64,000 nucleotides of DNA, from the NCBI RefSeq assembly GCF_003385115.1, contig NZ_QUNI01000017.1:1830-65829 (forward strand). Direction: 5' to 3'. Every line of letters begins with the position of its first letter. Positions within the stretch are counted from its first letter, which is position 1. This DNA comes from Flavobacterium aquicola (lineage in GTDB: Bacteria; Bacteroidota; Bacteroidia; Flavobacteriales; Flavobacteriaceae). A program made the position numbers and the translations under genes. Positions 1-64,000 of this stretch are shown here, piece after piece. Below the pieces are notes generated by a model. It was not told where the DNA came from, made no database searches, and saw nothing but the letters and a program-made list of their open reading frames with translations.

Positions 1-1
1 C

Positions 2-127
2 TAACAGCTACTACAACGGATTTGGGCAATAGGCTTAATGGAAAAATGGTTTTGTATTTGAATGATTTGGCAAATCCGAAGAATGAGCTTAATTTAGTCC
101 CAAACCCGCTGTAGTACCAGAACGTTA
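2..127 (+). repeat. attC-like site 1
   Basis: Left arm TAAC-AGC-TACTACAACGGATTTGGG, right arm CCCAAACCCGCTGTAGTA-CCAGAAC-GTTA. The arms pair with two A/C oppositions on the top strand, which become T/G wobbles on the bottom strand. The unequal spacers (AGC against CCAGAAC) form an asymmetric internal loop. It closes a unit lying outside the window. Confidence 0.8.
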
Positions 128-146
128 TGCACAATTTTAAAAAAAT

Positions 147-449
147 ATGGAACTAACAAACATACCTGAATTCAAGTGCAAAAAATGCTTGAAAAATTTT
201 GAAATCGAAATCGATGACTTTGAAACAGACACATATTCATACGAAAGAAGTATGGGGAACGAAAACCAATATAATTGGAACTATATTGGTAATTGCCCAC
301 ATTGCGACAATGATTTAGAAATTTCATTTGATGCATATGAATACCCTGTTGGAATGCTAAATTATGAAGATTCGGAGCTTACAGGATGTGAATTTATTAT
401 AAAACCAATATTTAATGTTCACAATGAAGACTTTGAAACAGATATTTAA
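147..449 (+). CDS. small zinc-ribbon protein, cassette 1
   Basis: A 100-residue protein with two CxxC knuckles, CKKC near residue 11 and CPHC near residue 50, so probably one four-cysteine zinc ribbon; the rest is acidic and has no family I recognise. It starts 23 bases after the GTTA end of site 1. Its end overlaps the next ORF by about 26-35 bases, so the two are probably translationally coupled. No signal peptide or membrane segment is visible. The partner looks like a phage abortive infection protein, so a role as regulator or partner is possible but only inferred. Confidence 0.6.
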   Translation: MELTNIPEFKCKKCLKNFEIEIDDFETDTYSYERSMGNENQYNWNYIGNCPHCDNDLEISFDAYEYPVGMLNYEDSELTGCEFIIKPIFNVHNEDFETDI

Positions 450-1212
450 TATTTATACATTGATTGTAGTAGTTGTATACTCCACTTTATTACATTTATA
501 CTTTAACCATTTTGACAGTTCGAAATTCTCAGATGACAACGGTAAATGGGGAACTTTCGGAGACTTCTTTGGCGGAACACTTAGCCCAATTATTGGTATT
601 TTTTCGATATACTTGACTTATAAAATCATCTATAAGCAAAGTGAAGAAAGTGATCAAAATGAATTTAAAAATATGTTTCAAATTTTATTTCAGTCTCTTC
701 CTGAAGAAAAAAAGGAAATCACAATTAACAAACTGACTGGAGATAAAGCAATTTTGAAACTGAATAATGACATTGAACTTTACTACACGATGGCTTCTGA
801 GGAAGACACAAATGTTCCAAAAAATTATCAGAAAAATATTGAAAATGCCTTTTGGAGTATTCACGGAGATGCTAAAGATTCGTTCGGTCCTTTCATGAAA
901 AACTTGCATAACATGCTTAAATTCATTGATTCATATTGTGCAGAAAATAGAAAAAAAGACTATGCAGATTTATTGAGAGCGCAGTTTAATACACATGAAT
1001 TGTTATTTATATTTTACAACTCTGTAGGTAGCACTAAACACATAGAATTTAAACGTCGCTTAAAAAAGTTTGATTTCTTAAAAGACATAAAGGATGACGA
1101 TGATATCGATTCAAATTTGAGAATTCTGTTTAATGAGAACTCTTCAAAAAAAACTAAAACCTTTTCATTCTGTAATTACCATATCACAATTACAGAAAAA
1201 AACTGTGCATAA
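415..1212 (+). CDS. putative phage abortive infection (AbiC-like) membrane protein, cassette 1
   Basis: About 265 residues; ATG at 415, with an alternative in-frame ATG at 424 that shortens the overlap with the upstream ORF. Two N-terminal membrane segments (about residues 9-28 and 48-72) bracket the motif WGTFGDFFGGTLSPI, which closely matches the usual start of the putative AbiC family (PF16872 as I recall it). A soluble, charged domain follows. The stop codon TAA (1210-1212) is itself the first three bases of site 2, so the gene fills the cassette to its last base. Family membership rests on the N-terminal motif and topology; phage defence in this strain is inferred. Confidence 0.6.
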   Translation: MFTMKTLKQIFNIYTLIVVVVYSTLLHLYFNHFDSSKFSDDNGKWGTFGDFFGGTLSPIIGIFSIYLTYKIIYKQSEESDQNEFKNMFQILFQSLPEEKKEITINKLTGDKAILKLNNDIELYYTMASEEDTNVPKNYQKNIENAFWSIHGDAKDSFGPFMKNLHNMLKFIDSYCAENRKKDYADLLRAQFNTHELLFIFYNSVGSTKHIEFKRRLKKFDFLKDIKDDDDIDSNLRILFNENSSKKTKTFSFCNYHITITEKNCA

Positions 1213-1337
1213 CAGCCGTTACACGAGATTTGGGCATTAGGCTGAATTTAAAAATGGTTTTGTACTTGGAAAATTTGTGTCTAACCGAAAAAACCTCGCG
1301 TCTTTCATCCCAAACCCGCTGTAGTACCAAGACGTTA
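1210..1337 (+). repeat. attC-like site 2 (mixed-arm variant)
   Basis: The left arm is of a second subtype (GTTACACGAGATTTGGG, shared with site 10), while the right arm CCCAAACCCGCTGTAGTA is of the common subtype. The middle also resembles site 10 (CTAACCGAAA). The start TGTGCATAAC (1204-1213) is complementary to GTTATGCACA at 124-133, the start of the same cassette. Confidence 0.75.
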
Positions 1338-1383
1338 TGCGACATTTAATCCAAAAACAACTATAAAATTAACAATTCAAAAA

Positions 1384-1902
1384 ATGTATACACCAGAAGA
1401 AGATTTATTAATTCAATCATATTTTACAATTGCTTTTCTTTCAGAACTTCAAAACAATAATTTTTTAAACAGTGAGGCATATAAAGAAATGCCATTTCAA
1501 GATTCTTTCATAAAAGAGCATCTACCCTCAATTGGGATAGGTAATCGAGGCGCATTAGTACAATCTCTTTATTCTATGCTTGTACTACCAAAAGAGTTGA
1601 TATCTGATAAATTTCCAGCAGAATTTTCAGCTTTAAATGATATTCTTGAATCTCTGCATTCACAAATCACTACAACTTATACTTCTGATAATCCAAAAGT
1701 TGATTTTGTTAGACATATTCGAAATTCAGTTGCTCACGGAAAAGTAAATTTTGAAAATGATCTAGTAGTATTCAATGATCAAAATAAAAGAACTGGAGAA
1801 ACCTGTGAAATTAAAATTACACTCACAAATTTTGGACAATTTATGAGTGAACTGCAAAAGATTTTCTTTGCGTTTGTAGAATCTATCAAAAATAAAAAAT
1901 AA
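1384..1902 (+). CDS. HEPN-family protein, cassette 2
   Basis: A 172-residue all-helical-looking protein. Near residues 110-118 it has VRHIRNSVAHGKV, containing RNSVAH, which fits the Rx4-6H catalytic signature of HEPN domains, often ribonucleases in toxin-antitoxin and defence systems. The arrangement resembles the pEK499_p136-like HEPN group, but I assign only HEPN with confidence. It is the only ORF of its cassette, with ATG 45 bases past the GTTA of site 2, and no antitoxin is visible beside it. RNase activity is inferred from the motif. Confidence 0.6.
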   Translation: MYTPEEDLLIQSYFTIAFLSELQNNNFLNSEAYKEMPFQDSFIKEHLPSIGIGNRGALVQSLYSMLVLPKELISDKFPAEFSALNDILESLHSQITTTYTSDNPKVDFVRHIRNSVAHGKVNFENDLVVFNDQNKRTGETCEIKITLTNFGQFMSELQKIFFAFVESIKNKK

Positions 1903-1910
1903 ACGTCGCA

Positions 1911-2037
1911 TAACAGCCACTACAACGGATTTGGGCATTTGGCTTAATGGAAAAATGGTTTTGTATTTGGGATGATTTGGCAAATCCGAAAATAGGGCTT
2001 AATTTAATCCCAAACCCGCTGTAGTGCCAGAACGTTA
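1911..2037 (+). repeat. attC-like site 3
   Basis: Common subtype with a C/G covariant pair (left AGCCACT, right AGTGCC). Preceding bases GTCGCATAAC are complementary to GTTATGCGAC at the start of the same cassette (1334-1343). Confidence 0.8.
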
Positions 2038-2050
2038 TGTGCAAGCTTAG

Positions 2051-2287
2051 ACAGACATTGATAGACGTGTTTTAGTTTATGATTTTTTTGAATTTAAAAA
2101 CAATTGGTATAACCTAACTAATCCAAAAGCAATCAGGCTAAAACAAATAACTTCAACAATATCAAATTTATCTATTAAAGCTGTAGGGATTTTAATATCG
2201 GTAGTTGTTGGACCGCTATTAGTTATTATACTGTGGGAAAAATATAAAATTGAACTTTTAAACATTTGGAATACATTTTTTAAATAA
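2051..2287 (+). pseudogene. truncated membrane-protein ORF without start codon, cassette 3
   Basis: An open frame of 78 codons, ending TAA at 2285-2287, has no ATG, GTG or TTG near its beginning; it opens right after a TAG at 2048-2050. It reads TDIDRRVLVYDFFEFKN and on through ISVVVGPLLVIILWEKY to WNTFFK, so it has one clear hydrophobic segment in the second half. It looks like the 3' part of a gene. The cassette's two ends do not match beyond GTTATG, unlike most other cassettes, which suits a deletion that fused the beginning of one cassette to the end of another. The opposite strand has a 62-residue frame (2077-2265) that I regard as a shadow. Confidence 0.45.
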
Positions 2288-2352
2288 TATTTCTGACTTC
2301 AAAGCGGTGCAGAAGCGAAACCGAAAAATTGAGTAAATAAAAAACCGAAGGC

Positions 2353-2479
2353 ATAACAGCCACTACAACGGATTTGGGCATTTGGCTTAATGGAATAATG
2401 GTCTTGTATTTGGATGATTTGGCAAATCCGAAGAATGGGCTTGATTTAATCCCAAACCCGCTGTAGTGCCAGAACGTTA
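2353..2479 (+). repeat. attC-like site 4
   Basis: Common subtype, C/G covariant pair. The bases before it (GAAGGCATAAC) fail to match the start of their own cassette (GTTATGTGCAAGC) beyond the first six, the clearest exception among units 1-15. Confidence 0.8.
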
Positions 2480-2923
2480 TGGGAGATTTTACAGCCAATT
2501 CGTGCCGAATTGACGCTTTCATTTTCAATAGAAATCAAAGCAGAAACGTAAAAAACAGAACGCAGACAGAACGCCAAATTTGAAAAATTGGAATCTGCCA
2601 AACTTACGCTGAAATTAGAAACGTGAAAATTGAAGCCGAATAACAAAAACGTGAAAAACCAATCTGCCAAACTTACGCCGAAAAGCAAAAGCGTGAAAAG
2701 CAGAAACGTGAAAATTGGGATCGATAAGCAGAAGCGTGAAAAACTAATCTATCAAACTTGACGTTCGAAACATAAAATCAATTTTCGCTTCAATTGGCCA
2801 CAATTGAATTTTATTAAACTGTACTGCCGAACTAAAACGGAAAAGCAAAAGACTGAAAAACGAAACTTAAAAGTTGGAATGGAAGTGCTAAAAATAAGAT
2901 CGTGCTAAAGAAAAAACCTCCCA
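2480..2923 (+). other. cassette 4 with no intact ORF (decayed or non-coding)
   Basis: This cassette is intact at its ends (GTTATGGGAG at 2476-2485 against CTCCCATAAC) but has no credible gene. The longest plus-strand frame from an ATG is about 34 codons from 2479. The sequence holds short near-repeats: AATCTGCCAAACTTACGC twice (about 2589 and 2659) and several AAACGTGAAAA/AAGCGTGAAAA units. Read in one frame these give AEKQKREKQKREN-like stretches broken by stops, suggesting a decayed gene for a charged, coiled-coil-like protein. A non-coding RNA cassette cannot be excluded. Confidence 0.4.
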
Positions 2924-3049
2924 TAACCGCTACTACAACGGATTTGGGCAATTCGCTTAATGGAAATATGGTTTTGTATTTGGATGATTTGGCAAATCCG
3001 AAGAATGGGCTTAATTTAGTCCCAAACTCGCTGTAGTACCAGAACGTTA
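2924..3049 (+). repeat. attC-like site 5
   Basis: Common subtype with left TAACCGC rather than TAACAGC and a T/A covariant pair. Its leading CTCCCATAAC is complementary to the start of cassette 4. Confidence 0.8.
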
Positions 3050-3088
3050 TCTGTCATTCTATAAAAAACAAGACGTAACAAAAATTAC

Positions 3089-3096
3089 TATCTTTG
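3089..3096 (+). promoter_or_regulatory. candidate -7 box (TATCTTTG) inside cassette 5
   Basis: TATCTTTG fits the Bacteroidota -7 consensus TAnnTTTG and lies 18 bases before the ATG at 3115. I see no good -33 TTTG at the usual distance. It suggests that the restriction enzyme gene has its own promoter within the cassette. Confidence 0.35.
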
Positions 3097-3114
3097 AAAA
3101 CCAATTTTAAAAAA

Positions 3115-3825
3115 ATGACAGAAGAAAAAAGAATTGAAATACTAAATAATGCTAAAGACTTTTTCAGAAGTGAAATTGTAACTAGCCATATTGAAGGAGC
3201 TTGTAAACGAGCAAGTAAATTATCTGAATATAATGTAAATCCTTTTTTATTCAAATATTTAGCAAATTTTCTAACTGGAAATGATAATGCTGAAAGCATA
3301 GCAAGAGCTTTAGTTTTACCGAGAATTCTAGGCTCATCAATTAACACATCATTCGGAATGAAAATCCAAAAACTAATAGGACAATTATTCCAAGGATTAG
3401 GTTCAACGACAACAGGAATTGATATTGAATTCATTGATGCTATAGATGGACGCAGAAAATATTGTCAACTAAAAGCCGGCCCAAATACAATTAATCACGA
3501 TGATGTAGTGACCGTTATTAATCACTTCAATGGTGTTAGAAATTTAGCAAGAACAAATAACTTAAATGTTGGAATAGATGATATGATAGTTGGAGTTATT
3601 TACGGTGAAGAAGCTGAATTAAGTTCACATTATAAGAAAATATCTAATTCATTTCCTGTAATAATAGGAAAAGAATTTTGGTATAGACTTACAGGGAAAG
3701 AGGATTTTTACTTTGACTTGATTGATGCAATTGGAGACGTAGCATTAGAAGTTGATGGAAGTCATATTGTAGAAGAAACCATTTCAAATCTAGCGTTAGA
3801 AATTCAAGCAAAATATTTTGAGTAA
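3115..3825 (+). CDS. PmeII-like type II restriction endonuclease, cassette 5
   Basis: From the ATG at 3115 the protein has 236 residues (a TTG at 3094 is in frame but sits in the likely -7 box). The N-terminal stretch KDFFRSEIVTSHIEGACKRASKLSEYNVNPFLFKYLANFL resembles the PmeII family of type II restriction enzymes. The region GIDIEF(x)13QLKAGPNT carries a D...QxK arrangement typical of PD-(D/E)xK nuclease cores. It converges on a C5 DNA methyltransferase gene only 9 bases away, the expected partner. Function is well supported by context; the recognition sequence cannot be told. Confidence 0.7.
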   Translation: MTEEKRIEILNNAKDFFRSEIVTSHIEGACKRASKLSEYNVNPFLFKYLANFLTGNDNAESIARALVLPRILGSSINTSFGMKIQKLIGQLFQGLGSTTTGIDIEFIDAIDGRRKYCQLKAGPNTINHDDVVTVINHFNGVRNLARTNNLNVGIDDMIVGVIYGEEAELSSHYKKISNSFPVIIGKEFWYRLTGKEDFYFDLIDAIGDVALEVDGSHIVEETISNLALEIQAKYFE

Positions 3826-3834
3826 AATAGAAAT

Positions 3835-5073
3835 CTATGATTTCTGTTTTACTTTATAATAATCATTTAAAAACTTGATAATCGAATAACCAACTTCACG
3901 ACCTAAATTTACAGGAACAGCATTTCCAATTTGTTTGTATTGTTGAGCCATTGGTCCTGAAAATTGCCAATCATCTGGAAAAGTTTGTATTCTAGCATAT
4001 TCACGCACTGTAAACGGACGAGTTTCGTCTGGGTGGCATCTTTCAGTTTGTTTTTGGGCTGGACTACAAGTTAAAGTTAAGCAGGGTTCATCCCACCCTA
4101 TTCTTCTTGCCATACCAGTTTTTCCACCACCTAAATAAAAACTTGCGCCCATAAAATCCTTCTGAATATCTATTGGTAAATCTCTCCAATATCCTTTAGG
4201 GGGAACTAGATCTAAAACACTTTTTTTACTTTCGGGATATTTTGCTCCACTAGACTTATGCACATTAGACTCAAACAGTTCTCCTTTTTTGAGTGCATCT
4301 GAAAGATTATATATTTTTTTATAAGGCTTTGGATATTCATATTTTAAATTAATATCTTTCCTAATTCCAACTAAAATAAGACGTTCTCTTTTTTGTGGAA
4401 CTTTATAATTTATAGCCTTTAAGACTTGTACAGGAACAACATTATAACCAATTTCATCCAAAATAGAAATCATACCTTGTAAAGTTTTTCCATTATCGTG
4501 GTTCAATAATCCTTTAACATTTTCTCCGATACAAATTGGCGGATTTACTTCTTTGATAACACGTGCAAATTCATAAAACAAAGTTCCTCGAGCATCTTCA
4601 AATCCTAATCTTTTACCAGCATAACTAAATGCTTGACAAGGAAATCCTCCAGTAACAACATCCACCTGATTGTAATATTCAGAAAAAATGAAATTCTTTA
4701 TATCTCCTTCCAGAACATTCCATTTTGGTCGATTATTTCTTAAAGTTGCACAAGCGTGTTTATCAATTTCATTCAAAGCAACACATTTCAATCCTGCTTT
4801 TTCCATTCCAACGGCCAAACCACCAGCACCAGCAAATAACTCCAAAACTTTGTATTCATTTTCAGACTCGACAAAATTGGAAATTGTTTCTCGGACATCT
4901 GTCTGAAGAAAATCAGCAAATAAAGTCTCAACATCATTTTTTCTATAAACTCTATAATTACTCATAGGTTCACGAACTGCAGAAAGTTTTCCTTCTTCAT
5001 CCCAACGACGAAGTGTTTTTGTGCTCTTATTAAGTAACTTTGCTGTTTCTGAAATAGTTAAATATTCACTCAT
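3835..5073 (-). CDS. DNA (cytosine-5) methyltransferase with N-terminal MerR-like DNA-binding domain, cassette 5
   Basis: About 412 residues from the ATG at 5073; an upstream in-frame ATG at 5091 would add six residues. Residues 1-50 form an excisionase/MerR-like winged helix (YLTISETAKLLNKSTKTLRRWDEEG). The catalytic part shows the C5 motifs in order: I, FAGAGGLAVGMEKAG; IV, GGFPCQAFSYAG with the catalytic Cys; VI, GENVKGLL; VIII, QKRERLILVGIR; X, GNAVPVNLGREVG. It protects host DNA against the convergent PmeII-like enzyme. The added N-terminal domain may autoregulate transcription, as seen in some other C5 methyltransferases. It is the only clear minus-strand cargo gene in the array. Confidence 0.9.
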   Translation of the reverse strand: MSEYLTISETAKLLNKSTKTLRRWDEEGKLSAVREPMSNYRVYRKNDVETLFADFLQTDVRETISNFVESENEYKVLELFAGAGGLAVGMEKAGLKCVALNEIDKHACATLRNNRPKWNVLEGDIKNFIFSEYYNQVDVVTGGFPCQAFSYAGKRLGFEDARGTLFYEFARVIKEVNPPICIGENVKGLLNHDNGKTLQGMISILDEIGYNVVPVQVLKAINYKVPQKRERLILVGIRKDINLKYEYPKPYKKIYNLSDALKKGELFESNVHKSSGAKYPESKKSVLDLVPPKGYWRDLPIDIQKDFMGASFYLGGGKTGMARRIGWDEPCLTLTCSPAQKQTERCHPDETRPFTVREYARIQTFPDDWQFSGPMAQQYKQIGNAVPVNLGREVGYSIIKFLNDYYKVKQKS

Positions 5074-5104
5074 AACCAAATTATACAACATTAGACATTG
5101 GTTA

Positions 5105-5137
5105 CAAATATAATGGAAAATATTTCAAACTTCCAAA
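5105..5137 (-). promoter_or_regulatory. candidate promoter of the methyltransferase gene
   Basis: On the minus strand TTTG (5134-5137) is followed after 21 bases by TATATTTG (5105-5112), a good match to the Bacteroidota -33 TTTG and -7 TAnnTTTG elements. It lies 31 bases before the chosen ATG, between the gene and site 6. Confidence 0.5.
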
Positions 5138-5167
5138 ACAAAAATGAGAAAAAAAAAGAACGACAGA

Positions 5168-5293
5168 TAACAGCCACTACAACGGATTTGGGCATTGGGA
5201 TTAATGGAAAGATGGTTTTGTATTTGGATGATTTGGCAAATCCGAAAATAGGGCTTAATTTAGTCCCAAACCCGCTGTAGTGCCAGAACGTTA
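5168..5293 (+). repeat. attC-like site 6
   Basis: Common subtype, C/G covariant pair. Leading GACAGATAAC is complementary to GTTATCTGTC at 3046-3055, over 2 kb away at the start of the same restriction-modification cassette. Confidence 0.8.
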
Positions 5294-5320
5294 CCAGCTA
5301 TATTAAAAAGAACCTGCGAA

Positions 5321-5770
5321 ATGATTGAGACATATCCAAATCCTTGGAACTTTGATTACACTGACAAAACATTTGTTTCTGCAAACAGTTTATATAAAAT
5401 TGTTTATTCCGAATTAAACGAAATAGCAATGGGTGCTCCACTTGTCGGAAAATGTTTTATTGAAATGACTGACAATCTGAAAATAAAAATCCACGATTCG
5501 TGTGGCGGACCGCCAGCTTGGGAAACAAGTGGACAATTATTAGCTATTCCAATATGGACTAGAAAATTTTGGAAAGGAACTGTTCAACAAATTGGCATAG
5601 TCAATTTAAAAACAAAAGAGCTAAAAATATATTCAAAAACTTTCAATGTACTTGATTTTCGCTCTTTTGACAAAACATTTATTTATGGTTACGACAGTCC
5701 AATACACAAAAGGAAAACTTTAGTTTTTGATATTGAAAAAGAAAAAATAGAAACAATAATAAAATTGTAG
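5321..5770 (+). CDS. hypothetical protein, cassette 6
   Basis: 149 residues, no signal peptide or membrane segment, no family recognised. Aromatic-rich start (YPNPWNFDYTDKTF), then HDSCGGPPAWETSGQ and mixed strand-like segments; probably a small soluble beta-rich protein. It is the only ORF in its cassette, whose ends match as GTTACCAGCT and AGCTGGTAAC. Confidence 0.6.
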   Translation: MIETYPNPWNFDYTDKTFVSANSLYKIVYSELNEIAMGAPLVGKCFIEMTDNLKIKIHDSCGGPPAWETSGQLLAIPIWTRKFWKGTVQQIGIVNLKTKELKIYSKTFNVLDFRSFDKTFIYGYDSPIHKRKTLVFDIEKEKIETIIKL

Positions 5771-5783
5771 AAAATACAGCTGG

Positions 5784-5909
5784 TAACAGCTACTACAACG
5801 GATTTGGGCAATAGGCTTAATGGAAAAATGGTTTTGTATTTGAATGATTTGGCAAATCCGAAGAATGAGCTTAATTTAGTCCCAAACCCGCTGTAGTACC
5901 AGAACGTTA
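5784..5909 (+). repeat. attC-like site 7
   Basis: Common subtype, T/A covariant pair; nearly identical to site 1. Leading AGCTGGTAAC complements the start of cassette 6. Confidence 0.8.
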
Positions 5910-5945
5910 TGCACAATGCCACCAAAACTAACTAAATACAAATTA

Positions 5946-6419
5946 ATGAGATATTTTCTAATACTTCTATTTTTAATGACTTCCTGTAAAGAATCTTCTA
6001 ATTCAAAATTTGAGAATATAAAATCTTTACCCAACAGAGATTATGAAGTTGCTCTAAAATTTATAAACGATTATAACAAAGATTTTTTTAGTCCACATTC
6101 AGAGAGTTTAGAATGGCTTTCGAAAAATAAAACTATCACACAAAACTTATTGCAACGATACAAACAAATGTTAGATTCTGCGAAAATCGCTGACCCAGAA
6201 TTAGGGTTGGATTTTGACCCAATTATTAACGGGCAGGATTCTGATGAACAAGGTTTTGAAATAAAGAAAATAGATTCTATACTTGGCTATGTAACAGTAA
6301 GCGGAAAATCTGCTCCCAATTTTGAAATAGTATTAAAAGTAATAGAAAAAAATGGTGTTACTTTAGTTGATGGTTCAGGAGTAATCAATATTCCAAAATC
6401 TAAACGGCCTAAATATTAA
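5946..6419 (+). CDS. small lipoprotein of unknown function, cassette 7
   Basis: From the ATG at 5946 the protein has 157 residues and begins MRYFLILLFLMTSCKESS, a lipoprotein signal with the lipidated Cys near residue 14; the in-frame ATG at 5916 would put ten polar residues before it and lies almost in the site, so I prefer 5946. The mature part has charged helices (residues about 35-80) and a C-terminal strand-rich part. No known domain recognised. Probably on the outer surface of the inner membrane or in the outer membrane. Confidence 0.65.
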   Translation: MRYFLILLFLMTSCKESSNSKFENIKSLPNRDYEVALKFINDYNKDFFSPHSESLEWLSKNKTITQNLLQRYKQMLDSAKIADPELGLDFDPIINGQDSDEQGFEIKKIDSILGYVTVSGKSAPNFEIVLKVIEKNGVTLVDGSGVINIPKSKRPKY

Positions 6420-6430
6420 AGCACTGTGCA

Positions 6431-6556
6431 TAACAGCTACTACAACGGATTTGGGCAATTGGTTTAATGGAAAGATGGTTTTGTATTTGAATGATTTGGC
6501 AAATCCGAAGAATGGGCTTAATTTAGTCCCAAACCCGCTGTAGTACCAGAACGTTA
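6431..6556 (+). repeat. attC-like site 8
   Basis: Common subtype, T/A covariant pair. Leading TGTGCATAAC complements GTTATGCACA at the start of cassette 7 (5906-5915). Confidence 0.8.
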
Positions 6557-6592
6557 TAAGCAAGCTTCAAACCAATTGCATCTAAATCACAA

Positions 6593-6943
6593 ATGGAAAC
6601 AAATAACGAATATGCAATTTTAGAAAGAATTCTGTCTGAAATAATAGCATTTTATTTCAGCAAAGAATCTATAGAAAGTTATGTTGGTTATGAAACCAGA
6701 GAACGGATAGGAACTGTAAACGGAATGCAAGTAATCATTTATTCCAACGACCACAATCCACCACACTTTCACGTTAAAACAAACGATAATCGCGTAAATG
6801 CAAAATTCAAAATTGAAAATGGTGAGTTTTTAAGCGGAGAAATAAGTACAAAAGACTTAAAACGAATTGAATTGTTTTATAACGATATTAAAACAAAAAT
6901 TTTGATGGAAAAAATTTGGTCTAAAAAGAATATTCAGAAATAA
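6593..6943 (+). CDS. DUF4160-family protein, cassette 8
   Basis: 116 residues with the motif VIIYSNDHNPPHFHVK (about residues 44-59), the hallmark of DUF4160, followed by a short helical end (IELFYNDIKTKILMEKIWS). DUF4160 genes often stand beside a DUF2442 gene in an arrangement reminiscent of toxin-antitoxin pairs; here a different small ORF follows after 10 bases, so the two are likely one operon and one cassette unit. Biochemical function of the family is not known to me. Confidence 0.75.
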   Translation: METNNEYAILERILSEIIAFYFSKESIESYVGYETRERIGTVNGMQVIIYSNDHNPPHFHVKTNDNRVNAKFKIENGEFLSGEISTKDLKRIELFYNDIKTKILMEKIWSKKNIQK

Positions 6944-6953
6944 AAAGAAAAAA

Positions 6954-7199
6954 ATGTACGCAGATTTTGAATATGGAATGAAAGTTTCATTAGATGGAGA
7001 ATTCGGAATTATAATTAAATCCGAATTAGACAAACCAAATTTTTACGGTAGGATTTGTTGGGATACCGACAAAGAATTAGATTTTGAAGATTGGCATGGA
7101 TTGTTTGGTTCTTTTATAAATCAAGGCGGAGAAATAGTTTCAGAAAATTATCATTTTAGATTTATAAACGATGATGGAAGTAAAAAAGCCTGCTTATAA
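6954..7199 (+). CDS. small acidic protein, DUF4160 partner, cassette 8
   Basis: 81 residues, acidic, no signal; DFEYGMKVSLDGEFGIIIKSE and GRICWDTDKELDFEDWHGLFGSFI suggest a small SH3-like or beta-barrel fold. It follows the DUF4160 gene by ten bases and takes the place normally held by DUF2442, so it may be its partner or antitoxin (inference). Its stop TAA (7197-7199) is the first three bases of site 9, so the gene runs to the very edge of the recombination-site repeat. Confidence 0.6.
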   Translation: MYADFEYGMKVSLDGEFGIIIKSELDKPNFYGRICWDTDKELDFEDWHGLFGSFINQGGEIVSENYHFRFINDDGSKKACL

Positions 7200-7322
7200 C
7201 AGCTACTACAACGGATTTGGGCAATTGGCTTAATGGAATGATGGTTTTGTATTTGGATAATTTGGCAAATCCGAAGAATGGGCTTAATTTAGTCCCAAAC
7301 CCGCTGTAGTGCCAGAACGTTG
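7197..7322 (+). repeat. attC-like site 9
   Basis: Common subtype; the covariant position is broken (left T, right G). Ends GTTG instead of GTTA because the next cassette begins TTGTGC. Leading TGCTTATAAC complements GTTATAAGCA of its own cassette. Confidence 0.8.
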
Positions 7323-7356
7323 TGCATCACTTTCGAGCGACAGAGAACCTAAATAA

Positions 7357-8076
7357 ATGAAAAAAATAACAACAATAATATTATTAATATTCTCATTTAA
7401 TTTTTGCATCGCACAAAATGCAAAAATTAGAATCCAATATCATACGGAAAAAAGTATAAAATCTGAAACTTTTGATAGTTTAGTATTTATTGTTAATGGA
7501 GAAAAACTGAATTTAATAAATCTTGAAATTAAAAATATAAAGTTAAATCAAAATGGATTTGATAAATTAAGTTACTACTACAAGGGAAAAGAAAATATTG
7601 TAGTAACAGAAATGAGTTGCAAATTTAAACCAAATCATTCATATAAAATTATGCCGTGTTTGTGTTGTGAAGATTTTATGATAGTTGCAGATAGCGTGCC
7701 TAAAAGAGGAAGTGTAAGATTTATTAATAATACTAATAGAAAATTAATAGGTATAAGATCTGAATTCAATTTAGATACAATTAACAAAAAATCTAAAACA
7801 AAGTATCTACCATCAGATATTTCAATGAATTGTGGTTTTAGACCGTTTTTTATAGAAATTACAGAATTTAAATACGCAAACCCAAAATTTGATTATAATG
7901 AGGATAATACAGAAGAACAAAATCAAATATTAAATAAAGAACAGGATTCACTTTGGATAGCGAAAGAACCATTTCTTTTTTTACACGGAGAAAAAATAAC
8001 AGCAATTTATGATGATAAAAAACGTAAAATCATCTTGAAATTTGACGGATATTTAACTGATTTAGAATACAAATAA
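7357..8076 (+). CDS. secreted protein of unknown function, cassette 9
   Basis: 239 residues with a Sec signal (MKKITTIILLIFSFNFCIAQ) cut after about residue 20. The mature part has a Cys-rich stretch, MPCLCCEDFMIV, near residue 108 that may bind metal or form disulfides, then two strand-rich segments. No family recognised. It is alone in its cassette; the cassette ends match over seven bases (GTTGTGC and GCACAAC). Confidence 0.6.
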   Translation: MKKITTIILLIFSFNFCIAQNAKIRIQYHTEKSIKSETFDSLVFIVNGEKLNLINLEIKNIKLNQNGFDKLSYYYKGKENIVVTEMSCKFKPNHSYKIMPCLCCEDFMIVADSVPKRGSVRFINNTNRKLIGIRSEFNLDTINKKSKTKYLPSDISMNCGFRPFFIEITEFKYANPKFDYNEDNTEEQNQILNKEQDSLWIAKEPFLFLHGEKITAIYDDKKRKIILKFDGYLTDLEYK

Positions 8077-8090
8077 AAAAAGCGAACGCA

Positions 8091-8218
8091 CAACAGAAGT
8101 TACATGAGATTTGGGTTTCGGTCATTAACTGAAAGTTGGTTTTGTGTTTTAAAGTTCAGGCTTTAACCGAAAGTTTAGGCTTGCTTTTTCCCAAACCTCG
8201 TGTAGCTGCGAAACGTTG
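8091..8218 (+). repeat. attC-like site 10 (second subtype)
   Basis: Divergent version: left arm CAACAGAAGTTACATGAGATTTGGG, right arm CCCAAACCTCGTGTAGCTGCGAAACGTTG. The loop sequence differs from the common subtype, but arm layout and total length (128 bp) are kept, which argues that structure rather than sequence is conserved. Confidence 0.75.
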
Positions 8219-8245
8219 GCAGTAATTGTAAAAAAACGAATTCTA

Positions 8246-8776
8246 ATGAAATTAACACTTGTAAATAAACCATTTCTCATCGTTTTTGTCTTGTCAATTT
8301 TATTACATTCTTGTCAGAAAGAAGAAAAACAAAAGAAAATTAAAGAATCTGAAGTTCATTCTTGTGCAAAAGAATTACAACCACCGCCACCAATAGAAAA
8401 TAGAATTTTATCATCAGCGAAACTCGAAATAAATGAGGAAAAGAGAAAATATTTTGTTACTGTAAATTTAGTTGCTGATAAATTAGTAGATTTTAACGGA
8501 AAAGACCAACAGCTTTATAAAATTGAAACAACAAACAAAAATAGGACAAGAAAACTTTATTTCGCTCTTCCAATAGATTACAATAAATATTGGAATGAAT
8601 TAAAAATATTCTCTGATAAAGAAAATAAGATTTTAGAAATTGGTTTTAAAGAAAAGGAAGTTTCAAAAACATTATATAAACTTTACGGATATAAATATGA
8701 CAATGAAGATTTCGGAAATGGTCTTATTGAGATAAAATCAAATTTTGAAAAGAATCAATATAGAATAATCGACTAG
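8246..8776 (+). CDS. small lipoprotein of unknown function, cassette 10
   Basis: 176 residues from the ATG at 8246, beginning MKLTLVNKPFLIVFVLSILLHSCQKEE, a lipoprotein signal with the lipidated Cys near residue 23. The open frame extends back to 8216 but that start overlaps the site. The mature part is rich in Lys and Glu, with HSCAKELQPPPPIENRIL near residue 40. No known domain recognised. Cassette ends match over ten bases (GTTGGCAGTA, TACTGCCAAC). Confidence 0.65.
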   Translation: MKLTLVNKPFLIVFVLSILLHSCQKEEKQKKIKESEVHSCAKELQPPPPIENRILSSAKLEINEEKRKYFVTVNLVADKLVDFNGKDQQLYKIETTNKNRTRKLYFALPIDYNKYWNELKIFSDKENKILEIGFKEKEVSKTLYKLYGYKYDNEDFGNGLIEIKSNFEKNQYRIID

Positions 8777-8792
8777 CCAAAACAACTACTGC

Positions 8793-8919
8793 CAACAGCC
8801 ACTACAACGGATTTGGGCAATTGGCTTAATGGAAAGATGGTTTTGTATTTGGCATAATTTGGCAAATCCGAAGAATGGGCTTAATTTAGTCCCAAACCCG
8901 CTGTAGTACCAAGACGTTG
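8793..8919 (+). repeat. attC-like site 11
   Basis: Common subtype with the covariant pair broken (left C, right A, a G/T wobble on the bottom strand). Leading TACTGCCAAC complements the start of cassette 10. Confidence 0.8.
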
Positions 8920-8930
8920 GCAGACATATT

Positions 8931-9629
8931 ATGAAGAAACTACAAAAAACAACATTCATCTTCTTAGTTATTCTTTTTGCAAATTGTAAAAAGAGCGATT
9001 GTGATATTGAATTTAACAAACATGTTTTAACGGAAATTTTGCCAAGCATAATAGACTCAACTTGTGTCGATATAAGAATATTTTCAAATCCACCTCCACC
9101 ATATGGAAAAATGCTTTTTGATAAAGAAGGGAGATTTACGAAAATTGATTCAACAAAAGCAACAGCTAAAGAAATTCAAAGATTAAAAGATTGGAAAAAA
9201 GATATTGCTGAAATAAAAAAAGATACGTCTAAAGTTATCATAGCTTTTGATCCCAAAATTTCTCCATACGAAAAAGAATATGAATTGATTGTTATTAAAG
9301 ATTTTCCAAATGATACTTTGAAAAAACTGATAGCTAATAAAACAAAAGAATACCTTCTAAATTACAAAAGTATAAGATTGAATGGTAAATTCATGCTAAA
9401 AGATATAAACGAATTTGATAGAGAAAATATTTTTGAGAGAAAATATAAATTTAATTTTTCAGGAATATTAAGGGTTTCGGGAATTAAATTTGATAAAAAA
9501 TGTGAAAGCGGAATTCTTGATGTTGGATTTACTTGTGGAAGACTATGTGGTTATGGAAATAAAATCTTTATCAAAAAGGTAAAGAATAAATGGAAAATAA
9601 TTAAAATGGAAGGAACTTGGATGTCATAG
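8931..9629 (+). CDS. lipoprotein of unknown function, cassette 11
   Basis: 232 residues, starting MKKLQKTTFIFLVILFANCKKSDC, a lipoprotein signal with Cys at residue 19. A proline run (IFSNPPPPYGKM) follows near residue 50, and the C-terminal part has paired cysteines in FTCGRLCGYGNK and strands ending KWKIIKMEGTWMS. No function can be assigned. The ATG lies 12 bases past the end of site 11, so little room remains for a promoter of its own. Confidence 0.65.
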   Translation: MKKLQKTTFIFLVILFANCKKSDCDIEFNKHVLTEILPSIIDSTCVDIRIFSNPPPPYGKMLFDKEGRFTKIDSTKATAKEIQRLKDWKKDIAEIKKDTSKVIIAFDPKISPYEKEYELIVIKDFPNDTLKKLIANKTKEYLLNYKSIRLNGKFMLKDINEFDRENIFERKYKFNFSGILRVSGIKFDKKCESGILDVGFTCGRLCGYGNKIFIKKVKNKWKIIKMEGTWMS

Positions 9630-9641
9630 AAATACGCCTGC

Positions 9642-9767
9642 CAACAGCTACTACAACGGATTTGGGCAATAGGCTTAATGGAAAGATGGTTTTGTATTTG
9701 GATAATTTGGCAAATCCGAAGAATGGGCTTAATTTAGTCCCAAACCTCGTGTAGCGCCAGGACGTTG
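9642..9767 (+). repeat. attC-like site 12 (mixed-arm variant)
   Basis: The left arm is the common subtype (TACTACAACGGATTTGGG), the right arm is of the site 10 subtype (CCCAAACCTCGTGTAG). It is the mirror case of site 2. Confidence 0.8.
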
Positions 9768-9796
9768 TATGCAAGTTCTGAAAAACCGAATCTAAA

Positions 9797-10288
9797 ATGA
9801 AATTAAAATATCTAATCTTTTGTTTTTCTTCAATCTGTTTTTCTCAAAACAAACATTTGGGTATATATAATGATGCCTCCGGAAATAAAATTGAACTATT
9901 TGAAAATAATAAATTCAGACATACTTGGCAATTTGATTTATCAGCAAGTTGGACTACTGGAAAGTGGTCAATATCGAACGACACTTTAAAGCTTGAAGCT
10001 GTAAAAGTCTATGATACTTTAAATGTCTTTGACAAGAAAAACAATAGATATAAAGATAGTTTAGTTTTAGCAGAAGACGAGATTCCTAAACGAATAAACG
10101 AAACTCAAAATGCAATCAAATCATTATCTTCTGGTGGACAAAACAGAGTTTTACCTAATACCCTTTTTTTTCTTAAAAAGAATAAATTAATTATTATCAA
10201 AGCTGATGGAAAATTGCAAACAGAAAAAATAAAAGGATTTTTTGGCAATAAAACATATAATACTTGGTACCGAAAACGAGACGAATAA
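9797..10288 (+). CDS. small secreted protein, lipocalin-like pattern, cassette 12
   Basis: 163 residues with a short Sec signal (MKLKYLIFCFSSICFSQ). The mature start HLGIYNDASGNKIELFENNKFRHTWQFD...WTTGKWSISNDTLKLE resembles small lipocalin-like or META-like stress proteins of Bacteroidota, with several short strands, but the similarity is weak and I give no firm family. Cassette ends match as GTTGTATGCA and TGCATACAAC. Confidence 0.6.
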   Translation: MKLKYLIFCFSSICFSQNKHLGIYNDASGNKIELFENNKFRHTWQFDLSASWTTGKWSISNDTLKLEAVKVYDTLNVFDKKNNRYKDSLVLAEDEIPKRINETQNAIKSLSSGGQNRVLPNTLFFLKKNKLIIIKADGKLQTEKIKGFFGNKTYNTWYRKRDE

Positions 10289-10297
10289 ACCTGCATA

Positions 10298-10423
10298 CAA
10301 CAGCCACTACAACGGATTTGGGCAATTGGCTTAATAGAAAAATGGTCTTGTATTTGGGATATTTGGCAAATCCGAAGAATGGGCTTAATTTAGTCCCAAA
10401 CCCGCTGTAGTGCCAGAACGTTA
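10298..10423 (+). repeat. attC-like site 13
   Basis: Common subtype, C/G covariant pair. Leading TGCATACAAC complements the start of cassette 12. Confidence 0.8.
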
Positions 10424-10465
10424 CCGGTAATTTTAACACATACAGCTTAAAACAGAATCAATAAA

Positions 10466-10930
10466 ATGAAAAACTTAATAATCATTATTTTACTGTTTAA
10501 TAGCTTGTGTTCATTTGGACAAAACCACCTTGCAAAATCTAAATTGTTAAAATCAAAACATATCAAAATTGATAGTATAGAAGTTCAAGTTTCCATTTAC
10601 GAATACGGCGAAATTGTGACTGAAAGTTATTTTGAAAAAAGCAAAAGCAAATTAAGTGTTGCTTATTTAAAATTTGCAAAGTCATCTTATAAAATTTCGA
10701 CACGGGAAAATAGTTTAATGCCTGAAGATTTTTGGCGCACAAATGAATTTGACTTTGAAAATGGAAAAGTTTTAAACGGAAAAGAAAGATTTCACTTTAG
10801 TGGAAAAATGAGTGGAATCTTTGGGAAAACTGATAAAGAATACAGAGAAAGCTTTAATAAATCTTTAAATTCTGAATTCGTTGAAAAGTATGTGGTTGAG
10901 TTGTTTGAGAAAATAAAAAACTACCGGTAA
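10466..10930 (+). CDS. small secreted protein of unknown function, cassette 13
   Basis: 154 residues with a Sec signal (MKNLIIIILLFNSLCSFGQ). The mature protein is basic and strand-rich, then helical at the end (YRESFNKSLNSEFVEKYVVELFEKIKN). No family recognised. The stop TAA (10928-10930) is shared with the first three bases of site 14. Confidence 0.6.
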   Translation: MKNLIIIILLFNSLCSFGQNHLAKSKLLKSKHIKIDSIEVQVSIYEYGEIVTESYFEKSKSKLSVAYLKFAKSSYKISTRENSLMPEDFWRTNEFDFENGKVLNGKERFHFSGKMSGIFGKTDKEYRESFNKSLNSEFVEKYVVELFEKIKNYR

Positions 10931-11053
10931 CAGCCATTGCAACGGATTTGGGCAATTGGCTTAATGGAAAGATGGTTTTGTATTTGAATGATTTGGCAAA
11001 TTCGAAGAATGGACTTAATTTAGTCCCAAACCCGCTGTAGTGCCAGAACGTTA
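10928..11053 (+). repeat. attC-like site 14
   Basis: Common subtype with one altered base in the left arm (CATTGCAACGG). Leading TACCGGTAAC complements GTTACCGGTA of cassette 13. Confidence 0.8.
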
Positions 11054-11110
11054 TGGGCTATGTTAGCAGAAAACAGAAGAGACATTATTTAAAAACCAGA
11101 AAATCCATAA

Positions 11111-11848
11111 ATGAAAATATATTCAGCAATACAAATCGGAGATTATCATCAAAATAATTGTGAAGACCATTTGTATATTGGAGAATATGGAAAAAATAAA
11201 ATTCTTTGCGCAGTAATGGATGGTTGCACAACTGCATTGGAAAGTCATTTCGCTTCAACTCTAGTTGGAAAAATTCTAAAGAAAATTTGCATTGAAAAAG
11301 GTTATATAGAATTTGTTGAACAAAATGATTTGCAACTCAATGTTGAAGAAAACTTAAAAACAATTCTCCGAGATTTATTAAATGAGCTCAAAATTGTGAA
11401 AAACCAATTAATGCTTGACTCAAAAGAATTATTGACAACCTTAATAATATTGTTGTTTGACAAGAATAATGAACAAGGAATAATATTAGCAATTGGAGAC
11501 GGATTTGTTAATCTTAATGGCGAAATAACTGAATTTGAACAAGACAATAAACCCGATTATTTAGGTTTTCATTTATCCGAGGATTTTGAGACATTTTATA
11601 ATTCTCAAAAACAGAAAATTGAATTTAATAAAATAACAGACTTAAGTATTTCAACTGACGGAATATTTGCTTTTGAGAAATTAGCACCGAGTAAATCTAA
11701 AGAAGAAATTAATGTAATTGAGTTTTTAACAACCGAAAAAACTAATTCTGAAAAAGATGAAATGCTTAATCTAAAACTAAAGATATTAGAAAATGAATTT
11801 GGATTGAAACCGACTGATGATTTTTCTATAATTAGAATAACGGAGTAA
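11111..11848 (+). CDS. PP2C-family protein phosphatase, cassette 14
   Basis: 245 residues. PP2C (PPM) metal-site motifs appear in order: NCEDHLY near residue 17, AVMDGCTT near residue 34, LTTLIILL near residue 107, AIGDGFV near residue 125, STDGI near residue 179 and TDDFSIIRI at the C-terminus. It therefore probably dephosphorylates Ser/Thr residues in a Mn/Mg-dependent way. No kinase partner lies in the cassette. Signalling or defence roles are open. Confidence 0.8.
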   Translation: MKIYSAIQIGDYHQNNCEDHLYIGEYGKNKILCAVMDGCTTALESHFASTLVGKILKKICIEKGYIEFVEQNDLQLNVEENLKTILRDLLNELKIVKNQLMLDSKELLTTLIILLFDKNNEQGIILAIGDGFVNLNGEITEFEQDNKPDYLGFHLSEDFETFYNSQKQKIEFNKITDLSISTDGIFAFEKLAPSKSKEEINVIEFLTTEKTNSEKDEMLNLKLKILENEFGLKPTDDFSIIRITE

Positions 11849-11861
11849 AAAACACAGCCCA

Positions 11862-12014
11862 TAACAGCTACTACAACGGATTTGGGCAATAGGCATAATG
11901 GAAAGATGTTTTTGTATTTGGATGATTTACTTCGTCTGTTCGCTATCGCTCGAGTGGCAAATCCGTAGAATGGGCTTAATTTAGTCCCAAACCCGATGTA
12001 GTGCCAGAACGTTG
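11862..12014 (+). repeat. attC-like site 15 (long 153-bp variant)
   Basis: Carries an extra stretch of about 27 bases (CTTCGTCTGTTCGCTATCGC...) between GATTT and GGCAAATC in the loop, lengthening an internal hairpin. Site 16 and the relic at 16.15 kb share it, so the long form clusters at this end of the array. Confidence 0.8.
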
Positions 12015-12047
12015 TGTGCTATTTTCGAGCAACTGAAACTAAAAAAA

Positions 12048-13163
12048 ATGAAACAAATTATTTACATATCATTTTTACTGTACTCGATTTTGACTTTTGG
12101 GCAAATTGGAGACCCAACTCCAAATTTTGATAGCGAGACATTCACAAAACCTGAACCGCCTGGTGGCAAATGGGATTTTTCTAAGAAACCCTATAAAAAA
12201 ATAATAAATTCAGAAAATAGTAAATGTATTGATGAATTTGATTCCATAGGAAGGCATACCAAAAGAAGTGTTTTTTGGAACCACGTTACCGAAATGGACA
12301 TTATAAAATATAAAGGTGATCAGGTTGTAGAGCGTACGCATAAACAAATCTATAATTTTGATAAAAACGGAAAAAAAATAAATCTGGATTATATCTTAAC
12401 ATATAAATTAAATATAAACGACAAGGGAAAAATAATAGATGGCAAAACTTTCAAATTAACAAAAGACAGCATATATAAAATAGTCGGATATCAATATTAT
12501 GATAAAAAAAATAGATTGACTAAAAGCATTGATTCAACAGGGCATAAGTATATTTCAAATTTTTATTATTCAGGTAAAAATTTAATCAGAAATGAAGAAA
12601 TAAATCAAATTGATGCAAAGACAAAAGCCATTGTCGACAGAACTTACAAATACAATAAAGACAACCAAATTGTTTTGTTTGAATCAATTCGTAGTATATT
12701 TAAAAACAATATATTAACGGAGAAAAAGTCTTCTCAAACAGTTCAACAGGAATTTAAAAATAATCAATTAGTAAAAAAAGTTTTAAAAAGCAATTCAGAA
12801 ACTATCGAGAGAAATTACACTTACGATAACAATAGGAACTTAACTATATTCATTGAAACAAAAAAGAATAATTATGATGGTTTGATAAGATCTCAGATGA
12901 AAGAAACCAAAAAGTATGAAAACAATCTTTTGGTATATTCTGAAGTACAAGAGGGTTTGGGTAAGCAAGAAGGTAATTTTAGTTTTACATACTATTTCCA
13001 TTCAGATAAAGAATTGTTAGAAAAAACTGAAACCACTTACGACAAAGGGAATGAACAAGTTAAATACTTTTATAATGGACATAACCATTTGATTAAAACC
13101 ATTACTACTTATTCCGATGAACCTTCACGATATGAAGTTCTATATGAAATTGAATACTATTAA
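12048..13163 (+). CDS. secreted protein with YD-like repeats, cassette 15
   Basis: 371 residues from the ATG at 12048 (MKQIIYISFLLYSILTFGQ, a Sec signal); the frame is open from 12012 but that start lies in the site. The body is a run of strand pairs with Rhs/YD-like units such as YYDKKNRLTKSIDSTGH, YKYNKDNQIVLFESI and YTYDNNRNLTIFIETK. It is probably an elongated beta-structure on the cell surface or in the periplasm. No toxin domain follows. It is the longest single ORF among the plus-strand cassettes. Confidence 0.65.
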   Translation: MKQIIYISFLLYSILTFGQIGDPTPNFDSETFTKPEPPGGKWDFSKKPYKKIINSENSKCIDEFDSIGRHTKRSVFWNHVTEMDIIKYKGDQVVERTHKQIYNFDKNGKKINLDYILTYKLNINDKGKIIDGKTFKLTKDSIYKIVGYQYYDKKNRLTKSIDSTGHKYISNFYYSGKNLIRNEEINQIDAKTKAIVDRTYKYNKDNQIVLFESIRSIFKNNILTEKKSSQTVQQEFKNNQLVKKVLKSNSETIERNYTYDNNRNLTIFIETKKNNYDGLIRSQMKETKKYENNLLVYSEVQEGLGKQEGNFSFTYYFHSDKELLEKTETTYDKGNEQVKYFYNGHNHLIKTITTYSDEPSRYEVLYEIEYY

Positions 13164-13175
13164 TAAAACAGCACA

Positions 13176-13328
13176 CAAGAGCTACTACAACGGATTTAGG
13201 CAATTGACTTAATGGAAAGATGGTTTTGTATTTGGATGATTTGCTTCGCCTGTTCGCTATCGCTCGGGTGGCAAATCCGAAGAATGGGCTTAATTTAGTT
13301 TCGAATTCACTTTATTACCAGAACGTTA
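13176..13328 (+). repeat. attC-like site 16 (long variant, partly decayed)
   Basis: Begins CAAGAGC rather than TAACAGC, and its right arm is altered (TTCGAATTCACTTTATTACC). Leading AGCACACAAG still complements GTTGTGTGCT of cassette 15 at nine of ten positions. Confidence 0.75.
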
Positions 13329-13369
13329 GCGTTCATTGCAAAAGAGACATCTATAAACAAAGAATTAAA

Positions 13370-13894
13370 ATGGCATATTTAGTAATTGCATATCCAGAGT
13401 TAGAAAAAAACGATTTTGACAAAATACAACAGTACCGAGAACTAAATGATAAGTTGTTTTTCAAAGTAATTGCTCCACATTTTACAATTGTTTTTCCAGT
13501 TTTTGATAAGGAAGAAACTGAATTTATTGAGGAAGTGAAATTACAAGCGGCAAACATTGAAAGATTTAGTTTTAAAATTAAGTGTTCGACAATAAATAAA
13601 GATAGTTTTAGTGACCACTATCATTCATTTTTAGTTCCTGACGAAGGATTTAGCAGTATTGTTAAACTTCACGACAAACTTTATTGCGATAAACTCAAAG
13701 ATAATTTGAGGCTTGATATAGATTTTATTCCTCATATTGGTATAGGCAATTCTTTGGACAAATATTTATGCAAATCTATGGTTGACGAATGGAATAAAAC
13801 AGATTTTTTAATTGCAGGAGCTGTTACCAAGTTGACAATTGTCAAATATGAGAATGATGAGATAACGGAAATTGCAAGTATTAATCTTAAATAA
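13370..13894 (+). CDS. 2H-family phosphoesterase (2'-5' RNA ligase/LigT-like), last cassette
   Basis: 174 residues from the ATG at 13370; the longer frame from 13220 begins inside site 16 and is rejected. The two 2H motifs are visible as PHFTIVFP near residue 39 (HxT) and PHIGIG near residue 122 (HxG, where HxT/S is usual), giving the bilobal 2H layout. Such enzymes open 2',3'-cyclic phosphates of RNA or related nucleotides. The second-motif substitution makes activity uncertain. Downstream, the sequence CGAAACGCTGCTTAGCGTC looks like a decayed end of the cassette (its start is GTTAGCGTTC). Confidence 0.7.
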   Translation: MAYLVIAYPELEKNDFDKIQQYRELNDKLFFKVIAPHFTIVFPVFDKEETEFIEEVKLQAANIERFSFKIKCSTINKDSFSDHYHSFLVPDEGFSSIVKLHDKLYCDKLKDNLRLDIDFIPHIGIGNSLDKYLCKSMVDEWNKTDFLIAGAVTKLTIVKYENDEITEIASINLK

Positions 13895-14018
13895 TAAACA
13901 ACGAAACGCTGCTTAGCGTCAGTTTATGATAGAACGTAATAGAAAAAAATTAAATTACCACTACATAGAAAATTAATGATGAGACTAAAAATAAAACAGT
14001 TAATTAAAAACATAATTT

Positions 14019-14270
14019 ATGATAAATATTTTTAGCGGAAGTTATATTGAAGTAATGAATATCAAAAACCTATTGGAAAGCATAAATATTGAAGTATTTA
14101 CTCAAAACGAAAATATGGCTAATATTGAACCTTGGGCAGTAAGTTCCGGCGGATTTAATCCAGTAATTCTAAAAGTTAATGATGAAGATTTTGATAAAGC
14201 AAAAAAAATAATTGAGGATTACGAAAACGGAAATCTAAATATTGAAGTTGAGGAAACTGAAAAGGAATAA
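14019..14270 (+). CDS. DUF2007-like putative signal-transducing protein
   Basis: 83 residues: FSGSYIEVMNIKNLLESINIEVFTQNENM...AVSSGGFNPVILKVNDEDFDKAKKIIEDYE. This fits the DUF2007 (PF09413) small alpha/beta fold, which resembles a PII/ACT-like regulator; no ligand is known to me. No recognisable site separates it from the array, but the region on both sides has scraps that may be decayed sites, so it could be an old cassette gene. Confidence 0.65.
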   Translation: MINIFSGSYIEVMNIKNLLESINIEVFTQNENMANIEPWAVSSGGFNPVILKVNDEDFDKAKKIIEDYENGNLNIEVEETEKE

Positions 14271-14340
14271 AAACTGAAGGGTTACGGGGTCCGAAGGTAG
14301 AAGTGAATGTAGAAACATACTAAAAATCAAACAAACGAAA

Positions 14341-15504
14341 ATGAAACGAATTCATTCAATTGATATAGTAAGAGGCATTGTGATGATAATAATGGCATTA
14401 GATCACGTTAGAGATCTAATGCATATAGATTCAATTACACAGAGCCCAACAGATTTTACAACGACTACACCCATACTATTTTTTACAAGATGGATTACCC
14501 ATCTATGTGCCCCGATTTTTGTTTTTTTGGCTGGAACATCGGCCTATATGTCGTTAAAAAACAATAATAACATATCACACACAAGGCGAAATCTGTTTAG
14601 GAGAGGCTTAGTCTTACTATTGCTTGAATTTACTATTGTCAATTTTGCAATATTTTTCGATGTGGGTTTTCATACACTGTTATTTGAAGTGATTGCCAGT
14701 ACAGGTTTTGGATTTATTATTTTGAGTTTACTGCTAAAATTATCTTCAAAGCAATTAGGTATTACTGGCTTACTTATCATATTTCTTCATAACCTAACAC
14801 CGCTTATTCCGTTTGGCGAAACATCAATTCTAAAAGTTATTCTAACACCTCTTTTCAGCCCGGCTGCCATACCTCTTTTTGCAGGGAAAGCATTTGTAGT
14901 GGGTTATCCGCCAATTCCGTGGTTAGGTATTATGCTGGTTGGGTTTGCCTGTGGCTCTTATTTTGAAAAGTCAAAAGAGAAAACGGAAAAAATATTTCTA
15001 AAAATAGGATTAGGGGCATTGGCATTATTTACAGTAATGCGTTTTATAAATATTTATGGTGATGGATTGCCGTGGACCTCGCAAAGAGATACAGTATTTA
15101 CTTTTATGTCCTTTATGAACATTAGCAAATATCCGCCATCACTTGTGTTTTGTTTAGTTACACTGGGTATTATGTTTTTATTGCTTGCCTTTTCAGAACG
15201 ATTGAGCGATAAGTTTAAAAACATACTTTCTGTTTACGGTAAAGTGCCATTGTTTTATTTTATTATACATTTTTATCTGATCCATTTAATCACACTACTG
15301 GTTTTAAGCCTCCAAGTTTTTCATTTTTCTCAATTTGAATTTGCATCAGGAACTTTCGGCAGGCCAAAGGGAATAGAAAGCGGATTACCGCTTTGGGCAG
15401 TTTATATAATCTGGCTGGCTGTTGTTACAGTGCTTTATAAACCGTGTCAATGGTATGGACAATACAAAGAAACCCATAAAAATTGGTGGTTAAAATATAT
15501 CTGA
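14341..15504 (+). CDS. YeiB/HGSNAT-like membrane acyltransferase (DUF1624 type)
   Basis: 387 residues, about ten membrane helices. The start RIHSIDIVRGIVMIIMALDHVRDLMH carries the conserved D-RG and DH residues of the heparan-alpha-glucosaminide N-acetyltransferase catalytic domain family, with LFARW-like FFTRWITHLCAPIFVFLAG. The family moves acyl groups across membranes to sugars or other acceptors; the substrate is unknown here. It stands alone, 70 bases after the DUF2007-like gene. Confidence 0.8.
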   Translation: MKRIHSIDIVRGIVMIIMALDHVRDLMHIDSITQSPTDFTTTTPILFFTRWITHLCAPIFVFLAGTSAYMSLKNNNNISHTRRNLFRRGLVLLLLEFTIVNFAIFFDVGFHTLLFEVIASTGFGFIILSLLLKLSSKQLGITGLLIIFLHNLTPLIPFGETSILKVILTPLFSPAAIPLFAGKAFVVGYPPIPWLGIMLVGFACGSYFEKSKEKTEKIFLKIGLGALALFTVMRFINIYGDGLPWTSQRDTVFTFMSFMNISKYPPSLVFCLVTLGIMFLLLAFSERLSDKFKNILSVYGKVPLFYFIIHFYLIHLITLLVLSLQVFHFSQFEFASGTFGRPKGIESGLPLWAVYIIWLAVVTVLYKPCQWYGQYKETHKNWWLKYI

Positions 15505-15607
15505 CAATACAAGAAAAACAATGAATGGATTTGCCTTTTTAAATTCCCCTTATCGGCAATATGTAAACCGTTATAAGCTATATTAACAAACAAAAAACTT
15601 AAAGTAC

Positions 15608-16144
15608 ATGAAATATTTATTAATTACTTTTTTTGCGTTATCAATTTCTTTTGCGCAATCTCCTAAGAAAATATTGAAAAAACTTGGCGAGGACCCCGTT
15701 TTTTTCATTGATAGTATAAATGTAGAAAAAGGTGATTTACAGAGATATGACCCAAACCAAATTAGTTCTGTAACAGTTTATAAAGACAAAGAGGCTATTG
15801 CATTGCTTGGAGAAGATGGTAAAGACGGAGTAATTTATATTGAAACTAAAGTTTTTTGTAAAAAAAGATATTGGAAATATTTTGTCTCAAAATCTTCAGA
15901 ATATAATCAATTCGTGAGCTCATATGAGAATGATATGAATGTTCAATATGTTTTAAATGAAAGAGTGTTAAAAGAAGGATTTGAAGGGGATTTGGCTGCA
16001 ATTGATGATGTCGTCTTTAAATCGATAAAGCTTATTAGTAAAGAAGAGCTGATAAAAAAATACCAAATTGAAGACAAAGATTATGGTTTTCAAATAATAT
16101 CGGAAACTCCAAAAGATTTATATCACGGTAATCGCAAATTCTAG
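15608..16144 (+). CDS. secreted protein with TonB-plug-like motif
   Basis: 178 residues with a Sec signal (MKYLLITFFALSISFAQ). Residues about 50-80 read ISSVTVYKDKEAIALLGEDGKDGVIYIETK, the pattern of the plug domain of TonB-dependent receptors (GVI-I-TK), but no barrel follows; such stand-alone plug pieces occur in Bacteroidota peptidase- and receptor-linked proteins. Lies between two array relics, so may be a former cassette. The bases before it (CCGTTATAAGCTATATT, near 15569) resemble the right end of a site. Confidence 0.55.
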   Translation: MKYLLITFFALSISFAQSPKKILKKLGEDPVFFIDSINVEKGDLQRYDPNQISSVTVYKDKEAIALLGEDGKDGVIYIETKVFCKKRYWKYFVSKSSEYNQFVSSYENDMNVQYVLNERVLKEGFEGDLAAIDDVVFKSIKLISKEELIKKYQIEDKDYGFQIISETPKDLYHGNRKF

Positions 16145-16148
16145 AGTA

Positions 16149-16262
16149 TAACTTACAACATGGCTCCGATAAATTTGGGCAATAGATTTGATGGCAAAAA
16201 ATAGTTTTGTATTTGGGAAGATTTGCTTTGTCTGTTCGTTATCTCGTGTAGCAAATCAGGAA
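16149..16262 (+). repeat. relic attC-like site
   Basis: Degenerate copy: TAACTTACAACATGGCTCC, then AATTTGGGCAATAG, GATGGCAAAAAATAG, TTTTGTATTTGG and the long-variant loop GATTTGCTTTGTCTGTTCG...GCAAATC. The right arm and GTTA end are lost. It marks how far the array once reached. Confidence 0.6.
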
Positions 16263-16327
16263 TTTTTAAGGTTCTAATATCCATCAATTCTAAGCGATTC
16301 TAAAACTCTATTAAAATCAAATTAAAA

Positions 16328-16909
16328 ATGAAAAGAATAACCGTATTCTGTGGTTCCAGTTCAGGAACCGAAGAAATTTATACCTCACAGGCAGTTTTGT
16401 TAGGACAAACATTAGCCAAACGAAATATCGAATTGGTCTATGGCGGAGCCAATGTTGGACTTATGGGCGCCGTTGCCGATGGGGTTCTAAACGCTGGCGG
16501 AAAAGCAATTGGGATACTGCCCAGCTTTTTGAGGTCAAAAGAAATTGCTCACAAACAGTTAACAGAATTGATTCTGGTAGAAACAATGCACGAACGAAAA
16601 ACCAAAATGAATGACCTTTGCGACGGCGTAATAGCCTTGCCGGGAGGTTTCGGAACATTGGATGAACTTTTCGAAATGCTTACTTGGGGACAGCTCGGAC
16701 TTCATCAAAAACCAATTGCGATTTTAAATGTCGATGGTTATTATGACGCTTTAATTACTTTTCTGCAGACAATGACAGACAAAGGTCTTTTGAAAGAATC
16801 AAACCAGCAGATGCTTTTGGTAAGCGGTACTATTGATGATCTTTTGGAGAAAATGGAAAATTATACACCACCCACCGTTGGAAAATGGATTGACAACAAG
16901 GATGTTTGA
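16328..16909 (+). CDS. LOG-family protein (TIGR00730), nucleoside 5'-monophosphate phosphoribohydrolase
   Basis: 193 residues with the family signatures FCGSSSGTEE, YGGANVGLMGAVADG and PGGFGTLDELFE (about residues 101-112). LOG proteins split N6-modified AMP, or other nucleotide monophosphates, into base and ribose 5-phosphate in the cytosol. Length is typical. This is the first conserved chromosomal gene after the array relics. Confidence 0.9.
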   Translation: MKRITVFCGSSSGTEEIYTSQAVLLGQTLAKRNIELVYGGANVGLMGAVADGVLNAGGKAIGILPSFLRSKEIAHKQLTELILVETMHERKTKMNDLCDGVIALPGGFGTLDELFEMLTWGQLGLHQKPIAILNVDGYYDALITFLQTMTDKGLLKESNQQMLLVSGTIDDLLEKMENYTPPTVGKWIDNKDV

Positions 16910-17077
16910 TATTGAAAATTAGGTAAACAAGAAATATCCTCAGCAAAAATCAATGATTTTCTGTATTTAATAAAAAATTAACTTGTATTTCTTTTTTACA
17001 TAATCCGCCGTTTTTTGCTGTAATTTCACATAAAATATTTATATTAGATACCTTAAAAATCCAAATAAAATAGTCTA

Positions 17078-19906
17078 ATGAAATCAAAATCAATACTGTT
17101 AGTCCTTGTTTTACTTTTGACAAGTTTGAGCAGTCAGGCTCAAAGCAAGCCGGATGTCAAAAATGATTTTAATGTTTCTTTTGAAGAATATAATCTGGCC
17201 AACGGACTGCGTGTGATTTTGCACGTAGACAAATCAGATCCTGTGGTTGCAGTGGCACTGACCTGTCATGTAGGTTCTGCAAGAGAAATACCGGGCCGAA
17301 CTGGTTTTGCCCATTTATTTGAACACTTGCTTTTTTTGGAATCAGAAAATCTTGGAAAAGGAGGTCTGGATAAAATGAGTGCCCAAATTGGCGGATCAGG
17401 CGCAAATGGTTCCACCAGCAGAGACCGTACCAACTATTTTCAAACGGTTCCTAACGATGCTCTGGAAAAAATGATTTGGGCCGAGGCTGATAAGCTGGGT
17501 TTTTTTATCAATACAGTCACTGATCCTGTTTTGGCCAAAGAAAAACAAGTTGTTAAAAATGAAAAAAGACAATCAAGTGACAACCGGCCATACGGACATA
17601 ATTTTGCTGTAATCGATAAAAATTTATATCCCGCTAATCATCCTTACAACTGGGAAGTAATTGGTTCCTTAGAAGATTTACAAAGCGCCACTTTAGACGA
17701 TGTTAAGAATTTCTACAGCAAATGGTATGTGCCAAATAATGTGGTGCTGACAATTGCGGGAGATTTTGATCCTAAGCAGACTAAAATCTGGGTAGAAAAA
17801 TACTTTGGCGAAATCAAGCGAGGAAATGATATCCCCAAAATTGCCAAACAGGAAGTTATTCTGCCCGAAACCAAAAAATACTATTACGAAGATAATTTTG
17901 CCAATTTGCCTCAGCTTACAATTGCGTGGCCAAGTGTTTATGAGTATCATCCGGACAGTTATGCTTTGGAAGTATTGGCTGATTATTTGGCCAGAGGAAA
18001 AAAAGCACCTTTGTATCAGTCTTTAGTCGAAAACAAAAAAATAACTGATGAGGTTTCATTGTATCAGTACAATTCGGAAATCGCGGGACAATATATGCTT
18101 ACTGTCAGAGCTTTCGAAAATACAGATCTAAATCTTGTTTTAGAGGGAATAGAAGAAGGTTTTGCTAAATTTGAGAAAGAGGGTATTTCTCAGCAAGATC
18201 TGGACCGCATTAAAGCCAAACAGGAAACCATTTTTTATTCTGGTTTATCGAGTGCTTTAGGCAAAGGTTTTCAATTAGCACAATATGTTATTTATACAGG
18301 TTCTCCAAGTTACATTAACCAGGATATCAAAAACATTCAAGGTGTAACGACAGAAGATGTAATGCGTGTTTATCAAAAATACATTAAAGGGAAAAATTTT
18401 GTTGCTTCGAGTTTTGTTCCAAAAGGCCAAGCTAATTTAATACTCAAAAATTCTGTTTTGGCAGATATAGTTGAAGAAAAAATTATTGACGGTAACGAAG
18501 AAACTTTTGATGCCAGTATAGCCGCAAATTATTCAAAAACACCTTCTGCATTCGACCGCAGCAAAGAGCCTCCTTATGGAAAAGATCCTGTTGTAAAAAC
18601 ACCAGATGTTTGGAAACAGAAACTGTCGTCTGGTTTGCAGGTTTATGGAATAGAGAATAATGAAGTTCCTTTGGTTTTGTTTCAAACACAGATAAAAGGG
18701 AGTTTGCTTCTAGAAAATAATGATAAAATAGGAGTTTCGAATCTTTTGGCAAGTTTAATGATGAAAGGAACGAAAAATAAAACGACTCAAGAACTTGAAA
18801 ACGCTATTGAAATTTTAGGAGCTACTATTTATATAAATGCCACCGATGATGCTATTGTTATTTCAGGTTTTTCGCTGGCTAAGAATTATGAAAAAACAAT
18901 TCAATTAGTCGAAGAAATGATAACGCAACCTCGTTGGGACAAAACTGAATTTGATTTGATTAAAGAAAGCATATTAAGCCAGATTAAGCAGCAAAAAGCA
19001 GATCCGAACAGCATTGCTGAAAATCAGTTCCGAAAACTAGTTTATGGTCAGAACAGTAAACTTTCGAATGCCTTAATTGGAACAGAAGAAACAGTGAGCA
19101 CAATTACTATTGATGATTTGAAAAGTTTTTATACTCAAAATTTTTCACCTTCGGCTACCAATTTTCAAATTGTTGGCGCCGTTTCTATGAAGAAAGTATT
19201 GGAATCATTAGCTCATTTAAACAAAAATTGGGCAGATAAAAAAGTAATTGTGCCGACTCCAATTATAGCTGAAAAACCTGGTGCATCTGTTGTTTATTTT
19301 TATGACGTTCCTGGTGCAAAACAATCTGTGTTACGAATTGGTGCTATTGCTATGGCTGCGGCAGATGCAGACTATCATTTGGCTAATGTTATGAATTATC
19401 GTTTTGGAGGAGGTAAATTTGCTTCGCAGCTAATGCAGCAATTAAGAGATAATAAAGGCTATGTTTACCATATTGATTCCAGCTTTGACGGAACAGCGTA
19501 CAAGGGGCCTTTTTTAATCAATGGCAGTGTGCGTTCGAATATTACTTTTGAAGCCGTACAATTGATTAAAACGATACTGGAGGATTATGGCAAAAATTTT
19601 AACACCAATGATTTGGAAATTACTCAAAGTAATTTAATAAAAAGTAATGCAAGAGCTTTTGAAACGCTGGAAGCAAAAATCAATATGCTAAACGAAATAT
19701 GTAATTACAATTTTCCGAACGATTACGTTAAGAAACAGGAAATGGAAACCAAAAATGTAACTGTTTCTGATATTAAGAAGCTTTCAGAAAAGTATCTTAA
19801 TGCCAATCAAATGATTTATTTGGTGGTTGGTGATGCAGAAACGCAATTACAAAAATTAGAGCAATTAGGTTTTGGAAAGCCGGTCTTATTAAATCCGAAG
19901 CAGTAA
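17078..19906 (+). CDS. secreted M16 zinc metallopeptidase with two M16 units
   Basis: 942 residues with a Sec signal (cut near residue 22, SSQAQ). The inverted zinc motif HxxEH is H79-LF-E82-H83 in TGFAHLFEHLLF; the distal Glu lies in LAKEKQVVKNEKRQ. The second half (about 510-940) is a second M16 domain pair without HxxEH, as usual for the non-catalytic half. Such pitrilysin-like enzymes degrade peptides in the periplasm. A hairpin terminator follows. Confidence 0.9.
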   Translation: MKSKSILLVLVLLLTSLSSQAQSKPDVKNDFNVSFEEYNLANGLRVILHVDKSDPVVAVALTCHVGSAREIPGRTGFAHLFEHLLFLESENLGKGGLDKMSAQIGGSGANGSTSRDRTNYFQTVPNDALEKMIWAEADKLGFFINTVTDPVLAKEKQVVKNEKRQSSDNRPYGHNFAVIDKNLYPANHPYNWEVIGSLEDLQSATLDDVKNFYSKWYVPNNVVLTIAGDFDPKQTKIWVEKYFGEIKRGNDIPKIAKQEVILPETKKYYYEDNFANLPQLTIAWPSVYEYHPDSYALEVLADYLARGKKAPLYQSLVENKKITDEVSLYQYNSEIAGQYMLTVRAFENTDLNLVLEGIEEGFAKFEKEGISQQDLDRIKAKQETIFYSGLSSALGKGFQLAQYVIYTGSPSYINQDIKNIQGVTTEDVMRVYQKYIKGKNFVASSFVPKGQANLILKNSVLADIVEEKIIDGNEETFDASIAANYSKTPSAFDRSKEPPYGKDPVVKTPDVWKQKLSSGLQVYGIENNEVPLVLFQTQIKGSLLLENNDKIGVSNLLASLMMKGTKNKTTQELENAIEILGATIYINATDDAIVISGFSLAKNYEKTIQLVEEMITQPRWDKTEFDLIKESILSQIKQQKADPNSIAENQFRKLVYGQNSKLSNALIGTEETVSTITIDDLKSFYTQNFSPSATNFQIVGAVSMKKVLESLAHLNKNWADKKVIVPTPIIAEKPGASVVYFYDVPGAKQSVLRIGAIAMAAADADYHLANVMNYRFGGGKFASQLMQQLRDNKGYVYHIDSSFDGTAYKGPFLINGSVRSNITFEAVQLIKTILEDYGKNFNTNDLEITQSNLIKSNARAFETLEAKINMLNEICNYNFPNDYVKKQEMETKNVTVSDIKKLSEKYLNANQMIYLVVGDAETQLQKLEQLGFGKPVLLNPKQ

Positions 19907-19937
19907 ACAGCTTTTTAAGCAGTTAGATTAAAAAAAA

Positions 19938-19978
19938 ATGTCTGTATGAAAATCATTTTCGTACAGACATTTTTTTTG
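19938..19978. terminator. bidirectional terminator
   Basis: TGTCTGTATGAAAA and TTTTCGTACAGACA form a 14-bp stem with A- and T-runs on the two sides, between two convergent genes. Confidence 0.85.
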
Positions 19979-20015
19979 GATGAAAACCTGAATAATTGAA
20001 TCTTATTCAAGTGTA

Positions 20016-21407
20016 TTAAAACATACGCTCAAAACCATCCGTAAACTTACGCATGGTATATTGTTTCGCATAACTGTCATAATAACCCAAAATATAGTAG
20101 TTTTTGTAGCGTATAATGCTCGGTAAAGTCACCTCGGGATGCTCTTGCTGAAAACCAGAAATAAAATCAAAAGCAAGAGGCTCCTGATCTTTTTTGACAT
20201 GCTCCAGTTTTTTATCGAAAACACTTTCGAAATAGACCGTCGCGGGAATATCGCGATACATTAAATCCCCATTGATTTGATTACTGGACAGTGAATTGAT
20301 AATATCCGCAAATTGGATTGTTCCGGTTCCGCCCATTGTGATCAAAATAGAATTAGGAGTTTTGTAGACTGTCAGTCCTACTTCTAAATACACCAATTGA
20401 TTCAAAAATTTGGCAGTTGTTTTATATTCTTTCGGTCTTTGTCCTTCCAATTGAAATTTTAAAGGGGAAGTTTTAAAGGCAATGGTATCCGTTTTTGAAA
20501 CCAGAATAGTCTTGATGGTGTCCATGGTTTTATAATCCTTTATTTCAAACAGCAATTCATCAGCATTAACTTTTAGCTGATATATCTTATTTTCATGATA
20601 ATAGGAATTGGATAAACTAACGTAATTTTTGGTAGAAGTCTTCGGAAAGTTTTTTTCCTGAATTGCAGCGGTTGCAAGATCAATTTCGAATGCCTGAGTT
20701 TCGTTGTCGTTATGGTCAAACGTGAGAAGCAGTCGGTTTTTTAGAACATATAATTTGGTCCTTTGTGTGCCTTTAAATAAAGGATTGAACTGGCTGGTTT
20801 CTATTTTTTCGATAGGAAGCGCTTCCAGAATCTGGCTGAATGTGATAGTTTTATCTTTGCTGTTTTTGAATTTAAAAGTACTGAAATCCAGCATTTTTTC
20901 TTCTTTTGTACCATTTTTAAAAGCATACAATACTAGTTTATCCTCAAATTCCTTTTTCGCAAGTATATAAAATCCATTGTTTTCCTGAAACTGGGTAATA
21001 ACAGTCTGATTGAAAAACTCCATGTCATAATCGATAATGGCAGCCGTGGATTTGGCATTCATATCGTATTGTACAGCCAATATTTTTTTTAAATCCTGGC
21101 TTGACCAATACAAAGTTGGATTTCCATCGCTATTAAAACTATGTCCTACAATTTGTCTATAGCTGATGTCGGGTCTTGGCAATGAATATTGATTGGACAA
21201 AAACAAGGCACTATTGTATTTTAGAATCGTGAGGTTTTCTTTATCGGAAGCAAAAACAAAAAGATCGTGAGTAGCCGTGTTTTCGACATTGACGATTTGT
21301 CTGTACTCTTTGGATTTTTTGAGTTCCAAAGGAAAGGTAGCTAGAACCGTTTGGCTAAAAAGGAATGTGCTTTGAAATAGAATTAAAAAAGTGATTATCT
21401 TTTTCAT
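20016..21407 (-). CDS. secreted protein of unknown function, paralogue A
   Basis: 463 residues, Sec signal (MKKIITFLILFQSTFLFSQ). It is a paralogue of the protein at 23935-25371: both have a QIVN start, an LFWSSxDxxxI or LYWSSQDLKKI motif near residue 100, and end with YYxLGYYDxxxxQYxxRKF. Repeated strand-rich units suggest a beta-propeller-like shape. No domain recognised. Confidence 0.7.
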   Translation of the reverse strand: MKKIITFLILFQSTFLFSQTVLATFPLELKKSKEYRQIVNVENTATHDLFVFASDKENLTILKYNSALFLSNQYSLPRPDISYRQIVGHSFNSDGNPTLYWSSQDLKKILAVQYDMNAKSTAAIIDYDMEFFNQTVITQFQENNGFYILAKKEFEDKLVLYAFKNGTKEEKMLDFSTFKFKNSKDKTITFSQILEALPIEKIETSQFNPLFKGTQRTKLYVLKNRLLLTFDHNDNETQAFEIDLATAAIQEKNFPKTSTKNYVSLSNSYYHENKIYQLKVNADELLFEIKDYKTMDTIKTILVSKTDTIAFKTSPLKFQLEGQRPKEYKTTAKFLNQLVYLEVGLTVYKTPNSILITMGGTGTIQFADIINSLSSNQINGDLMYRDIPATVYFESVFDKKLEHVKKDQEPLAFDFISGFQQEHPEVTLPSIIRYKNYYILGYYDSYAKQYTMRKFTDGFERMF

Positions 21408-21451
21408 ATAGTTGTATAAAAATAGCAGGTTGATGTGATAAAATTTGGTTG

Positions 21452-22081
21452 TTATTGGTTCATTATTCCTTGAAAATAATCCACCATTTGGCCCACATGC
21501 ATAGCATCCATCAAACCGTGATGCACATGAATAGACATGGACATAGTCCTATTGCCTGTTTCTGACACAATTACCTTGCCAAAAGATATTTTTGGGCAGC
21601 TATCTGGGTAAGTCATATTGCGCGCATGGGAAAGCGAGGTAAAATTCAGCCAAGGAATTGCCGAAAAGTGAATGACATTATCATCTTTAAACTCTCTTGT
21701 AAACAGCCCAGTTGTGTTTTGAATGCGTTCAATTTCAGTTTTTGCGGTTTGTTCAAAAATCGTATAATCAGGATGAAATTCGATGAGTGAAAATCCAAAA
21801 GTACCGTCAGCACGGCTTATGGTTGCCGAGCCGTCAATCCTGTCATGTTTGTAAATATGGGTATTCTCGATACGATATCTGAAGCTTTCAAAAGCATTTA
21901 CGGCGACCAATGTCTTATGTAAATAATAAATAAAGAATGAAGTGCCAAGAGCTTTGGAATTTTCATAAGCACGAGTACAATCGATGGTTATGTTTACCCC
22001 AAAAAAAGGTTCCTGCATTTGTTTAAAGAAAAGAAAATGTTCCTTTCTATTCCAACTATCCAAGTCTAAAAGCGTTTTCAT
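21452..22081 (-). CDS. chloramphenicol acetyltransferase-like acyltransferase
   Basis: 209 residues, the usual length for type A CAT proteins. It has WNRKEHFLFFKQMQEPFFGVN at the start, a family-typical N-terminus, and SIHVHHGLMDAMHVGQMVDYFQ near the end, matching the catalytic HHxxxDG motif except that Gly is Ala (HHGLMDA, residues 187-193). SFGKV is also in place. It probably transfers acetyl from acetyl-CoA; chloramphenicol as substrate is not assured, as many CAT-like genes in Bacteroidota have unknown acceptors. Confidence 0.8.
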   Translation of the reverse strand: MKTLLDLDSWNRKEHFLFFKQMQEPFFGVNITIDCTRAYENSKALGTSFFIYYLHKTLVAVNAFESFRYRIENTHIYKHDRIDGSATISRADGTFGFSLIEFHPDYTIFEQTAKTEIERIQNTTGLFTREFKDDNVIHFSAIPWLNFTSLSHARNMTYPDSCPKISFGKVIVSETGNRTMSMSIHVHHGLMDAMHVGQMVDYFQGIMNQ

Positions 22082-22148
22082 TTTTTAGTATTTAGGGAGT
22101 AATCCAAATTTTTTGAGCTGTAAAAGAGAAGTTTGTTTTTAATTAAAA

Positions 22149-22190
22149 AACCTAGCTAAAATACTAAATAAAAAGCATTCTAACTAGGTT
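22149..22190 (-). terminator. terminator after the HAD gene
   Basis: AACCTAG and CTAGGTT arms with a long AT-rich loop; on the minus strand the second arm is followed by a T-run. Confidence 0.5.
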
Positions 22191-22213
22191 CCAAATATTT
22201 TTCAAAAAGCAAT

Positions 22214-22924
22214 TTACAATTCCAATAGCGGTAAAACTTCGGTTATGGTATTTAATGCCTTAAAATTTTTATGTTCTACTTTATGGTCAATTTTTTCGTG
22301 TGCCCATGTCGTGTGAAAAGGAATGTGTACGGCGTGTCCGCCAATTGCTAAAACAGGCAATACATCCGATTTTAAGGAATTGCCAATCATAAAAAACTCT
22401 TCGGGTTTAATCTCCAGTCGTTTGATCAAATCCAAATAATCAACTTCCTGCTTGTCTGACATTACTTCGATATGGTGAAAATAATGCCCTAAACCCGAGT
22501 TATGTAATTTTCGGCGCTGATCCAATAAATCACCTTTTGTGGCTACAATCAATTTATATCTGCCATACAATGATTCCAAAGTTTCTTCAACACCATCCAA
22601 TAAAACAATTGGTTTTTCGAGCAGTTCTTTTCCATATCGAATGATTTTTTCAATAACTTCTACAGGAATAGTATTGTTCGAAATATTCATTGCCGCCTCA
22701 ATCATCGAAAGAATATAGCCTTTGATACCGTAGCCATACAATTTGAGATTATCGATTTCAATTTTGAATAATTCCTTCGAAATCCCCTGATGCGACAGAT
22801 AATCCTCCATCAGACCGCAGAATTTCTTCTCAGTTTCATCAAAGTAGGTTTCGTTTATAAAAAGTGTGTCATCTGCATCAAATGCGATTACTTTTAAATT
22901 TGGAATTTTACTTTTGTCTAACAT
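22214..22924 (-). CDS. HAD-superfamily hydrolase
   Basis: 236 residues. Motif I is FDADDTLFINET (nucleophile and acid-base Asp pair DxD, near residue 15), motif II VATKGD, and motif IV MIGNSLKSDVLPVLAIGG. It has a helical cap between motifs I and II (cap type C1), as in phosphoglycolate phosphatase-like enzymes. The substrate is not clear. Confidence 0.85.
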   Translation of the reverse strand: MLDKSKIPNLKVIAFDADDTLFINETYFDETEKKFCGLMEDYLSHQGISKELFKIEIDNLKLYGYGIKGYILSMIEAAMNISNNTIPVEVIEKIIRYGKELLEKPIVLLDGVEETLESLYGRYKLIVATKGDLLDQRRKLHNSGLGHYFHHIEVMSDKQEVDYLDLIKRLEIKPEEFFMIGNSLKSDVLPVLAIGGHAVHIPFHTTWAHEKIDHKVEHKNFKALNTITEVLPLLEL

Positions 22925-22977
22925 AACTATAAAGATATTTTTGTCTAATGTTGTTCAGTTACAAACTACTTTTCAAT

Positions 22978-23856
22978 TTAGAAAAAAGATTTCAATGAAA
23001 TTGTTTTATCGTAAAAAGTAATCCGGATTCCGAAAAGTAGAATAATTCCGCCGAAAACCATTTGTAAATTTATTTTTTCTTCTAAAAAAAACCATGCCAA
23101 GATGGATGTAATGACTGCCTGACTCAATAAACTCAGTGAAACTCTCGTCGCACGCATGTGCTGTGTTGCATAACTTACGGAAAGCCATGCGCACAATTGG
23201 CAGATAAATGCCTGCAGTATCAGTACAAACCAGCCCATATCTGAAAAACCAGTGAAAGGTTCGTTCAAACTATAACATAGAATTCCTAAATAAATGCTCG
23301 AAGACGTTAAACTGATGGTCATAAAGGATAAAACATCAACTTTTGAAAGGACATTTTTGCTGACCATTAGATAAATGGAATATAAAACACCTGATAAAAC
23401 GGCAAATAGGAATGCCTGATTGAAATTCATTTCGACGAAAATTTCAAAACCAACTAAAACCACCATCCCGAATAAAGAAACGATGGTGCCAATCCAGAAA
23501 TTTGGTGCTGGTTTTGATTTTAGAAACAAAAAAGAACCAATTCCAACCCAAACAGGTGATAAATTAGTAAGTAATGATGCTTGTGTTGCACTCGATTCCT
23601 GAATCGCAATGTTCCAAACAGCAACATCCGACGAAAATAATATCCCGCAAAGTGCCGCCAGAAGAGCAAATTTTAAAGAAGGAATTCTGAAGTTTTTGCT
23701 GACAATGACATAAGGTAACAGTAATATTAAAGCAAAAAACATTCGGTAAAAGGCCGAAATCAATCCCGGTGTTAACCGTAATTTTACCAATATCGGGAAA
23801 ATCGAGATGCATAGTATACCGCAGATTAGCGCTATTCTTGGTTTTGTGAGTTTCAT
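22978..23856 (-). CDS. EamA/DMT-family transporter
   Basis: 292 residues with ten predicted membrane helices in two EamA repeats; the first repeat ends LTNLSPVWVGIGSFLFLKSKP and the second ALLSQAVITSILAWFFLEEKI, both typical of drug/metabolite exporters. Substrate unknown. Confidence 0.85.
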   Translation of the reverse strand: MKLTKPRIALICGILCISIFPILVKLRLTPGLISAFYRMFFALILLLPYVIVSKNFRIPSLKFALLAALCGILFSSDVAVWNIAIQESSATQASLLTNLSPVWVGIGSFLFLKSKPAPNFWIGTIVSLFGMVVLVGFEIFVEMNFNQAFLFAVLSGVLYSIYLMVSKNVLSKVDVLSFMTISLTSSSIYLGILCYSLNEPFTGFSDMGWFVLILQAFICQLCAWLSVSYATQHMRATRVSLSLLSQAVITSILAWFFLEEKINLQMVFGGIILLFGIRITFYDKTISLKSFF

Positions 23857-23934
23857 TTTATATGCTTAATCTAATAATAGATTCAATTTATTAAGATAGA
23901 AAAAAATACTGACTTTGATTTTGTATATTGTTTT

Positions 23935-25371
23935 TTAATCAGCAAATTTTCTAATTATGTATTGATTTGTAGGATTATCATAATATCCTAAATAATAAAA
24001 ATCTCCCATTTTAAATAAGGTCTGTGATGACACATCTTTATTTTTATCAAAGAATGTTCTGATTTTGTCAAATGCCAAAGGTTGCAATTCACCTGTAATG
24101 TGATTTTCATCTTTATCAAATAATCCTTCAATTTTAACAACCTTTCTTCTAGAATAAGAATTAAAACTTTCCATTGTTGGATTAAATACCGCATAAGAAA
24201 CCAAAGCTCCAATTAAACCGAATGAGCCCAAAGCAGCTTGGCCAGCTGATTGTTGAACTGCAGAAACGCCTCCAAAAGTTATCAATGTATTTTGACCGAT
24301 ATGATAACATGCAAGACCTAAACTTAAATTATTTACTTTTCGAATAAATTGAGCAGCAGTTTCCAAAGTTCTTTTTCCTCCAAAATCTCCACCTTCCTGA
24401 TATATCTCTGAATTTTTAAAATCAATTGAACTGCCAGAGTTAACCACTTTTTCTTTTAAAATTGTATCATCTAGATCTTTTATCGTAAAATATAATAAAT
24501 CAGATGAAGTTTTTATTTGATATAATTTATTGTCAAAATAAAACGAGTTTGAATTTAAAGAGATACGATCCCCTGCTATATGATGCTTTTTTATCATTTT
24601 TTCGGTAGTAGTAAAGTCTTTCAAGTCGATAATAATCATCTGTGTATAATCGATGTTGGCGTCAAGTGTTATTGTGATTTGCTTATTGGAAAAATAACAT
24701 TTTCTTTTTTTTGCAGCATCAGTCAATGAAGTTGGATTTTCTATATTAATGCTTTGCATTGAAAACGGAGCTTCATAAGGAAGTAAATTTTCTTCTAAAA
24801 CTTCATATAAATTTGATCTTGTATAATCACGATTAAAAAAATGAAATCCTTCCAAAGGAATTGTTTTTACTGAATAATTACCATCGTTATCAAAAATATG
24901 TAGTTTTAAATCATTGCTTTTTTTGATGACAGATAAAATATAAAAATGCTCATTTTCACTAAATTTTTGTAAAATCTTTTCGTTTTTTAAAACTAATGAG
25001 AATTCTTTTATAGTTGTTTTACGATTACTAAAATCATATAATTGCGAGATAATATTTTCATAATCATTAGATGACCAAAATAATCTAGCGTTTCCATTAC
25101 TGGAATTATAACCAATCATATCGGTATATGTTTTGCTGTTTGGTCTGTCTGTAGAAATGCTGTCAATAATTTGCATTTGTTCGTTAAGTTGCATAGCTTT
25201 TACTTTTGCTTTGTCGCTAACAAATAAACTAACTTCTTTTTTATCGCTGTTTACAATTTGAAAAACATCGCGATTCTTTTTTAATGTAACAGGTGTTGAA
25301 TTGACTACTTCTTGTGAAAAAGAGATTAAGCTATTTAAAAACAGAAGTGTCAGGAGTATATTTTTATTCAT
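23935..25371 (-). CDS. secreted protein of unknown function, paralogue B
   Basis: 478 residues with a Sec signal (MNKNILLTLLFLNSLISFSQ). Homologous along its length to the protein at 20016-21407 (see that entry). A glycine/alanine-rich, weakly hydrophobic stretch near residues 365-395 (FGGVSAVQQSAGQAALGSFGLIGALVSYAVF) might insert in or contact a membrane. No domain recognised. Its codon use looks more AT-rich than paralogue A's. Confidence 0.7.
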   Translation of the reverse strand: MNKNILLTLLFLNSLISFSQEVVNSTPVTLKKNRDVFQIVNSDKKEVSLFVSDKAKVKAMQLNEQMQIIDSISTDRPNSKTYTDMIGYNSSNGNARLFWSSNDYENIISQLYDFSNRKTTIKEFSLVLKNEKILQKFSENEHFYILSVIKKSNDLKLHIFDNDGNYSVKTIPLEGFHFFNRDYTRSNLYEVLEENLLPYEAPFSMQSINIENPTSLTDAAKKRKCYFSNKQITITLDANIDYTQMIIIDLKDFTTTEKMIKKHHIAGDRISLNSNSFYFDNKLYQIKTSSDLLYFTIKDLDDTILKEKVVNSGSSIDFKNSEIYQEGGDFGGKRTLETAAQFIRKVNNLSLGLACYHIGQNTLITFGGVSAVQQSAGQAALGSFGLIGALVSYAVFNPTMESFNSYSRRKVVKIEGLFDKDENHITGELQPLAFDKIRTFFDKNKDVSSQTLFKMGDFYYLGYYDNPTNQYIIRKFAD

Positions 25372-25457
25372 TTAATTTTTCTTAAATTTTTATTTTTTTT
25401 GCGAATGTCTTATTTTTTGTTCAAAATTTTATTATTTGATAAAAGTTTTTTAAAAAC

Positions 25458-25500
25458 AAATTGCGTGAATCAATTAAAAACTAATTGATTCACGCAATTT
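25458..25500 (-). terminator. metG terminator
   Basis: A perfect 19-bp stem (25458-25476 with 25482-25500; AAATTGCGTGAATC...) with a 5-base loop, lying directly after the metG stop codon. Confidence 0.85.
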
Positions 25501-25517
25501 TATAAATTTATAAAACT

Positions 25518-27575
25518 TTAGTTTACCGTTTCACCATTTGGAGTATCAGCATCCGGATTAATAAAAACCAATTTCCCTTCGGCATTCGTAGTCATCAAAA
25601 TCATTCCCTGACTTTCAACGCCACGTAATGCTCTTGGTGCCAAATTCACCAAAACAGAAACACGTTTTCCTATAATATCTTCAGGTTTAAAACTTTCGGC
25701 AATTCCTGAAACTATTGTGCGAACGTCAATTCCAGTATCCACTTTTAGGACTAAAAGTTTGTTAGCTTTTGGCATTTTTTCAGCTTCCAAGATAGTTCCC
25801 ACACGGATATCCATTTTGGAAAAATCCTCAAACTGAATCAGATCTTTCTGTGGTTCTGCCACTTTATTTTCTGCGATATTAGCGGTTTTGGTAGCTTCCA
25901 ATTTGTCTATTTGTTTTTGAATTTCCTCGTCTTCAATTTTAGAAAAAAGCAATTCCGCTTCTCCAATTTGGTGTGCTGTAGGAATCAAATCAGAAGTCTC
26001 AGCAACAGTATTCCAATTAATTGAATTTTCAGTTTTCAAGATACGAGTCAGTTTGTTAGCTGTAAAAGGCAGGAAAGGTTCGCACAAAACACTCAACGCT
26101 CCAGCAATCTGCAAAGCCACATACATTTGAGTTTTTGTACGCTCTTCATTCGTTTTAATCATTTTCCAAGGCTCTTCATCGGCTAAATATTTGTTTCCAA
26201 GTCTGGCTACATTCATCATTTCACCAAGCGCTTCACGGAAACGGTATCTTTCTACCGAACTCGAAATGACAGCTGGATACGCTTTCAATTCGGTCAAAGT
26301 AGCCTCATCAACTTCAGATAATTCATTCGGCTGCGGTACAATTCCGTTATAATATTTATTGGTTAAAACCACCACGCGATTGATGAAATTTCCAAAAATC
26401 GCTACTAATTCGTTGTTATTTCTCGCCTGAAAATCTTTCCAGGTAAAATCATTGTCTTTAGTTTCGGGAGCGTTTGATGTTAAAGCATAACGCAAAACAT
26501 CCTGCTGATTCGGAAATTCTTCCAAATATTCATGCAACCAAACCGCCCAGTTTTTGGAAGTTGATAATTTGTTTCCTTCTAAGTTTAAGAACTCATTCGC
26601 AGGAACATTATCCGGTAAAATATAGCTTCCTTCAGCTTTTAGCATCGCTGGAAAAATCACACAGTGAAAAACAATATTATCTTTCCCAATGAAGTGAACC
26701 AATTTTGTTCCTTTATCTTTCCAGTATGGAGTCCAGTCTTTTCCTTCTCTCTGTGCCCATTCTTTGGTAGACGAAATATAACCAATCGGCGCATCAAACC
26801 ACACATATAATTTCTTTCCTTCGGCACCTTCAACAGGAACATCAATTCCCCAATCCAAATCACGCGTTACCGCACGAGGTTCTAGTCCTCCGTCAATCCA
26901 TGATTTTACTTGTCCGTAAACATTCGGTTTCCAGTCATTTTTATGTCCGACAAGAATCCATTCATTTAAAAAATCAGAGTAACGATCCAAAGGCAAAAAC
27001 CAGTGTTTCGTTGATTTCAAAATAGGAGTTTCTCCCGTAATAGTCGATTTTGGGTTGATTAAGTCAGTTGCGTTTAAAGTCGAACCACATTTTTCGCATT
27101 GGTCACCATAAGCTTCTGGATTATCACATTTTGGACAAGTTCCAGTAACAAAACGGTCAGCCAAAAATTGGTCAGCTTTTGCATCATACAATTGCTCGGT
27201 TACTTCTTCGATAAAATCACCGTTGTCGTATAATTTTTTGAAGAACTCCTGAGCCGTATCATGATGAATCTTCGCCGAAGTTCTGGAGTAATTATCAAAT
27301 GCAATTCCAAAATCCGAGAATGATTTTCTTATAATTCCGTCATATTTATCGATTACTTCCTGAGGTGTAATGCCTTCTTTTTTGGCTTTCATAGAAATAG
27401 CCACACCGTGTTCGTCGCTTCCGCAAATGAACAATACATCGCGGTTTTGCAAACGCAAGTAGCGCGAATATATATCAGCTGGCACATAAACGCCCGCCAA
27501 ATGCCCAATGTGTATTGGCCCGTTAGTGTAAGGCAAAGCCGCAGTAATCGTATATCTTTCTGGATTTTGTGTCAT
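25518..27575 (-). CDS. metG: methionyl-tRNA synthetase
   Basis: 685 residues, class I synthetase. HIGH motif at residues 22-25 ([10 protein letters not shown]), the zinc knuckle CPKC and CEKC near residues 145-161, and the KMSKS-type loop as KLSTSKNW near residue 337. Helical anticodon-binding domain follows; the last ~110 residues ([30 protein letters not shown]) form the EMAP-II/Trbp111-like tRNA-binding domain used for dimerisation. Full length. Confidence 0.97.
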
Positions 27576-27594
27576 GATTTTATTTTATTGGGTG

Positions 27595-27625
27595 CAAAAA
27601 TAAGCAATACAATCGAAAGTGTAAA
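27595..27625 (-). promoter_or_regulatory. candidate metG promoter
   Basis: On the minus strand TTTA (27622-27625) is followed after 19 bases by TATTTTTG (27595-27602), fitting the Bacteroidota -33/-7 pattern with one mismatch, about 20 bases before the metG ATG. Confidence 0.45.
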
Positions 27626-27635
27626 GGTTTTTATT

Positions 27636-27718
27636 AGGAGCTAATCCCGCTATCCGTTGCAATCTTGTGCGCCGAACCCCGGCACACAAGGATTTTCACT
27701 ATTATCGGGGCTAGGGCA
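27636..27718 (+). repeat. dispersed structured intergenic element, copy 1
   Basis: GGAGCTAATCCCGCTATCC, then CTTGTG and CACAAG arms around a GC-rich loop, then GATTTTCACTATTATCGGGG and CTAGGGC. Two more copies with the same flanks but different inner hairpins lie at 49.25 and 52.4 kb, so the shared ends define an element. Confidence 0.65.
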
Positions 27719-27818
27719 TTTTCGTTTAATTTAAAACATTAGGTTTTTATAAGGGAGTTAGTAACCACAAATAGCAATTCATTACCTTTGCAAATCAATT
27801 TATTAAGATTCAAAATCA

Positions 27819-27989
27819 ATGGCAAAAGGATCTGAAAAAAACACCAAAAACAAGGCTTTGCACACCAAACTGCTCAATCGGAAAAAAGCAAAACTTCAGG
27901 AAGAGAAGAAAGAAAAGGCTTTACGATTGAAAGTTTTAGTAGCAAAAATAAATCGTAAAAAGAACACTGATGAGCCAGAAGATATTTAA
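27819..27989 (+). CDS. small basic protein
   Basis: A 56-residue Lys-rich protein, MAKGSEKNTKNKALHTKLLNRKK..., ending NTDEPEDI, with no signal or membrane part. It has a clean ATG and a long strong terminator 50 bases after the stop, which favours a real gene. It may bind nucleic acid by charge, but I know of no function. Confidence 0.55.
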   Translation: MAKGSEKNTKNKALHTKLLNRKKAKLQEEKKEKALRLKVLVAKINRKKNTDEPEDI

Positions 27990-28041
27990 CACAATCTGGT
28001 ATTTGCCATATTTATAGAAGTAGATACCAAGTCAAAGTAAT

Positions 28042-28110
28042 AATGCCTTCGTTCAAGTTTTTATTTTTATATATTTCATTTCTAAAAATAAAAACTTGAA
28101 CGAAGGCATT
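28042..28110. terminator. very long bidirectional hairpin terminator
   Basis: A perfect 28-bp stem (28042-28069 with 28083-28110; AATGCCTTCGTTCAAG...) and a 13-base loop between convergent genes. Its AT-rich half supplies U-runs on both strands. Confidence 0.8.
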
Positions 28111-28148
28111 TGTTTTATAAAAATCAAAGTACTAATATTTCTTATTTG

Positions 28149-28841
28149 TTATTTTTTAAAATGAAATATATTATAACTAACTCCAAATGATATGGTGTTG
28201 GTTTTTCCTTCAAGGGAAGGACCTATGTAATTGTGATTTTCATCATAGCTGTCTGTTTCTACATCACTTAATAAATTGACCATTCCTAATGTATACCGCA
28301 AGTCAAATCTGAAATTGTTATAGCCGCCTGTTATGCCAAATCCAAATCCATAATTGAATTCTGAGGAATGTGAGAGAGCATTTTCATCTAGCAAATGAGG
28401 CAGATAATATTGGCCTGAAACATCTGAGCCTCCAGAAGGTGTAAATACATCTTGTAAGGCAGCAAACACACCTGCTTGAGGTCCAATAAAAAATTCATCT
28501 TCTTCAGGTTTTAAAATATAATAGTTAAAGTATAAACCAAAATTAAGATCAGAAGCATTATATTTTGAACTACTTGCCTGTTCAAAACCATTTTCTACAT
28601 ATTTTACATCCAAGGTATTGATTCTATAAGTAAGTTCCATTTGATAATTGTAGCTTTCATGATAGCCCATCTGGAAGTTTATTCCTAACAAAAAACCGAG
28701 ATTAGGTTCGGTAAGCAAATCCGAAGATTTTAGTTCTGTCTGGCTCAATCCTGCAACTGCATAAAAACCTCTCGGTGCTTGGCTGTATATAGTAAGAGTA
28801 AAAAAAAGTATACTAAAAAAGAGAAGAATCTGTGTTTTCAT
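28149..28841 (-). CDS. outer-membrane beta-barrel protein (PorT-like)
   Basis: 230 residues from the ATG at 28841 (MKTQILLFFSILFFTLTIYSQ, Sec signal); an upstream in-frame ATG at 28883 would overlap the preceding gene. Alternating hydrophobic strands (GFLLGINFQMGYHESYNYQMELTYRI, LNFGLYFNYYI, FGFGITGGYNNFRFDLRYTLG) and a C-terminal SFGVSYNIFHFKK are typical of small outer-membrane barrels. Probably in an operon with the two genes upstream. Confidence 0.75.
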   Translation of the reverse strand: MKTQILLFFSILFFTLTIYSQAPRGFYAVAGLSQTELKSSDLLTEPNLGFLLGINFQMGYHESYNYQMELTYRINTLDVKYVENGFEQASSSKYNASDLNFGLYFNYYILKPEEDEFFIGPQAGVFAALQDVFTPSGGSDVSGQYYLPHLLDENALSHSSEFNYGFGFGITGGYNNFRFDLRYTLGMVNLLSDVETDSYDENHNYIGPSLEGKTNTISFGVSYNIFHFKK

Positions 28842-28851
28842 TATTATAAAA

Positions 28852-29445
28852 TTATTCATTGCAATTAATATTTTCTGTATCAAAAAAGAAGCTTAAAATC
28901 GATGCGCTTTTTTCATCATTATCATCATACTTATCGAGTTTGGCTATTAAATCGGGACAATCTGAAAAATGTTTTCTAATCATTGGCGCTATTTTAGTCC
29001 GATCTTCTATTTTACTCTTAGAATTACCAGATGTTACGGTGATTTCATCTAATACCATTTCATTATTATCGATAACGTACAATTCATAGTATGTTTTACT
29101 GCTTACAAAGCTCCCGCGGGTAGTGGTTACGGTTACAGCTAATCCAATAAGTTTCTTTTCATCTGTTTCTCCATAAATAAAATAAACATTAGATTTTTTT
29201 TTCTGATTCAAATGAAATGACTTTAAAATGCTGGAACCAATTACAGCATAATCGAGATCTTCAAATTTGATATATTTTTCCCAGCTTTTTCCAACTATTG
29301 TATAAGATATTCGTTTGTCAATCAGTATAATATTAGTTCGATCGGGTCTAATATATGTTGTTTTTCCCTTTTTGTCCAGAATATAAGATGATTGAGCAAA
29401 AGAATTTGTAAAAACAAACAATAGGATTATTAGTATTTTCTTCAT
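28852..29445 (-). CDS. secreted protein of unknown function
   Basis: 197 residues with a Sec signal (MKKILIILLFVFTNSFAQ). The mature part is strand-rich with a C-terminal charged helix (HFSDCPDLIAKLDKYDDNDEK) and two isolated cysteines. No family recognised. It ends 10 bases before the start of the barrel gene and begins one base past the lipoprotein gene, so the three form an operon. Confidence 0.65.
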   Translation of the reverse strand: MKKILIILLFVFTNSFAQSSYILDKKGKTTYIRPDRTNIILIDKRISYTIVGKSWEKYIKFEDLDYAVIGSSILKSFHLNQKKKSNVYFIYGETDEKKLIGLAVTVTTTRGSFVSSKTYYELYVIDNNEMVLDEITVTSGNSKSKIEDRTKIAPMIRKHFSDCPDLIAKLDKYDDNDEKSASILSFFFDTENINCNE

Positions 29446-29446
29446 T

Positions 29447-30166
29447 TTAGTTTTCGGTTATTTTGGCTGAAGTTTTAAATGTAAATACTGATTGGCTGAA
29501 AACAACATTGCAAAAAACAGCGGTAAGTTTACCATTAGACGATGATAAATAGACAAGTCCTTCTTGAGCATGAGTATAATCTGCAAAATTTAGGCTCACA
29601 CAAACCTGATCCTTTTTCAAAAATGAGGTTGGACACTCACCACAAATCGAATATATGCCTGGAACTGGTCTTTCTTCACTGGCAAATTCTATTGTTAAAC
29701 TTCCTCTTAAGCTGCTCGATAGGATTTTGAAATTTTGATTATAATTTGTTGTATATGTAGAAAAATCCAGCTGACTAAACATATCATTTTCAAAAACGAG
29801 TGTATTAGCATCTGGATTACATGGAATATCTGGAGCAATGATTTCCACTGCTACACTGCTTTCGCTACTTTCGCAAATACCTTTAATAGTCTTTAATTTA
29901 TATTCTCCAGACATAGCTGGAGTTATATTCGTAATAATTGGATTTTGCAGACTGGATTGGAAATTATTAGGTCCTGACCAGCTGTAACTAACATCCATAT
30001 TGGCAGTGGAAACCGCTTTTAAGTTTAAAGTTCCTCCAGGCACTAGTGGAGAATTACTAGAAATAACATTATCAGGAAGATAACAAGTTATTGCTTCATT
30101 TGTCGAGCAGCTAAATAATGATAAGGTAAAAATAGAGAGTAACAGGATGGGTAATGTTTTTTTCAT
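29447..30166 (-). CDS. lipoprotein with Ig-like/PKD-like domain
   Basis: 239 residues; lipoprotein signal MKKTLPILLLSIFTLSLFSCSTNE with Cys at residue 20. Residues about 40-110 (GGTLNLKAVSTANMDVSYSWSGPNNFQSSLQNPIITNITPAMSGEYKLKTI) form an Ig/PKD-type domain with the usual YSWSGP and SGEY pattern. A second strand-rich domain of unknown type follows. First gene of a three-gene operon of surface proteins. Confidence 0.7.
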   Translation of the reverse strand: MKKTLPILLLSIFTLSLFSCSTNEAITCYLPDNVISSNSPLVPGGTLNLKAVSTANMDVSYSWSGPNNFQSSLQNPIITNITPAMSGEYKLKTIKGICESSESSVAVEIIAPDIPCNPDANTLVFENDMFSQLDFSTYTTNYNQNFKILSSSLRGSLTIEFASEERPVPGIYSICGECPTSFLKKDQVCVSLNFADYTHAQEGLVYLSSSNGKLTAVFCNVVFSQSVFTFKTSAKITEN

Positions 30167-30450
30167 AAATAAAGTTGAGCATTGATTTAAAGCGGCTAAT
30201 ATACTTTTTATTAAGTATTTTATCTCTTTTTCCGTAATAAATGTACATTTTTTTTAACCTGATTATTCTCAATAATTTAATAAGGAAATTATTGATTCAA
30301 ATAATCGAAAAACATTCTCGATTTTTGACAAAAATACATTTCAGTGTGTAGTTTCTCTATTAATAATGTAAATAATTTCAATAATTGTGTAACATGTTTC
30401 GGGCACTCAAAAGTTAATTTAGCCATTATTAATTTTTTAAATGACGAGAC

Positions 30451-30873
30451 ATGAAAACTAAAAGCATAATAATTGCATTTGCATTAAGTATTGGATTATT
30501 TACAGCATCTTGTAGTAATTCTAGTGATGAGAACGAAGGAGAAACAATAGCACCTATAGAAGGGAAATGGAGTATTGTAAAAGTAGGTACCAATGTTAAT
30601 GGGACAGAGACACTGAGTGATCCTCCACAAAACGTAAGCGGATGTGATCATGATTTCATTAATCTAAAGATCAACAACACGCTGGAGTCTGGAGATTACG
30701 ATTCGACTGTTAGTCCGTGTGCATTGACAACTACGTCGGGAACATATTCTAGGGCAGGCAGTAAACTAACGCTAACTAGAGGAGGGACTTCAACAACGTA
30801 TGACATTGTTAATCTTACAGTTAATGAACTGAAAATTAAAAATGGAACTGCAGTAGAAGTTTACATCAGATAA
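30451..30873 (+). CDS. lipocalin-like lipoprotein
   Basis: 140 residues; lipoprotein signal with Cys at residue 21 (GLFTASCSNSS). The mature start IEGKWSIVKVGTNVNGTE, with the GxW of lipocalin-like domains, a short barrel and a C-terminal NELKIKNGTAVEVYIR match the small lipocalin-like lipoproteins frequent in Bacteroidota. Ligand unknown. Confidence 0.75.
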   Translation: MKTKSIIIAFALSIGLFTASCSNSSDENEGETIAPIEGKWSIVKVGTNVNGTETLSDPPQNVSGCDHDFINLKINNTLESGDYDSTVSPCALTTTSGTYSRAGSKLTLTRGGTSTTYDIVNLTVNELKIKNGTAVEVYIR

Positions 30874-30917
30874 TATGTTTGGGGCGCTAGATCCTGATTT
30901 TGTTGGGATTTAGTATT

Positions 30918-30954
30918 AAACGGAAATGATTTTAAAGTCATTTCCGTTTTTTTT
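30918..30954. terminator. bidirectional terminator
   Basis: AAACGGAAATGA and TCATTTCCGTTT arms with an 8-base loop and T-run, between convergent genes. Confidence 0.85.
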
Positions 30955-30960
30955 AGTGCT

Positions 30961-31848
30961 TTATTTAAAATAATTTTCAAACTCAGCAGGCAGTTTATTT
31001 ATTGGTTTTATTTTGATGTTTTTGTAGAAAACTTCGGCAGCTTCGCTTTGTAATTGTATTTTTCCCTCGACTAAAGGCTGGAATTTTTCACCATCAAAAT
31101 AGCGGGAATTTTGCAGAACCATCACCACTTTTCCGTTGATGATATGAAGACTTTTACCCTCAAAACAAACTAACTCTATTTCTGTCCAGCCATTGTTAGG
31201 GGTTTCGGCTCTCATTTTTCGCATACAGAAACCCATATTTTCTGTGTGAGTTCCAAACGGTATAAAGTTTTGGCTTTCGTCTGCCACTGAATTCATCGAA
31301 CCTTCCGATATATACGCCCGTATGTCAATAGCAGCATTTGCAATGTTCCAATAATCTCCAAAATGTCCTTCCATAATCTGAAATTCCTGCGCCAGCATCC
31401 AGGCACGCCAGTAATCTGCTCCGGCCTCACCTTGGGAATGATATAGTACGCCAGCGTCCATCAGTTTCTCGGTTCTAGGTTCCCATTTTTTGATTCCAAA
31501 CTTAACTTTTAGCTTTAAGCGGTAGTTTCTAAATTTTTCTTTGGTGAAAACACATCCATAATATTCTCCGGAAACCTTGAGTACAGGCTCATTGTTTTCC
31601 TTAATTATTGTAAACATGTTATTAGTATTCTGATTGTAGCCAATTGGCTGAATTTCTTTCCCGTCAGCATCGGTTGGAATTTTTCCAGAATATCCATCTT
31701 TATGTTTATAACTGAGATACATTTCCCATTTATCGAGACTGTTGTCTAATAAATTTATCCAGCCGTCGTCTGTAGGGCTGGTGTTTTTTGTTAAAGATGT
31801 TAAGCTGAAAAAGAGAACAATGACTATGGCTAAAGAAGTTTTTTTCAT
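30961..31848 (-). CDS. secreted DUF1080 (3-keto-disaccharide hydrolase type) protein
   Basis: 295 residues from the ATG at 31848 (MKKTSLAIVIVLFFSLTSL, Sec signal); the ATG at 31884 would add twelve residues before the signal. DGWINLLDNSLDKWEMYL near residue 30 and the later CVFTKEKFRNYRLKLKVKFG, DAGVLYHSQGEAG and LQSEAAEVFYKNIKIKPI are hallmarks of the DUF1080 fold, a jelly roll used in cleavage of oxidised glycosides. It probably acts on sugars in the periplasm. Confidence 0.85.
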   Translation of the reverse strand: MKKTSLAIVIVLFFSLTSLTKNTSPTDDGWINLLDNSLDKWEMYLSYKHKDGYSGKIPTDADGKEIQPIGYNQNTNNMFTIIKENNEPVLKVSGEYYGCVFTKEKFRNYRLKLKVKFGIKKWEPRTEKLMDAGVLYHSQGEAGADYWRAWMLAQEFQIMEGHFGDYWNIANAAIDIRAYISEGSMNSVADESQNFIPFGTHTENMGFCMRKMRAETPNNGWTEIELVCFEGKSLHIINGKVVMVLQNSRYFDGEKFQPLVEGKIQLQSEAAEVFYKNIKIKPINKLPAEFENYFK

Positions 31849-32048
31849 AAGGCGGTTTTGGTGAATTAACAGAAGTTGTTGCAAACAAAATTAAGGAATT
31901 AATCAATCACGAAGTTTGAATATGTATTTAAAAAAGAAAGACATTTCCTTTTTTTTGTTTAATAAATAGTTTTTTATAAAGATATAAAAAGTTGAATTTT
32001 AGTATTATTTGGTGCAATTTTGCAACTCATTACATAAATACAATTCAC

Positions 32049-32588
32049 ATGGAATTCGGCAGAATCATTATTTCGGAAACCGCTGCAAACAGCGAAAACC
32101 CTCAAGACGTTATCAACTCTAATATTTCGGTGATTAACTTAATGCGCGAAGAAAAAATCGATGACGATCTGATTCATGAAGATGCCTTGATGAGTTATTA
32201 TCTGGACTATTATTACACGCAGTATGTTGCTGGAAATTTTGCAAAATTCGTACATCATTCAGGCTGGAATGACGAGTTAAATGAATTAATTGAAGAAGGT
32301 TTGGCGTTGATTGGTGCCGAAAAACATTTGGAATTATTCCAGCAGCTTTCCAAAAAGGTAAAATTGATGAGCAGTGTAAAGCTCAATAAATTCCTAAAAG
32401 GGAAACTGGAAGGCGTAAATCCCACAAGAGATATGCTGATCAGCGATACTTTTTTTGAGATTGAAGAAAACTTGGTGACCTTGAATGCCAATTTTTTGAA
32501 ATCGCATCCTGATTTTGAAGTGCTTTCAGTAGATGAAATGTTCGCCACATTGGAAGAATTCGTTGGGCATGAAATAAAAAGAGAGTAA
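32049..32588 (+). CDS. DUF4375 (DMP19-like) protein
   Basis: 179 residues from the ATG at 32049; the frame is open to 31992 with only a TTG. The segment EDALMSYYLDYYYTQYVAGNFAKFVHHSGW is typical of DUF4375/DMP19-like proteins, all-helical and of unknown function (viral DMP19 was reported as a DNA mimic). Acidic, cytosolic. Confidence 0.7.
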   Translation: MEFGRIIISETAANSENPQDVINSNISVINLMREEKIDDDLIHEDALMSYYLDYYYTQYVAGNFAKFVHHSGWNDELNELIEEGLALIGAEKHLELFQQLSKKVKLMSSVKLNKFLKGKLEGVNPTRDMLISDTFFEIEENLVTLNANFLKSHPDFEVLSVDEMFATLEEFVGHEIKRE

Positions 32589-32645
32589 ATTATTATTCCG
32601 CAAATAAAAGAAATACGAACGGCGTTCAGTTTGATTTAATTTTAA

Positions 32646-32808
32646 CCGTCAAATTTGGGAAACCAAACGTCATTTATGGACAGTATAACGTCAAATTTGA
32701 CGTTCCATGGAGGCAAATTTGACCTAGCAAGCGTCAAATATGACGCTCTTGCCATTAGATTTGACGTTCATAACCTCAAATTTGACGCTGATGACGTCAA
32801 ATTTGAGG
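32646..32808. repeat. 21-bp periodic palindrome array (GTCAAATTTGAC)
   Basis: Eight degenerate copies of the palindromic core (C)GTCAAATTTGAC(G), at about 32648, 32669, 32690, 32712, 32733, 32754, 32775 and 32796. Spacing is 21 bases except one step of 22. It lies between the convergent DUF4375 and M1 peptidase genes. Confidence 0.8.
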
Positions 32809-32818
32809 TATTATATAA

Positions 32819-32850
32819 AAAAAGCAGCTCCATAATTGAAGCTGCTTTTT
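32819..32850. terminator. bidirectional terminator
   Basis: AAAAGCAGCT and AGCTGCTTTT arms around a short loop, between the palindrome array and the end of the M1 peptidase gene. Confidence 0.75.
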
Positions 32851-32884
32851 CAGTTTTGATGATTCCGCTCTTGTTAAAATTTTT

Positions 32885-34801
32885 TCAATTCTTCACAAAT
32901 TTCAATTTCTTACTACCTGCATTCGTTTGTATATTAACAAAATATACTCCCGAAGACCAAGAGTTAATATCCCAAACGGTTGTTGAGTCTGTTGTTTTTA
33001 TTTTTTGCCCCGTCATAGTATAGAATTGTGCTTTTTCGAGGGTTATTCCGCCGGGAATATCGAGTGAAAGAATGTTATTTGCTGGGTTCAGAAATAATTG
33101 TGCCGCTTTCAGGTCAAATTTTTTGCGGTTTAAGGTGGCTGAATTGCTTTTGGAAATAATATTTTTTTCAGGGTCGAAAGCGATGCTTGTAATCGCAAAA
33201 GGGACATTCTCCGTAAAAGTTTCTCCATTAACGGTATTGTTTAAAACCAAATCCAGCTGCTGGCCACCGCTTCCAAAAACCCGAACAGGCACCGGCATCT
33301 CAAAAAAGGAAACTGAAGGATCTGATTGTGTTTGGGTGATGGTGAATTTGGCTTGCCCGCTTTCTAAATTCTGAGCTGTAATCGTATAGGATGGATATCC
33401 CTGATTGTACACCCAATCGTTAAAGAATTCTGTGAGGCTGTGACCGTAAACTGCTTCTAAATGTGATTGCAAGTCAGGTGTTTTGGCATATTTGTATGCA
33501 AGATTAAGATCTTTTAAATAGTTTTTTATTCCTTGAAAAAATAAATCATCTCCTAATTTAAGGCGAAGCATATTGAGAACCATTGCGCCTTTATTGTATG
33601 TTAACCGGGAGCTGAAAATTCTGTTTACATCCGAAAGTTCACCATCGGTTACATATACAGCCCCATTGGTTTTGGAGGTGATGTTGTTAATCATTTTGTT
33701 TTTTTCGGAAATGAAAGCATTTTGTCCGTCAAAGTTTTCTATAACCAATGCCGAAAGATAAGTAGCAAAACCTTCGTTGAGCCAAATGTCGTTCCATGCG
33801 CCGCAAGTGATTTTGTCGCCAAACCATTGGTGTGCCATTTCATGAGCAATTAAGTCTCTGTCAAAACTAATCATAAATGAAACCGTTGTATGTTCCATTC
33901 CGCCGCCCCATTCAAACTGGGCATGACCATATTTTTCGGTATGAAAAGGATAGATTTCAAAAAGGCTTTCATATAAATTTAAAATCAGCGGTGTTTGATC
34001 TAATTGTGTTTTCACCGATGCTAAAGTTTCCGGATAGATATAATTTATTATTGGATATTGATTAGGAGCAGTTCCTCCCTGCTGATTGTAGACACTATAA
34101 TTGGTTACCGCTATAGCAACCAAGTAAGCAGGAATAGGATAGCCATGATGGAAATGAGTAGTTTTGTCAGCACCTTTAATTACAGGAGGTTCAGGTTCAA
34201 TACCATTGGAAACGCTTATATATTGCGACGGAGCTGTAATATAAACGTCAATTGCATCAGTTTTGTCATTTAAATCCTGTTTGCAAGGCCACCAGTCGCG
34301 CGCACCATAAGGTTCAGACAAAGTATATAAAATTGGACTGCCGTCATGTAAAGCCAAATTGAAAGCCTGTTCACTGCTGGCAGGAGTACCCGCATACCGA
34401 ATTTCGACAGTTGTGGCATCTCCCAAATTTAGAACAGCACGCAAGGTAATGACTAATTCGTTATTAGCGTTTTGTACAAAAGGTACCGAAACCCCGTTTT
34501 GGGTAACGGTGCTTACTGTTAATTGGCTGGTTAAATCAAAAGTTACAGTGGTAAGATCTGATACAGCAGTAAAAGTACTGGTTACAATTCCTGAAATAAA
34601 ATACTGAGCTGGATCTACAGTGAATTCCAGTTTTTGGTACGTAAGATCATAATTTTGTGTATTGGGATTTACACTTAAATTCATTTTTTTAGCTGCCAAC
34701 TTTTGCTCTAATTCGGCAATATCTGATGTTTGACTAACGTTTTTTTGGGCATGAGCCGAAACCATCAGAATCTGTACTATGTACAGCAGGTATTTCTTCA
34801 T
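32885..34801 (-). CDS. secreted M1-family aminopeptidase with type IX sorting domain
   Basis: 638 residues from the ATG at 34801 (MKKYLLYIVQILMVSAHAQ, Sec signal). Substrate motif GGGMEHTT, zinc motif HEMAHQWFG, then NEGFATY carrying the third ligand, all near residues 285-335. The last ~75 residues (LFLNPANNILSLDI... YTMTGQKIKTT...WSSGVYFVNIQTNAGSKKLKFVKN) form a type A C-terminal sorting domain, so export through T9SS is likely. It removes N-terminal residues from peptides outside the cell. Confidence 0.93.
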   Translation of the reverse strand: MKKYLLYIVQILMVSAHAQKNVSQTSDIAELEQKLAAKKMNLSVNPNTQNYDLTYQKLEFTVDPAQYFISGIVTSTFTAVSDLTTVTFDLTSQLTVSTVTQNGVSVPFVQNANNELVITLRAVLNLGDATTVEIRYAGTPASSEQAFNLALHDGSPILYTLSEPYGARDWWPCKQDLNDKTDAIDVYITAPSQYISVSNGIEPEPPVIKGADKTTHFHHGYPIPAYLVAIAVTNYSVYNQQGGTAPNQYPIINYIYPETLASVKTQLDQTPLILNLYESLFEIYPFHTEKYGHAQFEWGGGMEHTTVSFMISFDRDLIAHEMAHQWFGDKITCGAWNDIWLNEGFATYLSALVIENFDGQNAFISEKNKMINNITSKTNGAVYVTDGELSDVNRIFSSRLTYNKGAMVLNMLRLKLGDDLFFQGIKNYLKDLNLAYKYAKTPDLQSHLEAVYGHSLTEFFNDWVYNQGYPSYTITAQNLESGQAKFTITQTQSDPSVSFFEMPVPVRVFGSGGQQLDLVLNNTVNGETFTENVPFAITSIAFDPEKNIISKSNSATLNRKKFDLKAAQLFLNPANNILSLDIPGGITLEKAQFYTMTGQKIKTTDSTTVWDINSWSSGVYFVNIQTNAGSKKLKFVKN

Positions 34802-34888
34802 TTTACATTTTATTTGAATATCAAATATAATCAATGATTTTGTATTAAAATTTTTCTTTCAATCAGTTATCATATCTATTAGAATAAA

Positions 34889-34920
34889 AAAAACCATCTG
34901 AGAAGATCAGATGGTTTTTG
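34889..34920 (-). terminator. terminator of the outer-membrane barrel gene
   Basis: AAAACCATCTGA and TCAGATGGTTTT arms with a short loop; T-run on the minus strand. Confidence 0.8.
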
Positions 34921-34937
34921 AAAATTAGTTGTTTGTT

Positions 34938-35444
34938 TTATAATTTAAAAGTAACTCCAAATTTAGCTCCGCTAGTTCCGGTATTTCCGCCTAATTCTAA
35001 ATTGATTCCAAATGAGTCATTAAAGAAATAACGGCCGCCTACTTGTAAACCTAGACCTAAAGCATCATTGTCTGGATGAGGATTACCATTATAGTCATCA
35101 TAATCCCAGATGTAATAAGTAAGACTTGGTCCTGCATAGAAGTCAAAATTACTTGGAATGTCTAATATTCTATTAAAATGATAATTTCCATTAAATCCTA
35201 TTCCAATAGCAGATGAGTCATAATGGTAACCGTGGTAACCGCTGTCATCTGTCTGAAATGATATTTGGCCTCCAAGTGACCAGTCTTTAGAAATTCCATG
35301 ATCAAGACCAAAATATATTGGTACTCCCCAGCCTGATATACCTACACCAGCGTTTAATTGAGTTTGACCTTTTGCTAATGGATTTTGAGCAAATATGCTA
35401 TTTGTTATAAAACCAAATGCGATAATTAGAATAAATTTTTTCAT
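34938..35444 (-). CDS. outer-membrane beta-barrel protein
   Basis: 168 residues from the ATG at 35444 (MKKFILIIAFGFITNSIFAQ, Sec signal; the ATG at 35468 gives a poor start). It has eight strand-like segments (VGISGWGVPIYFGLDHG, WSLGGQISF, IGIGFNGNYHF, FDFYAGPSLTYYIWDYDD, LGLGLQVGGRYFF, FGINLELGG) and ends GAKFGVTFKL, the aromatic-poor but typical end of small Bacteroidota barrels. Confidence 0.75.
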   Translation of the reverse strand: MKKFILIIAFGFITNSIFAQNPLAKGQTQLNAGVGISGWGVPIYFGLDHGISKDWSLGGQISFQTDDSGYHGYHYDSSAIGIGFNGNYHFNRILDIPSNFDFYAGPSLTYYIWDYDDYNGNPHPDNDALGLGLQVGGRYFFNDSFGINLELGGNTGTSGAKFGVTFKL

Positions 35445-35601
35445 AATTTTTTTTTTAATACAACGCAAAAATATAAGTTTATTATGTTTTTTTTAAGTTT
35501 TTTTTGCAACGCGGGCGAACAAGTCAAAGATTTAAATTGCTTGTTATAATTTTGCGTTTTTTAATTACATAATTTGCAGATATTTGGCAAAAATTAGGCT
35601 T

Positions 35602-37209
35602 TTACAAGACAATCATTTTAGCAGAAAATTTTGTTCCGTTATAAATTACCTGAACAATATAAGTGCCGGAAGCTACTATAACGCTTGGTGTAAAACTCAG
35701 AATATCCCCGTCAACAGCATATGTATTTCCAAAAATTTTGGAACCCAGCATAGAATAAATGGTTACCTGAACTGTACTGTTTATAAAATTATAGAACAAC
35801 AGATTAATTTGGTTGGTGGTTATAGGATTTGGAAAAATCTTCATAAAATCAGTATTCGGATAATAGATTGATTTATCAGTTTTAAAAATGGGAAGTTTTT
35901 CAAACGATCCGCCCAAAACCGCATCCGATTGTGCCTCGGTCATACATAGCCAATCCTGCATAATGGTGGCATATATTTGTCTGAAATCATGCTGAAAAGG
36001 AACCTGGTCGTTAACTGTAGCATTTTGAGGTAAATCTGGAGAAGACCCAATCATTCCAGTAACTGGATTTTCGGTTCCTTCTACAGTCCCTCTTCCTGTA
36101 TTTAAAGCGGCTCCAAAAAAGAGTACTGGCGCTCCAGATCCATGATCGGTTCCGGAACTGTCATTGCTTTTGATTCGGCGTCCAAATTCGCTAAAAGTCA
36201 TTCCTGTCACAATATCGGCTTTGCCCATCATTTTTAAATCTTCCTGAAAAGCACCAATAGCCTGTGAAAGTATGCTTAAGTTTTCGGCCTGCTTTCCTAA
36301 TGTTCTGTCTGTGTCCAGAACCTGATTCTCGTGACTATCAAAAGTTTTGGGATGGTTTACCACATAAATGGGTGTTTGTAATCCGCCATTGATGAGTTTT
36401 GCCACAATTCTTAGCTGATCTGCCAGGCCATTTTTGTCGGGATAGGTTGGCGATTGCGGTTTAGGAACATTATATGCTTTTTGAATAGAATCCCGATAGG
36501 CATTACTTTGATCTTTCATCAGTCTCAAAAAAGTGAGCTCATGGCCATAATCTGAGTTGGGAGCAGGATCTGAAGTTTCGTTAATTACATTTAATAAATC
36601 TTCTGGTTTCTGCACGCTGTAGGCCATGTTGATTTTTGGCCCCTGCAGCGAAAAAGGTAAAGTAGAACCAATTTGTATGGCTAATGGATCTGGCATATCT
36701 TTATTTGGATAGCCAGTCGGGAAGCTTGGATACACGGTGTCTAATGCACGACCGAGCCATCCCGACTGCAGTGACTTATCACTATCTGAAGCGGTAAACC
36801 AAATATCGGTCGCTCGAAAGTGGCTGTAACTTGGATTTGGATAGGAAACGCCTTGAACAATAAGCATTTTGCCATTATTGTATAGCTGCTGCATTTCTTT
36901 CATTGCGGGATGTAAACCTGTTGTATCATTGTAATGCAATTTTAAAACCTCGGTTTCTTTCATCAAAATATTGGAACGTGCGTTTGTCAATTCTTCCCAT
37001 TTGTCTCTTGGCAAAACAGTATTTAAGCCGTCGTTTCCGCCATTCATCTGAATAATAACTAATATTTTGCCACAGCCAGCGGCAGCAGTTGCAAGTAATT
37101 GTAAACTCTCACTCTCGATCTGGGAGGAAGCCATTACCGGAATATGATTAAATACTAATGGTATTGTTGATGCAATAGCAGTTGTCTTTATAAATTTTCT
37201 TCTTTCCAT
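35602..37209 (-). CDS. DUF1501-family secreted protein with type IX sorting domain
   Basis: 535 residues. Start MERRKFIKTTAIASTIPLVF is a Tat-like/Sec signal with RR. Sulfatase-like DUF1501 features: IQMNGGNDGLNTVLPR, GVSYPNPSYSHFRATDIW, TEFGRRIKSNDSSGTDHGSGAPVLFFG. The C-terminal ~75 residues (IFPNPITTNQINLLFYN...TYIVQVIYNGTKFSAKMIVL) are a T9SS sorting domain. It is 6 bases after the DUF1800 gene, the usual pairing, so the two probably act together outside the membrane; the reaction is unknown. Confidence 0.9.
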   Translation of the reverse strand: MERRKFIKTTAIASTIPLVFNHIPVMASSQIESESLQLLATAAAGCGKILVIIQMNGGNDGLNTVLPRDKWEELTNARSNILMKETEVLKLHYNDTTGLHPAMKEMQQLYNNGKMLIVQGVSYPNPSYSHFRATDIWFTASDSDKSLQSGWLGRALDTVYPSFPTGYPNKDMPDPLAIQIGSTLPFSLQGPKINMAYSVQKPEDLLNVINETSDPAPNSDYGHELTFLRLMKDQSNAYRDSIQKAYNVPKPQSPTYPDKNGLADQLRIVAKLINGGLQTPIYVVNHPKTFDSHENQVLDTDRTLGKQAENLSILSQAIGAFQEDLKMMGKADIVTGMTFSEFGRRIKSNDSSGTDHGSGAPVLFFGAALNTGRGTVEGTENPVTGMIGSSPDLPQNATVNDQVPFQHDFRQIYATIMQDWLCMTEAQSDAVLGGSFEKLPIFKTDKSIYYPNTDFMKIFPNPITTNQINLLFYNFINSTVQVTIYSMLGSKIFGNTYAVDGDILSFTPSVIVASGTYIVQVIYNGTKFSAKMIVL

Positions 37210-37215
37210 TTTAAA

Positions 37216-39057
37216 TTACATTAACTGATATTCAGCAAATTCAACAATAGTGAGTAATAGACTTCGAATTCTTGTTCTTACAATTGATAAAGTCATTTCG
37301 TTTGGGTTGGCAATGTAAGACCTCCAAGCCCCAGACCAATATTTATCGGAATCCTGACCTGTTAAAAGGGTTTGTGTTTTGATAGCATTTTTTGCGTTTA
37401 TACTAAAGTCTATCGGCACTAAATACTGAAGACATTCATTTACCAATAAATTTGGATCTTCGCAGACGGCATTAGGAAATTGTTTTACATAGGCTATAAC
37501 ATCTACTTCCATCCTGGTAGTTAATCCATTTTTTTCTATATCAAAACCATAAAACAAATAGTCGATTAAACCGTAGCGTCTTTGTATGGAATTAGAATTT
37601 ATCCAATATTCATGAAAGGAAGGTTTTTGATAAAAAGCCTGCCAGCCCGCAACGTTTGGAATCGCACCGATGGATTGCTGCATATCATACATAGCATAAT
37701 TGAACTGGTTCCAAAGATGGTACTGTGCTTCATAATTAGCAATATCTTCTACGTTATAATTTAAGTTGAAAGTACGCATTGTTCCCACAATAACGTCCAA
37801 TGGAGATTTTATATAAACGCCTCTGTTTGCCATGTCAAAAAAGTGTTCGCTCTTGAATAACTTATCCAAAACGGGTAAAATGTTCCAATTATTAGCCACA
37901 AAATGCTGAGCCAAAGGAACTATCACATTGGCTTCGATATTAGCATCAATATCATAATAAACGAAGAAACGATATAAGCGGCGGCAAATATATTCGGATA
38001 CAACTTTTGATTTGGCAAAAATCATATCAATAAACAAATCCAATTCTCCGGCACCAATATTTGGAATCACAGTATTATTAAAAAAAGAGGAAAATTTCTT
38101 GGTACTGGTATCATGTAAATTGTCAATAAAATTGGTTGCCTCTGTTGTGGTATTCAAATTTTGAACTCTCCATCCCGTAAGGACTTTAGCGGCTTGGATC
38201 ACATCGGCTTCGGTGTATTGGCTGTCTTCGTCTTTGCCCAGTGTAAATAATTCCATAACTTCTCTGGCAAAATTTTCGTCAGGAGCGGTTTTAGTATTGG
38301 CCTGATTGTTTAGATAAAACATCATGGCTGGCTGAGTAGCCATACTGCGGATTAAGGATTTGTAATTTCCAGTAGCATTATCACGAAACATTTTCATGTA
38401 TTTGTAACAAATTCGTGCCGAATTGCTATTGCAATATTCATTAGACGACTGCTTTACAAATTCAAAATCAACCGGAATAAAATGATACCAGAAAAGTGTC
38501 ATCTTCTCTCGAATCGTAATGTCCTGATTAAAGGCAAGACCTAGTGACCAAGAACTTAAACCGGACGTTCGGTTGCCATTTGTATCACCTCCAACGTCAT
38601 TAGCTGCGAAAGCATTGTTTGTCCAATCGGCTCCATAAGGAAGTCCGTTTTCGTCTGGATTTTCATTTTCATAATGATTTACCGGCGGAGCAGGCGGCGT
38701 ATTGTCTACTGTCAAAATCAAATTTACAGCTTGATTCATGCCAAGATTTAGTATCGTATCAACATCAGCTTTTTTAAACCCGAAACCGGTTCTTTTTAGT
38801 AAATGCAGGGCTTCCGAAGTGCCCCAAGTTCCTGTATATGCTGCCAGACCGCTGGTAACATTCGTTACTCTTTCAGTTTCCTGGCCTAATTTTGCTGCTA
38901 GATTTCTTTTTGGATTTGTTAAAGAAGAATATCGGCGTCCAGTATAAATTTTACGGGAGTATTTTTCGAATAAAGGGTCTTTTTCCTGGGCATTTACTAA
39001 TAATTTTTTTATCAGCTTGGTAAATAAGGCGCGTCGGGTTAGAGTAATGTTTCCCAT
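37216..39057 (-). CDS. DUF1800-family protein
   Basis: 613 residues. Family hallmarks: LLKRTGFGFKKADVDTILNLG near residue 83, REKMTLFWYHFIPV, FAREVMELFTLGKD and SPLDVIVGTMRTF. DUF1800 genes nearly always stand upstream of a DUF1501 gene, as here. No clear signal peptide is seen, although the start (MGNITLTRRALFTKLIKK) has a twin-arginine-like RR. Confidence 0.9.
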   Translation of the reverse strand: MGNITLTRRALFTKLIKKLLVNAQEKDPLFEKYSRKIYTGRRYSSLTNPKRNLAAKLGQETERVTNVTSGLAAYTGTWGTSEALHLLKRTGFGFKKADVDTILNLGMNQAVNLILTVDNTPPAPPVNHYENENPDENGLPYGADWTNNAFAANDVGGDTNGNRTSGLSSWSLGLAFNQDITIREKMTLFWYHFIPVDFEFVKQSSNEYCNSNSARICYKYMKMFRDNATGNYKSLIRSMATQPAMMFYLNNQANTKTAPDENFAREVMELFTLGKDEDSQYTEADVIQAAKVLTGWRVQNLNTTTEATNFIDNLHDTSTKKFSSFFNNTVIPNIGAGELDLFIDMIFAKSKVVSEYICRRLYRFFVYYDIDANIEANVIVPLAQHFVANNWNILPVLDKLFKSEHFFDMANRGVYIKSPLDVIVGTMRTFNLNYNVEDIANYEAQYHLWNQFNYAMYDMQQSIGAIPNVAGWQAFYQKPSFHEYWINSNSIQRRYGLIDYLFYGFDIEKNGLTTRMEVDVIAYVKQFPNAVCEDPNLLVNECLQYLVPIDFSINAKNAIKTQTLLTGQDSDKYWSGAWRSYIANPNEMTLSIVRTRIRSLLLTIVEFAEYQLM

Positions 39058-39060
39058 AAA

Positions 39061-39177
39061 ATGATTGCTAGTTTGGAGGCCATTGCATTATGGCAAATTA
39101 CAAACGCCAAATATATGGAAATCGATATGAGAGAAACAACAAAACAAGAAGAACACGTATTTCTACGTGAACTATAA
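39061..39177 (+). CDS. possible 38-residue small ORF
   Basis: ATG at 39061 opens MIASLEAIALWQITNAKYM...HVFLREL, 38 residues, amphipathic then charged. It begins three bases after the divergent DUF1800 start, a region that must also hold that gene's promoter, so it could equally be chance. Confidence 0.2.
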   Translation: MIASLEAIALWQITNAKYMEIDMRETTKQEEHVFLREL

Positions 39178-39208
39178 GCAAAATAGGAGAAAATCAAGAT
39201 TATACAAT

Positions 39209-40582
39209 CTACTTTAAAATTTCAGTCAGATTCTTTTCTTTTTCGGTCTTTAATACAGCTTCAAAGTAAATTAAATCATTTTTTTTGATGAGGTTTATTT
39301 CCAGTGTTTCAAATGCCTGCAGAATGGATATGTTTTTGTTCTTGGCAATTAAAAAACGCCATTCTTTGGGCTGGAGTTTATCGAAATTAATTTTCAGATA
39401 CCCTATTTTGGGATTGGCTGGCTTTGAGGATTTTGCTTTGGAAAGATTGGCTTCAAATATTAAAGAATTGTTTTTGACAAAAGTTTTGGTCACAGCCAAA
39501 GGAAAATTTAAAAATGTCTGATGTCTGTCGATTATATTTTGACTTTTCAAAAAGTTATAGATTTTTTGGGAATTATCAGTCTGGATGGAAAAGTAAAAAG
39601 AGGGTTCACGGCTTGCATGAGCTACGACTTTCTTTATCGGATTAAAATCATCATCATAATCATACGAAATAGCCGAATCTTTCTTTTCTATTATGCTGTG
39701 GAGCAGTAATTCGGTTTGAGCGGGATGATGAACCAGAATGGAATCCAGATTAAAGCCGATCATTTTATTGATTTTAACCGAATGGGTTTTTAATATATTC
39801 TGATCATTTAATATGTCGAAATTAAAACCTAATGACAGCAATGAAGCTGGATTTTGAATAAATGCAGAAGTTTTTCTAAACTTTGTTTTCCAATTGAATT
39901 TTCCCTCAGCTGCGATTCCATTTTCTTTCAATGAGAGATTTATAATGCCATCATCGTCGAATAAATTATTTTTTTTGATCCAAATAGTTACCGCTTTAGA
40001 ATTTTCAATAATTTTTTCTATTTTTTTGACATTAAAGCAGCGATTTTTAATGAATAAATTTTCTGCTGTTTTGACGTAATCTTGATAGTTATTTGAAGCA
40101 TTTGCGCAATACAAAATCTGATTCTCATATCGGATGATAAGCGCATTTGCAGTTTTAGAATAATAATTAATAAACGGTTTTCCGTATTCTGTTTTCACAA
40201 ACTGAGCATTGACTAAGGCTCTTTCAAAGACCGCTTCGTTTTCGATTACAGCCGTTAAACACCACTGATTAAATGGCTGGCTCTGAATATGAAATGCTGT
40301 AAGATAATGAGGTGTTTCTATTCCGTAATCGGAAAGATTAGAATGACTTTTATCCGCAGTATTATTAGTGCCGAATTCCCATTGTGATGGATTCTTCAGG
40401 TACAAAAAGGCAAAATGATTTCGAATATTTTTTACATCTGCAATTACAATTCCATCAGCATTTGACGGAATAGTTTTTTTGTCAAATTGTTTGTAAAATC
40501 CATACCAATAAAGGATTGCCATACTTCCTATAGTGAAAAGAAGTATGGCAATTCTAAGAGAACTCTTTTTGATTCTCTTCAT
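39209..40582 (-). CDS. membrane-anchored protein of unknown function
   Basis: 457 residues with one N-terminal membrane segment (about residues 10-28, IAILLFTIGSMAILYWYGFY) and a large strand-rich outside part. No domain recognised. It lies 3 bases after the gene at 40586-42589 and shares its motif of comparing computed values (HSIIEKKDSAISYDYDDDF), so it belongs to the same operon and perhaps the same process. Confidence 0.65.
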   Translation of the reverse strand: MKRIKKSSLRIAILLFTIGSMAILYWYGFYKQFDKKTIPSNADGIVIADVKNIRNHFAFLYLKNPSQWEFGTNNTADKSHSNLSDYGIETPHYLTAFHIQSQPFNQWCLTAVIENEAVFERALVNAQFVKTEYGKPFINYYSKTANALIIRYENQILYCANASNNYQDYVKTAENLFIKNRCFNVKKIEKIIENSKAVTIWIKKNNLFDDDGIINLSLKENGIAAEGKFNWKTKFRKTSAFIQNPASLLSLGFNFDILNDQNILKTHSVKINKMIGFNLDSILVHHPAQTELLLHSIIEKKDSAISYDYDDDFNPIKKVVAHASREPSFYFSIQTDNSQKIYNFLKSQNIIDRHQTFLNFPLAVTKTFVKNNSLIFEANLSKAKSSKPANPKIGYLKINFDKLQPKEWRFLIAKNKNISILQAFETLEINLIKKNDLIYFEAVLKTEKEKNLTEILK

Positions 40583-40585
40583 AAG

Positions 40586-42589
40586 TTATTCGGTAACAGC
40601 ACTTTCTTTTTGCTTCTCAGTATATACATCATTAATTACATCAAAGAAATACTGTAAGCTGTTGGCATGTTCTCCTTTAATGGTATATGATAATTCAGAT
40701 GTAATAGTTCCATTTTTAAATTTAGATTCAGCAGTAATCTCACCTGCATTTTTCAGGGCAATATCCCAATAATTGTTTTTTGCATCTTTTTCCAATTCGG
40801 TTTTGGAAGCTGTAATTATTTTTTGAACATCAAACCAAGCTGAAGAATTATTTTTTGAAATCATTTTTTTGAAATCAGCTTGTAGCGGCATTACTTTTTG
40901 CTGGATGAGGTTTTCTACATTTTCTTTGGAAGTCGTTACCATAAAGACTCCATTTTTCAGTCCAAAATATAAGTTTTCAAGCACATTATCTTTTTCAAAA
41001 TGAATCGTATAATACCCGTTTGTAAATTTATAATCGGTTCCTGTGAATTTATCAGTGTTTAAAGGGAGTTTAAGTAATTTGTCTACAAATGTTTCATTTC
41101 GAGTATTCACAAGAAATGTGAAATCCGGCTGAATTTCTTCTTTGTTGCTTTTGGTTTCTACCTGCTCATAATTTTCATTATATTCGAAAGTAACATAATC
41201 TCTCTGCACTTTTTTGAGATCGTGAAGTACAAAAACAGCATTGCCGGGAATTAAATCAGCTATGGCTTTTTCGTCTAAGACCAAAGCAATTGCATCGATC
41301 AAAACATCGGTCTCTTTGCCGCTGGCTTCTTTTGAGTATGCTTGATAAACAGAACTCAAAGTGTTTTTCATGACCTTGTATTCATAATTCATAATGGCTT
41401 CTGTATCCATGCTGATAGAGTAGTAGCCCAAGATATTATTACCGATATAATTCAATAAGTTTTTATCTATTCTGGAATCAAACATTTCCTGATATGATTT
41501 TTTTATTTCATCGTTTTTAGGAGTTAATACTTGATTGAACCTAATTTTTTCTTTTTCAAAATAGGTATTGATGTGATAATTACTATTTAATAAACCATTT
41601 TTATAGATTCCCATCAGCGCCGCATTGCCCCCAGCAAAAGAAGAAAACAACTGAGAGGTTAATATGTCCAGATCTGCAAAAGCATAAAAATCTGATTTTG
41701 GATCATTATTCTTAAAAACGTTTGAACTCATAACAGCTTTTTCGCTTGCTGGATCAAAAGTTTCTTTAAAAATTAAATCTACAGCCGAATTGATTTTTGC
41801 TCTTTCGATAGAGTCTGTTTTTTTATATTCGAGATCTTCGAGTTTTCTGTTGGTTTCCTCTAATTCCGCTTGAGCCTTTTCTTGTTTAGCATAAATTTCT
41901 TCTTCAGTAGGCTCTGTAATTACTGGAACTTTAACTGTTTTCTTTGCTTTTTTGCCTTTTTTTAATTTGCTGTTTTTGGAGGTTTTGGAGGTTTTGGTTT
42001 TTTTAGGTTCTGGAGCTGGTTTTATTTCTTCAGGAATTTCATAGCTCATCGCAGCCGAGTCTATCAAAACACTCGTTGAGTCCATCAAAGCTAAATCAGA
42101 GTAAGGTTCATTATAAACATTTTTATACGGTTTTGTATAATTGGAATTTATCAAAACGGCAAATTTATCATTCCATGCCAAATGATGATTTTTCGAAGCC
42201 GTAATATTAGAATAATTAGCTTGTTTCGTAACTTTAAGACTGTCTCCATATTTGGATTGTATTAATTTTTCGAATTCTACCGCATTGTTCAGCGGAATCA
42301 ATACCACATAATTCATTACTGTATCTCTATTGGAATAATAGTGATACTGGTTGCGGGTAATATCAATTCCAGTCTGGCTAAGATCTTTTGGCAGAAATTT
42401 TAATTCCTTGTCTAGTAAAGCCTGCATCCACGGATATTCCTGAATGGTTTTTAGAGCTACTTTGTCATTTAGATTTTTGCTGTTAATACACAATGCAAAC
42501 GGTGAATTCTGAGGAACTTTGTTTGCTAAATCCTGCGCATATATTGAAGCATAGAAGCAGATTACAAGTAAAAGAAAATATTTTTTCAT
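40586..42589 (-). CDS. secreted DUF4836-like protein
   Basis: 667 residues, Sec signal (MKKYFLLLVICFYASIYAQ). It starts LANKVPQNSPFALCINSKNLNDKVALKTI, typical of DUF4836-like Bacteroidota proteins. A Lys-rich, low-complexity hinge (PEPKKTKTSKTSKNSKLKKGKKAKKTVKVP) near residues 195-225 is followed by a charged coiled-coil (EEEIYAKQEKAQAELEETNRKLEDLEYKK). Function unknown. Confidence 0.65.
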   Translation of the reverse strand: MKKYFLLLVICFYASIYAQDLANKVPQNSPFALCINSKNLNDKVALKTIQEYPWMQALLDKELKFLPKDLSQTGIDITRNQYHYYSNRDTVMNYVVLIPLNNAVEFEKLIQSKYGDSLKVTKQANYSNITASKNHHLAWNDKFAVLINSNYTKPYKNVYNEPYSDLALMDSTSVLIDSAAMSYEIPEEIKPAPEPKKTKTSKTSKNSKLKKGKKAKKTVKVPVITEPTEEEIYAKQEKAQAELEETNRKLEDLEYKKTDSIERAKINSAVDLIFKETFDPASEKAVMSSNVFKNNDPKSDFYAFADLDILTSQLFSSFAGGNAALMGIYKNGLLNSNYHINTYFEKEKIRFNQVLTPKNDEIKKSYQEMFDSRIDKNLLNYIGNNILGYYSISMDTEAIMNYEYKVMKNTLSSVYQAYSKEASGKETDVLIDAIALVLDEKAIADLIPGNAVFVLHDLKKVQRDYVTFEYNENYEQVETKSNKEEIQPDFTFLVNTRNETFVDKLLKLPLNTDKFTGTDYKFTNGYYTIHFEKDNVLENLYFGLKNGVFMVTTSKENVENLIQQKVMPLQADFKKMISKNNSSAWFDVQKIITASKTELEKDAKNNYWDIALKNAGEITAESKFKNGTITSELSYTIKGEHANSLQYFFDVINDVYTEKQKESAVTE

Positions 42590-42625
42590 GTCTTAAAGTA
42601 TAATTGTTGTAATTGATGTTGTTTT

Positions 42626-43285
42626 TTAGTTAAGCGTAATGGTGTTTTCTATTTTTTCATTTCCGTTAATCAGGCTGATGATTGATCCATTTAGCTTAAT
42701 GGCTTTTTTGCTTTTGGATGTTGCCGCATTTTTGTTGGAAAATGATTTTATCGTAGAATCAAATTTATAAACAGAAGTGTATTTTGCGGTTTGAAATACT
42801 TCTTTATCTGACTTTTCTAATTTCTCGTAAAGTGATTTAATAGGGATTTTTTGGGTACGGATAAATTTTTTATCTGCAAAAGCAAAGTAGTCAGTGCTTA
42901 AAGAAGGATCTAACTTTTTGCTGTTTTTAAGTTTTAAGAAGGCGGTATTAAGATTTCCTATTTTTTGAAAATCTAGGTCAATTGCAAAAATGTAATTCGT
43001 TAAATCAATATTCGTTTTTACATTAGAAATTCCGGCAGTGCTTTGTGCCAATGCTTCTATTTTTGATGCTTCTTTTTTAATTTCGTCTTTAGAAGGAATA
43101 GTATAGCCATTTATTTTCTGCATTTTTAAAATCGAATTTATTTTAGTTTTACTTTGACTAAAATTAATTACGAAATTAAAATGTCCCGATCCGTCATCTT
43201 TCATTTGGACTTCTTCGATTACCTCAAAACAGCTTTGAAACAAAAAGACAAAACACAGTAAGGGTATAAAATAAATTTTTTTCAT
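42626..43285 (-). CDS. lipoprotein of unknown function
   Basis: 219 residues; lipoprotein signal MKKIYFIPLLCFVFLFQSC with Cys at residue 19. The mature part begins FEVIEEVQMKDDGSGHFNFVINFSQSKTK, a pattern seen in Bacteroidota lipoproteins that precede DUF4836-like genes. First gene of an apparent three-gene operon running to 39209. Confidence 0.65.
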   Translation of the reverse strand: MKKIYFIPLLCFVFLFQSCFEVIEEVQMKDDGSGHFNFVINFSQSKTKINSILKMQKINGYTIPSKDEIKKEASKIEALAQSTAGISNVKTNIDLTNYIFAIDLDFQKIGNLNTAFLKLKNSKKLDPSLSTDYFAFADKKFIRTQKIPIKSLYEKLEKSDKEVFQTAKYTSVYKFDSTIKSFSNKNAATSKSKKAIKLNGSIISLINGNEKIENTITLN

Positions 43286-43401
43286 TGTACAATCTGCTGC
43301 AAAAATTAATGAATTGCTTTGTAAGCAATGGACTGCAAAGGAAAGAATAAATTTTTTGTTTTGATTTTTTTTAATACGCTTTTTATCCTAGATAAATGTC
43401 T

Positions 43402-44553
43402 TTAATCGTTTTTTGGCTCTTTGAAAGATAATTTTAAACATATAAAACCAAAAATTCCCGATAGGAAGGAAGCAATCAAAATGGCAATTTTAGAATACGT
43501 TATAACTTCTTCGCCATCGTTTTTGAAAGCCAGTAAAGTGATAAAAATGGACATAGTAAACCCGATTCCTCCCAGCATTCCGGCTCCCAGAATGTTTTTC
43601 CATTTTAAATCTTTTGGCAGTCTGCAGATTCCGGTACTTACCGCAAGAAATGAAAATAAATAAATTCCCAGTGGTTTTCCTACTGTAAGTCCAAGTATAA
43701 TTCCAGTGGAATTTTCATGACTCAGCCCTTCATGCCAATTGTCATTTATGGCAATACAGGTATTAGCAATTGCAAATAAAGGGAGAATAATGAAGGCTAC
43801 AGGTTTATGTAAAAAGTGCTGTAAGCGGTGGGATGAAGTTTTTTTACCGCCATCTCCAAACGGAATAACAAATGCTAATAATACACCTGTAATGGTAGCA
43901 TGTACTCCAGAGTTCAGCATGAAATACCACATCGCAATTCCTCCGATTAAATAGGGAGCCAAATGGTGCACTTTTCGTCTGTTTAGGATAAATAAGAATC
44001 CCATTATGGCAAATGCAATAAGTAAATTACTAAATGCAATTGTTTGGGTATAAAATAATGCAATGACAAGTATCGCTCCTAAATCGTCAATGACGGCAAG
44101 AGCGGTCAAAAATATTTTTAAAGAAGCAGGAATTCGATTGCCTAATAATGATAATACACCAATAGCAAATGCAATATCGGTAGCCATAGGGATTCCAGCT
44201 CCGTTTTGGGTATGTGTTCCATAATTTAAAGCTAAGAAAATACCTGCTGGTACAATCATGCCACCCAATGCCCCAAAAATTGGGAGTGCCGCATTTTTGA
44301 TATTGGATAATTCACCATGATATATTTCGCGTTCCAGTTCTAATCCAATTAATAAAAAGAAAATAGTCATTAATCCATCATTAATCCAATGAGTAATGGA
44401 GTGATGCCCAATTTCGGTTTCCCAAAAAGCAATATATTCAGTTTGAATTTGAGAGTTAGCAAGCAGTAAAGAAATTATCGTCACAAAAAGCAGCAGTATA
44501 CCGCCTGCTTTTTCGCTATGGAAAAAATCAGTAAATGTTTGGGTTAATTTCAT
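43402..44553 (-). CDS. nhaA: Na+/H+ antiporter NhaA
   Basis: 383 residues and about twelve membrane helices. ALAVIDDLGAILVIALFYT carries the paired Asp residues of the ion site, and GIPMATDIAFAIGVLSLLGNRIP is the other NhaA signature. It extrudes sodium in exchange for protons across the inner membrane. Confidence 0.95.
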   Translation of the reverse strand: MKLTQTFTDFFHSEKAGGILLLFVTIISLLLANSQIQTEYIAFWETEIGHHSITHWINDGLMTIFFLLIGLELEREIYHGELSNIKNAALPIFGALGGMIVPAGIFLALNYGTHTQNGAGIPMATDIAFAIGVLSLLGNRIPASLKIFLTALAVIDDLGAILVIALFYTQTIAFSNLLIAFAIMGFLFILNRRKVHHLAPYLIGGIAMWYFMLNSGVHATITGVLLAFVIPFGDGGKKTSSHRLQHFLHKPVAFIILPLFAIANTCIAINDNWHEGLSHENSTGIILGLTVGKPLGIYLFSFLAVSTGICRLPKDLKWKNILGAGMLGGIGFTMSIFITLLAFKNDGEEVITYSKIAILIASFLSGIFGFICLKLSFKEPKND

Positions 44554-44667
44554 TTTATAATGCTCTTGAATGAATCACGAATTTAAACATTTATAATTTA
44601 ATTTGAGTTCAAACTGCAAACCGTAATTTTTAATTAATTTTGAAAATCTAATTTACTAATCCGCATC

Positions 44668-45618
44668 ATGGACATAAAAATTCTTCATATTGACAGCAAT
44701 CATCCTTTGCTTTGGGAGCAATTGGAACAAGCAGGTTTTATTAATCACGCCGACTTTAGTTCTTCGAAAGAGGAAATAGAAGCCAAGATACAAGACTATC
44801 AGGGAATTGTAATCCGAAGCCGATTTAAAATTGACAAACAGTTTTTAGATAAAGCAACGAACCTGCAATTCATCGCTAGAGTAGGAGCGGGACTGGAAAG
44901 TATCGACTGTGATTATGCCGCTTCCAAAAATGTGGCTCTTATCGCCGCGCCCGAAGGGAATTGCAATGCAGTTGCTGAGCATACTTTAGGAATGATACTG
45001 TCGCTCTTCAATAAATTAAATATTGCCGACAGTGAAATTCGATGCGGAGAATGGAACCGGGAAAAAAACCGAGGTTATGAACTCGATGGCCGAACGGTTG
45101 GTATTATTGGTTATGGAAATATGGGTAAGGCTTTTGCCAAAAAACTTCGTGGTTTTGATGTTGAAGTTCTTTGTTATGATATCAAAGAGAATGTCGGTGA
45201 TGCCAATGCGAGGCAAGTTTCGCTGAAAGAGTTTCAGAAAAAAATTGATGTTTTAAGCCTGCATATTCCGTGGACTCCAGAAACTGATAAAATGGTTGAT
45301 TTAGCCTTTATTAATGCTTTCGCAAAAAATATCTGGATTATTAATACTTCAAGAGGAAAGAATATTGTTACTGCCGATCTGGTTACCGCGATGGAATCTG
45401 GTAAAGTGCTTGGTGCTGGTCTGGATGTTTTGGAATACGAAAAATTATCTTTTGAAACACTTTTTAAAGATAAGAATACTCCAGATGCTTTTCAGTATTT
45501 ATTAGATGGACGAAAAGTGATTCTAACACCTCATATTGCTGGCTGGACTTATGAAAGTCATGAACGATTGGCGCAGGTAATTGTAGATAAAATTAAAGCT
45601 TTATATGTTAATAAATAA
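44668..45618 (+). CDS. D-isomer specific 2-hydroxyacid dehydrogenase
   Basis: 316 residues. NAD-binding GYGNMGKAFAKKLRGFDVEVLCYDIKE, then HIPWTPETDKMV, NTSRGKNIVTADLV, GAGLDVLEYE and catalytic His in TPHIAGWTYESHERL. The catalytic Arg is in NTSRG. It resembles 3-phosphoglycerate dehydrogenase of the short type that lacks the ACT domain; the substrate is not proven. Confidence 0.88.
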   Translation: MDIKILHIDSNHPLLWEQLEQAGFINHADFSSSKEEIEAKIQDYQGIVIRSRFKIDKQFLDKATNLQFIARVGAGLESIDCDYAASKNVALIAAPEGNCNAVAEHTLGMILSLFNKLNIADSEIRCGEWNREKNRGYELDGRTVGIIGYGNMGKAFAKKLRGFDVEVLCYDIKENVGDANARQVSLKEFQKKIDVLSLHIPWTPETDKMVDLAFINAFAKNIWIINTSRGKNIVTADLVTAMESGKVLGAGLDVLEYEKLSFETLFKDKNTPDAFQYLLDGRKVILTPHIAGWTYESHERLAQVIVDKIKALYVNK

Positions 45619-45712
45619 AATTGTAAGTTTTTTAATTGTTTAAAAAGTAGGCATTTGTGATATTTTTTATAATTTAGACAACTATATAATTTAACAAATT
45701 TAATTGTCAGCT

Positions 45713-45991
45713 ATGGAGAATTCAAAAAGAGAAGATTGGAATAACCCTCACCCAGTCCGTCAAGAAAATAAAAAAATTTTAGCAGGGATCTTAGCGTTGA
45801 TTTTCCCATACTTTGGGATTCATAAATTTATTCTAGGATATACTCAGGAAGGAATAATTCAGATTATAATCAGTGTTGTAACTTGTGGAGTAGGCAGTAT
45901 AATAGGCTTTGTAGAGGGAATTATTTACTTGACTAAATCTGATGAAGAATTTTATCAAACGTATCAGGTCGGAAAGAAAGGCTGGTTTTAA
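45713..45991 (+). CDS. TM2-domain membrane protein
   Basis: 92 residues from the ATG at 45713. TM2 pattern: KKILAGILALIFPYFGIHKFILGYTQEGIIQIIISVVTCGVGSIIGFVEGIIYL, two membrane helices with the conserved GIHKF (in place of GxHRF) and GxxEG turns. Function of TM2 proteins is generally unknown. Probably cotranscribed with the next gene. Confidence 0.85.
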   Translation: MENSKREDWNNPHPVRQENKKILAGILALIFPYFGIHKFILGYTQEGIIQIIISVVTCGVGSIIGFVEGIIYLTKSDEEFYQTYQVGKKGWF

Positions 45992-46043
45992 CAAGCTTTT
46001 GCATGATTGTATAAAGCGAAATCAATAAATTGTTTTCATAAAA

Positions 46044-46481
46044 ATGAAACAACAGCGTAAAATACTCGGAATTATAGGAGCTTTATTAACTCTTATAATT
46101 CCGTTTTTTTTAATGTTATACAATCAGAATAACCATCTCGAAACGGATCAGTCTTTATGTCCTTTCAAAATGCTGACTGGTTTACCTTGTCTGGGCTGTG
46201 GTATTACAAAATCATTGGTTTATTTCTATGAAGGTGATTTAAACAAAAGTTTATATTATCATATTTTGGGACCGTTTGTAGCCCTTTTTTGTGTAGCAAC
46301 AATATTAGTTTTATCCGCAGAATTAATTACTAAAAAAGAGTACTTCAATGAAATTCTGTACAATAAAAGACTGGCTTATGTTCTGGCTTGTTTTCTGATT
46401 TGTTATCAGATAGTGAGAATTACTTATTTCATAGAAAATAATACATACGATTCCATTTTAAAAGAATCCATCTGGAAATAG
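46044..46481 (+). CDS. DUF2752 membrane protein
   Basis: 145 residues, three membrane helices. The motif LCPFKMLTGLPCLGCGITKSLVYFYEGDL is the DUF2752 hallmark (CPxxxxTGxPCxxCG). Follows the TM2 gene by 52 bases; TM2 and DUF2752 genes are often adjacent in Bacteroidota. Confidence 0.85.
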   Translation: MKQQRKILGIIGALLTLIIPFFLMLYNQNNHLETDQSLCPFKMLTGLPCLGCGITKSLVYFYEGDLNKSLYYHILGPFVALFCVATILVLSAELITKKEYFNEILYNKRLAYVLACFLICYQIVRITYFIENNTYDSILKESIWK

Positions 46482-46490
46482 ACAGGCATA

Positions 46491-46517
46491 AAAAAATCCC
46501 ATAAGGGATTTTTTTTA
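46491..46517. terminator. bidirectional terminator
   Basis: AAAAATCCC and GGGATTTTT around ATAA, with T-runs on both strands, between convergent genes. Confidence 0.8.
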
Positions 46518-46551
46518 TAATTCTAAATCTGCAGTTTCTGCAGACTGCAAT

Positions 46552-48354
46552 CTATTCTTCTTTATCATTTAACTTACGCTCCAATTCGGCTTGAAATTCT
46601 TCCATAACTGGTTTCATTGTGCTTTCAGGAATATCCGAAATCCGAATGTACATTAATCCATCAATAGCATTATTGAACAATGGATCGACATTAAAAGCGA
46701 CCAGTCTTGCATTCTGCTTGATGTATTTTTTGATCAATACAGGAAGTCTTAAAATACCAGGTTCTAATTCATCTATAAGTTTGTCAAATTTATTTAAATC
46801 AGCTTCAGCTTCATCAAATATAAAATCTTTGTCGGCATCTTTTAGTTTAACCTTGAACTCTTTCTTAGGGTGAACATATTGAGCGATATATGGATCATAA
46901 TAATGAGATTTCATAAACTCAATCATCAAAGATTTAGAAAAATCCGAAAATTGATTGCTGATGCTCACGCCGCCCAATAAAAATTTATGCTCTGGATAAT
47001 GCAGTGTAGTGTGCATAATCCCTCTCCACAATAAGAACAAAGGCATCGGTTTTTGCTGGTAATCTTTAATGATAAAGGCTCTGCCCATATCGATAGATTT
47101 ACTCATCATATCATGCAGTTCAGGTTCGAAACGGAAAAGACCATTCAGATAAAATCCTTCAATACCATATTTTGGAAAAATTTCCGAGCCCAATCCCATA
47201 CGGTATGCGCCAGCAATTAGTTTGGTTTCATCATCCCACAAAAAGAGATGGCGGTAATATTTATCGTATTTGTCAATATCTATAGACTCATTTGTTCCTT
47301 CGCCAACTTCTCTAAAAGTAATTTCGCGCAAACGTCCAATTTCATGAAGAATATTTGGAATCTGTTTAGCTTCAGCAAAAAACACTTCGTAGTTCTTGCT
47401 CTGTAGCAGGCGATGATCTCCTGCTCTCAAAGTTTCAACTTCGGCAATCATTTTCTCTGTACTGGCAGGAGTTACTATTTTCTTAGGTGCTTTCGCTGGT
47501 TTCAAACTAGCTGTATTCAAAAAATTATTTTCTTTTTCAAATGGATTGGCCAGCATGTAGGTTTTTTTTCTCAAGAATTCAGTATACTCTTCTATAGATT
47601 CGTATTCGTTTTGTTCGGCAACAGGAATAGGTTTTCCTACGCGAACTTTGATGATACGATCCTTTTGAGTTAATAATTCCGATGGAAGTTTAGCAGTTCT
47701 AAGAGTGTCATTTATTTTGGATAAAAAATAAAATAAACGACTGTTTTTAGCATGGAAATAAATCGGAACTACAGGAACTTGTGCTTTGCGAATTACTTTT
47801 ATAGCACCTTCTTCCCACGCTTTATCAACCACAAATTTCCCATCTTTATAAGTCGATACTTCTCCGGCAGGGAACATGCCAAGAGGTTTTCCGTCTCGAA
47901 GATGACGCAGTGTTTCCTTAATTCCAACCACGCTGGACTTGGCGTCTTTATGGTTTTCAAAAGGATTTACCGGCATGATATAAGGTTTCATCGGGTCAAT
48001 GCGGTGCAGTAAAAAATTCGCAATGATTTTAAAATTTGGTTCTCTTTCAAGCATTAATTTCAATAGCAGGATACCATCAATTCCTCCAAGCGGATGATTG
48101 GAAATAGTGATATAAGCACCGTCTTTTGGCAGACGTTTAAAGTCTTCCTCCGGAATTTCGAATTTAATTTGAAATTCATCTAATATGGCATTTAGGAAAG
48201 GCAGTTCTTTCAAATGCTTATTCCTGTCATATATTTTGTTTAACGTAGAAATCTTTAAAACTTTCATCAGCAGCCAACCCGAAAAAGTACCGAAAACCCC
48301 GTACTTATCCGTATTTATTGCCTTTGCAACTTCTTTCGCGGTAACTAGACCCAT
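46552..48354 (-). CDS. OlsF-like bifunctional acyltransferase (lysophospholipid acyltransferase + GNAT)
   Basis: 600 residues. The first ~270 are a PlsC-type acyltransferase (TISNHPLGGIDGILLLKLML with the acyl-transfer His and Asp, and GMFPAGEVSTYKDGK). The last ~270 are a hemolysin-type GNAT domain (REITFREVGEGTNESIDIDKYDKYYRHLFLWDDETKLIAGAYRMGLG), as in OlsB-type N-acyltransferases. That fusion is OlsF, which makes ornithine or other amino lipids; both activities in one protein are known in Flavobacterium. Makes outer-membrane amino lipids (inferred from the family). Confidence 0.85.
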   Translation of the reverse strand: MGLVTAKEVAKAINTDKYGVFGTFSGWLLMKVLKISTLNKIYDRNKHLKELPFLNAILDEFQIKFEIPEEDFKRLPKDGAYITISNHPLGGIDGILLLKLMLEREPNFKIIANFLLHRIDPMKPYIMPVNPFENHKDAKSSVVGIKETLRHLRDGKPLGMFPAGEVSTYKDGKFVVDKAWEEGAIKVIRKAQVPVVPIYFHAKNSRLFYFLSKINDTLRTAKLPSELLTQKDRIIKVRVGKPIPVAEQNEYESIEEYTEFLRKKTYMLANPFEKENNFLNTASLKPAKAPKKIVTPASTEKMIAEVETLRAGDHRLLQSKNYEVFFAEAKQIPNILHEIGRLREITFREVGEGTNESIDIDKYDKYYRHLFLWDDETKLIAGAYRMGLGSEIFPKYGIEGFYLNGLFRFEPELHDMMSKSIDMGRAFIIKDYQQKPMPLFLLWRGIMHTTLHYPEHKFLLGGVSISNQFSDFSKSLMIEFMKSHYYDPYIAQYVHPKKEFKVKLKDADKDFIFDEAEADLNKFDKLIDELEPGILRLPVLIKKYIKQNARLVAFNVDPLFNNAIDGLMYIRISDIPESTMKPVMEEFQAELERKLNDKEE

Positions 48355-48444
48355 CTATTTTTTCTTTTTTGAGCAAGAGACAAAGATAGCAAAATACTCC
48401 ATTTTTTTATGTTTTTTTTTGAATCAATCTTTCTGCTTTTTTAC

Positions 48445-48452
48445 TACTTTTG
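48445..48452 (+). promoter_or_regulatory. candidate -7 box (TACTTTTG) of the exonuclease gene
   Basis: TACTTTTG matches TAnnTTTG, about 30 bases before the ATG at 48483. A TTTG lies 23 bases upstream, slightly farther than the usual 19-21. Confidence 0.35.
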
Positions 48453-48482
48453 GATTCCACAGTAAAAAACAAATTTATACAA

Positions 48483-49244
48483 ATGAAGATAATCTCATAC
48501 AACGTAAACGGAATTAGGGCTGCAATTACTAAAGGATTTATAGAATGGTTGCAACAGGCCAACCCCGATGTTATCTGCCTGCAGGAAATTAAAGCGACCG
48601 AAGAGCAGATTCCCGTTTCCGATATTACCGCGGCAGGTTATCCTTATCAATATTATTATCCTGCCACCAAAAAAGGCTATAGCGGTGTTGCCATTCTTTC
48701 CAAAATAAAACCCAATAATGTGGTTTATGGAACCGGTATTCAGCACATGGATTTTGAAGGAAGAAACCTTCGTGCCGATTTTGACGATTGTTCGGTGATG
48801 AGTCTGTATCTGCCGTCGGGAACCAATATTGATCGTTTGAGCCATAAGTTTATGTACATGGATGATTTTCAAAACTATATTGACATTCTGAAAAGTACCA
48901 TTCCCAACCTGATTATCTGCGGAGATTACAACATTTGCCATGAGGCGATTGATATTCATGATCCTATCAGAAACAAAAACGTATCAGGGTTTCTGCCCGA
49001 AGAAAGAGCTTGGCTGGACAAATTCATGAAATCCGGTTTTGTAGACAGTTTTCGCCATTTCAACAGTGAACCGCACCAATATTCTTGGTGGAGTTACCGC
49101 GCTGGAGCAAGAGGGAATAACAAAGGCTGGCGCATCGATTATAATTTAGTAAGTGATTCACTAAAACATAAATTAAAAAGAGCCGTTATATTGCCAGACG
49201 CAATACATTCTGATCATTGTCCGGTTTTGGTCGAAATTGAATAA
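48483..49244 (+). CDS. xth: exodeoxyribonuclease III
   Basis: 253 residues from the ATG at 48483 (MKIISYNVNGIRAA). Endonuclease/exonuclease/phosphatase fold with CLQEIKA (metal Glu), GDYNICHEAIDI, WWSYRAGARGNNKGWRIDY and SDHCPVLVEIE (catalytic Asp-His). Repairs abasic sites by cutting DNA 5' to them and removing 3' blocks. Length typical. Confidence 0.95.
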   Translation: MKIISYNVNGIRAAITKGFIEWLQQANPDVICLQEIKATEEQIPVSDITAAGYPYQYYYPATKKGYSGVAILSKIKPNNVVYGTGIQHMDFEGRNLRADFDDCSVMSLYLPSGTNIDRLSHKFMYMDDFQNYIDILKSTIPNLIICGDYNICHEAIDIHDPIRNKNVSGFLPEERAWLDKFMKSGFVDSFRHFNSEPHQYSWWSYRAGARGNNKGWRIDYNLVSDSLKHKLKRAVILPDAIHSDHCPVLVEIE

Positions 49245-49253
49245 TTGAAATTT

Positions 49254-49406
49254 TTAGGAGCTAATCCAGCTGTCCGTTACAATCTTGTTTGCAAAAATCT
49301 TTTTTTGTAAGCCACTGCAGGAGCTTCCGCTGGTCGCTCTGCACCGGCAACAAAAAAATAGATTTTTTACAAACAAAGATTTCCACTTCCATCTGGGCTA
49401 GGCTTA
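49254..49406 (+). repeat. dispersed structured intergenic element, copy 2
   Basis: GGAGCTAATCCAGCTGTCC, GTTACAATCTTGTTTGC, then a longer inner part including GCCACTGCAGGAGC and the arm pair around GATTTTTTACAAAC, closing with GATTTCCACTTCCATC and TGGGCTAGGCTT. Same outer ends as copy 1, different and larger inner hairpin. The inner part contains another inverted piece (GCAGGAGCTTCC...). Confidence 0.65.
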
Positions 49407-49466
49407 CCAGATTTTAAGAAATTTTGATTTAAAAAAAGAGAGTACAACATTCAAAAATAAATAAAA

Positions 49467-50405
49467 ATGATAAAAAGAATTTCCATTGGACTTTTAATTC
49501 TTGCATTGAGCACTTCTTGCGTTTCCAAGAAAATCTACAATGATCTTGAAAACCAATTTGCCAATCTAAAAAAAGAAAATCGAGCCATTTCTGATGAAAA
49601 TGCTGCCCTTTTGGCTTCCAAAAAACAATTGGAATCGGAGAAAGAAGCATTGAAAAAGAATTTGGATGAGGTAAATTCAAATCTAGCCAAAGTTCAGGCT
49701 GATTTGGCTGCTGCCAAAGATAAAATGAAAGTGATGCAGGATTCTTATGCCGCTCTTGAAAAAAACAGCAATGAATCATTGGAAGCCAATATGAAAAAGA
49801 ACCGTGATTTATTGGCGCAGCTGGATGCTAAAGCAAAAGCACTTGCAGATGAACAGGCAAAGCTTAATGCAAGTAGCCAGCGTTTGAAAGAACTGGAAGA
49901 TTTAATTGCTGCTAAAGAAGCCAGCATGAAAAAACTAAAAGAAACACTTTCAAAAGCGCTGAATGGTTTTGAAGGCAAAGGTTTGACAGTGGAACAAAAA
50001 AATGGAAAAGTATATGTTTCTATGGAAAACAAACTGCTTTTCAATTCAGGAAGCTGGGCAGTTGGTGCCGAAGGAAAAAAAGCAGTTGTTGAGGTAGGGA
50101 AAGTATTAGGTGACAATCCAGATATTTCGGTATTGATAGAAGGTCATACTGATAATGATCCGTATGAAGGTTCAGGTCCAATTGCCGACAACTGGGATCT
50201 TTCAACCAAAAGAGCAACGGCAATTGTTACTATTTTGGGTGAAAACAAAAAAGTGAACAAACAAAATCTTACTGCTGCAGGACGCAGTGAATATTCGCCA
50301 TTAGCAAGCAACAGCACAGCTGAGGGAAAATCTAAAAACCGCAGAATTGAAATAATCCTGACTCCTAAATTGGACGAAATTTCTAAAATGCTGAATGATT
50401 TTTAG
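49467..50405 (+). CDS. OmpA-family lipoprotein with coiled-coil
   Basis: 312 residues; lipoprotein signal with Cys at residue 18 (LILALSTSCVSKK). Long coiled-coil (about residues 25-165, rich in Lys/Glu/Ala heptads) and a C-terminal OmpA domain with NKLLFNSGSWAVGAEG, SVLIEGHTDNDP and GRSEYSPLASNSTAEGKSKNRRIEIIL. It links the outer membrane to peptidoglycan. Confidence 0.9.
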   Translation: MIKRISIGLLILALSTSCVSKKIYNDLENQFANLKKENRAISDENAALLASKKQLESEKEALKKNLDEVNSNLAKVQADLAAAKDKMKVMQDSYAALEKNSNESLEANMKKNRDLLAQLDAKAKALADEQAKLNASSQRLKELEDLIAAKEASMKKLKETLSKALNGFEGKGLTVEQKNGKVYVSMENKLLFNSGSWAVGAEGKKAVVEVGKVLGDNPDISVLIEGHTDNDPYEGSGPIADNWDLSTKRATAIVTILGENKKVNKQNLTAAGRSEYSPLASNSTAEGKSKNRRIEIILTPKLDEISKMLNDF

Positions 50406-50445
50406 GGAGTTGCTGAATATTTTAGAGACTAAGTATCAAAGTTAC

Positions 50446-50481
50446 AAAAAAGGTTTACGTGCAAACGTGAACCTTTTTTAT
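50446..50481. terminator. terminator of the OmpA-like gene
   Basis: AAAAAAGGTTTACGT and ACGTGAACCTTTTTT arms with a GCAA loop; also suits the convergent toxin gene. Confidence 0.75.
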
Positions 50482-50497
50482 TGGAATGAATATGACT

Positions 50498-50815
50498 TTA
50501 AAGTCTCTTTTTTAATTTAGTTCTGTCTTGTTTGTTGTGAAGGATTGCAACGATTGTGATTTGTTTTATATCTTCTTCAATGTAAAAATGAACTCCGTAT
50601 GGAAATATTTTCGGATGAGCAATGCGAATATTTTTAAATATTGGGGAATAGATAAAAGGATTTTTTTGAATCTTTAAAATGATTTCTTTTATTGCTTTCG
50701 CAAAACGTTCTTCTAAATCAGTATCAGGACTTTGTTCATAGTACCATAATTTGGCTTCATCAATATCTCTTTCTACTTCTTCAAAATAGTTTAGTTCAAA
50801 ATCAAACACAATCAT
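50498..50815 (-). CDS. ParE/RelE-type toxin
   Basis: 105 residues. EVERDIDEAKLWYYEQSPDTDLEERFAKAIKEIILKIQKNPFIYSPIFKNIRIAHPKIFPYGVHFYIEEDIKQITIVAILHNKQD matches the RelE/ParE fold (long helix pair, IR..FPYGVHFYI strand, VxAILHxxxD end). Likely targets gyrase (ParE) or ribosome-bound mRNA (RelE). Overlaps the antitoxin gene by 4 bases, as toxin-antitoxin operons usually do. Confidence 0.85.
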   Translation of the reverse strand: MIVFDFELNYFEEVERDIDEAKLWYYEQSPDTDLEERFAKAIKEIILKIQKNPFIYSPIFKNIRIAHPKIFPYGVHFYIEEDIKQITIVAILHNKQDRTKLKKRL

Positions 50816-51048
50816 TTTTTGACTTTTTTATCGAGCGCATCAAAAAGACCTTTAATTGGTTTTACTTTTTCTGGGTTTTTAGAAATTGCTTCAATTCTTG
50901 AAGACAAAATTTCTTTTTGCCAATCAGGTATATCGTCAGTGATTTCTTCAATATCAGGGTATTGTTTTTTAATTAAATCCCATTCTTGAGCAGGAATATA
51001 TACGCCCGAATTATTTCCGTCACTATCATGTAAAACTTGTAGTTTCAT
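50812..51048 (-). CDS. antitoxin partner of the ParE/RelE-type toxin
   Basis: 78 residues, mixed charge, starts MKLQVLHDSDGNNSGVYIPAQEWDLIKKQYPDIEE and ends with a Lys-rich helix (EKVKPIKGLFDALDKKVKK). It precedes and overlaps the toxin gene by 4 bases, the usual order. No DNA-binding domain recognised; the start resembles antitoxins of RelE-family Bacteroidota modules. Confidence 0.7.
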   Translation of the reverse strand: MKLQVLHDSDGNNSGVYIPAQEWDLIKKQYPDIEEITDDIPDWQKEILSSRIEAISKNPEKVKPIKGLFDALDKKVKK

Positions 51049-51212
51049 AATTAGTTTGCTGATTAAATGGTTACTTAAAAGATACTGTTAATTACAAATT
51101 TACAAAAAAAATAGGTAAAGACGGGTAATTTGGTTTCAGGCAAACATTCAATTCCTATTAATCCGATTCTAATTTGTTGCAATTCTAAAAATGCTAAACG
51201 ATAAATTAATTT

Positions 51213-51220
51213 TATCTTTG
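51213..51220 (+). promoter_or_regulatory. candidate -7 box (TATCTTTG) of the aldo/keto reductase gene
   Basis: TATCTTTG fits TAnnTTTG, 60 bases before the ATG at 51280; no good -33 element is visible. Confidence 0.35.
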
Positions 51221-51279
51221 CTTTCAATAAAAAAAAACTTAGTTTCTTAGCATCTCAGAAACTCAGCAACTTAAAAAAA

Positions 51280-52317
51280 ATGAAATATACCACTTTACCA
51301 AATACCGATATCAAAGTCAGTAAAATATGCCTTGGCACAATGACTTTTGGCCAGCAGAATACGGAATCAGAAGGACATGCCCAAATGGATTATGTACTCG
51401 AGAAAGGAGTCAATTTTTTTGATACTGCCGAGATGTATTCTATTCCAAGCAGGGAAGAAACGTACGGAAGCACCGAAAGAATTATTGGTACTTGGCTGAA
51501 GAAAACAGGAAAAAGAGAAGAAATTGTTTTGGCTTCCAAAATTGCAGGACCAAATCCTCTTTTTGGTTATATGCGTGAAAAACTTGATTTTTCGCCAGCA
51601 AGTATTCAATATGCTTTGGACAAAAGTCTGCAGCGTCTTCAAACCGATTATTTGGATATTTATCAATTACATTGGCCGGAGCGTAAAACGAATTGTTTTG
51701 GACAGCGCGGGCTTAAAATTCAGGATGATGCTTGGGAAGATAATATTCATGAGGTTTTGGAGACTTTAGACAGTCTGATTAAAGCTGGAAAAATAAAACA
51801 TGTTGGAGTTTCTAATGAAAATCCTTGGGGAATGATGCGTTTTCTGGAAGAAAGTAAGTACAACAATCTGCCAAGAATTAAAACGATCCAGAATCCCTAT
51901 TCTTTGCTGAACCGCCTTTTCGAAAATGCTTCTGCTGAGGTTTGTCTTCGCGAAAATGTGGGATTATTGGCATATTCGCCATTGGCTTTTGGAGTTTTGT
52001 CCGGAAAATTTTTGACAGGTGAAAGTCATCCCAATGCTAGATTGACTTTGTTTCCGCAATATGCAAGATACAGCAGTACTCAATCTACAGAAGCGACTAA
52101 ATTATACCAAAAAATTGCCCATAAACACGGATTGACATTAACTCAGTTGGCTCAGGCTTTTGTCCTGCACCAGCCTTTTGTGACCAGTTCAATCATCGGA
52201 GCTACAACAATAGAACAGCTCAAAGAAAATATTGCAACTATTGACGTTGTTTTATCAAAAGAAATTTTAGATGAGATTAACGCCGTTCAGGCTGTTATTC
52301 CTGATCCGGCGCCATAA
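51280..52317 (+). CDS. aldo/keto reductase, Tas-like
   Basis: 345 residues, TIM-barrel AKR. DTAEMYSIP (Asp and Tyr), then ASKIAG (Lys), QLHWPE (His), and NADPH site SSIIGATTIEQLKENIATI. N-terminal KVSKICLGTMTFGQQNTESEGHAQMDYVL and length fit the Tas subgroup. Substrate unknown. Confidence 0.9.
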   Translation: MKYTTLPNTDIKVSKICLGTMTFGQQNTESEGHAQMDYVLEKGVNFFDTAEMYSIPSREETYGSTERIIGTWLKKTGKREEIVLASKIAGPNPLFGYMREKLDFSPASIQYALDKSLQRLQTDYLDIYQLHWPERKTNCFGQRGLKIQDDAWEDNIHEVLETLDSLIKAGKIKHVGVSNENPWGMMRFLEESKYNNLPRIKTIQNPYSLLNRLFENASAEVCLRENVGLLAYSPLAFGVLSGKFLTGESHPNARLTLFPQYARYSSTQSTEATKLYQKIAHKHGLTLTQLAQAFVLHQPFVTSSIIGATTIEQLKENIATIDVVLSKEILDEINAVQAVIPDPAP

Positions 52318-52340
52318 GATAATAGTAAATTTGAATAAGT

Positions 52341-52377
52341 AACCCTGTCAGAGTTTTAAACTCTGACAGGGTTTTTT
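52341..52377 (+). terminator. terminator of the aldo/keto reductase gene
   Basis: AACCCTGTCAGAGTTT and AAACTCTGACAGGGTT, a perfect 16-bp stem, followed by a T-run. Confidence 0.85.
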
Positions 52378-52408
52378 ATCTTAAAAGCTTTTAGAATTAC
52401 CAAATTTC

Positions 52409-52510
52409 TAGTGTAGCCCCGATGGAAATGGCATCTCCCGATTTAGAAAAACAAGGCTTTTTAGCCGTAGTTTTTATTTATCGGGAATATAATGGACAGC
52501 GGGACAAATG
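52409..52510 (-). repeat. dispersed structured intergenic element, copy 3
   Basis: Reverse orientation. On the minus strand: CCCGCTGTCC, ATTCCCGATAA... inner hairpin ...ATCGGGAGATGCC, then CCATCGGGGCTACAC. Outer ends match copies 1 and 2 (CCCGCTATCC, ATTATCGGGGCTAGG). Confidence 0.6.
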
Positions 52511-52563
52511 CTGTGCTGAAAAGCAATTATTCTGCTCATAAAAACAAGTTTACGGATTTTTCT

Positions 52564-53991
52564 TTACAGTTCTTTCAGCAAAGAATATACTTTCTTGAAC
52601 TTATTGAAGGATTCAGTATATACTTTTTCATTTGCCGGATTTGGAAAAAAGGTTTTTCCTGTTTCATTCTGGTTTTCTGCAGAAACATTTTTGGCTTCTA
52701 ATCCTATTAATACGGCACCCCACGCGGAACCTTCGATAGTTTGTGAGGTTTGTACTTTCATCTGAAAAATATCGGCTGTGATCTGAAGCCAAAATTCGCT
52801 TTTCCCAAAGCCACCACTGGCCATAACGGTTGTTTCTTTTCTTTTTTTGGGATCGGGCAATAGAATTTCTGTAATTTGAAATAAGCCAAATAAAATGCCT
52901 TCCAAAGTGGCTCTGACCAAATGTGCTTGTGTATGCGTAATCTGCATTCCTAAAAGTGTTCCCTGTGCAGAAGCATCCCAGATTGGTGCTCTTTCCCCCA
53001 GTAAATAAGGTACAAAAAGTAAACCTTCGGAACCTGCCGGAATCTTTTCTGCTTCTTCAAAAAGAGTTTCATAAGATACAGCTGTTTTTAGAATAGTTTC
53101 TTTAAGCCATTGCAAAACTATTGCCCCATTATTTACTGCACCCAAAGTAAGATATTCATTGCCTTTGAGATGGTAACATTGTGTCCGCATTTGAGGGTCG
53201 AGAGATGGCTGATCAATGGGTAAACGGACTGCTCCGCTTGTGCCAATTGTCAATGCCATAAATCCCTTATTCATTGCTCCTGTTCCCAGATTTGCCAAAG
53301 CGCCGTCGCCTCCGCCAATTACGTATAAGAGATTATCCAAAACTCCTTTGCATTGATGCGTCACTTCGCAAACTGCAGACAGCTGTTCTGGTTTTATTTT
53401 TAAAAAATCCAGAATTTCATCATCCCATTGTAAAGTATGGATATTCAATAATCCTGTGCCCGAAGCCATTGAAGTATCCGTAGCATATTCTCCAGTGAGA
53501 TGATGCCAGACATATTCTTTTATACTGATGAATTTGTAAGTTTTGGAGAAAACTTCAGAATCAGATTCTTTGAGCCATACTATTTTGGTCATGGGCGAAA
53601 AAGGATGAATCGGTATTCCTGTTTTTTGATAAAAAGGGTTTCCTTTTTCTGAGTTTTTGATTTTTTCGGCTATTTCGCTTGCTCTGTTATCTGCCCATAA
53701 AATTGCATTGGTGAGCGGTTTTCCAGTTTCATCAACTGCGATAATGCTCTGCATCGCCGAACTGAAACTGATAAATTGCGGCTGAATAGCTGCGGTAATT
53801 TCTTTTATGCATTCTAAAACAGTATCTAAAATCTCTTGCGGTTTCTGTACACTCCAATCTGGTTTTGGATGATACATTGGATACGAATGCGAAATCTGAT
53901 TGATTACATTTCCATGCAGGTCAAAACATACCGCTTTTGTAGCTGTAGTTCCAATGTCAATGCCAACGAAATGTGATTTTATTTGATCCAT
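52564..53991 (-). CDS. gntK: gluconokinase (FGGY family)
   Basis: 475 residues from the ATG at 53991 (HFVGIDIGTTATKAVCFD); the frame runs up to 54054 through the gntP end. FGGY motifs: GIDIGTTATKAV, ILWADNRAS, GGDGALANLGTGAMN and MASGGFGKSEFWLQITAD. It phosphorylates gluconate to 6-phosphogluconate. The start overlaps the gntP end by 13 bases. Confidence 0.9.
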   Translation of the reverse strand: MDQIKSHFVGIDIGTTATKAVCFDLHGNVINQISHSYPMYHPKPDWSVQKPQEILDTVLECIKEITAAIQPQFISFSSAMQSIIAVDETGKPLTNAILWADNRASEIAEKIKNSEKGNPFYQKTGIPIHPFSPMTKIVWLKESDSEVFSKTYKFISIKEYVWHHLTGEYATDTSMASGTGLLNIHTLQWDDEILDFLKIKPEQLSAVCEVTHQCKGVLDNLLYVIGGGDGALANLGTGAMNKGFMALTIGTSGAVRLPIDQPSLDPQMRTQCYHLKGNEYLTLGAVNNGAIVLQWLKETILKTAVSYETLFEEAEKIPAGSEGLLFVPYLLGERAPIWDASAQGTLLGMQITHTQAHLVRATLEGILFGLFQITEILLPDPKKRKETTVMASGGFGKSEFWLQITADIFQMKVQTSQTIEGSAWGAVLIGLEAKNVSAENQNETGKTFFPNPANEKVYTESFNKFKKVYSLLKEL

Positions 53992-55298
53992 ATATTCAGT
54001 ATCAAAACTCCAATTAATCCCATAACTCCAATAATTGTTTCCATGATTGTCCAAGTTTTAAACGTGTCGGAAACACTGATGCCAAAATACTCTTTGAACA
54101 TCCAGAACCCCGTATCATTGACATGAGAACACATTAAACTTCCTGCACCTATCGAAAGTACCATTAATTCAGGACTTACGCCCGATGCCGCAACTAAAGG
54201 CTGCACAATTCCGGCTGCGGTTAATCCCGCAACAGTGGCAGAACCTAAAGCAATTCGGATTATCGTAGCAATCAGCCATCCTAAAACTAGGGGAGAGAGA
54301 GATGATTTTTCGAAAAATGTACTTAAATCTGTTCCTATTCCGCTGTCTATAAGCACTTGTTTAAAAGCACCTCCGGCAGCAATTATCAAAATTATCATTG
54401 TAGCTGCGCTTAATGCAGCACCAGACTTATCCATAATGTCCTGCATTTTTCTGTTGCGGAAAATACCTAATGTAAACACTGCAAAAAGTATGGCAATCAG
54501 CATTGAAATGGTGGGGTTTCCAATAAAAATTATAATGGAACGCAGGGAATTTTCTTCTGCTAAAAACAATTCGCTGAATGTTGCTGTCGCCATCAAAATA
54601 ACAGGAACTAACGCTGTTATAATGCTGATTTGAAAAGAAGGCATTTCAGTCTCAGTAAATGTTTTGCTTTCAAATAAACCTTTTGGAGGAAAAGCATTGA
54701 TTTTTTTGATAAACTCAGGAAAAATAATTCCGGCAGCAAAAAGAGAAGGAATTGCCACTATTAATCCGTACAGGAGTGTTTTTCCAATATTAGCTTTAAA
54801 TATAACCGCGATTGCTGTTGGTCCGGGATGAGGCGGTAAAAAACCGTGTGTTATCGAAAGTGCCGAAGCCATTGCAATCCCTAGATATATAATAGGCTGC
54901 TTTGTGCTTTTGGCAACTGCAAAAACCATTGGAATTAAAATAATAAAACCTGCGTTGTAAAACATCGAAATTCCCACGGAGAAACCTGTAATCACCATCG
55001 CCCATTTGATGTGCTTCACGCCAAAGGAATTAATCATCACCGAACTTATCCGCTGTGCTGCGCCACTGTCTGAAAGGAGATTTCCTAAGATAACGCCAAA
55101 CGCAATAATTAAAATCAATGACCCCAGCGTACTGCCGATACCCTGCTGAAAGGAATTTATTAAATCAGTGAAAGGCATTCCTTTTAAAATCCCTGCAAAA
55201 AATGCTGTGATTGTTAAGGCTATAAAAGCGTTAAGCTTAACGCCGGAGATTAAATACAATAACAGTAGAATACTTGCAATCAGAATCAGTAAGGACAT
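53979..55298 (-). CDS. gntP: gluconate permease (GntP family)
   Basis: 439 residues and about twelve membrane helices. Signature regions include GITHGFLPPHPGPTAIAVIF-like THGFLPPHPGPTA and VLIDSGIGTDLSTFFEKSSLSPLVLGWLIATIIRIALGSATVAGLTAAGI, with SHVNDTGFWMF near the end. Imports gluconate with protons. Middle gene of the gluconate operon. Confidence 0.93.
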   Translation of the reverse strand: MSLLILIASILLLLYLISGVKLNAFIALTITAFFAGILKGMPFTDLINSFQQGIGSTLGSLILIIAFGVILGNLLSDSGAAQRISSVMINSFGVKHIKWAMVITGFSVGISMFYNAGFIILIPMVFAVAKSTKQPIIYLGIAMASALSITHGFLPPHPGPTAIAVIFKANIGKTLLYGLIVAIPSLFAAGIIFPEFIKKINAFPPKGLFESKTFTETEMPSFQISIITALVPVILMATATFSELFLAEENSLRSIIIFIGNPTISMLIAILFAVFTLGIFRNRKMQDIMDKSGAALSAATMIILIIAAGGAFKQVLIDSGIGTDLSTFFEKSSLSPLVLGWLIATIIRIALGSATVAGLTAAGIVQPLVAASGVSPELMVLSIGAGSLMCSHVNDTGFWMFKEYFGISVSDTFKTWTIMETIIGVMGLIGVLILNIWIK

Positions 55299-55406
55299 GA
55301 AATAATTTTTTTATGGATGTGATAATTCTATTGAAAATTGAGTTTCTGTCAAGACCTAACAGGTTTTTAAGACCTGCTAAGTCTAATTTAATAAGATTCT
55401 CGGCGA

Positions 55407-56306
55407 TTATTCATTTTTCTCAACAGCATGACCGCCGAATTCATTTCGAAGTGCGGCCACAACCTTTCCAGAAAAGGTATCTGACATTTGGGAACGGTAA
55501 CGCATCATTATAGAAAGCGCAATTACAGGTGTTGGAACGCCTAAATCCAATGCGGTTTCTAAGGTCCATTTTCCTTCGCCAGAGGAATGCATAATTCCTT
55601 TTATACCGTCTAGTTTTGCATCTTTAGAAAAAGCATTTTCAGTCAGTTCCATCAGCCAGCTGCGTACAACAGAACCATGATTAAACAGTTTGGCTGTTTT
55701 GTGAAAATCAATATCAAATTCGGAATGTTCAAAAACTTCAAATCCTTCTGCAATAGACTGCATCATACCGTATTCGATTCCATTGTGAACCATTTTGGTA
55801 AAATGACCGCTTCCGGCTGCTCCTGTATATAGCGATCCGTTTTCGACAGAAATATTTTTGAAGACTTTAGATACATAATCAAATACATCTGCATCACCGC
55901 CTATCATTGTGCAGGCACCATTTAGCGCTCCCGAAGTTCCTCCCGAGGTTCCGCAGTCTAAAAAATCAATTCCATGTTCTTTCAATTTAGTATATCGGCG
56001 TTTGGAATCATTATAATTCGAGTTTCCACCATCGATAATAATGTCATTTTTTGACAAATGAGGCACTAATGAGTCAATAACGGCATCTACAATTTCGCCC
56101 GCAGGAACCATTAACCAAATTACTTTTCGGTTATTTAGCTTTTTGCATAATTCTTCTACAGTATGAGCTGTTTCAATTCCTTCTTTCCCAATATTAGAAA
56201 CAAATTCTAAGTTGACGTCCTGAGCAACAACTTCATAATTGTTTCTTTTTAAATTCAGGGCTAGATTGAACCCCATTTTTCCTAGTCCGATTATTCCTAT
56301 TTGCAT
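55407..56306 (-). CDS. gnd: 6-phosphogluconate dehydrogenase, short decarboxylating type
   Basis: 299 residues, the shorter YqeC/GntZ-like class. NAD(P)-binding IGLGKMGFNLALNLKR, then DGGNSNYNDSKRR, GTSGGTSGALNGACTMIGGD, HNGIEYGMMQSIAEGFEVFEH. It oxidises and decarboxylates 6-phosphogluconate to ribulose 5-phosphate. It leads the operon gnd, gntP, gntK on the minus strand; the 108-base gap to gntP holds an imperfect inverted repeat (AGACCTAACAGGT, ACCTGCTAAGTCT). Confidence 0.9.
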   Translation of the reverse strand: MQIGIIGLGKMGFNLALNLKRNNYEVVAQDVNLEFVSNIGKEGIETAHTVEELCKKLNNRKVIWLMVPAGEIVDAVIDSLVPHLSKNDIIIDGGNSNYNDSKRRYTKLKEHGIDFLDCGTSGGTSGALNGACTMIGGDADVFDYVSKVFKNISVENGSLYTGAAGSGHFTKMVHNGIEYGMMQSIAEGFEVFEHSEFDIDFHKTAKLFNHGSVVRSWLMELTENAFSKDAKLDGIKGIMHSSGEGKWTLETALDLGVPTPVIALSIMMRYRSQMSDTFSGKVVAALRNEFGGHAVEKNE

Positions 56307-56426
56307 TGTGTCTGTTTTCTGTTTGATTTGTAAAAATATTACTTTAGTTTAATTGCTATTAATAATTTCGGTATTTAAATTTTACTTTTGAAATGAATTA
56401 TGTTAAATAATTGAAATTTAATAATC

Positions 56427-56466
56427 TAAAAAAAAAAACCTGCCAGAATTCAATCTGACAGGGTTA
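56427..56466 (-). terminator. terminator of the DUF4139 gene
   Basis: AACCCTGTCAGATTGAATTCTGGCAGGTT on the minus strand (two arms, shown as two halves AACCCTGTCAGA and TCTGGCAGGTT), followed by a long T-run. Confidence 0.75.
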
Positions 56467-56469
56467 AAT

Positions 56470-58125
56470 TTACAAATTCTCTATAATCTGATCTTTGGGA
56501 TATCGTACTTTGTAACTTATCCTGATTTTCTTGGTTTCATTTGGTTTCATCTGCAATTGCCATGTTAAAATTCCTGTTTCGGGATTTACTTTAGCACGAT
56601 CGCTTTGCAGTAATTCGATTTCAATGTCTTTATTGGAACTCAACGGATATTGGTCTTTTAATAACATTTCAATCGCTTCTTTTTTGTTATTTCTAATGGT
56701 AATATCAAAAGTGAAAGTCTGTTCTTTTTTGGAAGATAAAAACTTGGTGCCCGATTGATCCACGACTTTTTCGCGTTTGATGCTCACTTTTTTATCACGG
56801 CCCATACTCAAACTCAAAGTGTCGCTCGTTTGATTTGGTTCGATGAAAGTTTTACCCACATACATACCTTCAAAAATAATATTGGCTTCTCCTCTCAGCA
56901 GATTGTATTTGCTGTAATCGGCAATTTCGGCTAGTAAAAAAGCATCTTTTTCTGCTTTTGGTACAGCATAAAATTTATACGATGTCGGAAGCTTGATTTC
57001 TTTCAATGAAACGCTGTGTACTTTTCCACTTGATAAAATATCATAAGGAATGTCAATGTCAAAAGAAACGTTTAATTGATTTTCTGATACTGTTGTGTAA
57101 TCAGAAACAGAAGATTTTGCTAGCATCATCGGCTGTGCCTTATATTCTTCATTAGCAATCTCAACGCCTGCAACTCTTCCCTGCAGCTGATTCATTACTC
57201 CTTTATTCTTGGTAGCATAGCCACTTATAACTACTTCTTTTAACCCATTGTCAGTTGGTCTATAATTTAAGAACCAAGAACTTAATAAGGGCGCTTGATT
57301 GTTTTGGTTGGGAACACCGCTAGATAAAGTCAGTTTTACTTTTTTCCAATCGATTCCGGTGTTTTGAATAACCTGCGCTTTGTACATCATATTGATTGGT
57401 ACCGTTACACTTTCGGTGCGTAAATCATAAAATGGAGTCCATGAAGCACTATTCGATAAATAAGTAATATCCAATGGAACGGCTCCAGCCAAATTGTTCA
57501 TCACTTGGACAATTAGTTTTCCGGAAGAAGTTTTCTCTTCTTTACTAGTATCAACTTCGAGTTTGTTGTTCAATTTCTGAAGAGTCTCATTGAGTTTTTG
57601 CTCTTTTTCATTTAAGGCGTTTATTGTATTGGCAATTTCAGTTTGTTTGGCTTTGTAATAATCGACCATTTTCATTAGTTCCAATACATTCAAACCCGAA
57701 TTCACTCCCGAAACCTGCTGATTTCTGTCTAAAAGCGCCAATGTTTTGGTTTCCGAATTCTTGGCATTAGTTGTTTTTAAAAGTTCTTTTTGAACCAAAA
57801 CAATACTGTCTTTTACTTTTTTCAATGCAGGAGATTTTAAATCCACTTCATATTCCGAAACGTAGTCGTTGGTAAATTGAACCGAAAGTACCGTTACGCT
57901 CGCAGGGGCGCCTATCTGTACTGAATTTTCATTTAAATCGACGGCTACATTTTTGATGACAATCTCACTGGTGCCTAATGGCAGATTTATATTGGCTGTT
58001 TGAGAGATTTCTGCAGCGTTAAAATACACGGTCGCTGCTTTTACTTTGGCAGTCGTGAAAATTGGTTTTTGTGCAAAACTAAATGCCGAAAACAATAACG
58101 CAAAGAGGAAATAAATTTTTTTCAT
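56470..58125 (-). CDS. secreted MuiA-like DUF4139 protein with plug-like insertion
   Basis: 551 residues from the ATG at 58125 (MKKIYFLFALLFSAFSFAQ, Sec signal); the open frame extends 44 codons further but without a plausible signal there. An N-terminal DUF4140 part, a coiled-coil (about 135-180), then DUF4139 (VPLDITYLSNSASWTPFYDLR, the family hallmark). Inside DUF4139 sits KEVVISGYATKNKGVMNQLQGRVAGVEIANEEYK, which resembles the plug/CarboxypepD-reg start of SusC-like TonB receptors. MuiA-type proteins affect mucoidy; function is unclear. Confidence 0.85.
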   Translation of the reverse strand: MKKIYFLFALLFSAFSFAQKPIFTTAKVKAATVYFNAAEISQTANINLPLGTSEIVIKNVAVDLNENSVQIGAPASVTVLSVQFTNDYVSEYEVDLKSPALKKVKDSIVLVQKELLKTTNAKNSETKTLALLDRNQQVSGVNSGLNVLELMKMVDYYKAKQTEIANTINALNEKEQKLNETLQKLNNKLEVDTSKEEKTSSGKLIVQVMNNLAGAVPLDITYLSNSASWTPFYDLRTESVTVPINMMYKAQVIQNTGIDWKKVKLTLSSGVPNQNNQAPLLSSWFLNYRPTDNGLKEVVISGYATKNKGVMNQLQGRVAGVEIANEEYKAQPMMLAKSSVSDYTTVSENQLNVSFDIDIPYDILSSGKVHSVSLKEIKLPTSYKFYAVPKAEKDAFLLAEIADYSKYNLLRGEANIIFEGMYVGKTFIEPNQTSDTLSLSMGRDKKVSIKREKVVDQSGTKFLSSKKEQTFTFDITIRNNKKEAIEMLLKDQYPLSSNKDIEIELLQSDRAKVNPETGILTWQLQMKPNETKKIRISYKVRYPKDQIIENL

Positions 58126-58324
58126 GAGGTAGTGAGTTAAGATTATATCTCTATAGATGGCAAAAAGTTGAAAAAGGTTGGGTGTCTGCTCAAATTTTTT
58201 ATAATTTTTTTTTTGCCAGGTATTACAAAGATTCACACAGATTTTTGTAAGCATCATTAAAAAAATCTGTGTAAAACTATGCTAATTCTATCTTTTTTAA
58301 GTCGTTGTGAATACTTTGTAAGAT

Positions 58325-59485
58325 TCATTTTTCTACGGTGTAACCTTTCACTTTTGCCAAAGCCACTATAGAAGTGTTGATTGCTTTTCCCAAATCGTCC
58401 TGTGATTTTGTTTTTTTGGCTTCGGTGTCGATGTATTGCTGGCGTTTTTTGCCCAATTCACCAATTTCTTTTTGAATAGCTTCTCTTTCCTTGGTTTTTT
58501 GAGTAATAATTTCTTGCACTTCAGCTTCGGATTTGTTTTGAAGTTCGGCTGGTAATTCTTCTTTTTTGATTTTTGCAATGGCTTTTGGATCTTGTTTTAC
58601 TCGGTCAACCAAATCCCAGCTTTCGTTTTTGTATACCGCTTTGGATTTACTTACGGCACGTTCCGCATAATTGGCAGATGAAACGCCTTGTGCATTTTTG
58701 TCCTGTACTTCCTGATTTATTTTTTTAGCAGAGCCTTTCGATCCATAGCCAATATAGGTCGAATTTATCTTTACATTGCATTTTGATATTTGATCGTCAT
58801 AAGGCGTTGATACGTATTGAATAGATTGATTTGAGTCAATGTTGAAGTATTTTCCTTTGCCATAATCGGCACCGTCTTTCCAAAAGGTATTTATGCCCTC
58901 CAAACTGCTTCCGCAAAAGATAGTATTGACGTAAATATCGTTTTTCATTGCATCACTGATCGCTTCTTTGTAGTTTATTCCGCCTTGGTTGAAGGCTTCG
59001 TTTCCTGCAATATAAATAAGCTTCATATTGTCGTTTGCTTTTCCCCATTGCAGTTTTTTTGTAGCGTCCTGAATTACCGCACCGCAATATTCGTTGCCTC
59101 CGTTGGTTCTCAAAGCAAACAATTTTTCTGAAATCAAGTCGAGGTCAGTGGTTAGTGGAGTTACTTGACGAATATAATTAGATTGCTGTGCCAAACCGTC
59201 GTTGCCGTATTCGTAAAGCGCAATTTCGATATCGGGAGTTTTTCCTGAATATTTAAGAGTGGTCAGAGTGTTTACAATATTCCAAAGTCTGGATTTGGCT
59301 TGGTCGATCAAGCCGTCCATACTGTTGGATGTGTCCAATAAAAGTGCGACTTGGATTTTGTTATTGTCTTCTCCTTTTGGCTTTTCGGGATTGATTTTTT
59401 CTACGGGTTTTGCATTCGAATTGTTACAGCTTGCAAAAGAAAGTGTTGTTGCTAAAAGCGCTGAGATAAATAGTGTCGATTTCAT
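58325..59485 (-). CDS. vWA-domain lipoprotein
   Basis: 386 residues; lipoprotein signal with Cys at residue 20 (TLSFASCNNS). A von Willebrand A domain starts VALLLDTSNSMDGLIDQAKSRLW, with the metal site DxSxS. KLIYIAGNEAFNQGGINYKEAI follows. The last ~100 residues are a Lys/Glu-rich coiled coil (EAEVQEIITQKTKEREAIQKEIGELGKKRQQYIDTEAKK). Probably binds partner proteins outside the cell membrane. Confidence 0.85.
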   Translation of the reverse strand: MKSTLFISALLATTLSFASCNNSNAKPVEKINPEKPKGEDNNKIQVALLLDTSNSMDGLIDQAKSRLWNIVNTLTTLKYSGKTPDIEIALYEYGNDGLAQQSNYIRQVTPLTTDLDLISEKLFALRTNGGNEYCGAVIQDATKKLQWGKANDNMKLIYIAGNEAFNQGGINYKEAISDAMKNDIYVNTIFCGSSLEGINTFWKDGADYGKGKYFNIDSNQSIQYVSTPYDDQISKCNVKINSTYIGYGSKGSAKKINQEVQDKNAQGVSSANYAERAVSKSKAVYKNESWDLVDRVKQDPKAIAKIKKEELPAELQNKSEAEVQEIITQKTKEREAIQKEIGELGKKRQQYIDTEAKKTKSQDDLGKAINTSIVALAKVKGYTVEK

Positions 59486-59593
59486 AGTTTCTAGTTTTTA
59501 AGGATTGATTACAGATCAAACTTAGAAACTAAAAACACTCTTTTTTTGGACAAATGGTGAAACGGGCTTTTCACTTGGTGAAACGGGTTTAAA

Positions 59594-59640
59594 TTAAGCC
59601 TGAAACCTGTAGCAGAATCTACTACAGGTTTCAGGCTTAA
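59594..59640 (-). terminator. terminator of the SIMPL-like gene
   Basis: A perfect 19-bp stem (TTAAGCCTGAAACCTGTAG with its complement) and a 9-base loop, directly after the stop codon. Confidence 0.8.
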
Positions 59641-59641
59641 T

Positions 59642-60604
59642 TTAAAGCTTTTGTTTTGCGGTATCGACAACAAGATTCTTTAAATCGCCATTTGGAGTAA
59701 TCAGTATAAATTGCTTATCTGTTTTAGGAATTTGTTTCTTTTCTCTATTAATGAAAATCTTTATTTCATATTGTACTTGTATAACCGGTTCCAAGATCGT
59801 AGGGTTTATTATAAAATCAAATTCTTTATTAAATACAGGCTGATAATAAAGCGTAGTCGATTTATTTGATTGATTGACATTTGCTGTTTTCTTTAAGTTT
59901 AAATAAGAATTATTATACGCTTCATAGGATTTGTACATTTCTACAGGTAAGTTTACAATAAAATCATCGGTTATTCTTTTTTCTGCATTTGTAAATGTCT
60001 CACCAAGAATTACCTCATAATTCTTGGTTTTTTCCTGTATTAACAGCTTTGCTTTGTTCATCATTTCTTTTTTGATTGATTCTAAAGTATTTGAGACATA
60101 ATCAACTCGTACCAGATCGTATATTTCATGATTGGATAAAATTGATATGAAATCGTTCAACTGATTGGGATCAGAGTATTTTATATGAATGTTTTTCTTC
60201 AACTCAAACCCAATTGGAACTTCATTGTAGGTTTTACGACTGAAAACCTTTTTCTCAACTTCATATTCATAAACAGGAACAAATGAGATCATATCTACAA
60301 AGGTTACAACATCTTTTTTGAGTTTGATTTCTGTTAATGATTGCGAAATTCTCTGATTAATTAATTCATTGACCTCTTTGGTCGTTTTACCTATTTGAGT
60401 TAAACTGAAAATAGCAGTGTATGAATCTGCCTTAACATTCGCAAGGCCTTTTACAGTTATCATAATACCATCCTGAGATGGAAAATTGATATTGATTGTT
60501 TTTTGTTCAGAATACTGATTTTGGTAATTGACATTTCCCGAAACCTGTCCAGAGCTAAACTGAGACAACAGAATGATTAAAAATGAAATGAATAGTTTTT
60601 TCAT
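59642..60604 (-). CDS. secreted SIMPL-domain-like protein
   Basis: 320 residues, Sec signal (MKKLFISFLIILLSQFSSGQ). MITVKGLANVKADSYTAIFSLTQIGKTTKEVNELINQRISQSLTEIKL has the start of SIMPL (DUF541) domains, with VKGxAxVxADxY in the usual place; the rest keeps the length and the LxxxIKKEMMNKAKLLIQEKTKNY helix. Function unknown. Confidence 0.75.
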   Translation of the reverse strand: MKKLFISFLIILLSQFSSGQVSGNVNYQNQYSEQKTININFPSQDGIMITVKGLANVKADSYTAIFSLTQIGKTTKEVNELINQRISQSLTEIKLKKDVVTFVDMISFVPVYEYEVEKKVFSRKTYNEVPIGFELKKNIHIKYSDPNQLNDFISILSNHEIYDLVRVDYVSNTLESIKKEMMNKAKLLIQEKTKNYEVILGETFTNAEKRITDDFIVNLPVEMYKSYEAYNNSYLNLKKTANVNQSNKSTTLYYQPVFNKEFDFIINPTILEPVIQVQYEIKIFINREKKQIPKTDKQFILITPNGDLKNLVVDTAKQKL

Positions 60605-60751
60605 ATTGATAGATTTTAAGTTTACATGGTAAAAGTATCAATAGAGGAAATATATTTTTGAGAGAATGGGTCAACAAGCCGTTTGACTTGGTAAAAGCTA
60701 TAGTTTTGGAATTAAAAATTAACTTACTTTACACTTTCTAAATATTTGTTT

Positions 60752-62593
60752 GTGAAACATAATTTATTAATTGTTTTTGCTCTGCTCTTTTTAGCGTTTT
60801 TATTTCCTCATGAAATAATTGCGCAGTCTCCTTCTATAGAAAAAATTGAAAAAAAAAATAACGCTAAAAGTAGCAAAGCTAAAATTAGTGTAGTTGCTGA
60901 CGAATTATCTAAATCTTTGGATGAAAATAATGAATCGAATATCGCTTCGAATTATGAAAAACTGGCCAATGAGTTTCTCGGAAAAGGGGATAATGCCAAG
61001 GCCGAGGAATATTTTAAAAAAGCGCTGGCGAGCTACACCAAACTAAAACTGACCGATGACAAAACCCGTGTCACCAGAAGCCTTGCCAAAGTGCAAGAAT
61101 CACAGAAGGATTATAAGTCGGCGATTAGTAATTATGAAGTTGCCGGATCGATGGCCGAAGATAAAAGTCTCGAAAAGATTAATACTAATGATGCCAATCG
61201 TCTGCGATCGTCTGCGAGTCCGGTGGCTCAGGAAAGTTATGTGAATTCGAATATTGAATTGCTGAAAAAGGAGAAAAAAAGTGATGAGGTTTCGGATGCT
61301 TATGTGAAGAAGGCCGAAAATTCGCTTCAACAAAAAAAGAAGGAAGTTGCGATAGAAAGTTACAATCAGGCGCTCGCTTACGCGAAAGGGAAGCCGGCGA
61401 AGATCATCAAAATTAATAATGAAATTGCCAAAGTATACGCTTCGGACAATCAGTTTGACAAGGCAATCGGGATTAGCGAAAAGCTTTTGGCGGATGCCAA
61501 AACCAAACAGGATTTCACTACTCAAATCAAGCAATTGCAGTCGCTTTCGGGGCTTTATTTTCAAAAGGAAGAACCAAACAAAGCTGTTGATGCCTTAAAG
61601 GAAGCATTTGCCTTAGCACTGCAAAAAGGTAATTCGGCCGAAGCGAAAACAAGTCTGACGGCATTAACGCAGTATTATAATAAAAAAGGAAACAATAAGG
61701 AGAGTTTGGCTTTATACGATCAATTTGTTCAGAATTTCGACCAGTTAATTCATTCGGACACGACTTTGATTGATGCCAAAACATTTCAGGTGAGTGAAGA
61801 TAAAATTCGCCAGTTGGAAAAAGAAAAGTCGCTGAAAGACGAGCTGATTTCAAGGAAAAACACTTTTAATTATTTTCTATTGGGTTCAATAGGGTTGCTA
61901 TTACTGTTTTTTGTATGGATTGTAAAATCATTTTTTGCTATTAAAACTAAGAATAAGGAAATCGCTTTGCAATCGTTGCGTCGCGAAATGAATCCACATT
62001 TTATTTTCAACAGTCTTAATAGCGTCAATCAGTTTATTTCCGAGAATAAAGAGCTGGAAGCCAATAAATACCTGACTTCGTATTCTACGCTGATGCGAAA
62101 TACAATGGAGAATTCCAACAAGGATTTTGTTTCACTGGATAACGAATTGGAGCAATTGAAGAAATATTTGGAACTGGAACATTTGCGTTTTCAGGATAAA
62201 TTTGATTTTAAAATTAGTGTTGATCCGGAATTGGATGCCGAAAGGACGATGGTTCCGAATATGATAATGCAACCGCATTTGGAGAACGCCATTTGGCACG
62301 GTTTACGTTATTTGGATACCAAAGGACTGCTGTTGCTAAAAGTGGAGTTAATCAGCGGAAAAGTGGTGATTCGGATTGAGGATAACGGCATTGGTCTTGC
62401 CAAAAGTCAGGAGCTGAAAACGGCCAATCAAAAAGTGCACGAATCACGAGGAATGAGCAATACGAAAGAACGTATCAGTCTGCTGAATGAACTGTACAAA
62501 CAGCATATTTCTTTCATTATTTTTGAAAAAACAGTACCGGAAAGAGGAACGATTGTTGAAATTAGCTGTCCATTAATTGATAAAATACGATGA
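60752..62593 (+). CDS. LytS/YehU-type sensor histidine kinase with TPR sensor region
   Basis: 613 residues from a GTG at 60752 (a TTG at 60746 is also in frame); signal-like start to about residue 25 (FPHEIIAQ). TPR-like helical repeats fill about residues 45-340 (YEKLANEFLGKGDNAKAEEYFKKALASY and similar), then a single membrane helix (FLLGSIGLLLLFFVWIVKSFF). The kinase is of the His_kinase type: RREMNPHFIFNSLNSVNQFI with the phospho-His near residue 415, ENAIWHGLRY and DNGIGLAKS. Overlaps the regulator gene by 4 bases. Confidence 0.9.
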   Translation: MKHNLLIVFALLFLAFLFPHEIIAQSPSIEKIEKKNNAKSSKAKISVVADELSKSLDENNESNIASNYEKLANEFLGKGDNAKAEEYFKKALASYTKLKLTDDKTRVTRSLAKVQESQKDYKSAISNYEVAGSMAEDKSLEKINTNDANRLRSSASPVAQESYVNSNIELLKKEKKSDEVSDAYVKKAENSLQQKKKEVAIESYNQALAYAKGKPAKIIKINNEIAKVYASDNQFDKAIGISEKLLADAKTKQDFTTQIKQLQSLSGLYFQKEEPNKAVDALKEAFALALQKGNSAEAKTSLTALTQYYNKKGNNKESLALYDQFVQNFDQLIHSDTTLIDAKTFQVSEDKIRQLEKEKSLKDELISRKNTFNYFLLGSIGLLLLFFVWIVKSFFAIKTKNKEIALQSLRREMNPHFIFNSLNSVNQFISENKELEANKYLTSYSTLMRNTMENSNKDFVSLDNELEQLKKYLELEHLRFQDKFDFKISVDPELDAERTMVPNMIMQPHLENAIWHGLRYLDTKGLLLLKVELISGKVVIRIEDNGIGLAKSQELKTANQKVHESRGMSNTKERISLLNELYKQHISFIIFEKTVPERGTIVEISCPLIDKIR

Positions 62594-63336
62594 ATTTTCA
62601 GAAGATAAAAAGCGTTATAGTCGAAGATGAGTTGACGGCGCGTGAAGTGCTCAAAAATTATTTGGGTAAATACTGCCCGCAGGTAGAGGTTATTGGCGAA
62701 GCCCAAAATATAAAAGAAGCCGTTCCGCTGTTGCACGAATTACAGCCACAATTGGTTTTTCTGGATGTAGAAATGCCTTTCGGAAATGCTTTTGATGTTC
62801 TGGAAGCCTGTAAAGATTTGCATTTTGAAACTATTTTTGTAACTGCCTTTTCGGAATATTCGCTTAAAGCCCTGAACCAAAGTGCTGCCTATTATCTGCT
62901 GAAACCTATAAGCATTGAAGAATTGATTGTTGCGGTAAACAAAGTGCATCATCAAATCCTGAATCATGAAATTTTTAATAGAAACAAGATTATTATTGAA
63001 AATTTCAAGGAATCCAAACCCGAAAAACAACAAGTTATTCTGCCGACACTGGAAGGTTTTGAAGTCGTAAAAATGGAGGAAATAGTTCGGCTTCGCGGTA
63101 ACGGCAATTTCACCGATTTGTATCTCCATAACGGAAGTAAAAAGATGGCGTGCCGTTTTTTAAAGCATTTCTCTGAAATTTTGCCATTGCCTTTCATCCG
63201 TGTGCACAAATCCCATATCATCAATCTGAATTTTGTGAAATCGTATAATAAAGGCGGTATTATTACGCTGAACGATTCGACCGAAATTGAGGTTTCCCCG
63301 ACTTATAAAGAGGATTTTTTGAGGAATTTTAAATAG
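62590..63336 (+). CDS. LytTR-type response regulator
   Basis: 248 residues. Receiver: acidic pocket VEDE (E12, D13), phospho-Asp D59 in VFLDVEMPFGNAF, TAFSEYSLKA and KPIS. DNA-binding LytTR domain: VRLRGNGNFTDLYLHNGSKKMACRFLKHFSEILPLPFIRVHKSHIINLNFVKSYNKGGIITLNDSTEIEVSPTY. It pairs with the LytS-like kinase just upstream (overlap ATGA). Confidence 0.93.
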   Translation: MNFQKIKSVIVEDELTAREVLKNYLGKYCPQVEVIGEAQNIKEAVPLLHELQPQLVFLDVEMPFGNAFDVLEACKDLHFETIFVTAFSEYSLKALNQSAAYYLLKPISIEELIVAVNKVHHQILNHEIFNRNKIIIENFKESKPEKQQVILPTLEGFEVVKMEEIVRLRGNGNFTDLYLHNGSKKMACRFLKHFSEILPLPFIRVHKSHIINLNFVKSYNKGGIITLNDSTEIEVSPTYKEDFLRNFK

Positions 63337-63342
63337 GGATTA

Positions 63343-63432
63343 TTTAACCGCAAAGGGCACAAGGTAAAATCCGCTATGTTCGCAAAGCTTTGTGTTCATA
63401 GCGCTTCCTTTGCGAACCTTGCGGTAAAGTTT
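63343..63432. repeat. intergenic inverted repeat (AACCGCAAAGG / CCTTGCGGT)
   Basis: TTAACCGCAAAGGGC and ACCTTGCGGTAAAG lie as outer arms, with TTCGCAAAGC and TTTGCGAACC as inner pieces. I recall similar CGCAAAG repeats in Flavobacterium intergenes. Between convergent genes; it may serve as terminator. Confidence 0.55.
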
Positions 63433-64000
63433 AAAAATCAAACTCTTCTATAGTAGCTGTTGAGTCGATTACAGTTGTGTCCTTTATTTTAATATTTAAA
63501 AATGAGTGAGCACGTCCGGTAAGCGTTATAGGAGCTGACAGACCAATAGTGTCTTCAGGAACCAATAAACCACGGCGGAACATCAGATTTCTCAGGAACG
63601 CCTGATGCTTGGTAGCATAGGATTTCTGAAGTCCTTCCTGATCAAACTGCCACATGAATTTTTTTGGTTTCGGAATTATTGTCGCTAAGAATAGACATTC
63701 GCGGACATTCAGATCGGCAGGTCTTTTTTGGAAATAGAATTCGGCCGCTTCGCCAATTCCATATACATTTGGTCCCCATTCTATAACGTTGAAATAAACC
63801 TCAAGCATACGCTGTTTGCTCGTGATTCTGTTGTTTTCTATGATGTAAACCAACAGGATTTCCTCCAGCTTTCTTGACAGTGTTTTTTCTCGGGTAAGAA
63901 ATACATTTTTTACCAGCTGCATGCTTATTGTACTCGCACCGCGGGAGAATTTTTTGGTACGTATGTTTTTAACGATAGACTGTTTGAAAGCTTCGTTTAT
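63431..64000 (-). CDS. GT51 transglycosylase (mono-functional peptidoglycan glycosyltransferase), 5' end outside window
   Basis: At least 189 residues to the window edge; the ATG at 63922 is internal. The frame read from the edge gives INEAFKQSIVKN, then FSRGASTISMQLVKN, the GT51 signature of the GASTITQQLxKN type, then EILLVYIIENN, RMLEVYFNVIEWGPNVYGIGEAAEFYF and LNVRECLFLATIIPKPKKF. Polymerises lipid II into glycan strands at the outer face of the inner membrane. The C-terminal tail (about 60 residues) is unlike a transpeptidase. Confidence 0.9.
   Translation of the reverse strand: MNEAFKQSIVKNIRTKKFSRGASTISMQLVKNVFLTREKTLSRKLEEILLVYIIENNRITSKQRMLEVYFNVIEWGPNVYGIGEAAEFYFQKRPADLNVRECLFLATIIPKPKKFMWQFDQEGLQKSYATKHQAFLRNLMFRRGLLVPEDTIGLSAPITLTGRAHSFLNIKIKDTTVIDSTATIEEFDF

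What the first reader, a model, noticed from the sequence alone, without database searches (positions are those of the whole stretch)
147..1902. Neighbouring cassettes with putative defence genes (AbiC-like, HEPN)
Cassette 1 carries an AbiC-like protein translationally coupled to a zinc-ribbon protein, cassette 2 a HEPN protein, cassette 5 an R-M pair. Together with the PP2C and 2H phosphoesterase units this suggests that the array is a store of phage-defence modules. The coupled zinc-ribbon plus AbiC-like gene might be a two-part defence unit.
Basis: inference. Interest (0 to 1): 0.7.

Follow-up and report, generated by a model that had tools for sequence, protein, structure and literature searches.

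The report
Integron-like cassettes carrying a defence-gene pair
A Flavobacterium-type bacterium stores small genes in a long cassette array, and one cassette holds two overlapping genes, a likely zinc-binding protein and a membrane protein of a putative phage-defence family, that are found together in a few other bacteria and look like a two-part defence unit.

Summary
Observation confirmed. Cassette 1 (124-1213) encodes a zinc-ribbon protein (147-449) overlapping a putAbiC membrane protein (424-1212; Pfam PF16872, 54.3 bits, cut-off 22). Cassette 2 (1334-1914) encodes a pEK499_p136 HEPN protein. Cassette 5 holds an EcoO109I-type nuclease and a C5 methylase; the PP2C and 2H genes are real too. 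Interpretation partly supported. In Chryseobacterium tagetis the pair is the whole content of a 1.3-kb insert at the guaA 3' end. About 8 of 106 cassettes carry clear defence domains, but raw PADLOC counts do not exceed a control set. 'Integrons as defence stores' is already published for Vibrio and mobile integrons. New here, as far as searched: the two-gene module, and a Flavobacterium cassette system whose head integrase, seen in relatives, lacks the stretch expected for the IntI-specific domain; this genome's assembly shows no such integrase. Sequence alone shows no function.

The parts
3..126 (+). attC-like recombination site upstream of cassette 1 (124 nt)
   Evidence: profile match 133.5 bits (the profile was built from window sites); hairpin with covariation over 237 distinct sites
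124..1213 (+). cassette 1; ends GTTATGCACA / TGTGCATAAC are reverse complements over 10 nt
147..449 (+). zinc-ribbon protein, 100 aa; Cys 11, 14, 50, 53 (and Cys 81) invariant in 5 homologues
   Evidence: predicted fold mean pLDDT 84.7
424..1212 (+). AbiC-like membrane protein, 262 aa (putAbiC); GTFGDF..GG motif between two hydrophobic helices; another ATG lies at 415
1211..1336 (+). attC-like site between cassettes 1 and 2
   Evidence: 98.1 bits
1334..1914 (+). cassette 2; ends complementary over 10 nt
1384..1902 (+). HEPN protein, pEK499_p136 family, with RNSVAH (R-x4-H)
1912..2036 (+). attC-like site after cassette 2
   Evidence: 129.6 bits
3046..5171 (+). cassette 5 with a type II R-M pair
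3115..3825 (+). EcoO109I-family restriction endonuclease
   Evidence: PF14511 E 8e-34
3835..5091 (-). C5 cytosine methyltransferase with a MerR-like N-terminus, convergent to the nuclease gene
   Evidence: PF00145 E 1e-84, PF00376 E 4.5e-9
11111..11848 (+). PP2C-type phosphatase cassette gene
   Evidence: PF13672 E 4.1e-13
13370..13894 (+). 2H phosphoesterase / 2'-5' RNA ligase-like gene after the last strong site
   Evidence: PF13563 E 2.7e-12

Best explanation
Cassette 1 carries a self-contained two-gene module: a small, probably cytosolic zinc-ribbon protein translated in overlap with a membrane protein of the putAbiC family. Most likely it is an abortive-infection type anti-phage unit in which the zinc ribbon senses or restrains, and the membrane protein with its helical cytosolic part is the effector (membrane damage or growth arrest). 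It sits in one of about a hundred cassettes found in this genome's integron-like arrays, of which under a tenth are recognisable defence genes. Shown here: the families, the fixed pairing in this clade, the overlap, dN below dS in both genes, that the pair occurs as a unit in two different mobile settings, and the cassette structure. Inferred: anti-phage function, the division of labour, the membrane mechanism.
For: putAbiC and AbiP matches. Zinc ribbon directly upstream in the window, L056/L071 (Flavobacterium sp. MC2016-06), L070 (Flavobacteriales MAG BRH_c54), L072 (Chryseobacterium tagetis) and L073 (Flavobacteriia MAG), 40-47% identical to the window protein; no zinc-ribbon match at E<1e-3 at 50 other putAbiC loci, 48 of which have at least 400 nt upstream. 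Tree of 54 putAbiC rows: the zinc-ribbon label needs one change, branch support 100/100, 0 of 500 shuffles as low; the bootstrap had not settled. Overlap 23-32 nt in 4 of 5, 2-nt gap in L071. dN below dS in all ten pairs for both genes, dS partly saturated. L072: the pair alone between direct repeats of 60 and 59 nt of the guaA 3' end, each holding GAGTGGGA, the published integration core of GIsul2 (PMC9376610, passages). L070 neighbours: second putAbiC, DUF3800, HEPN_AbiV; L073 neighbours: a reverse transcriptase domain and DUF6119. putAbiC relatives in 12 viral contigs. In this genome the only putAbiC, the only pEK499_p136, the only Abi_2 and one of three TIR_2 genes lie within array spans that make up 1.68% of the genome; these families were picked because they had been seen in the array.
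Against: No activity is known for this clade. Neighbours in L071 (IrrE-like peptidase, DuOB) and L072 (guaA and others, my reading) are not clearly defence genes. PADLOC at E<=1e-5 matches about 8 of 105 cassette ORFs against about 9 of 79 control ORFs, so counts alone give no enrichment; control proteins are longer (median 278 against 172 aa). Zinc-ribbon relatives at 35-38% identity sit on a cyanobacterial and a Paenibacillus plasmid with no putAbiC profile match within 3 kb, so the zinc ribbon is not tied to AbiC everywhere. The AbiC-like model is only moderately confident (pLDDT 76.8), and neither model matched a solved structure. Homologues are few: one other genome (G399) of 248 sampled relatives in the genus at E 5.7e-54, the other 12 matching genomes at E 1.8e-10 or weaker.
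Confidence: 0.5

Rival explanations
1. The pair is a toxin-antitoxin unit that stabilises the DNA carrying it, with the zinc ribbon as antitoxin and the membrane protein as toxin, and no phage role in nature.
For: Small upstream gene overlapping a membrane protein gene; toxin-antitoxin families (ParE, YoeB) occur in arrays of relatives; integron toxin-antitoxin cassettes are known (recalled).
Against: putAbiC is not a known toxin family (recalled); in one locus the pair sits beside other Abi-type genes (L070). A toxin-antitoxin unit can itself be anti-phage, so this rival overlaps with the main reading.
Confidence: 0.2
2. The pair has an ordinary non-immune role, for example envelope or metal stress sensing, and 'putative phage abortive infection' is a family label without meaning here.
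For: The Pfam label says putative; no paper in the held library names the family and no solved relative was found.
Against: Sporadic distribution (in the family sample only this genome itself of 299 at E<=1e-10; 14 of 249 of the genus at E<=1e-5, this genome included), presence of the wider family in viral contigs, defence-like neighbours in L070 and perhaps L073.
Confidence: 0.25
3. The array is a neutral store of accessory genes; the defence genes in it merely reflect the mobile gene pool, with no special link to defence. (Not exclusive with the main reading of cassette 1.)
For: At most 22 of 105 cassette ORFs have a Pfam match; by a rough rule 62 of 105 cassette ORFs look exported or membrane-anchored at the N-terminus against 43 of 79 controls; PADLOC counts not above control; relatives' arrays carry varied enzymes and toxin-antitoxin genes.
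Against: 9 of the at most 22 Pfam-assigned ORFs belong to dedicated defence families by my reading; published tests found 16 of 179 V. cholerae cassettes protective (PMC12409362, passages).
Confidence: 0.4

Closest known systems
putAbiC family, Pfam PF16872 (putative phage abortive infection protein)
   Same: Domain over the curated cut-off; GTFGDF..GG motif; N-terminal hydrophobic helices and a helical rest.
   Different: This clade has an upstream zinc-ribbon partner in 5 of 5 loci; 50 other putAbiC loci looked at here show none.
Anti-phage cassettes of Vibrio chromosomal integrons and of mobile integrons (Darracq 2025, Getz 2025, Kieffer 2025; seen only through passages of PMC12409362 and PMC12444791)
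   Same: Small one- or two-gene defence cassettes, including reduced R-M systems, among many cassettes of unknown function.
   Different: Here in Flavobacterium, with an untested set of genes and no integrase found in this assembly.
Integrons (IntI + attI + attC)
   Same: Tandem same-strand cassettes; sites ending in AAC...GTT with complementary cassette ends; a hairpin with covariation that folds better on the bottom strand; in relatives a tyrosine recombinase at the head.
   Different: The relatives' integrase lacks the stretch where the IntI-specific domain is expected, has an N-terminal extension, scores under the NCBIfam IntI cut-off, and reads in the same direction as the cassettes.
HEPN pEK499_p136 family, PF18736
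   Same: Over the curated cut-off; R-x4-H motif present.
   Different: The only listed ORF of its cassette, with no partner gene.

Membership tests
putAbiC (PF16872) | Pfam domain over gathering score | tested here: met
   54.3 bits against 22
putAbiC (PF16872) | abortive infection activity against phage | not testable with these tools
   needs a phage challenge
AbiP (PADLOC model) | profile match | tested here: inconclusive
   E 1.3e-7, 29.9 bits, profile positions 3-194 of 223; no curated cut-off in that library
Zinc ribbon | two CxxC knuckles conserved | tested here: met
   C11, C14, C50, C53 invariant in 5 of 5
Zinc ribbon | match to a known zinc-ribbon family or solved structure | tested here: inconclusive
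   no Pfam cut-off reached; no Foldseek match at E<=0.001 and no Z of 5 or more among 996 re-aligned chains
HEPN pEK499_p136 (PF18736) | Pfam domain over gathering score and R-x4-6-H motif (motif recalled) | tested here: met
   38.4 bits against 26.6; RNSVAH
HEPN pEK499_p136 (PF18736) | RNase activity | not testable with these tools
   needs purified protein
Type II restriction-modification | nuclease and methylase side by side | tested here: met
   PF14511 and PF00145 in one cassette; a shared target sequence was not tested
Integron | attC sites: AAC...GTT ends, foldable imperfect inverted repeat, cassettes as units (consensus recalled) | tested here: met
Integron | IntI with the IntI-specific additional domain (PMC9668308, passage) | tested here: not met
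   this genome: no match to the relatives' integrase at E<=1e-60; no match over the TIGR02249 cut-off in 249 genomes; the relatives' head integrase has 16 residues where 2a3v (IntI4) has 58; that this gap is the additional domain is inferred
Integron | attI site and Pc promoter | not tested
   no attI or head-promoter comparison was made
CALIN (attC cluster lacking an integron integrase) | attC cluster without a recognisable intI | tested here: met
   122 sites in 18 stretches of this genome, no integrase found in a fragmented assembly

The most novel reading that the evidence does not exclude
The zinc-ribbon + putAbiC pair is a new two-component membrane defence system, and it is shuffled as a cassette by a Flavobacterium gene-capture system that works like an integron although its head integrase lacks the domain held to define IntI, using sites whose cassette ends pair over 10 bases instead of the canonical seven (canonical length recalled).
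Probability: 0.35. Interest if true: 0.78.

Novelty: new variant of a known kind. Interest (0 to 1): 0.52.

Why it matters
It gives a ready two-gene candidate for a phage test, with its boundary set by nature (one cassette here, one 1.3-kb insert in Chryseobacterium). It extends the recent idea that cassette arrays stock anti-phage genes to Flavobacterium, and the arrays there offer a test of whether an integrase without the IntI-specific domain can move attC-like cassettes.

Tried and rejected
Literature: searches for integrons in Flavobacterium or Bacteroidota, for putAbiC / PF16872 / AbiC-like (0 papers) and for a zinc-ribbon abortive infection pair listed no paper whose title or abstract start is on these arrays or this pair; the listed papers were not opened, except those cited. 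PMC8618304 and PMC9668308 (passages) name Bacteroidota among phyla with integrons, so integrons in the phylum are not new. Subscription papers are not held, so 'not in print' is not claimed.

Led nowhere: zinc ribbon in viral contigs, 43 pattern stretches, none a relative. AbiC-like protein in 50,697 phage records, no match; in plasmids, 3 weak matches. HEPN relatives among the fetched loci: only copies of the window locus. Structure searches for both models: no useful match. A PDB profile search with the zinc ribbon gave glutamate-receptor rows from E 0.025 and one other protein, taken as chance. Rfam: no match in window 1-17000. Promoter scan of 1-2100: 12 sites against 10.0 expected. Exported or lipoproteins as the main theme: not distinct from control. 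Enrichment by PADLOC counts: not shown. The 124 control ORFs from relatives' stretches were set aside but never scanned. The DpnII-MboI-type ORF counted was not located. 'About 8' and 'about 9' PADLOC-positive ORFs are read from family tallies, assuming that models of one kind hit one ORF.

Rows dropped: rows with E above 1e-10 (L065, L067, a second piece of L145) and duplicates of the window locus and of L056/L071; the 10 of 106 cassettes whose ends are not GTT...AAC or hold N; in A5 the 6 shortest of 154 relatives' cassette ORFs. Of the 50 zinc-ribbon-negative loci, L077 and L060 have under 400 nt upstream. The L071 line of the overlap print used a mistyped end; the 2-nt gap is, start and stop codons seen.

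Full report
What is there. The window is G000:C17:1830-65829 of a 5.12-Mb assembly in 47 contigs. Its genus is Flavobacterium, by inference: G399, given as the same genus, holds the locus L056, whose tested 1.6-kb core is identical to L071, Flavobacterium sp. MC2016-06 contig034. Window bases 1-13.3 kb are a tandem array of same-strand cassettes separated by sites of about 124 nt. In the fetched stretches of this genome there are 122 such sites of at least 40 bits over 18 stretches, spanning 86 kb or 1.68% of the genome.

The cassettes are units. In 79 of 96 usable cassettes (of 106) the first bases (GTTNNNNNNN) are the reverse complement of the last bases (NNNNNNNAAC) of the same cassette over at least 9 nt. 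Between the end of one cassette and the start of the next, across an integrated site, this holds in 4 of 79; with shuffled ends the mean is 2.2 of 96 and the maximum 9. In the 63 cassettes that match over 10 nt, position 11 is always A on the left against G in the reversed right end, and position 12 matches in all 63. One site folded as DNA gives z -2.50 on the bottom strand and -0.32 on the top strand. Over 237 distinct sites from this genome and relatives the stem shows many changes on both sides, for example pairs 19-110 (150 C-G, 60 G-C) and 12-117 (151 A-T, 71 G-C) (structure from 60 of them, counts over all, relatedness not corrected). These are marks of integron attC sites.

Cassette 1. 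The zinc-ribbon ORF (147-449) and the AbiC-like ORF (424-1212, alternative ATG 415) overlap. The second protein matches putAbiC (E 2e-14, over the cut-off) and PADLOC's AbiP (E 1.3e-7). A scan of the named species genomes with a profile of it found 29 loci. The four with 43-51% identity over most of the protein (L070, L071, L072, L073) all have the zinc ribbon directly upstream; the 25 others (21-37%, and 50-52% over short pieces in L084 and L097) do not. With the same-genus loci L057-L069 and the viral loci L135-L146 this makes 0 of 50 with a zinc-ribbon match at E<1e-3, 48 of them with at least 400 nt upstream. In a tree of 54 rows the five zinc-ribbon rows are one group with support 100/100, though the bootstrap had not settled. 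The ORFs overlap by 23-32 nt in four loci and are 2 nt apart in L071. For every pair of the five, dN is below dS for both genes, with dS partly saturated. Cys 11, 14, 50, 53 and 81 are invariant. The rule holds one way only: two distant zinc-ribbon relatives, on plasmids of Synechococcus sp. NIES-970 and Paenibacillus polymyxa, have no putAbiC profile match within 3 kb.

The pair occurs as a unit in different settings. Here it is one cassette. In L056/L071 a degraded site (37.6 bits) follows it, which suggests a former cassette; no upstream site was found. In Chryseobacterium tagetis (L072) it lies alone between the 3' end of guaA (my reading of the translation) and the next gene, flanked by direct repeats of 60 nt (4438-4497) and 59 nt (5739-5797) that hold the last guaA codons. 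Both hold GAGTGGGA, reported as the integration core of island GIsul2 at the guaA 3' end (PMC9376610, passages). L070 puts it near a second putAbiC gene, DUF3800 and HEPN_AbiV; L073 near a reverse transcriptase domain and DUF6119; of the two L071 neighbours scanned, one is an IrrE-like peptidase and one a DuOB protein.

Cassette 2 and the rest. The HEPN protein is over the PF18736 cut-off and keeps RNSVAH; another member of the family occurs in relatives' arrays (1 of 148 ORFs, E 1.4e-41). Cassette 5 is an EcoO109I-type nuclease with a convergent C5 methylase. Elsewhere in this genome's cassettes: Abi_2/AbiD (L017), SLATT_5 (L009), GmrSD_N with an overlapping 198-aa partner (L012), TIR_2 (L014), a DpnII-MboI nuclease (not located), and less clearly PIN_12 (L010) and T5orf172 (L016). 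That is 9 ORFs of 105, in about 8 of 106 cassettes, of clear defence type.

Is the array enriched? Genome-wide, putAbiC 1 of 1, pEK499_p136 1 of 1, Abi_2 1 of 1 and TIR_2 1 of 3 copies lie within array spans, but these families were chosen because the array had shown them. The unbiased count does not favour enrichment: with PADLOC at E<=1e-5 about 8 of 105 cassette ORFs match and about 9 of 79 control ORFs, the controls being longer. The control matches are MotB-type ZorB models, mads_3, mads_8, AriA, an oxidoreductase and four candidate models; the cassette matches are mostly dedicated families; that contrast is a judgement. In relatives, 148 of 154 cassette ORFs were scanned and the first 25 of 76 Pfam and of 41 PADLOC families were shown: toxin-antitoxin genes, helix-turn-helix proteins, some candidates (PDC-M11A, PD-Lambda-2_B, SoFic) and many ordinary enzymes. 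Published screens found 16 of 179 V. cholerae cassettes and 9 of 57 tested V. parahaemolyticus cassettes protective (PMC12409362, passages), while DefenseFinder flagged 1.8% of cassette orthologues in Xanthomonas (PMC12444791, passages). So the idea is known, and the share here is of a similar order to Vibrio, by annotation only.

Who moves the cassettes? 127 of 249 sampled genomes of the genus, this one included, carry the site at E<=0.001. In the family sample it is 6 of 299: this genome, one of the same genus, and four short pieces. In relatives a tyrosine recombinase of about 347 aa stands at the head of the array (L102, L110, L115); 122 of 249 genomes have a match at E<=1e-60. Whether site and integrase go together across genomes was not counted. 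In 20 further integrase loci, taken from the best-ranked, a site of at least 20 bits lies within 3 kb downstream of the integrase 3' end in 10 of 20 (at least 40 bits: 8 of 20), in one more at 3.4 kb, always in the orientation of the integrase and never upstream; in 4 of 20 there are 4-6 kb downstream without a site, and in 16 of 20 the contig ends within 6 kb downstream. The integrase scores under the IntI cut-off (0 of 249 genomes over it). Against 2a3v (IntI4) it has 16 residues where that has 58, which I take to be the place of the IntI-specific additional domain, and two Xer-type chains score better. This genome gives no match at E<=1e-60, only weaker Xer-like ones, so its arrays are clusters of sites without a known integrase, or the assembly lost it.

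Verdict. Functions remain to be tested.

Noticed in passing
L102 18435-19478 (-), L110 3044-4087 (+), L115 14683-15810 (-): Head integrase of the Flavobacterium arrays in relatives: Xer-like core, N-terminal extension, no stretch where the IntI-specific insert is expected, reading in the same direction as the cassettes.
   Followed up: partly
window 1-13327 and array contigs: Cassette ends pair over 10 bases with a fixed A/G mismatch at position 11 and a match at position 12 (63 of 63), longer than the canonical seven (recalled).
   Followed up: partly
L019, L020, L021, L022, L023, L024: Small groups of 2-6 sites, several with ends that no longer pair, at six places away from the main arrays in the same genome.
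   Followed up: no
L072 4438-5797: 1.3-kb insert at the guaA 3' end of Chryseobacterium tagetis with only the zinc-ribbon + AbiC-like pair between direct repeats; no integrase inside.
   Followed up: partly
L012 1501-3145 and L010 6965-8291: Two further cassettes with two overlapping ORFs: GmrSD_N with a 198-aa partner, and PIN_12 with a 217-aa partner without Pfam match.
   Followed up: no
window 2476-2927: Cassette 4 has no ATG-started ORF of 40 aa or more inside it but internal direct repeats of 36-63 nt, as if a gene had decayed.
   Followed up: no
L008 1733-1834: Run of N in the assembly just before the window, at the site or cassette upstream of cassette 1.
   Followed up: no
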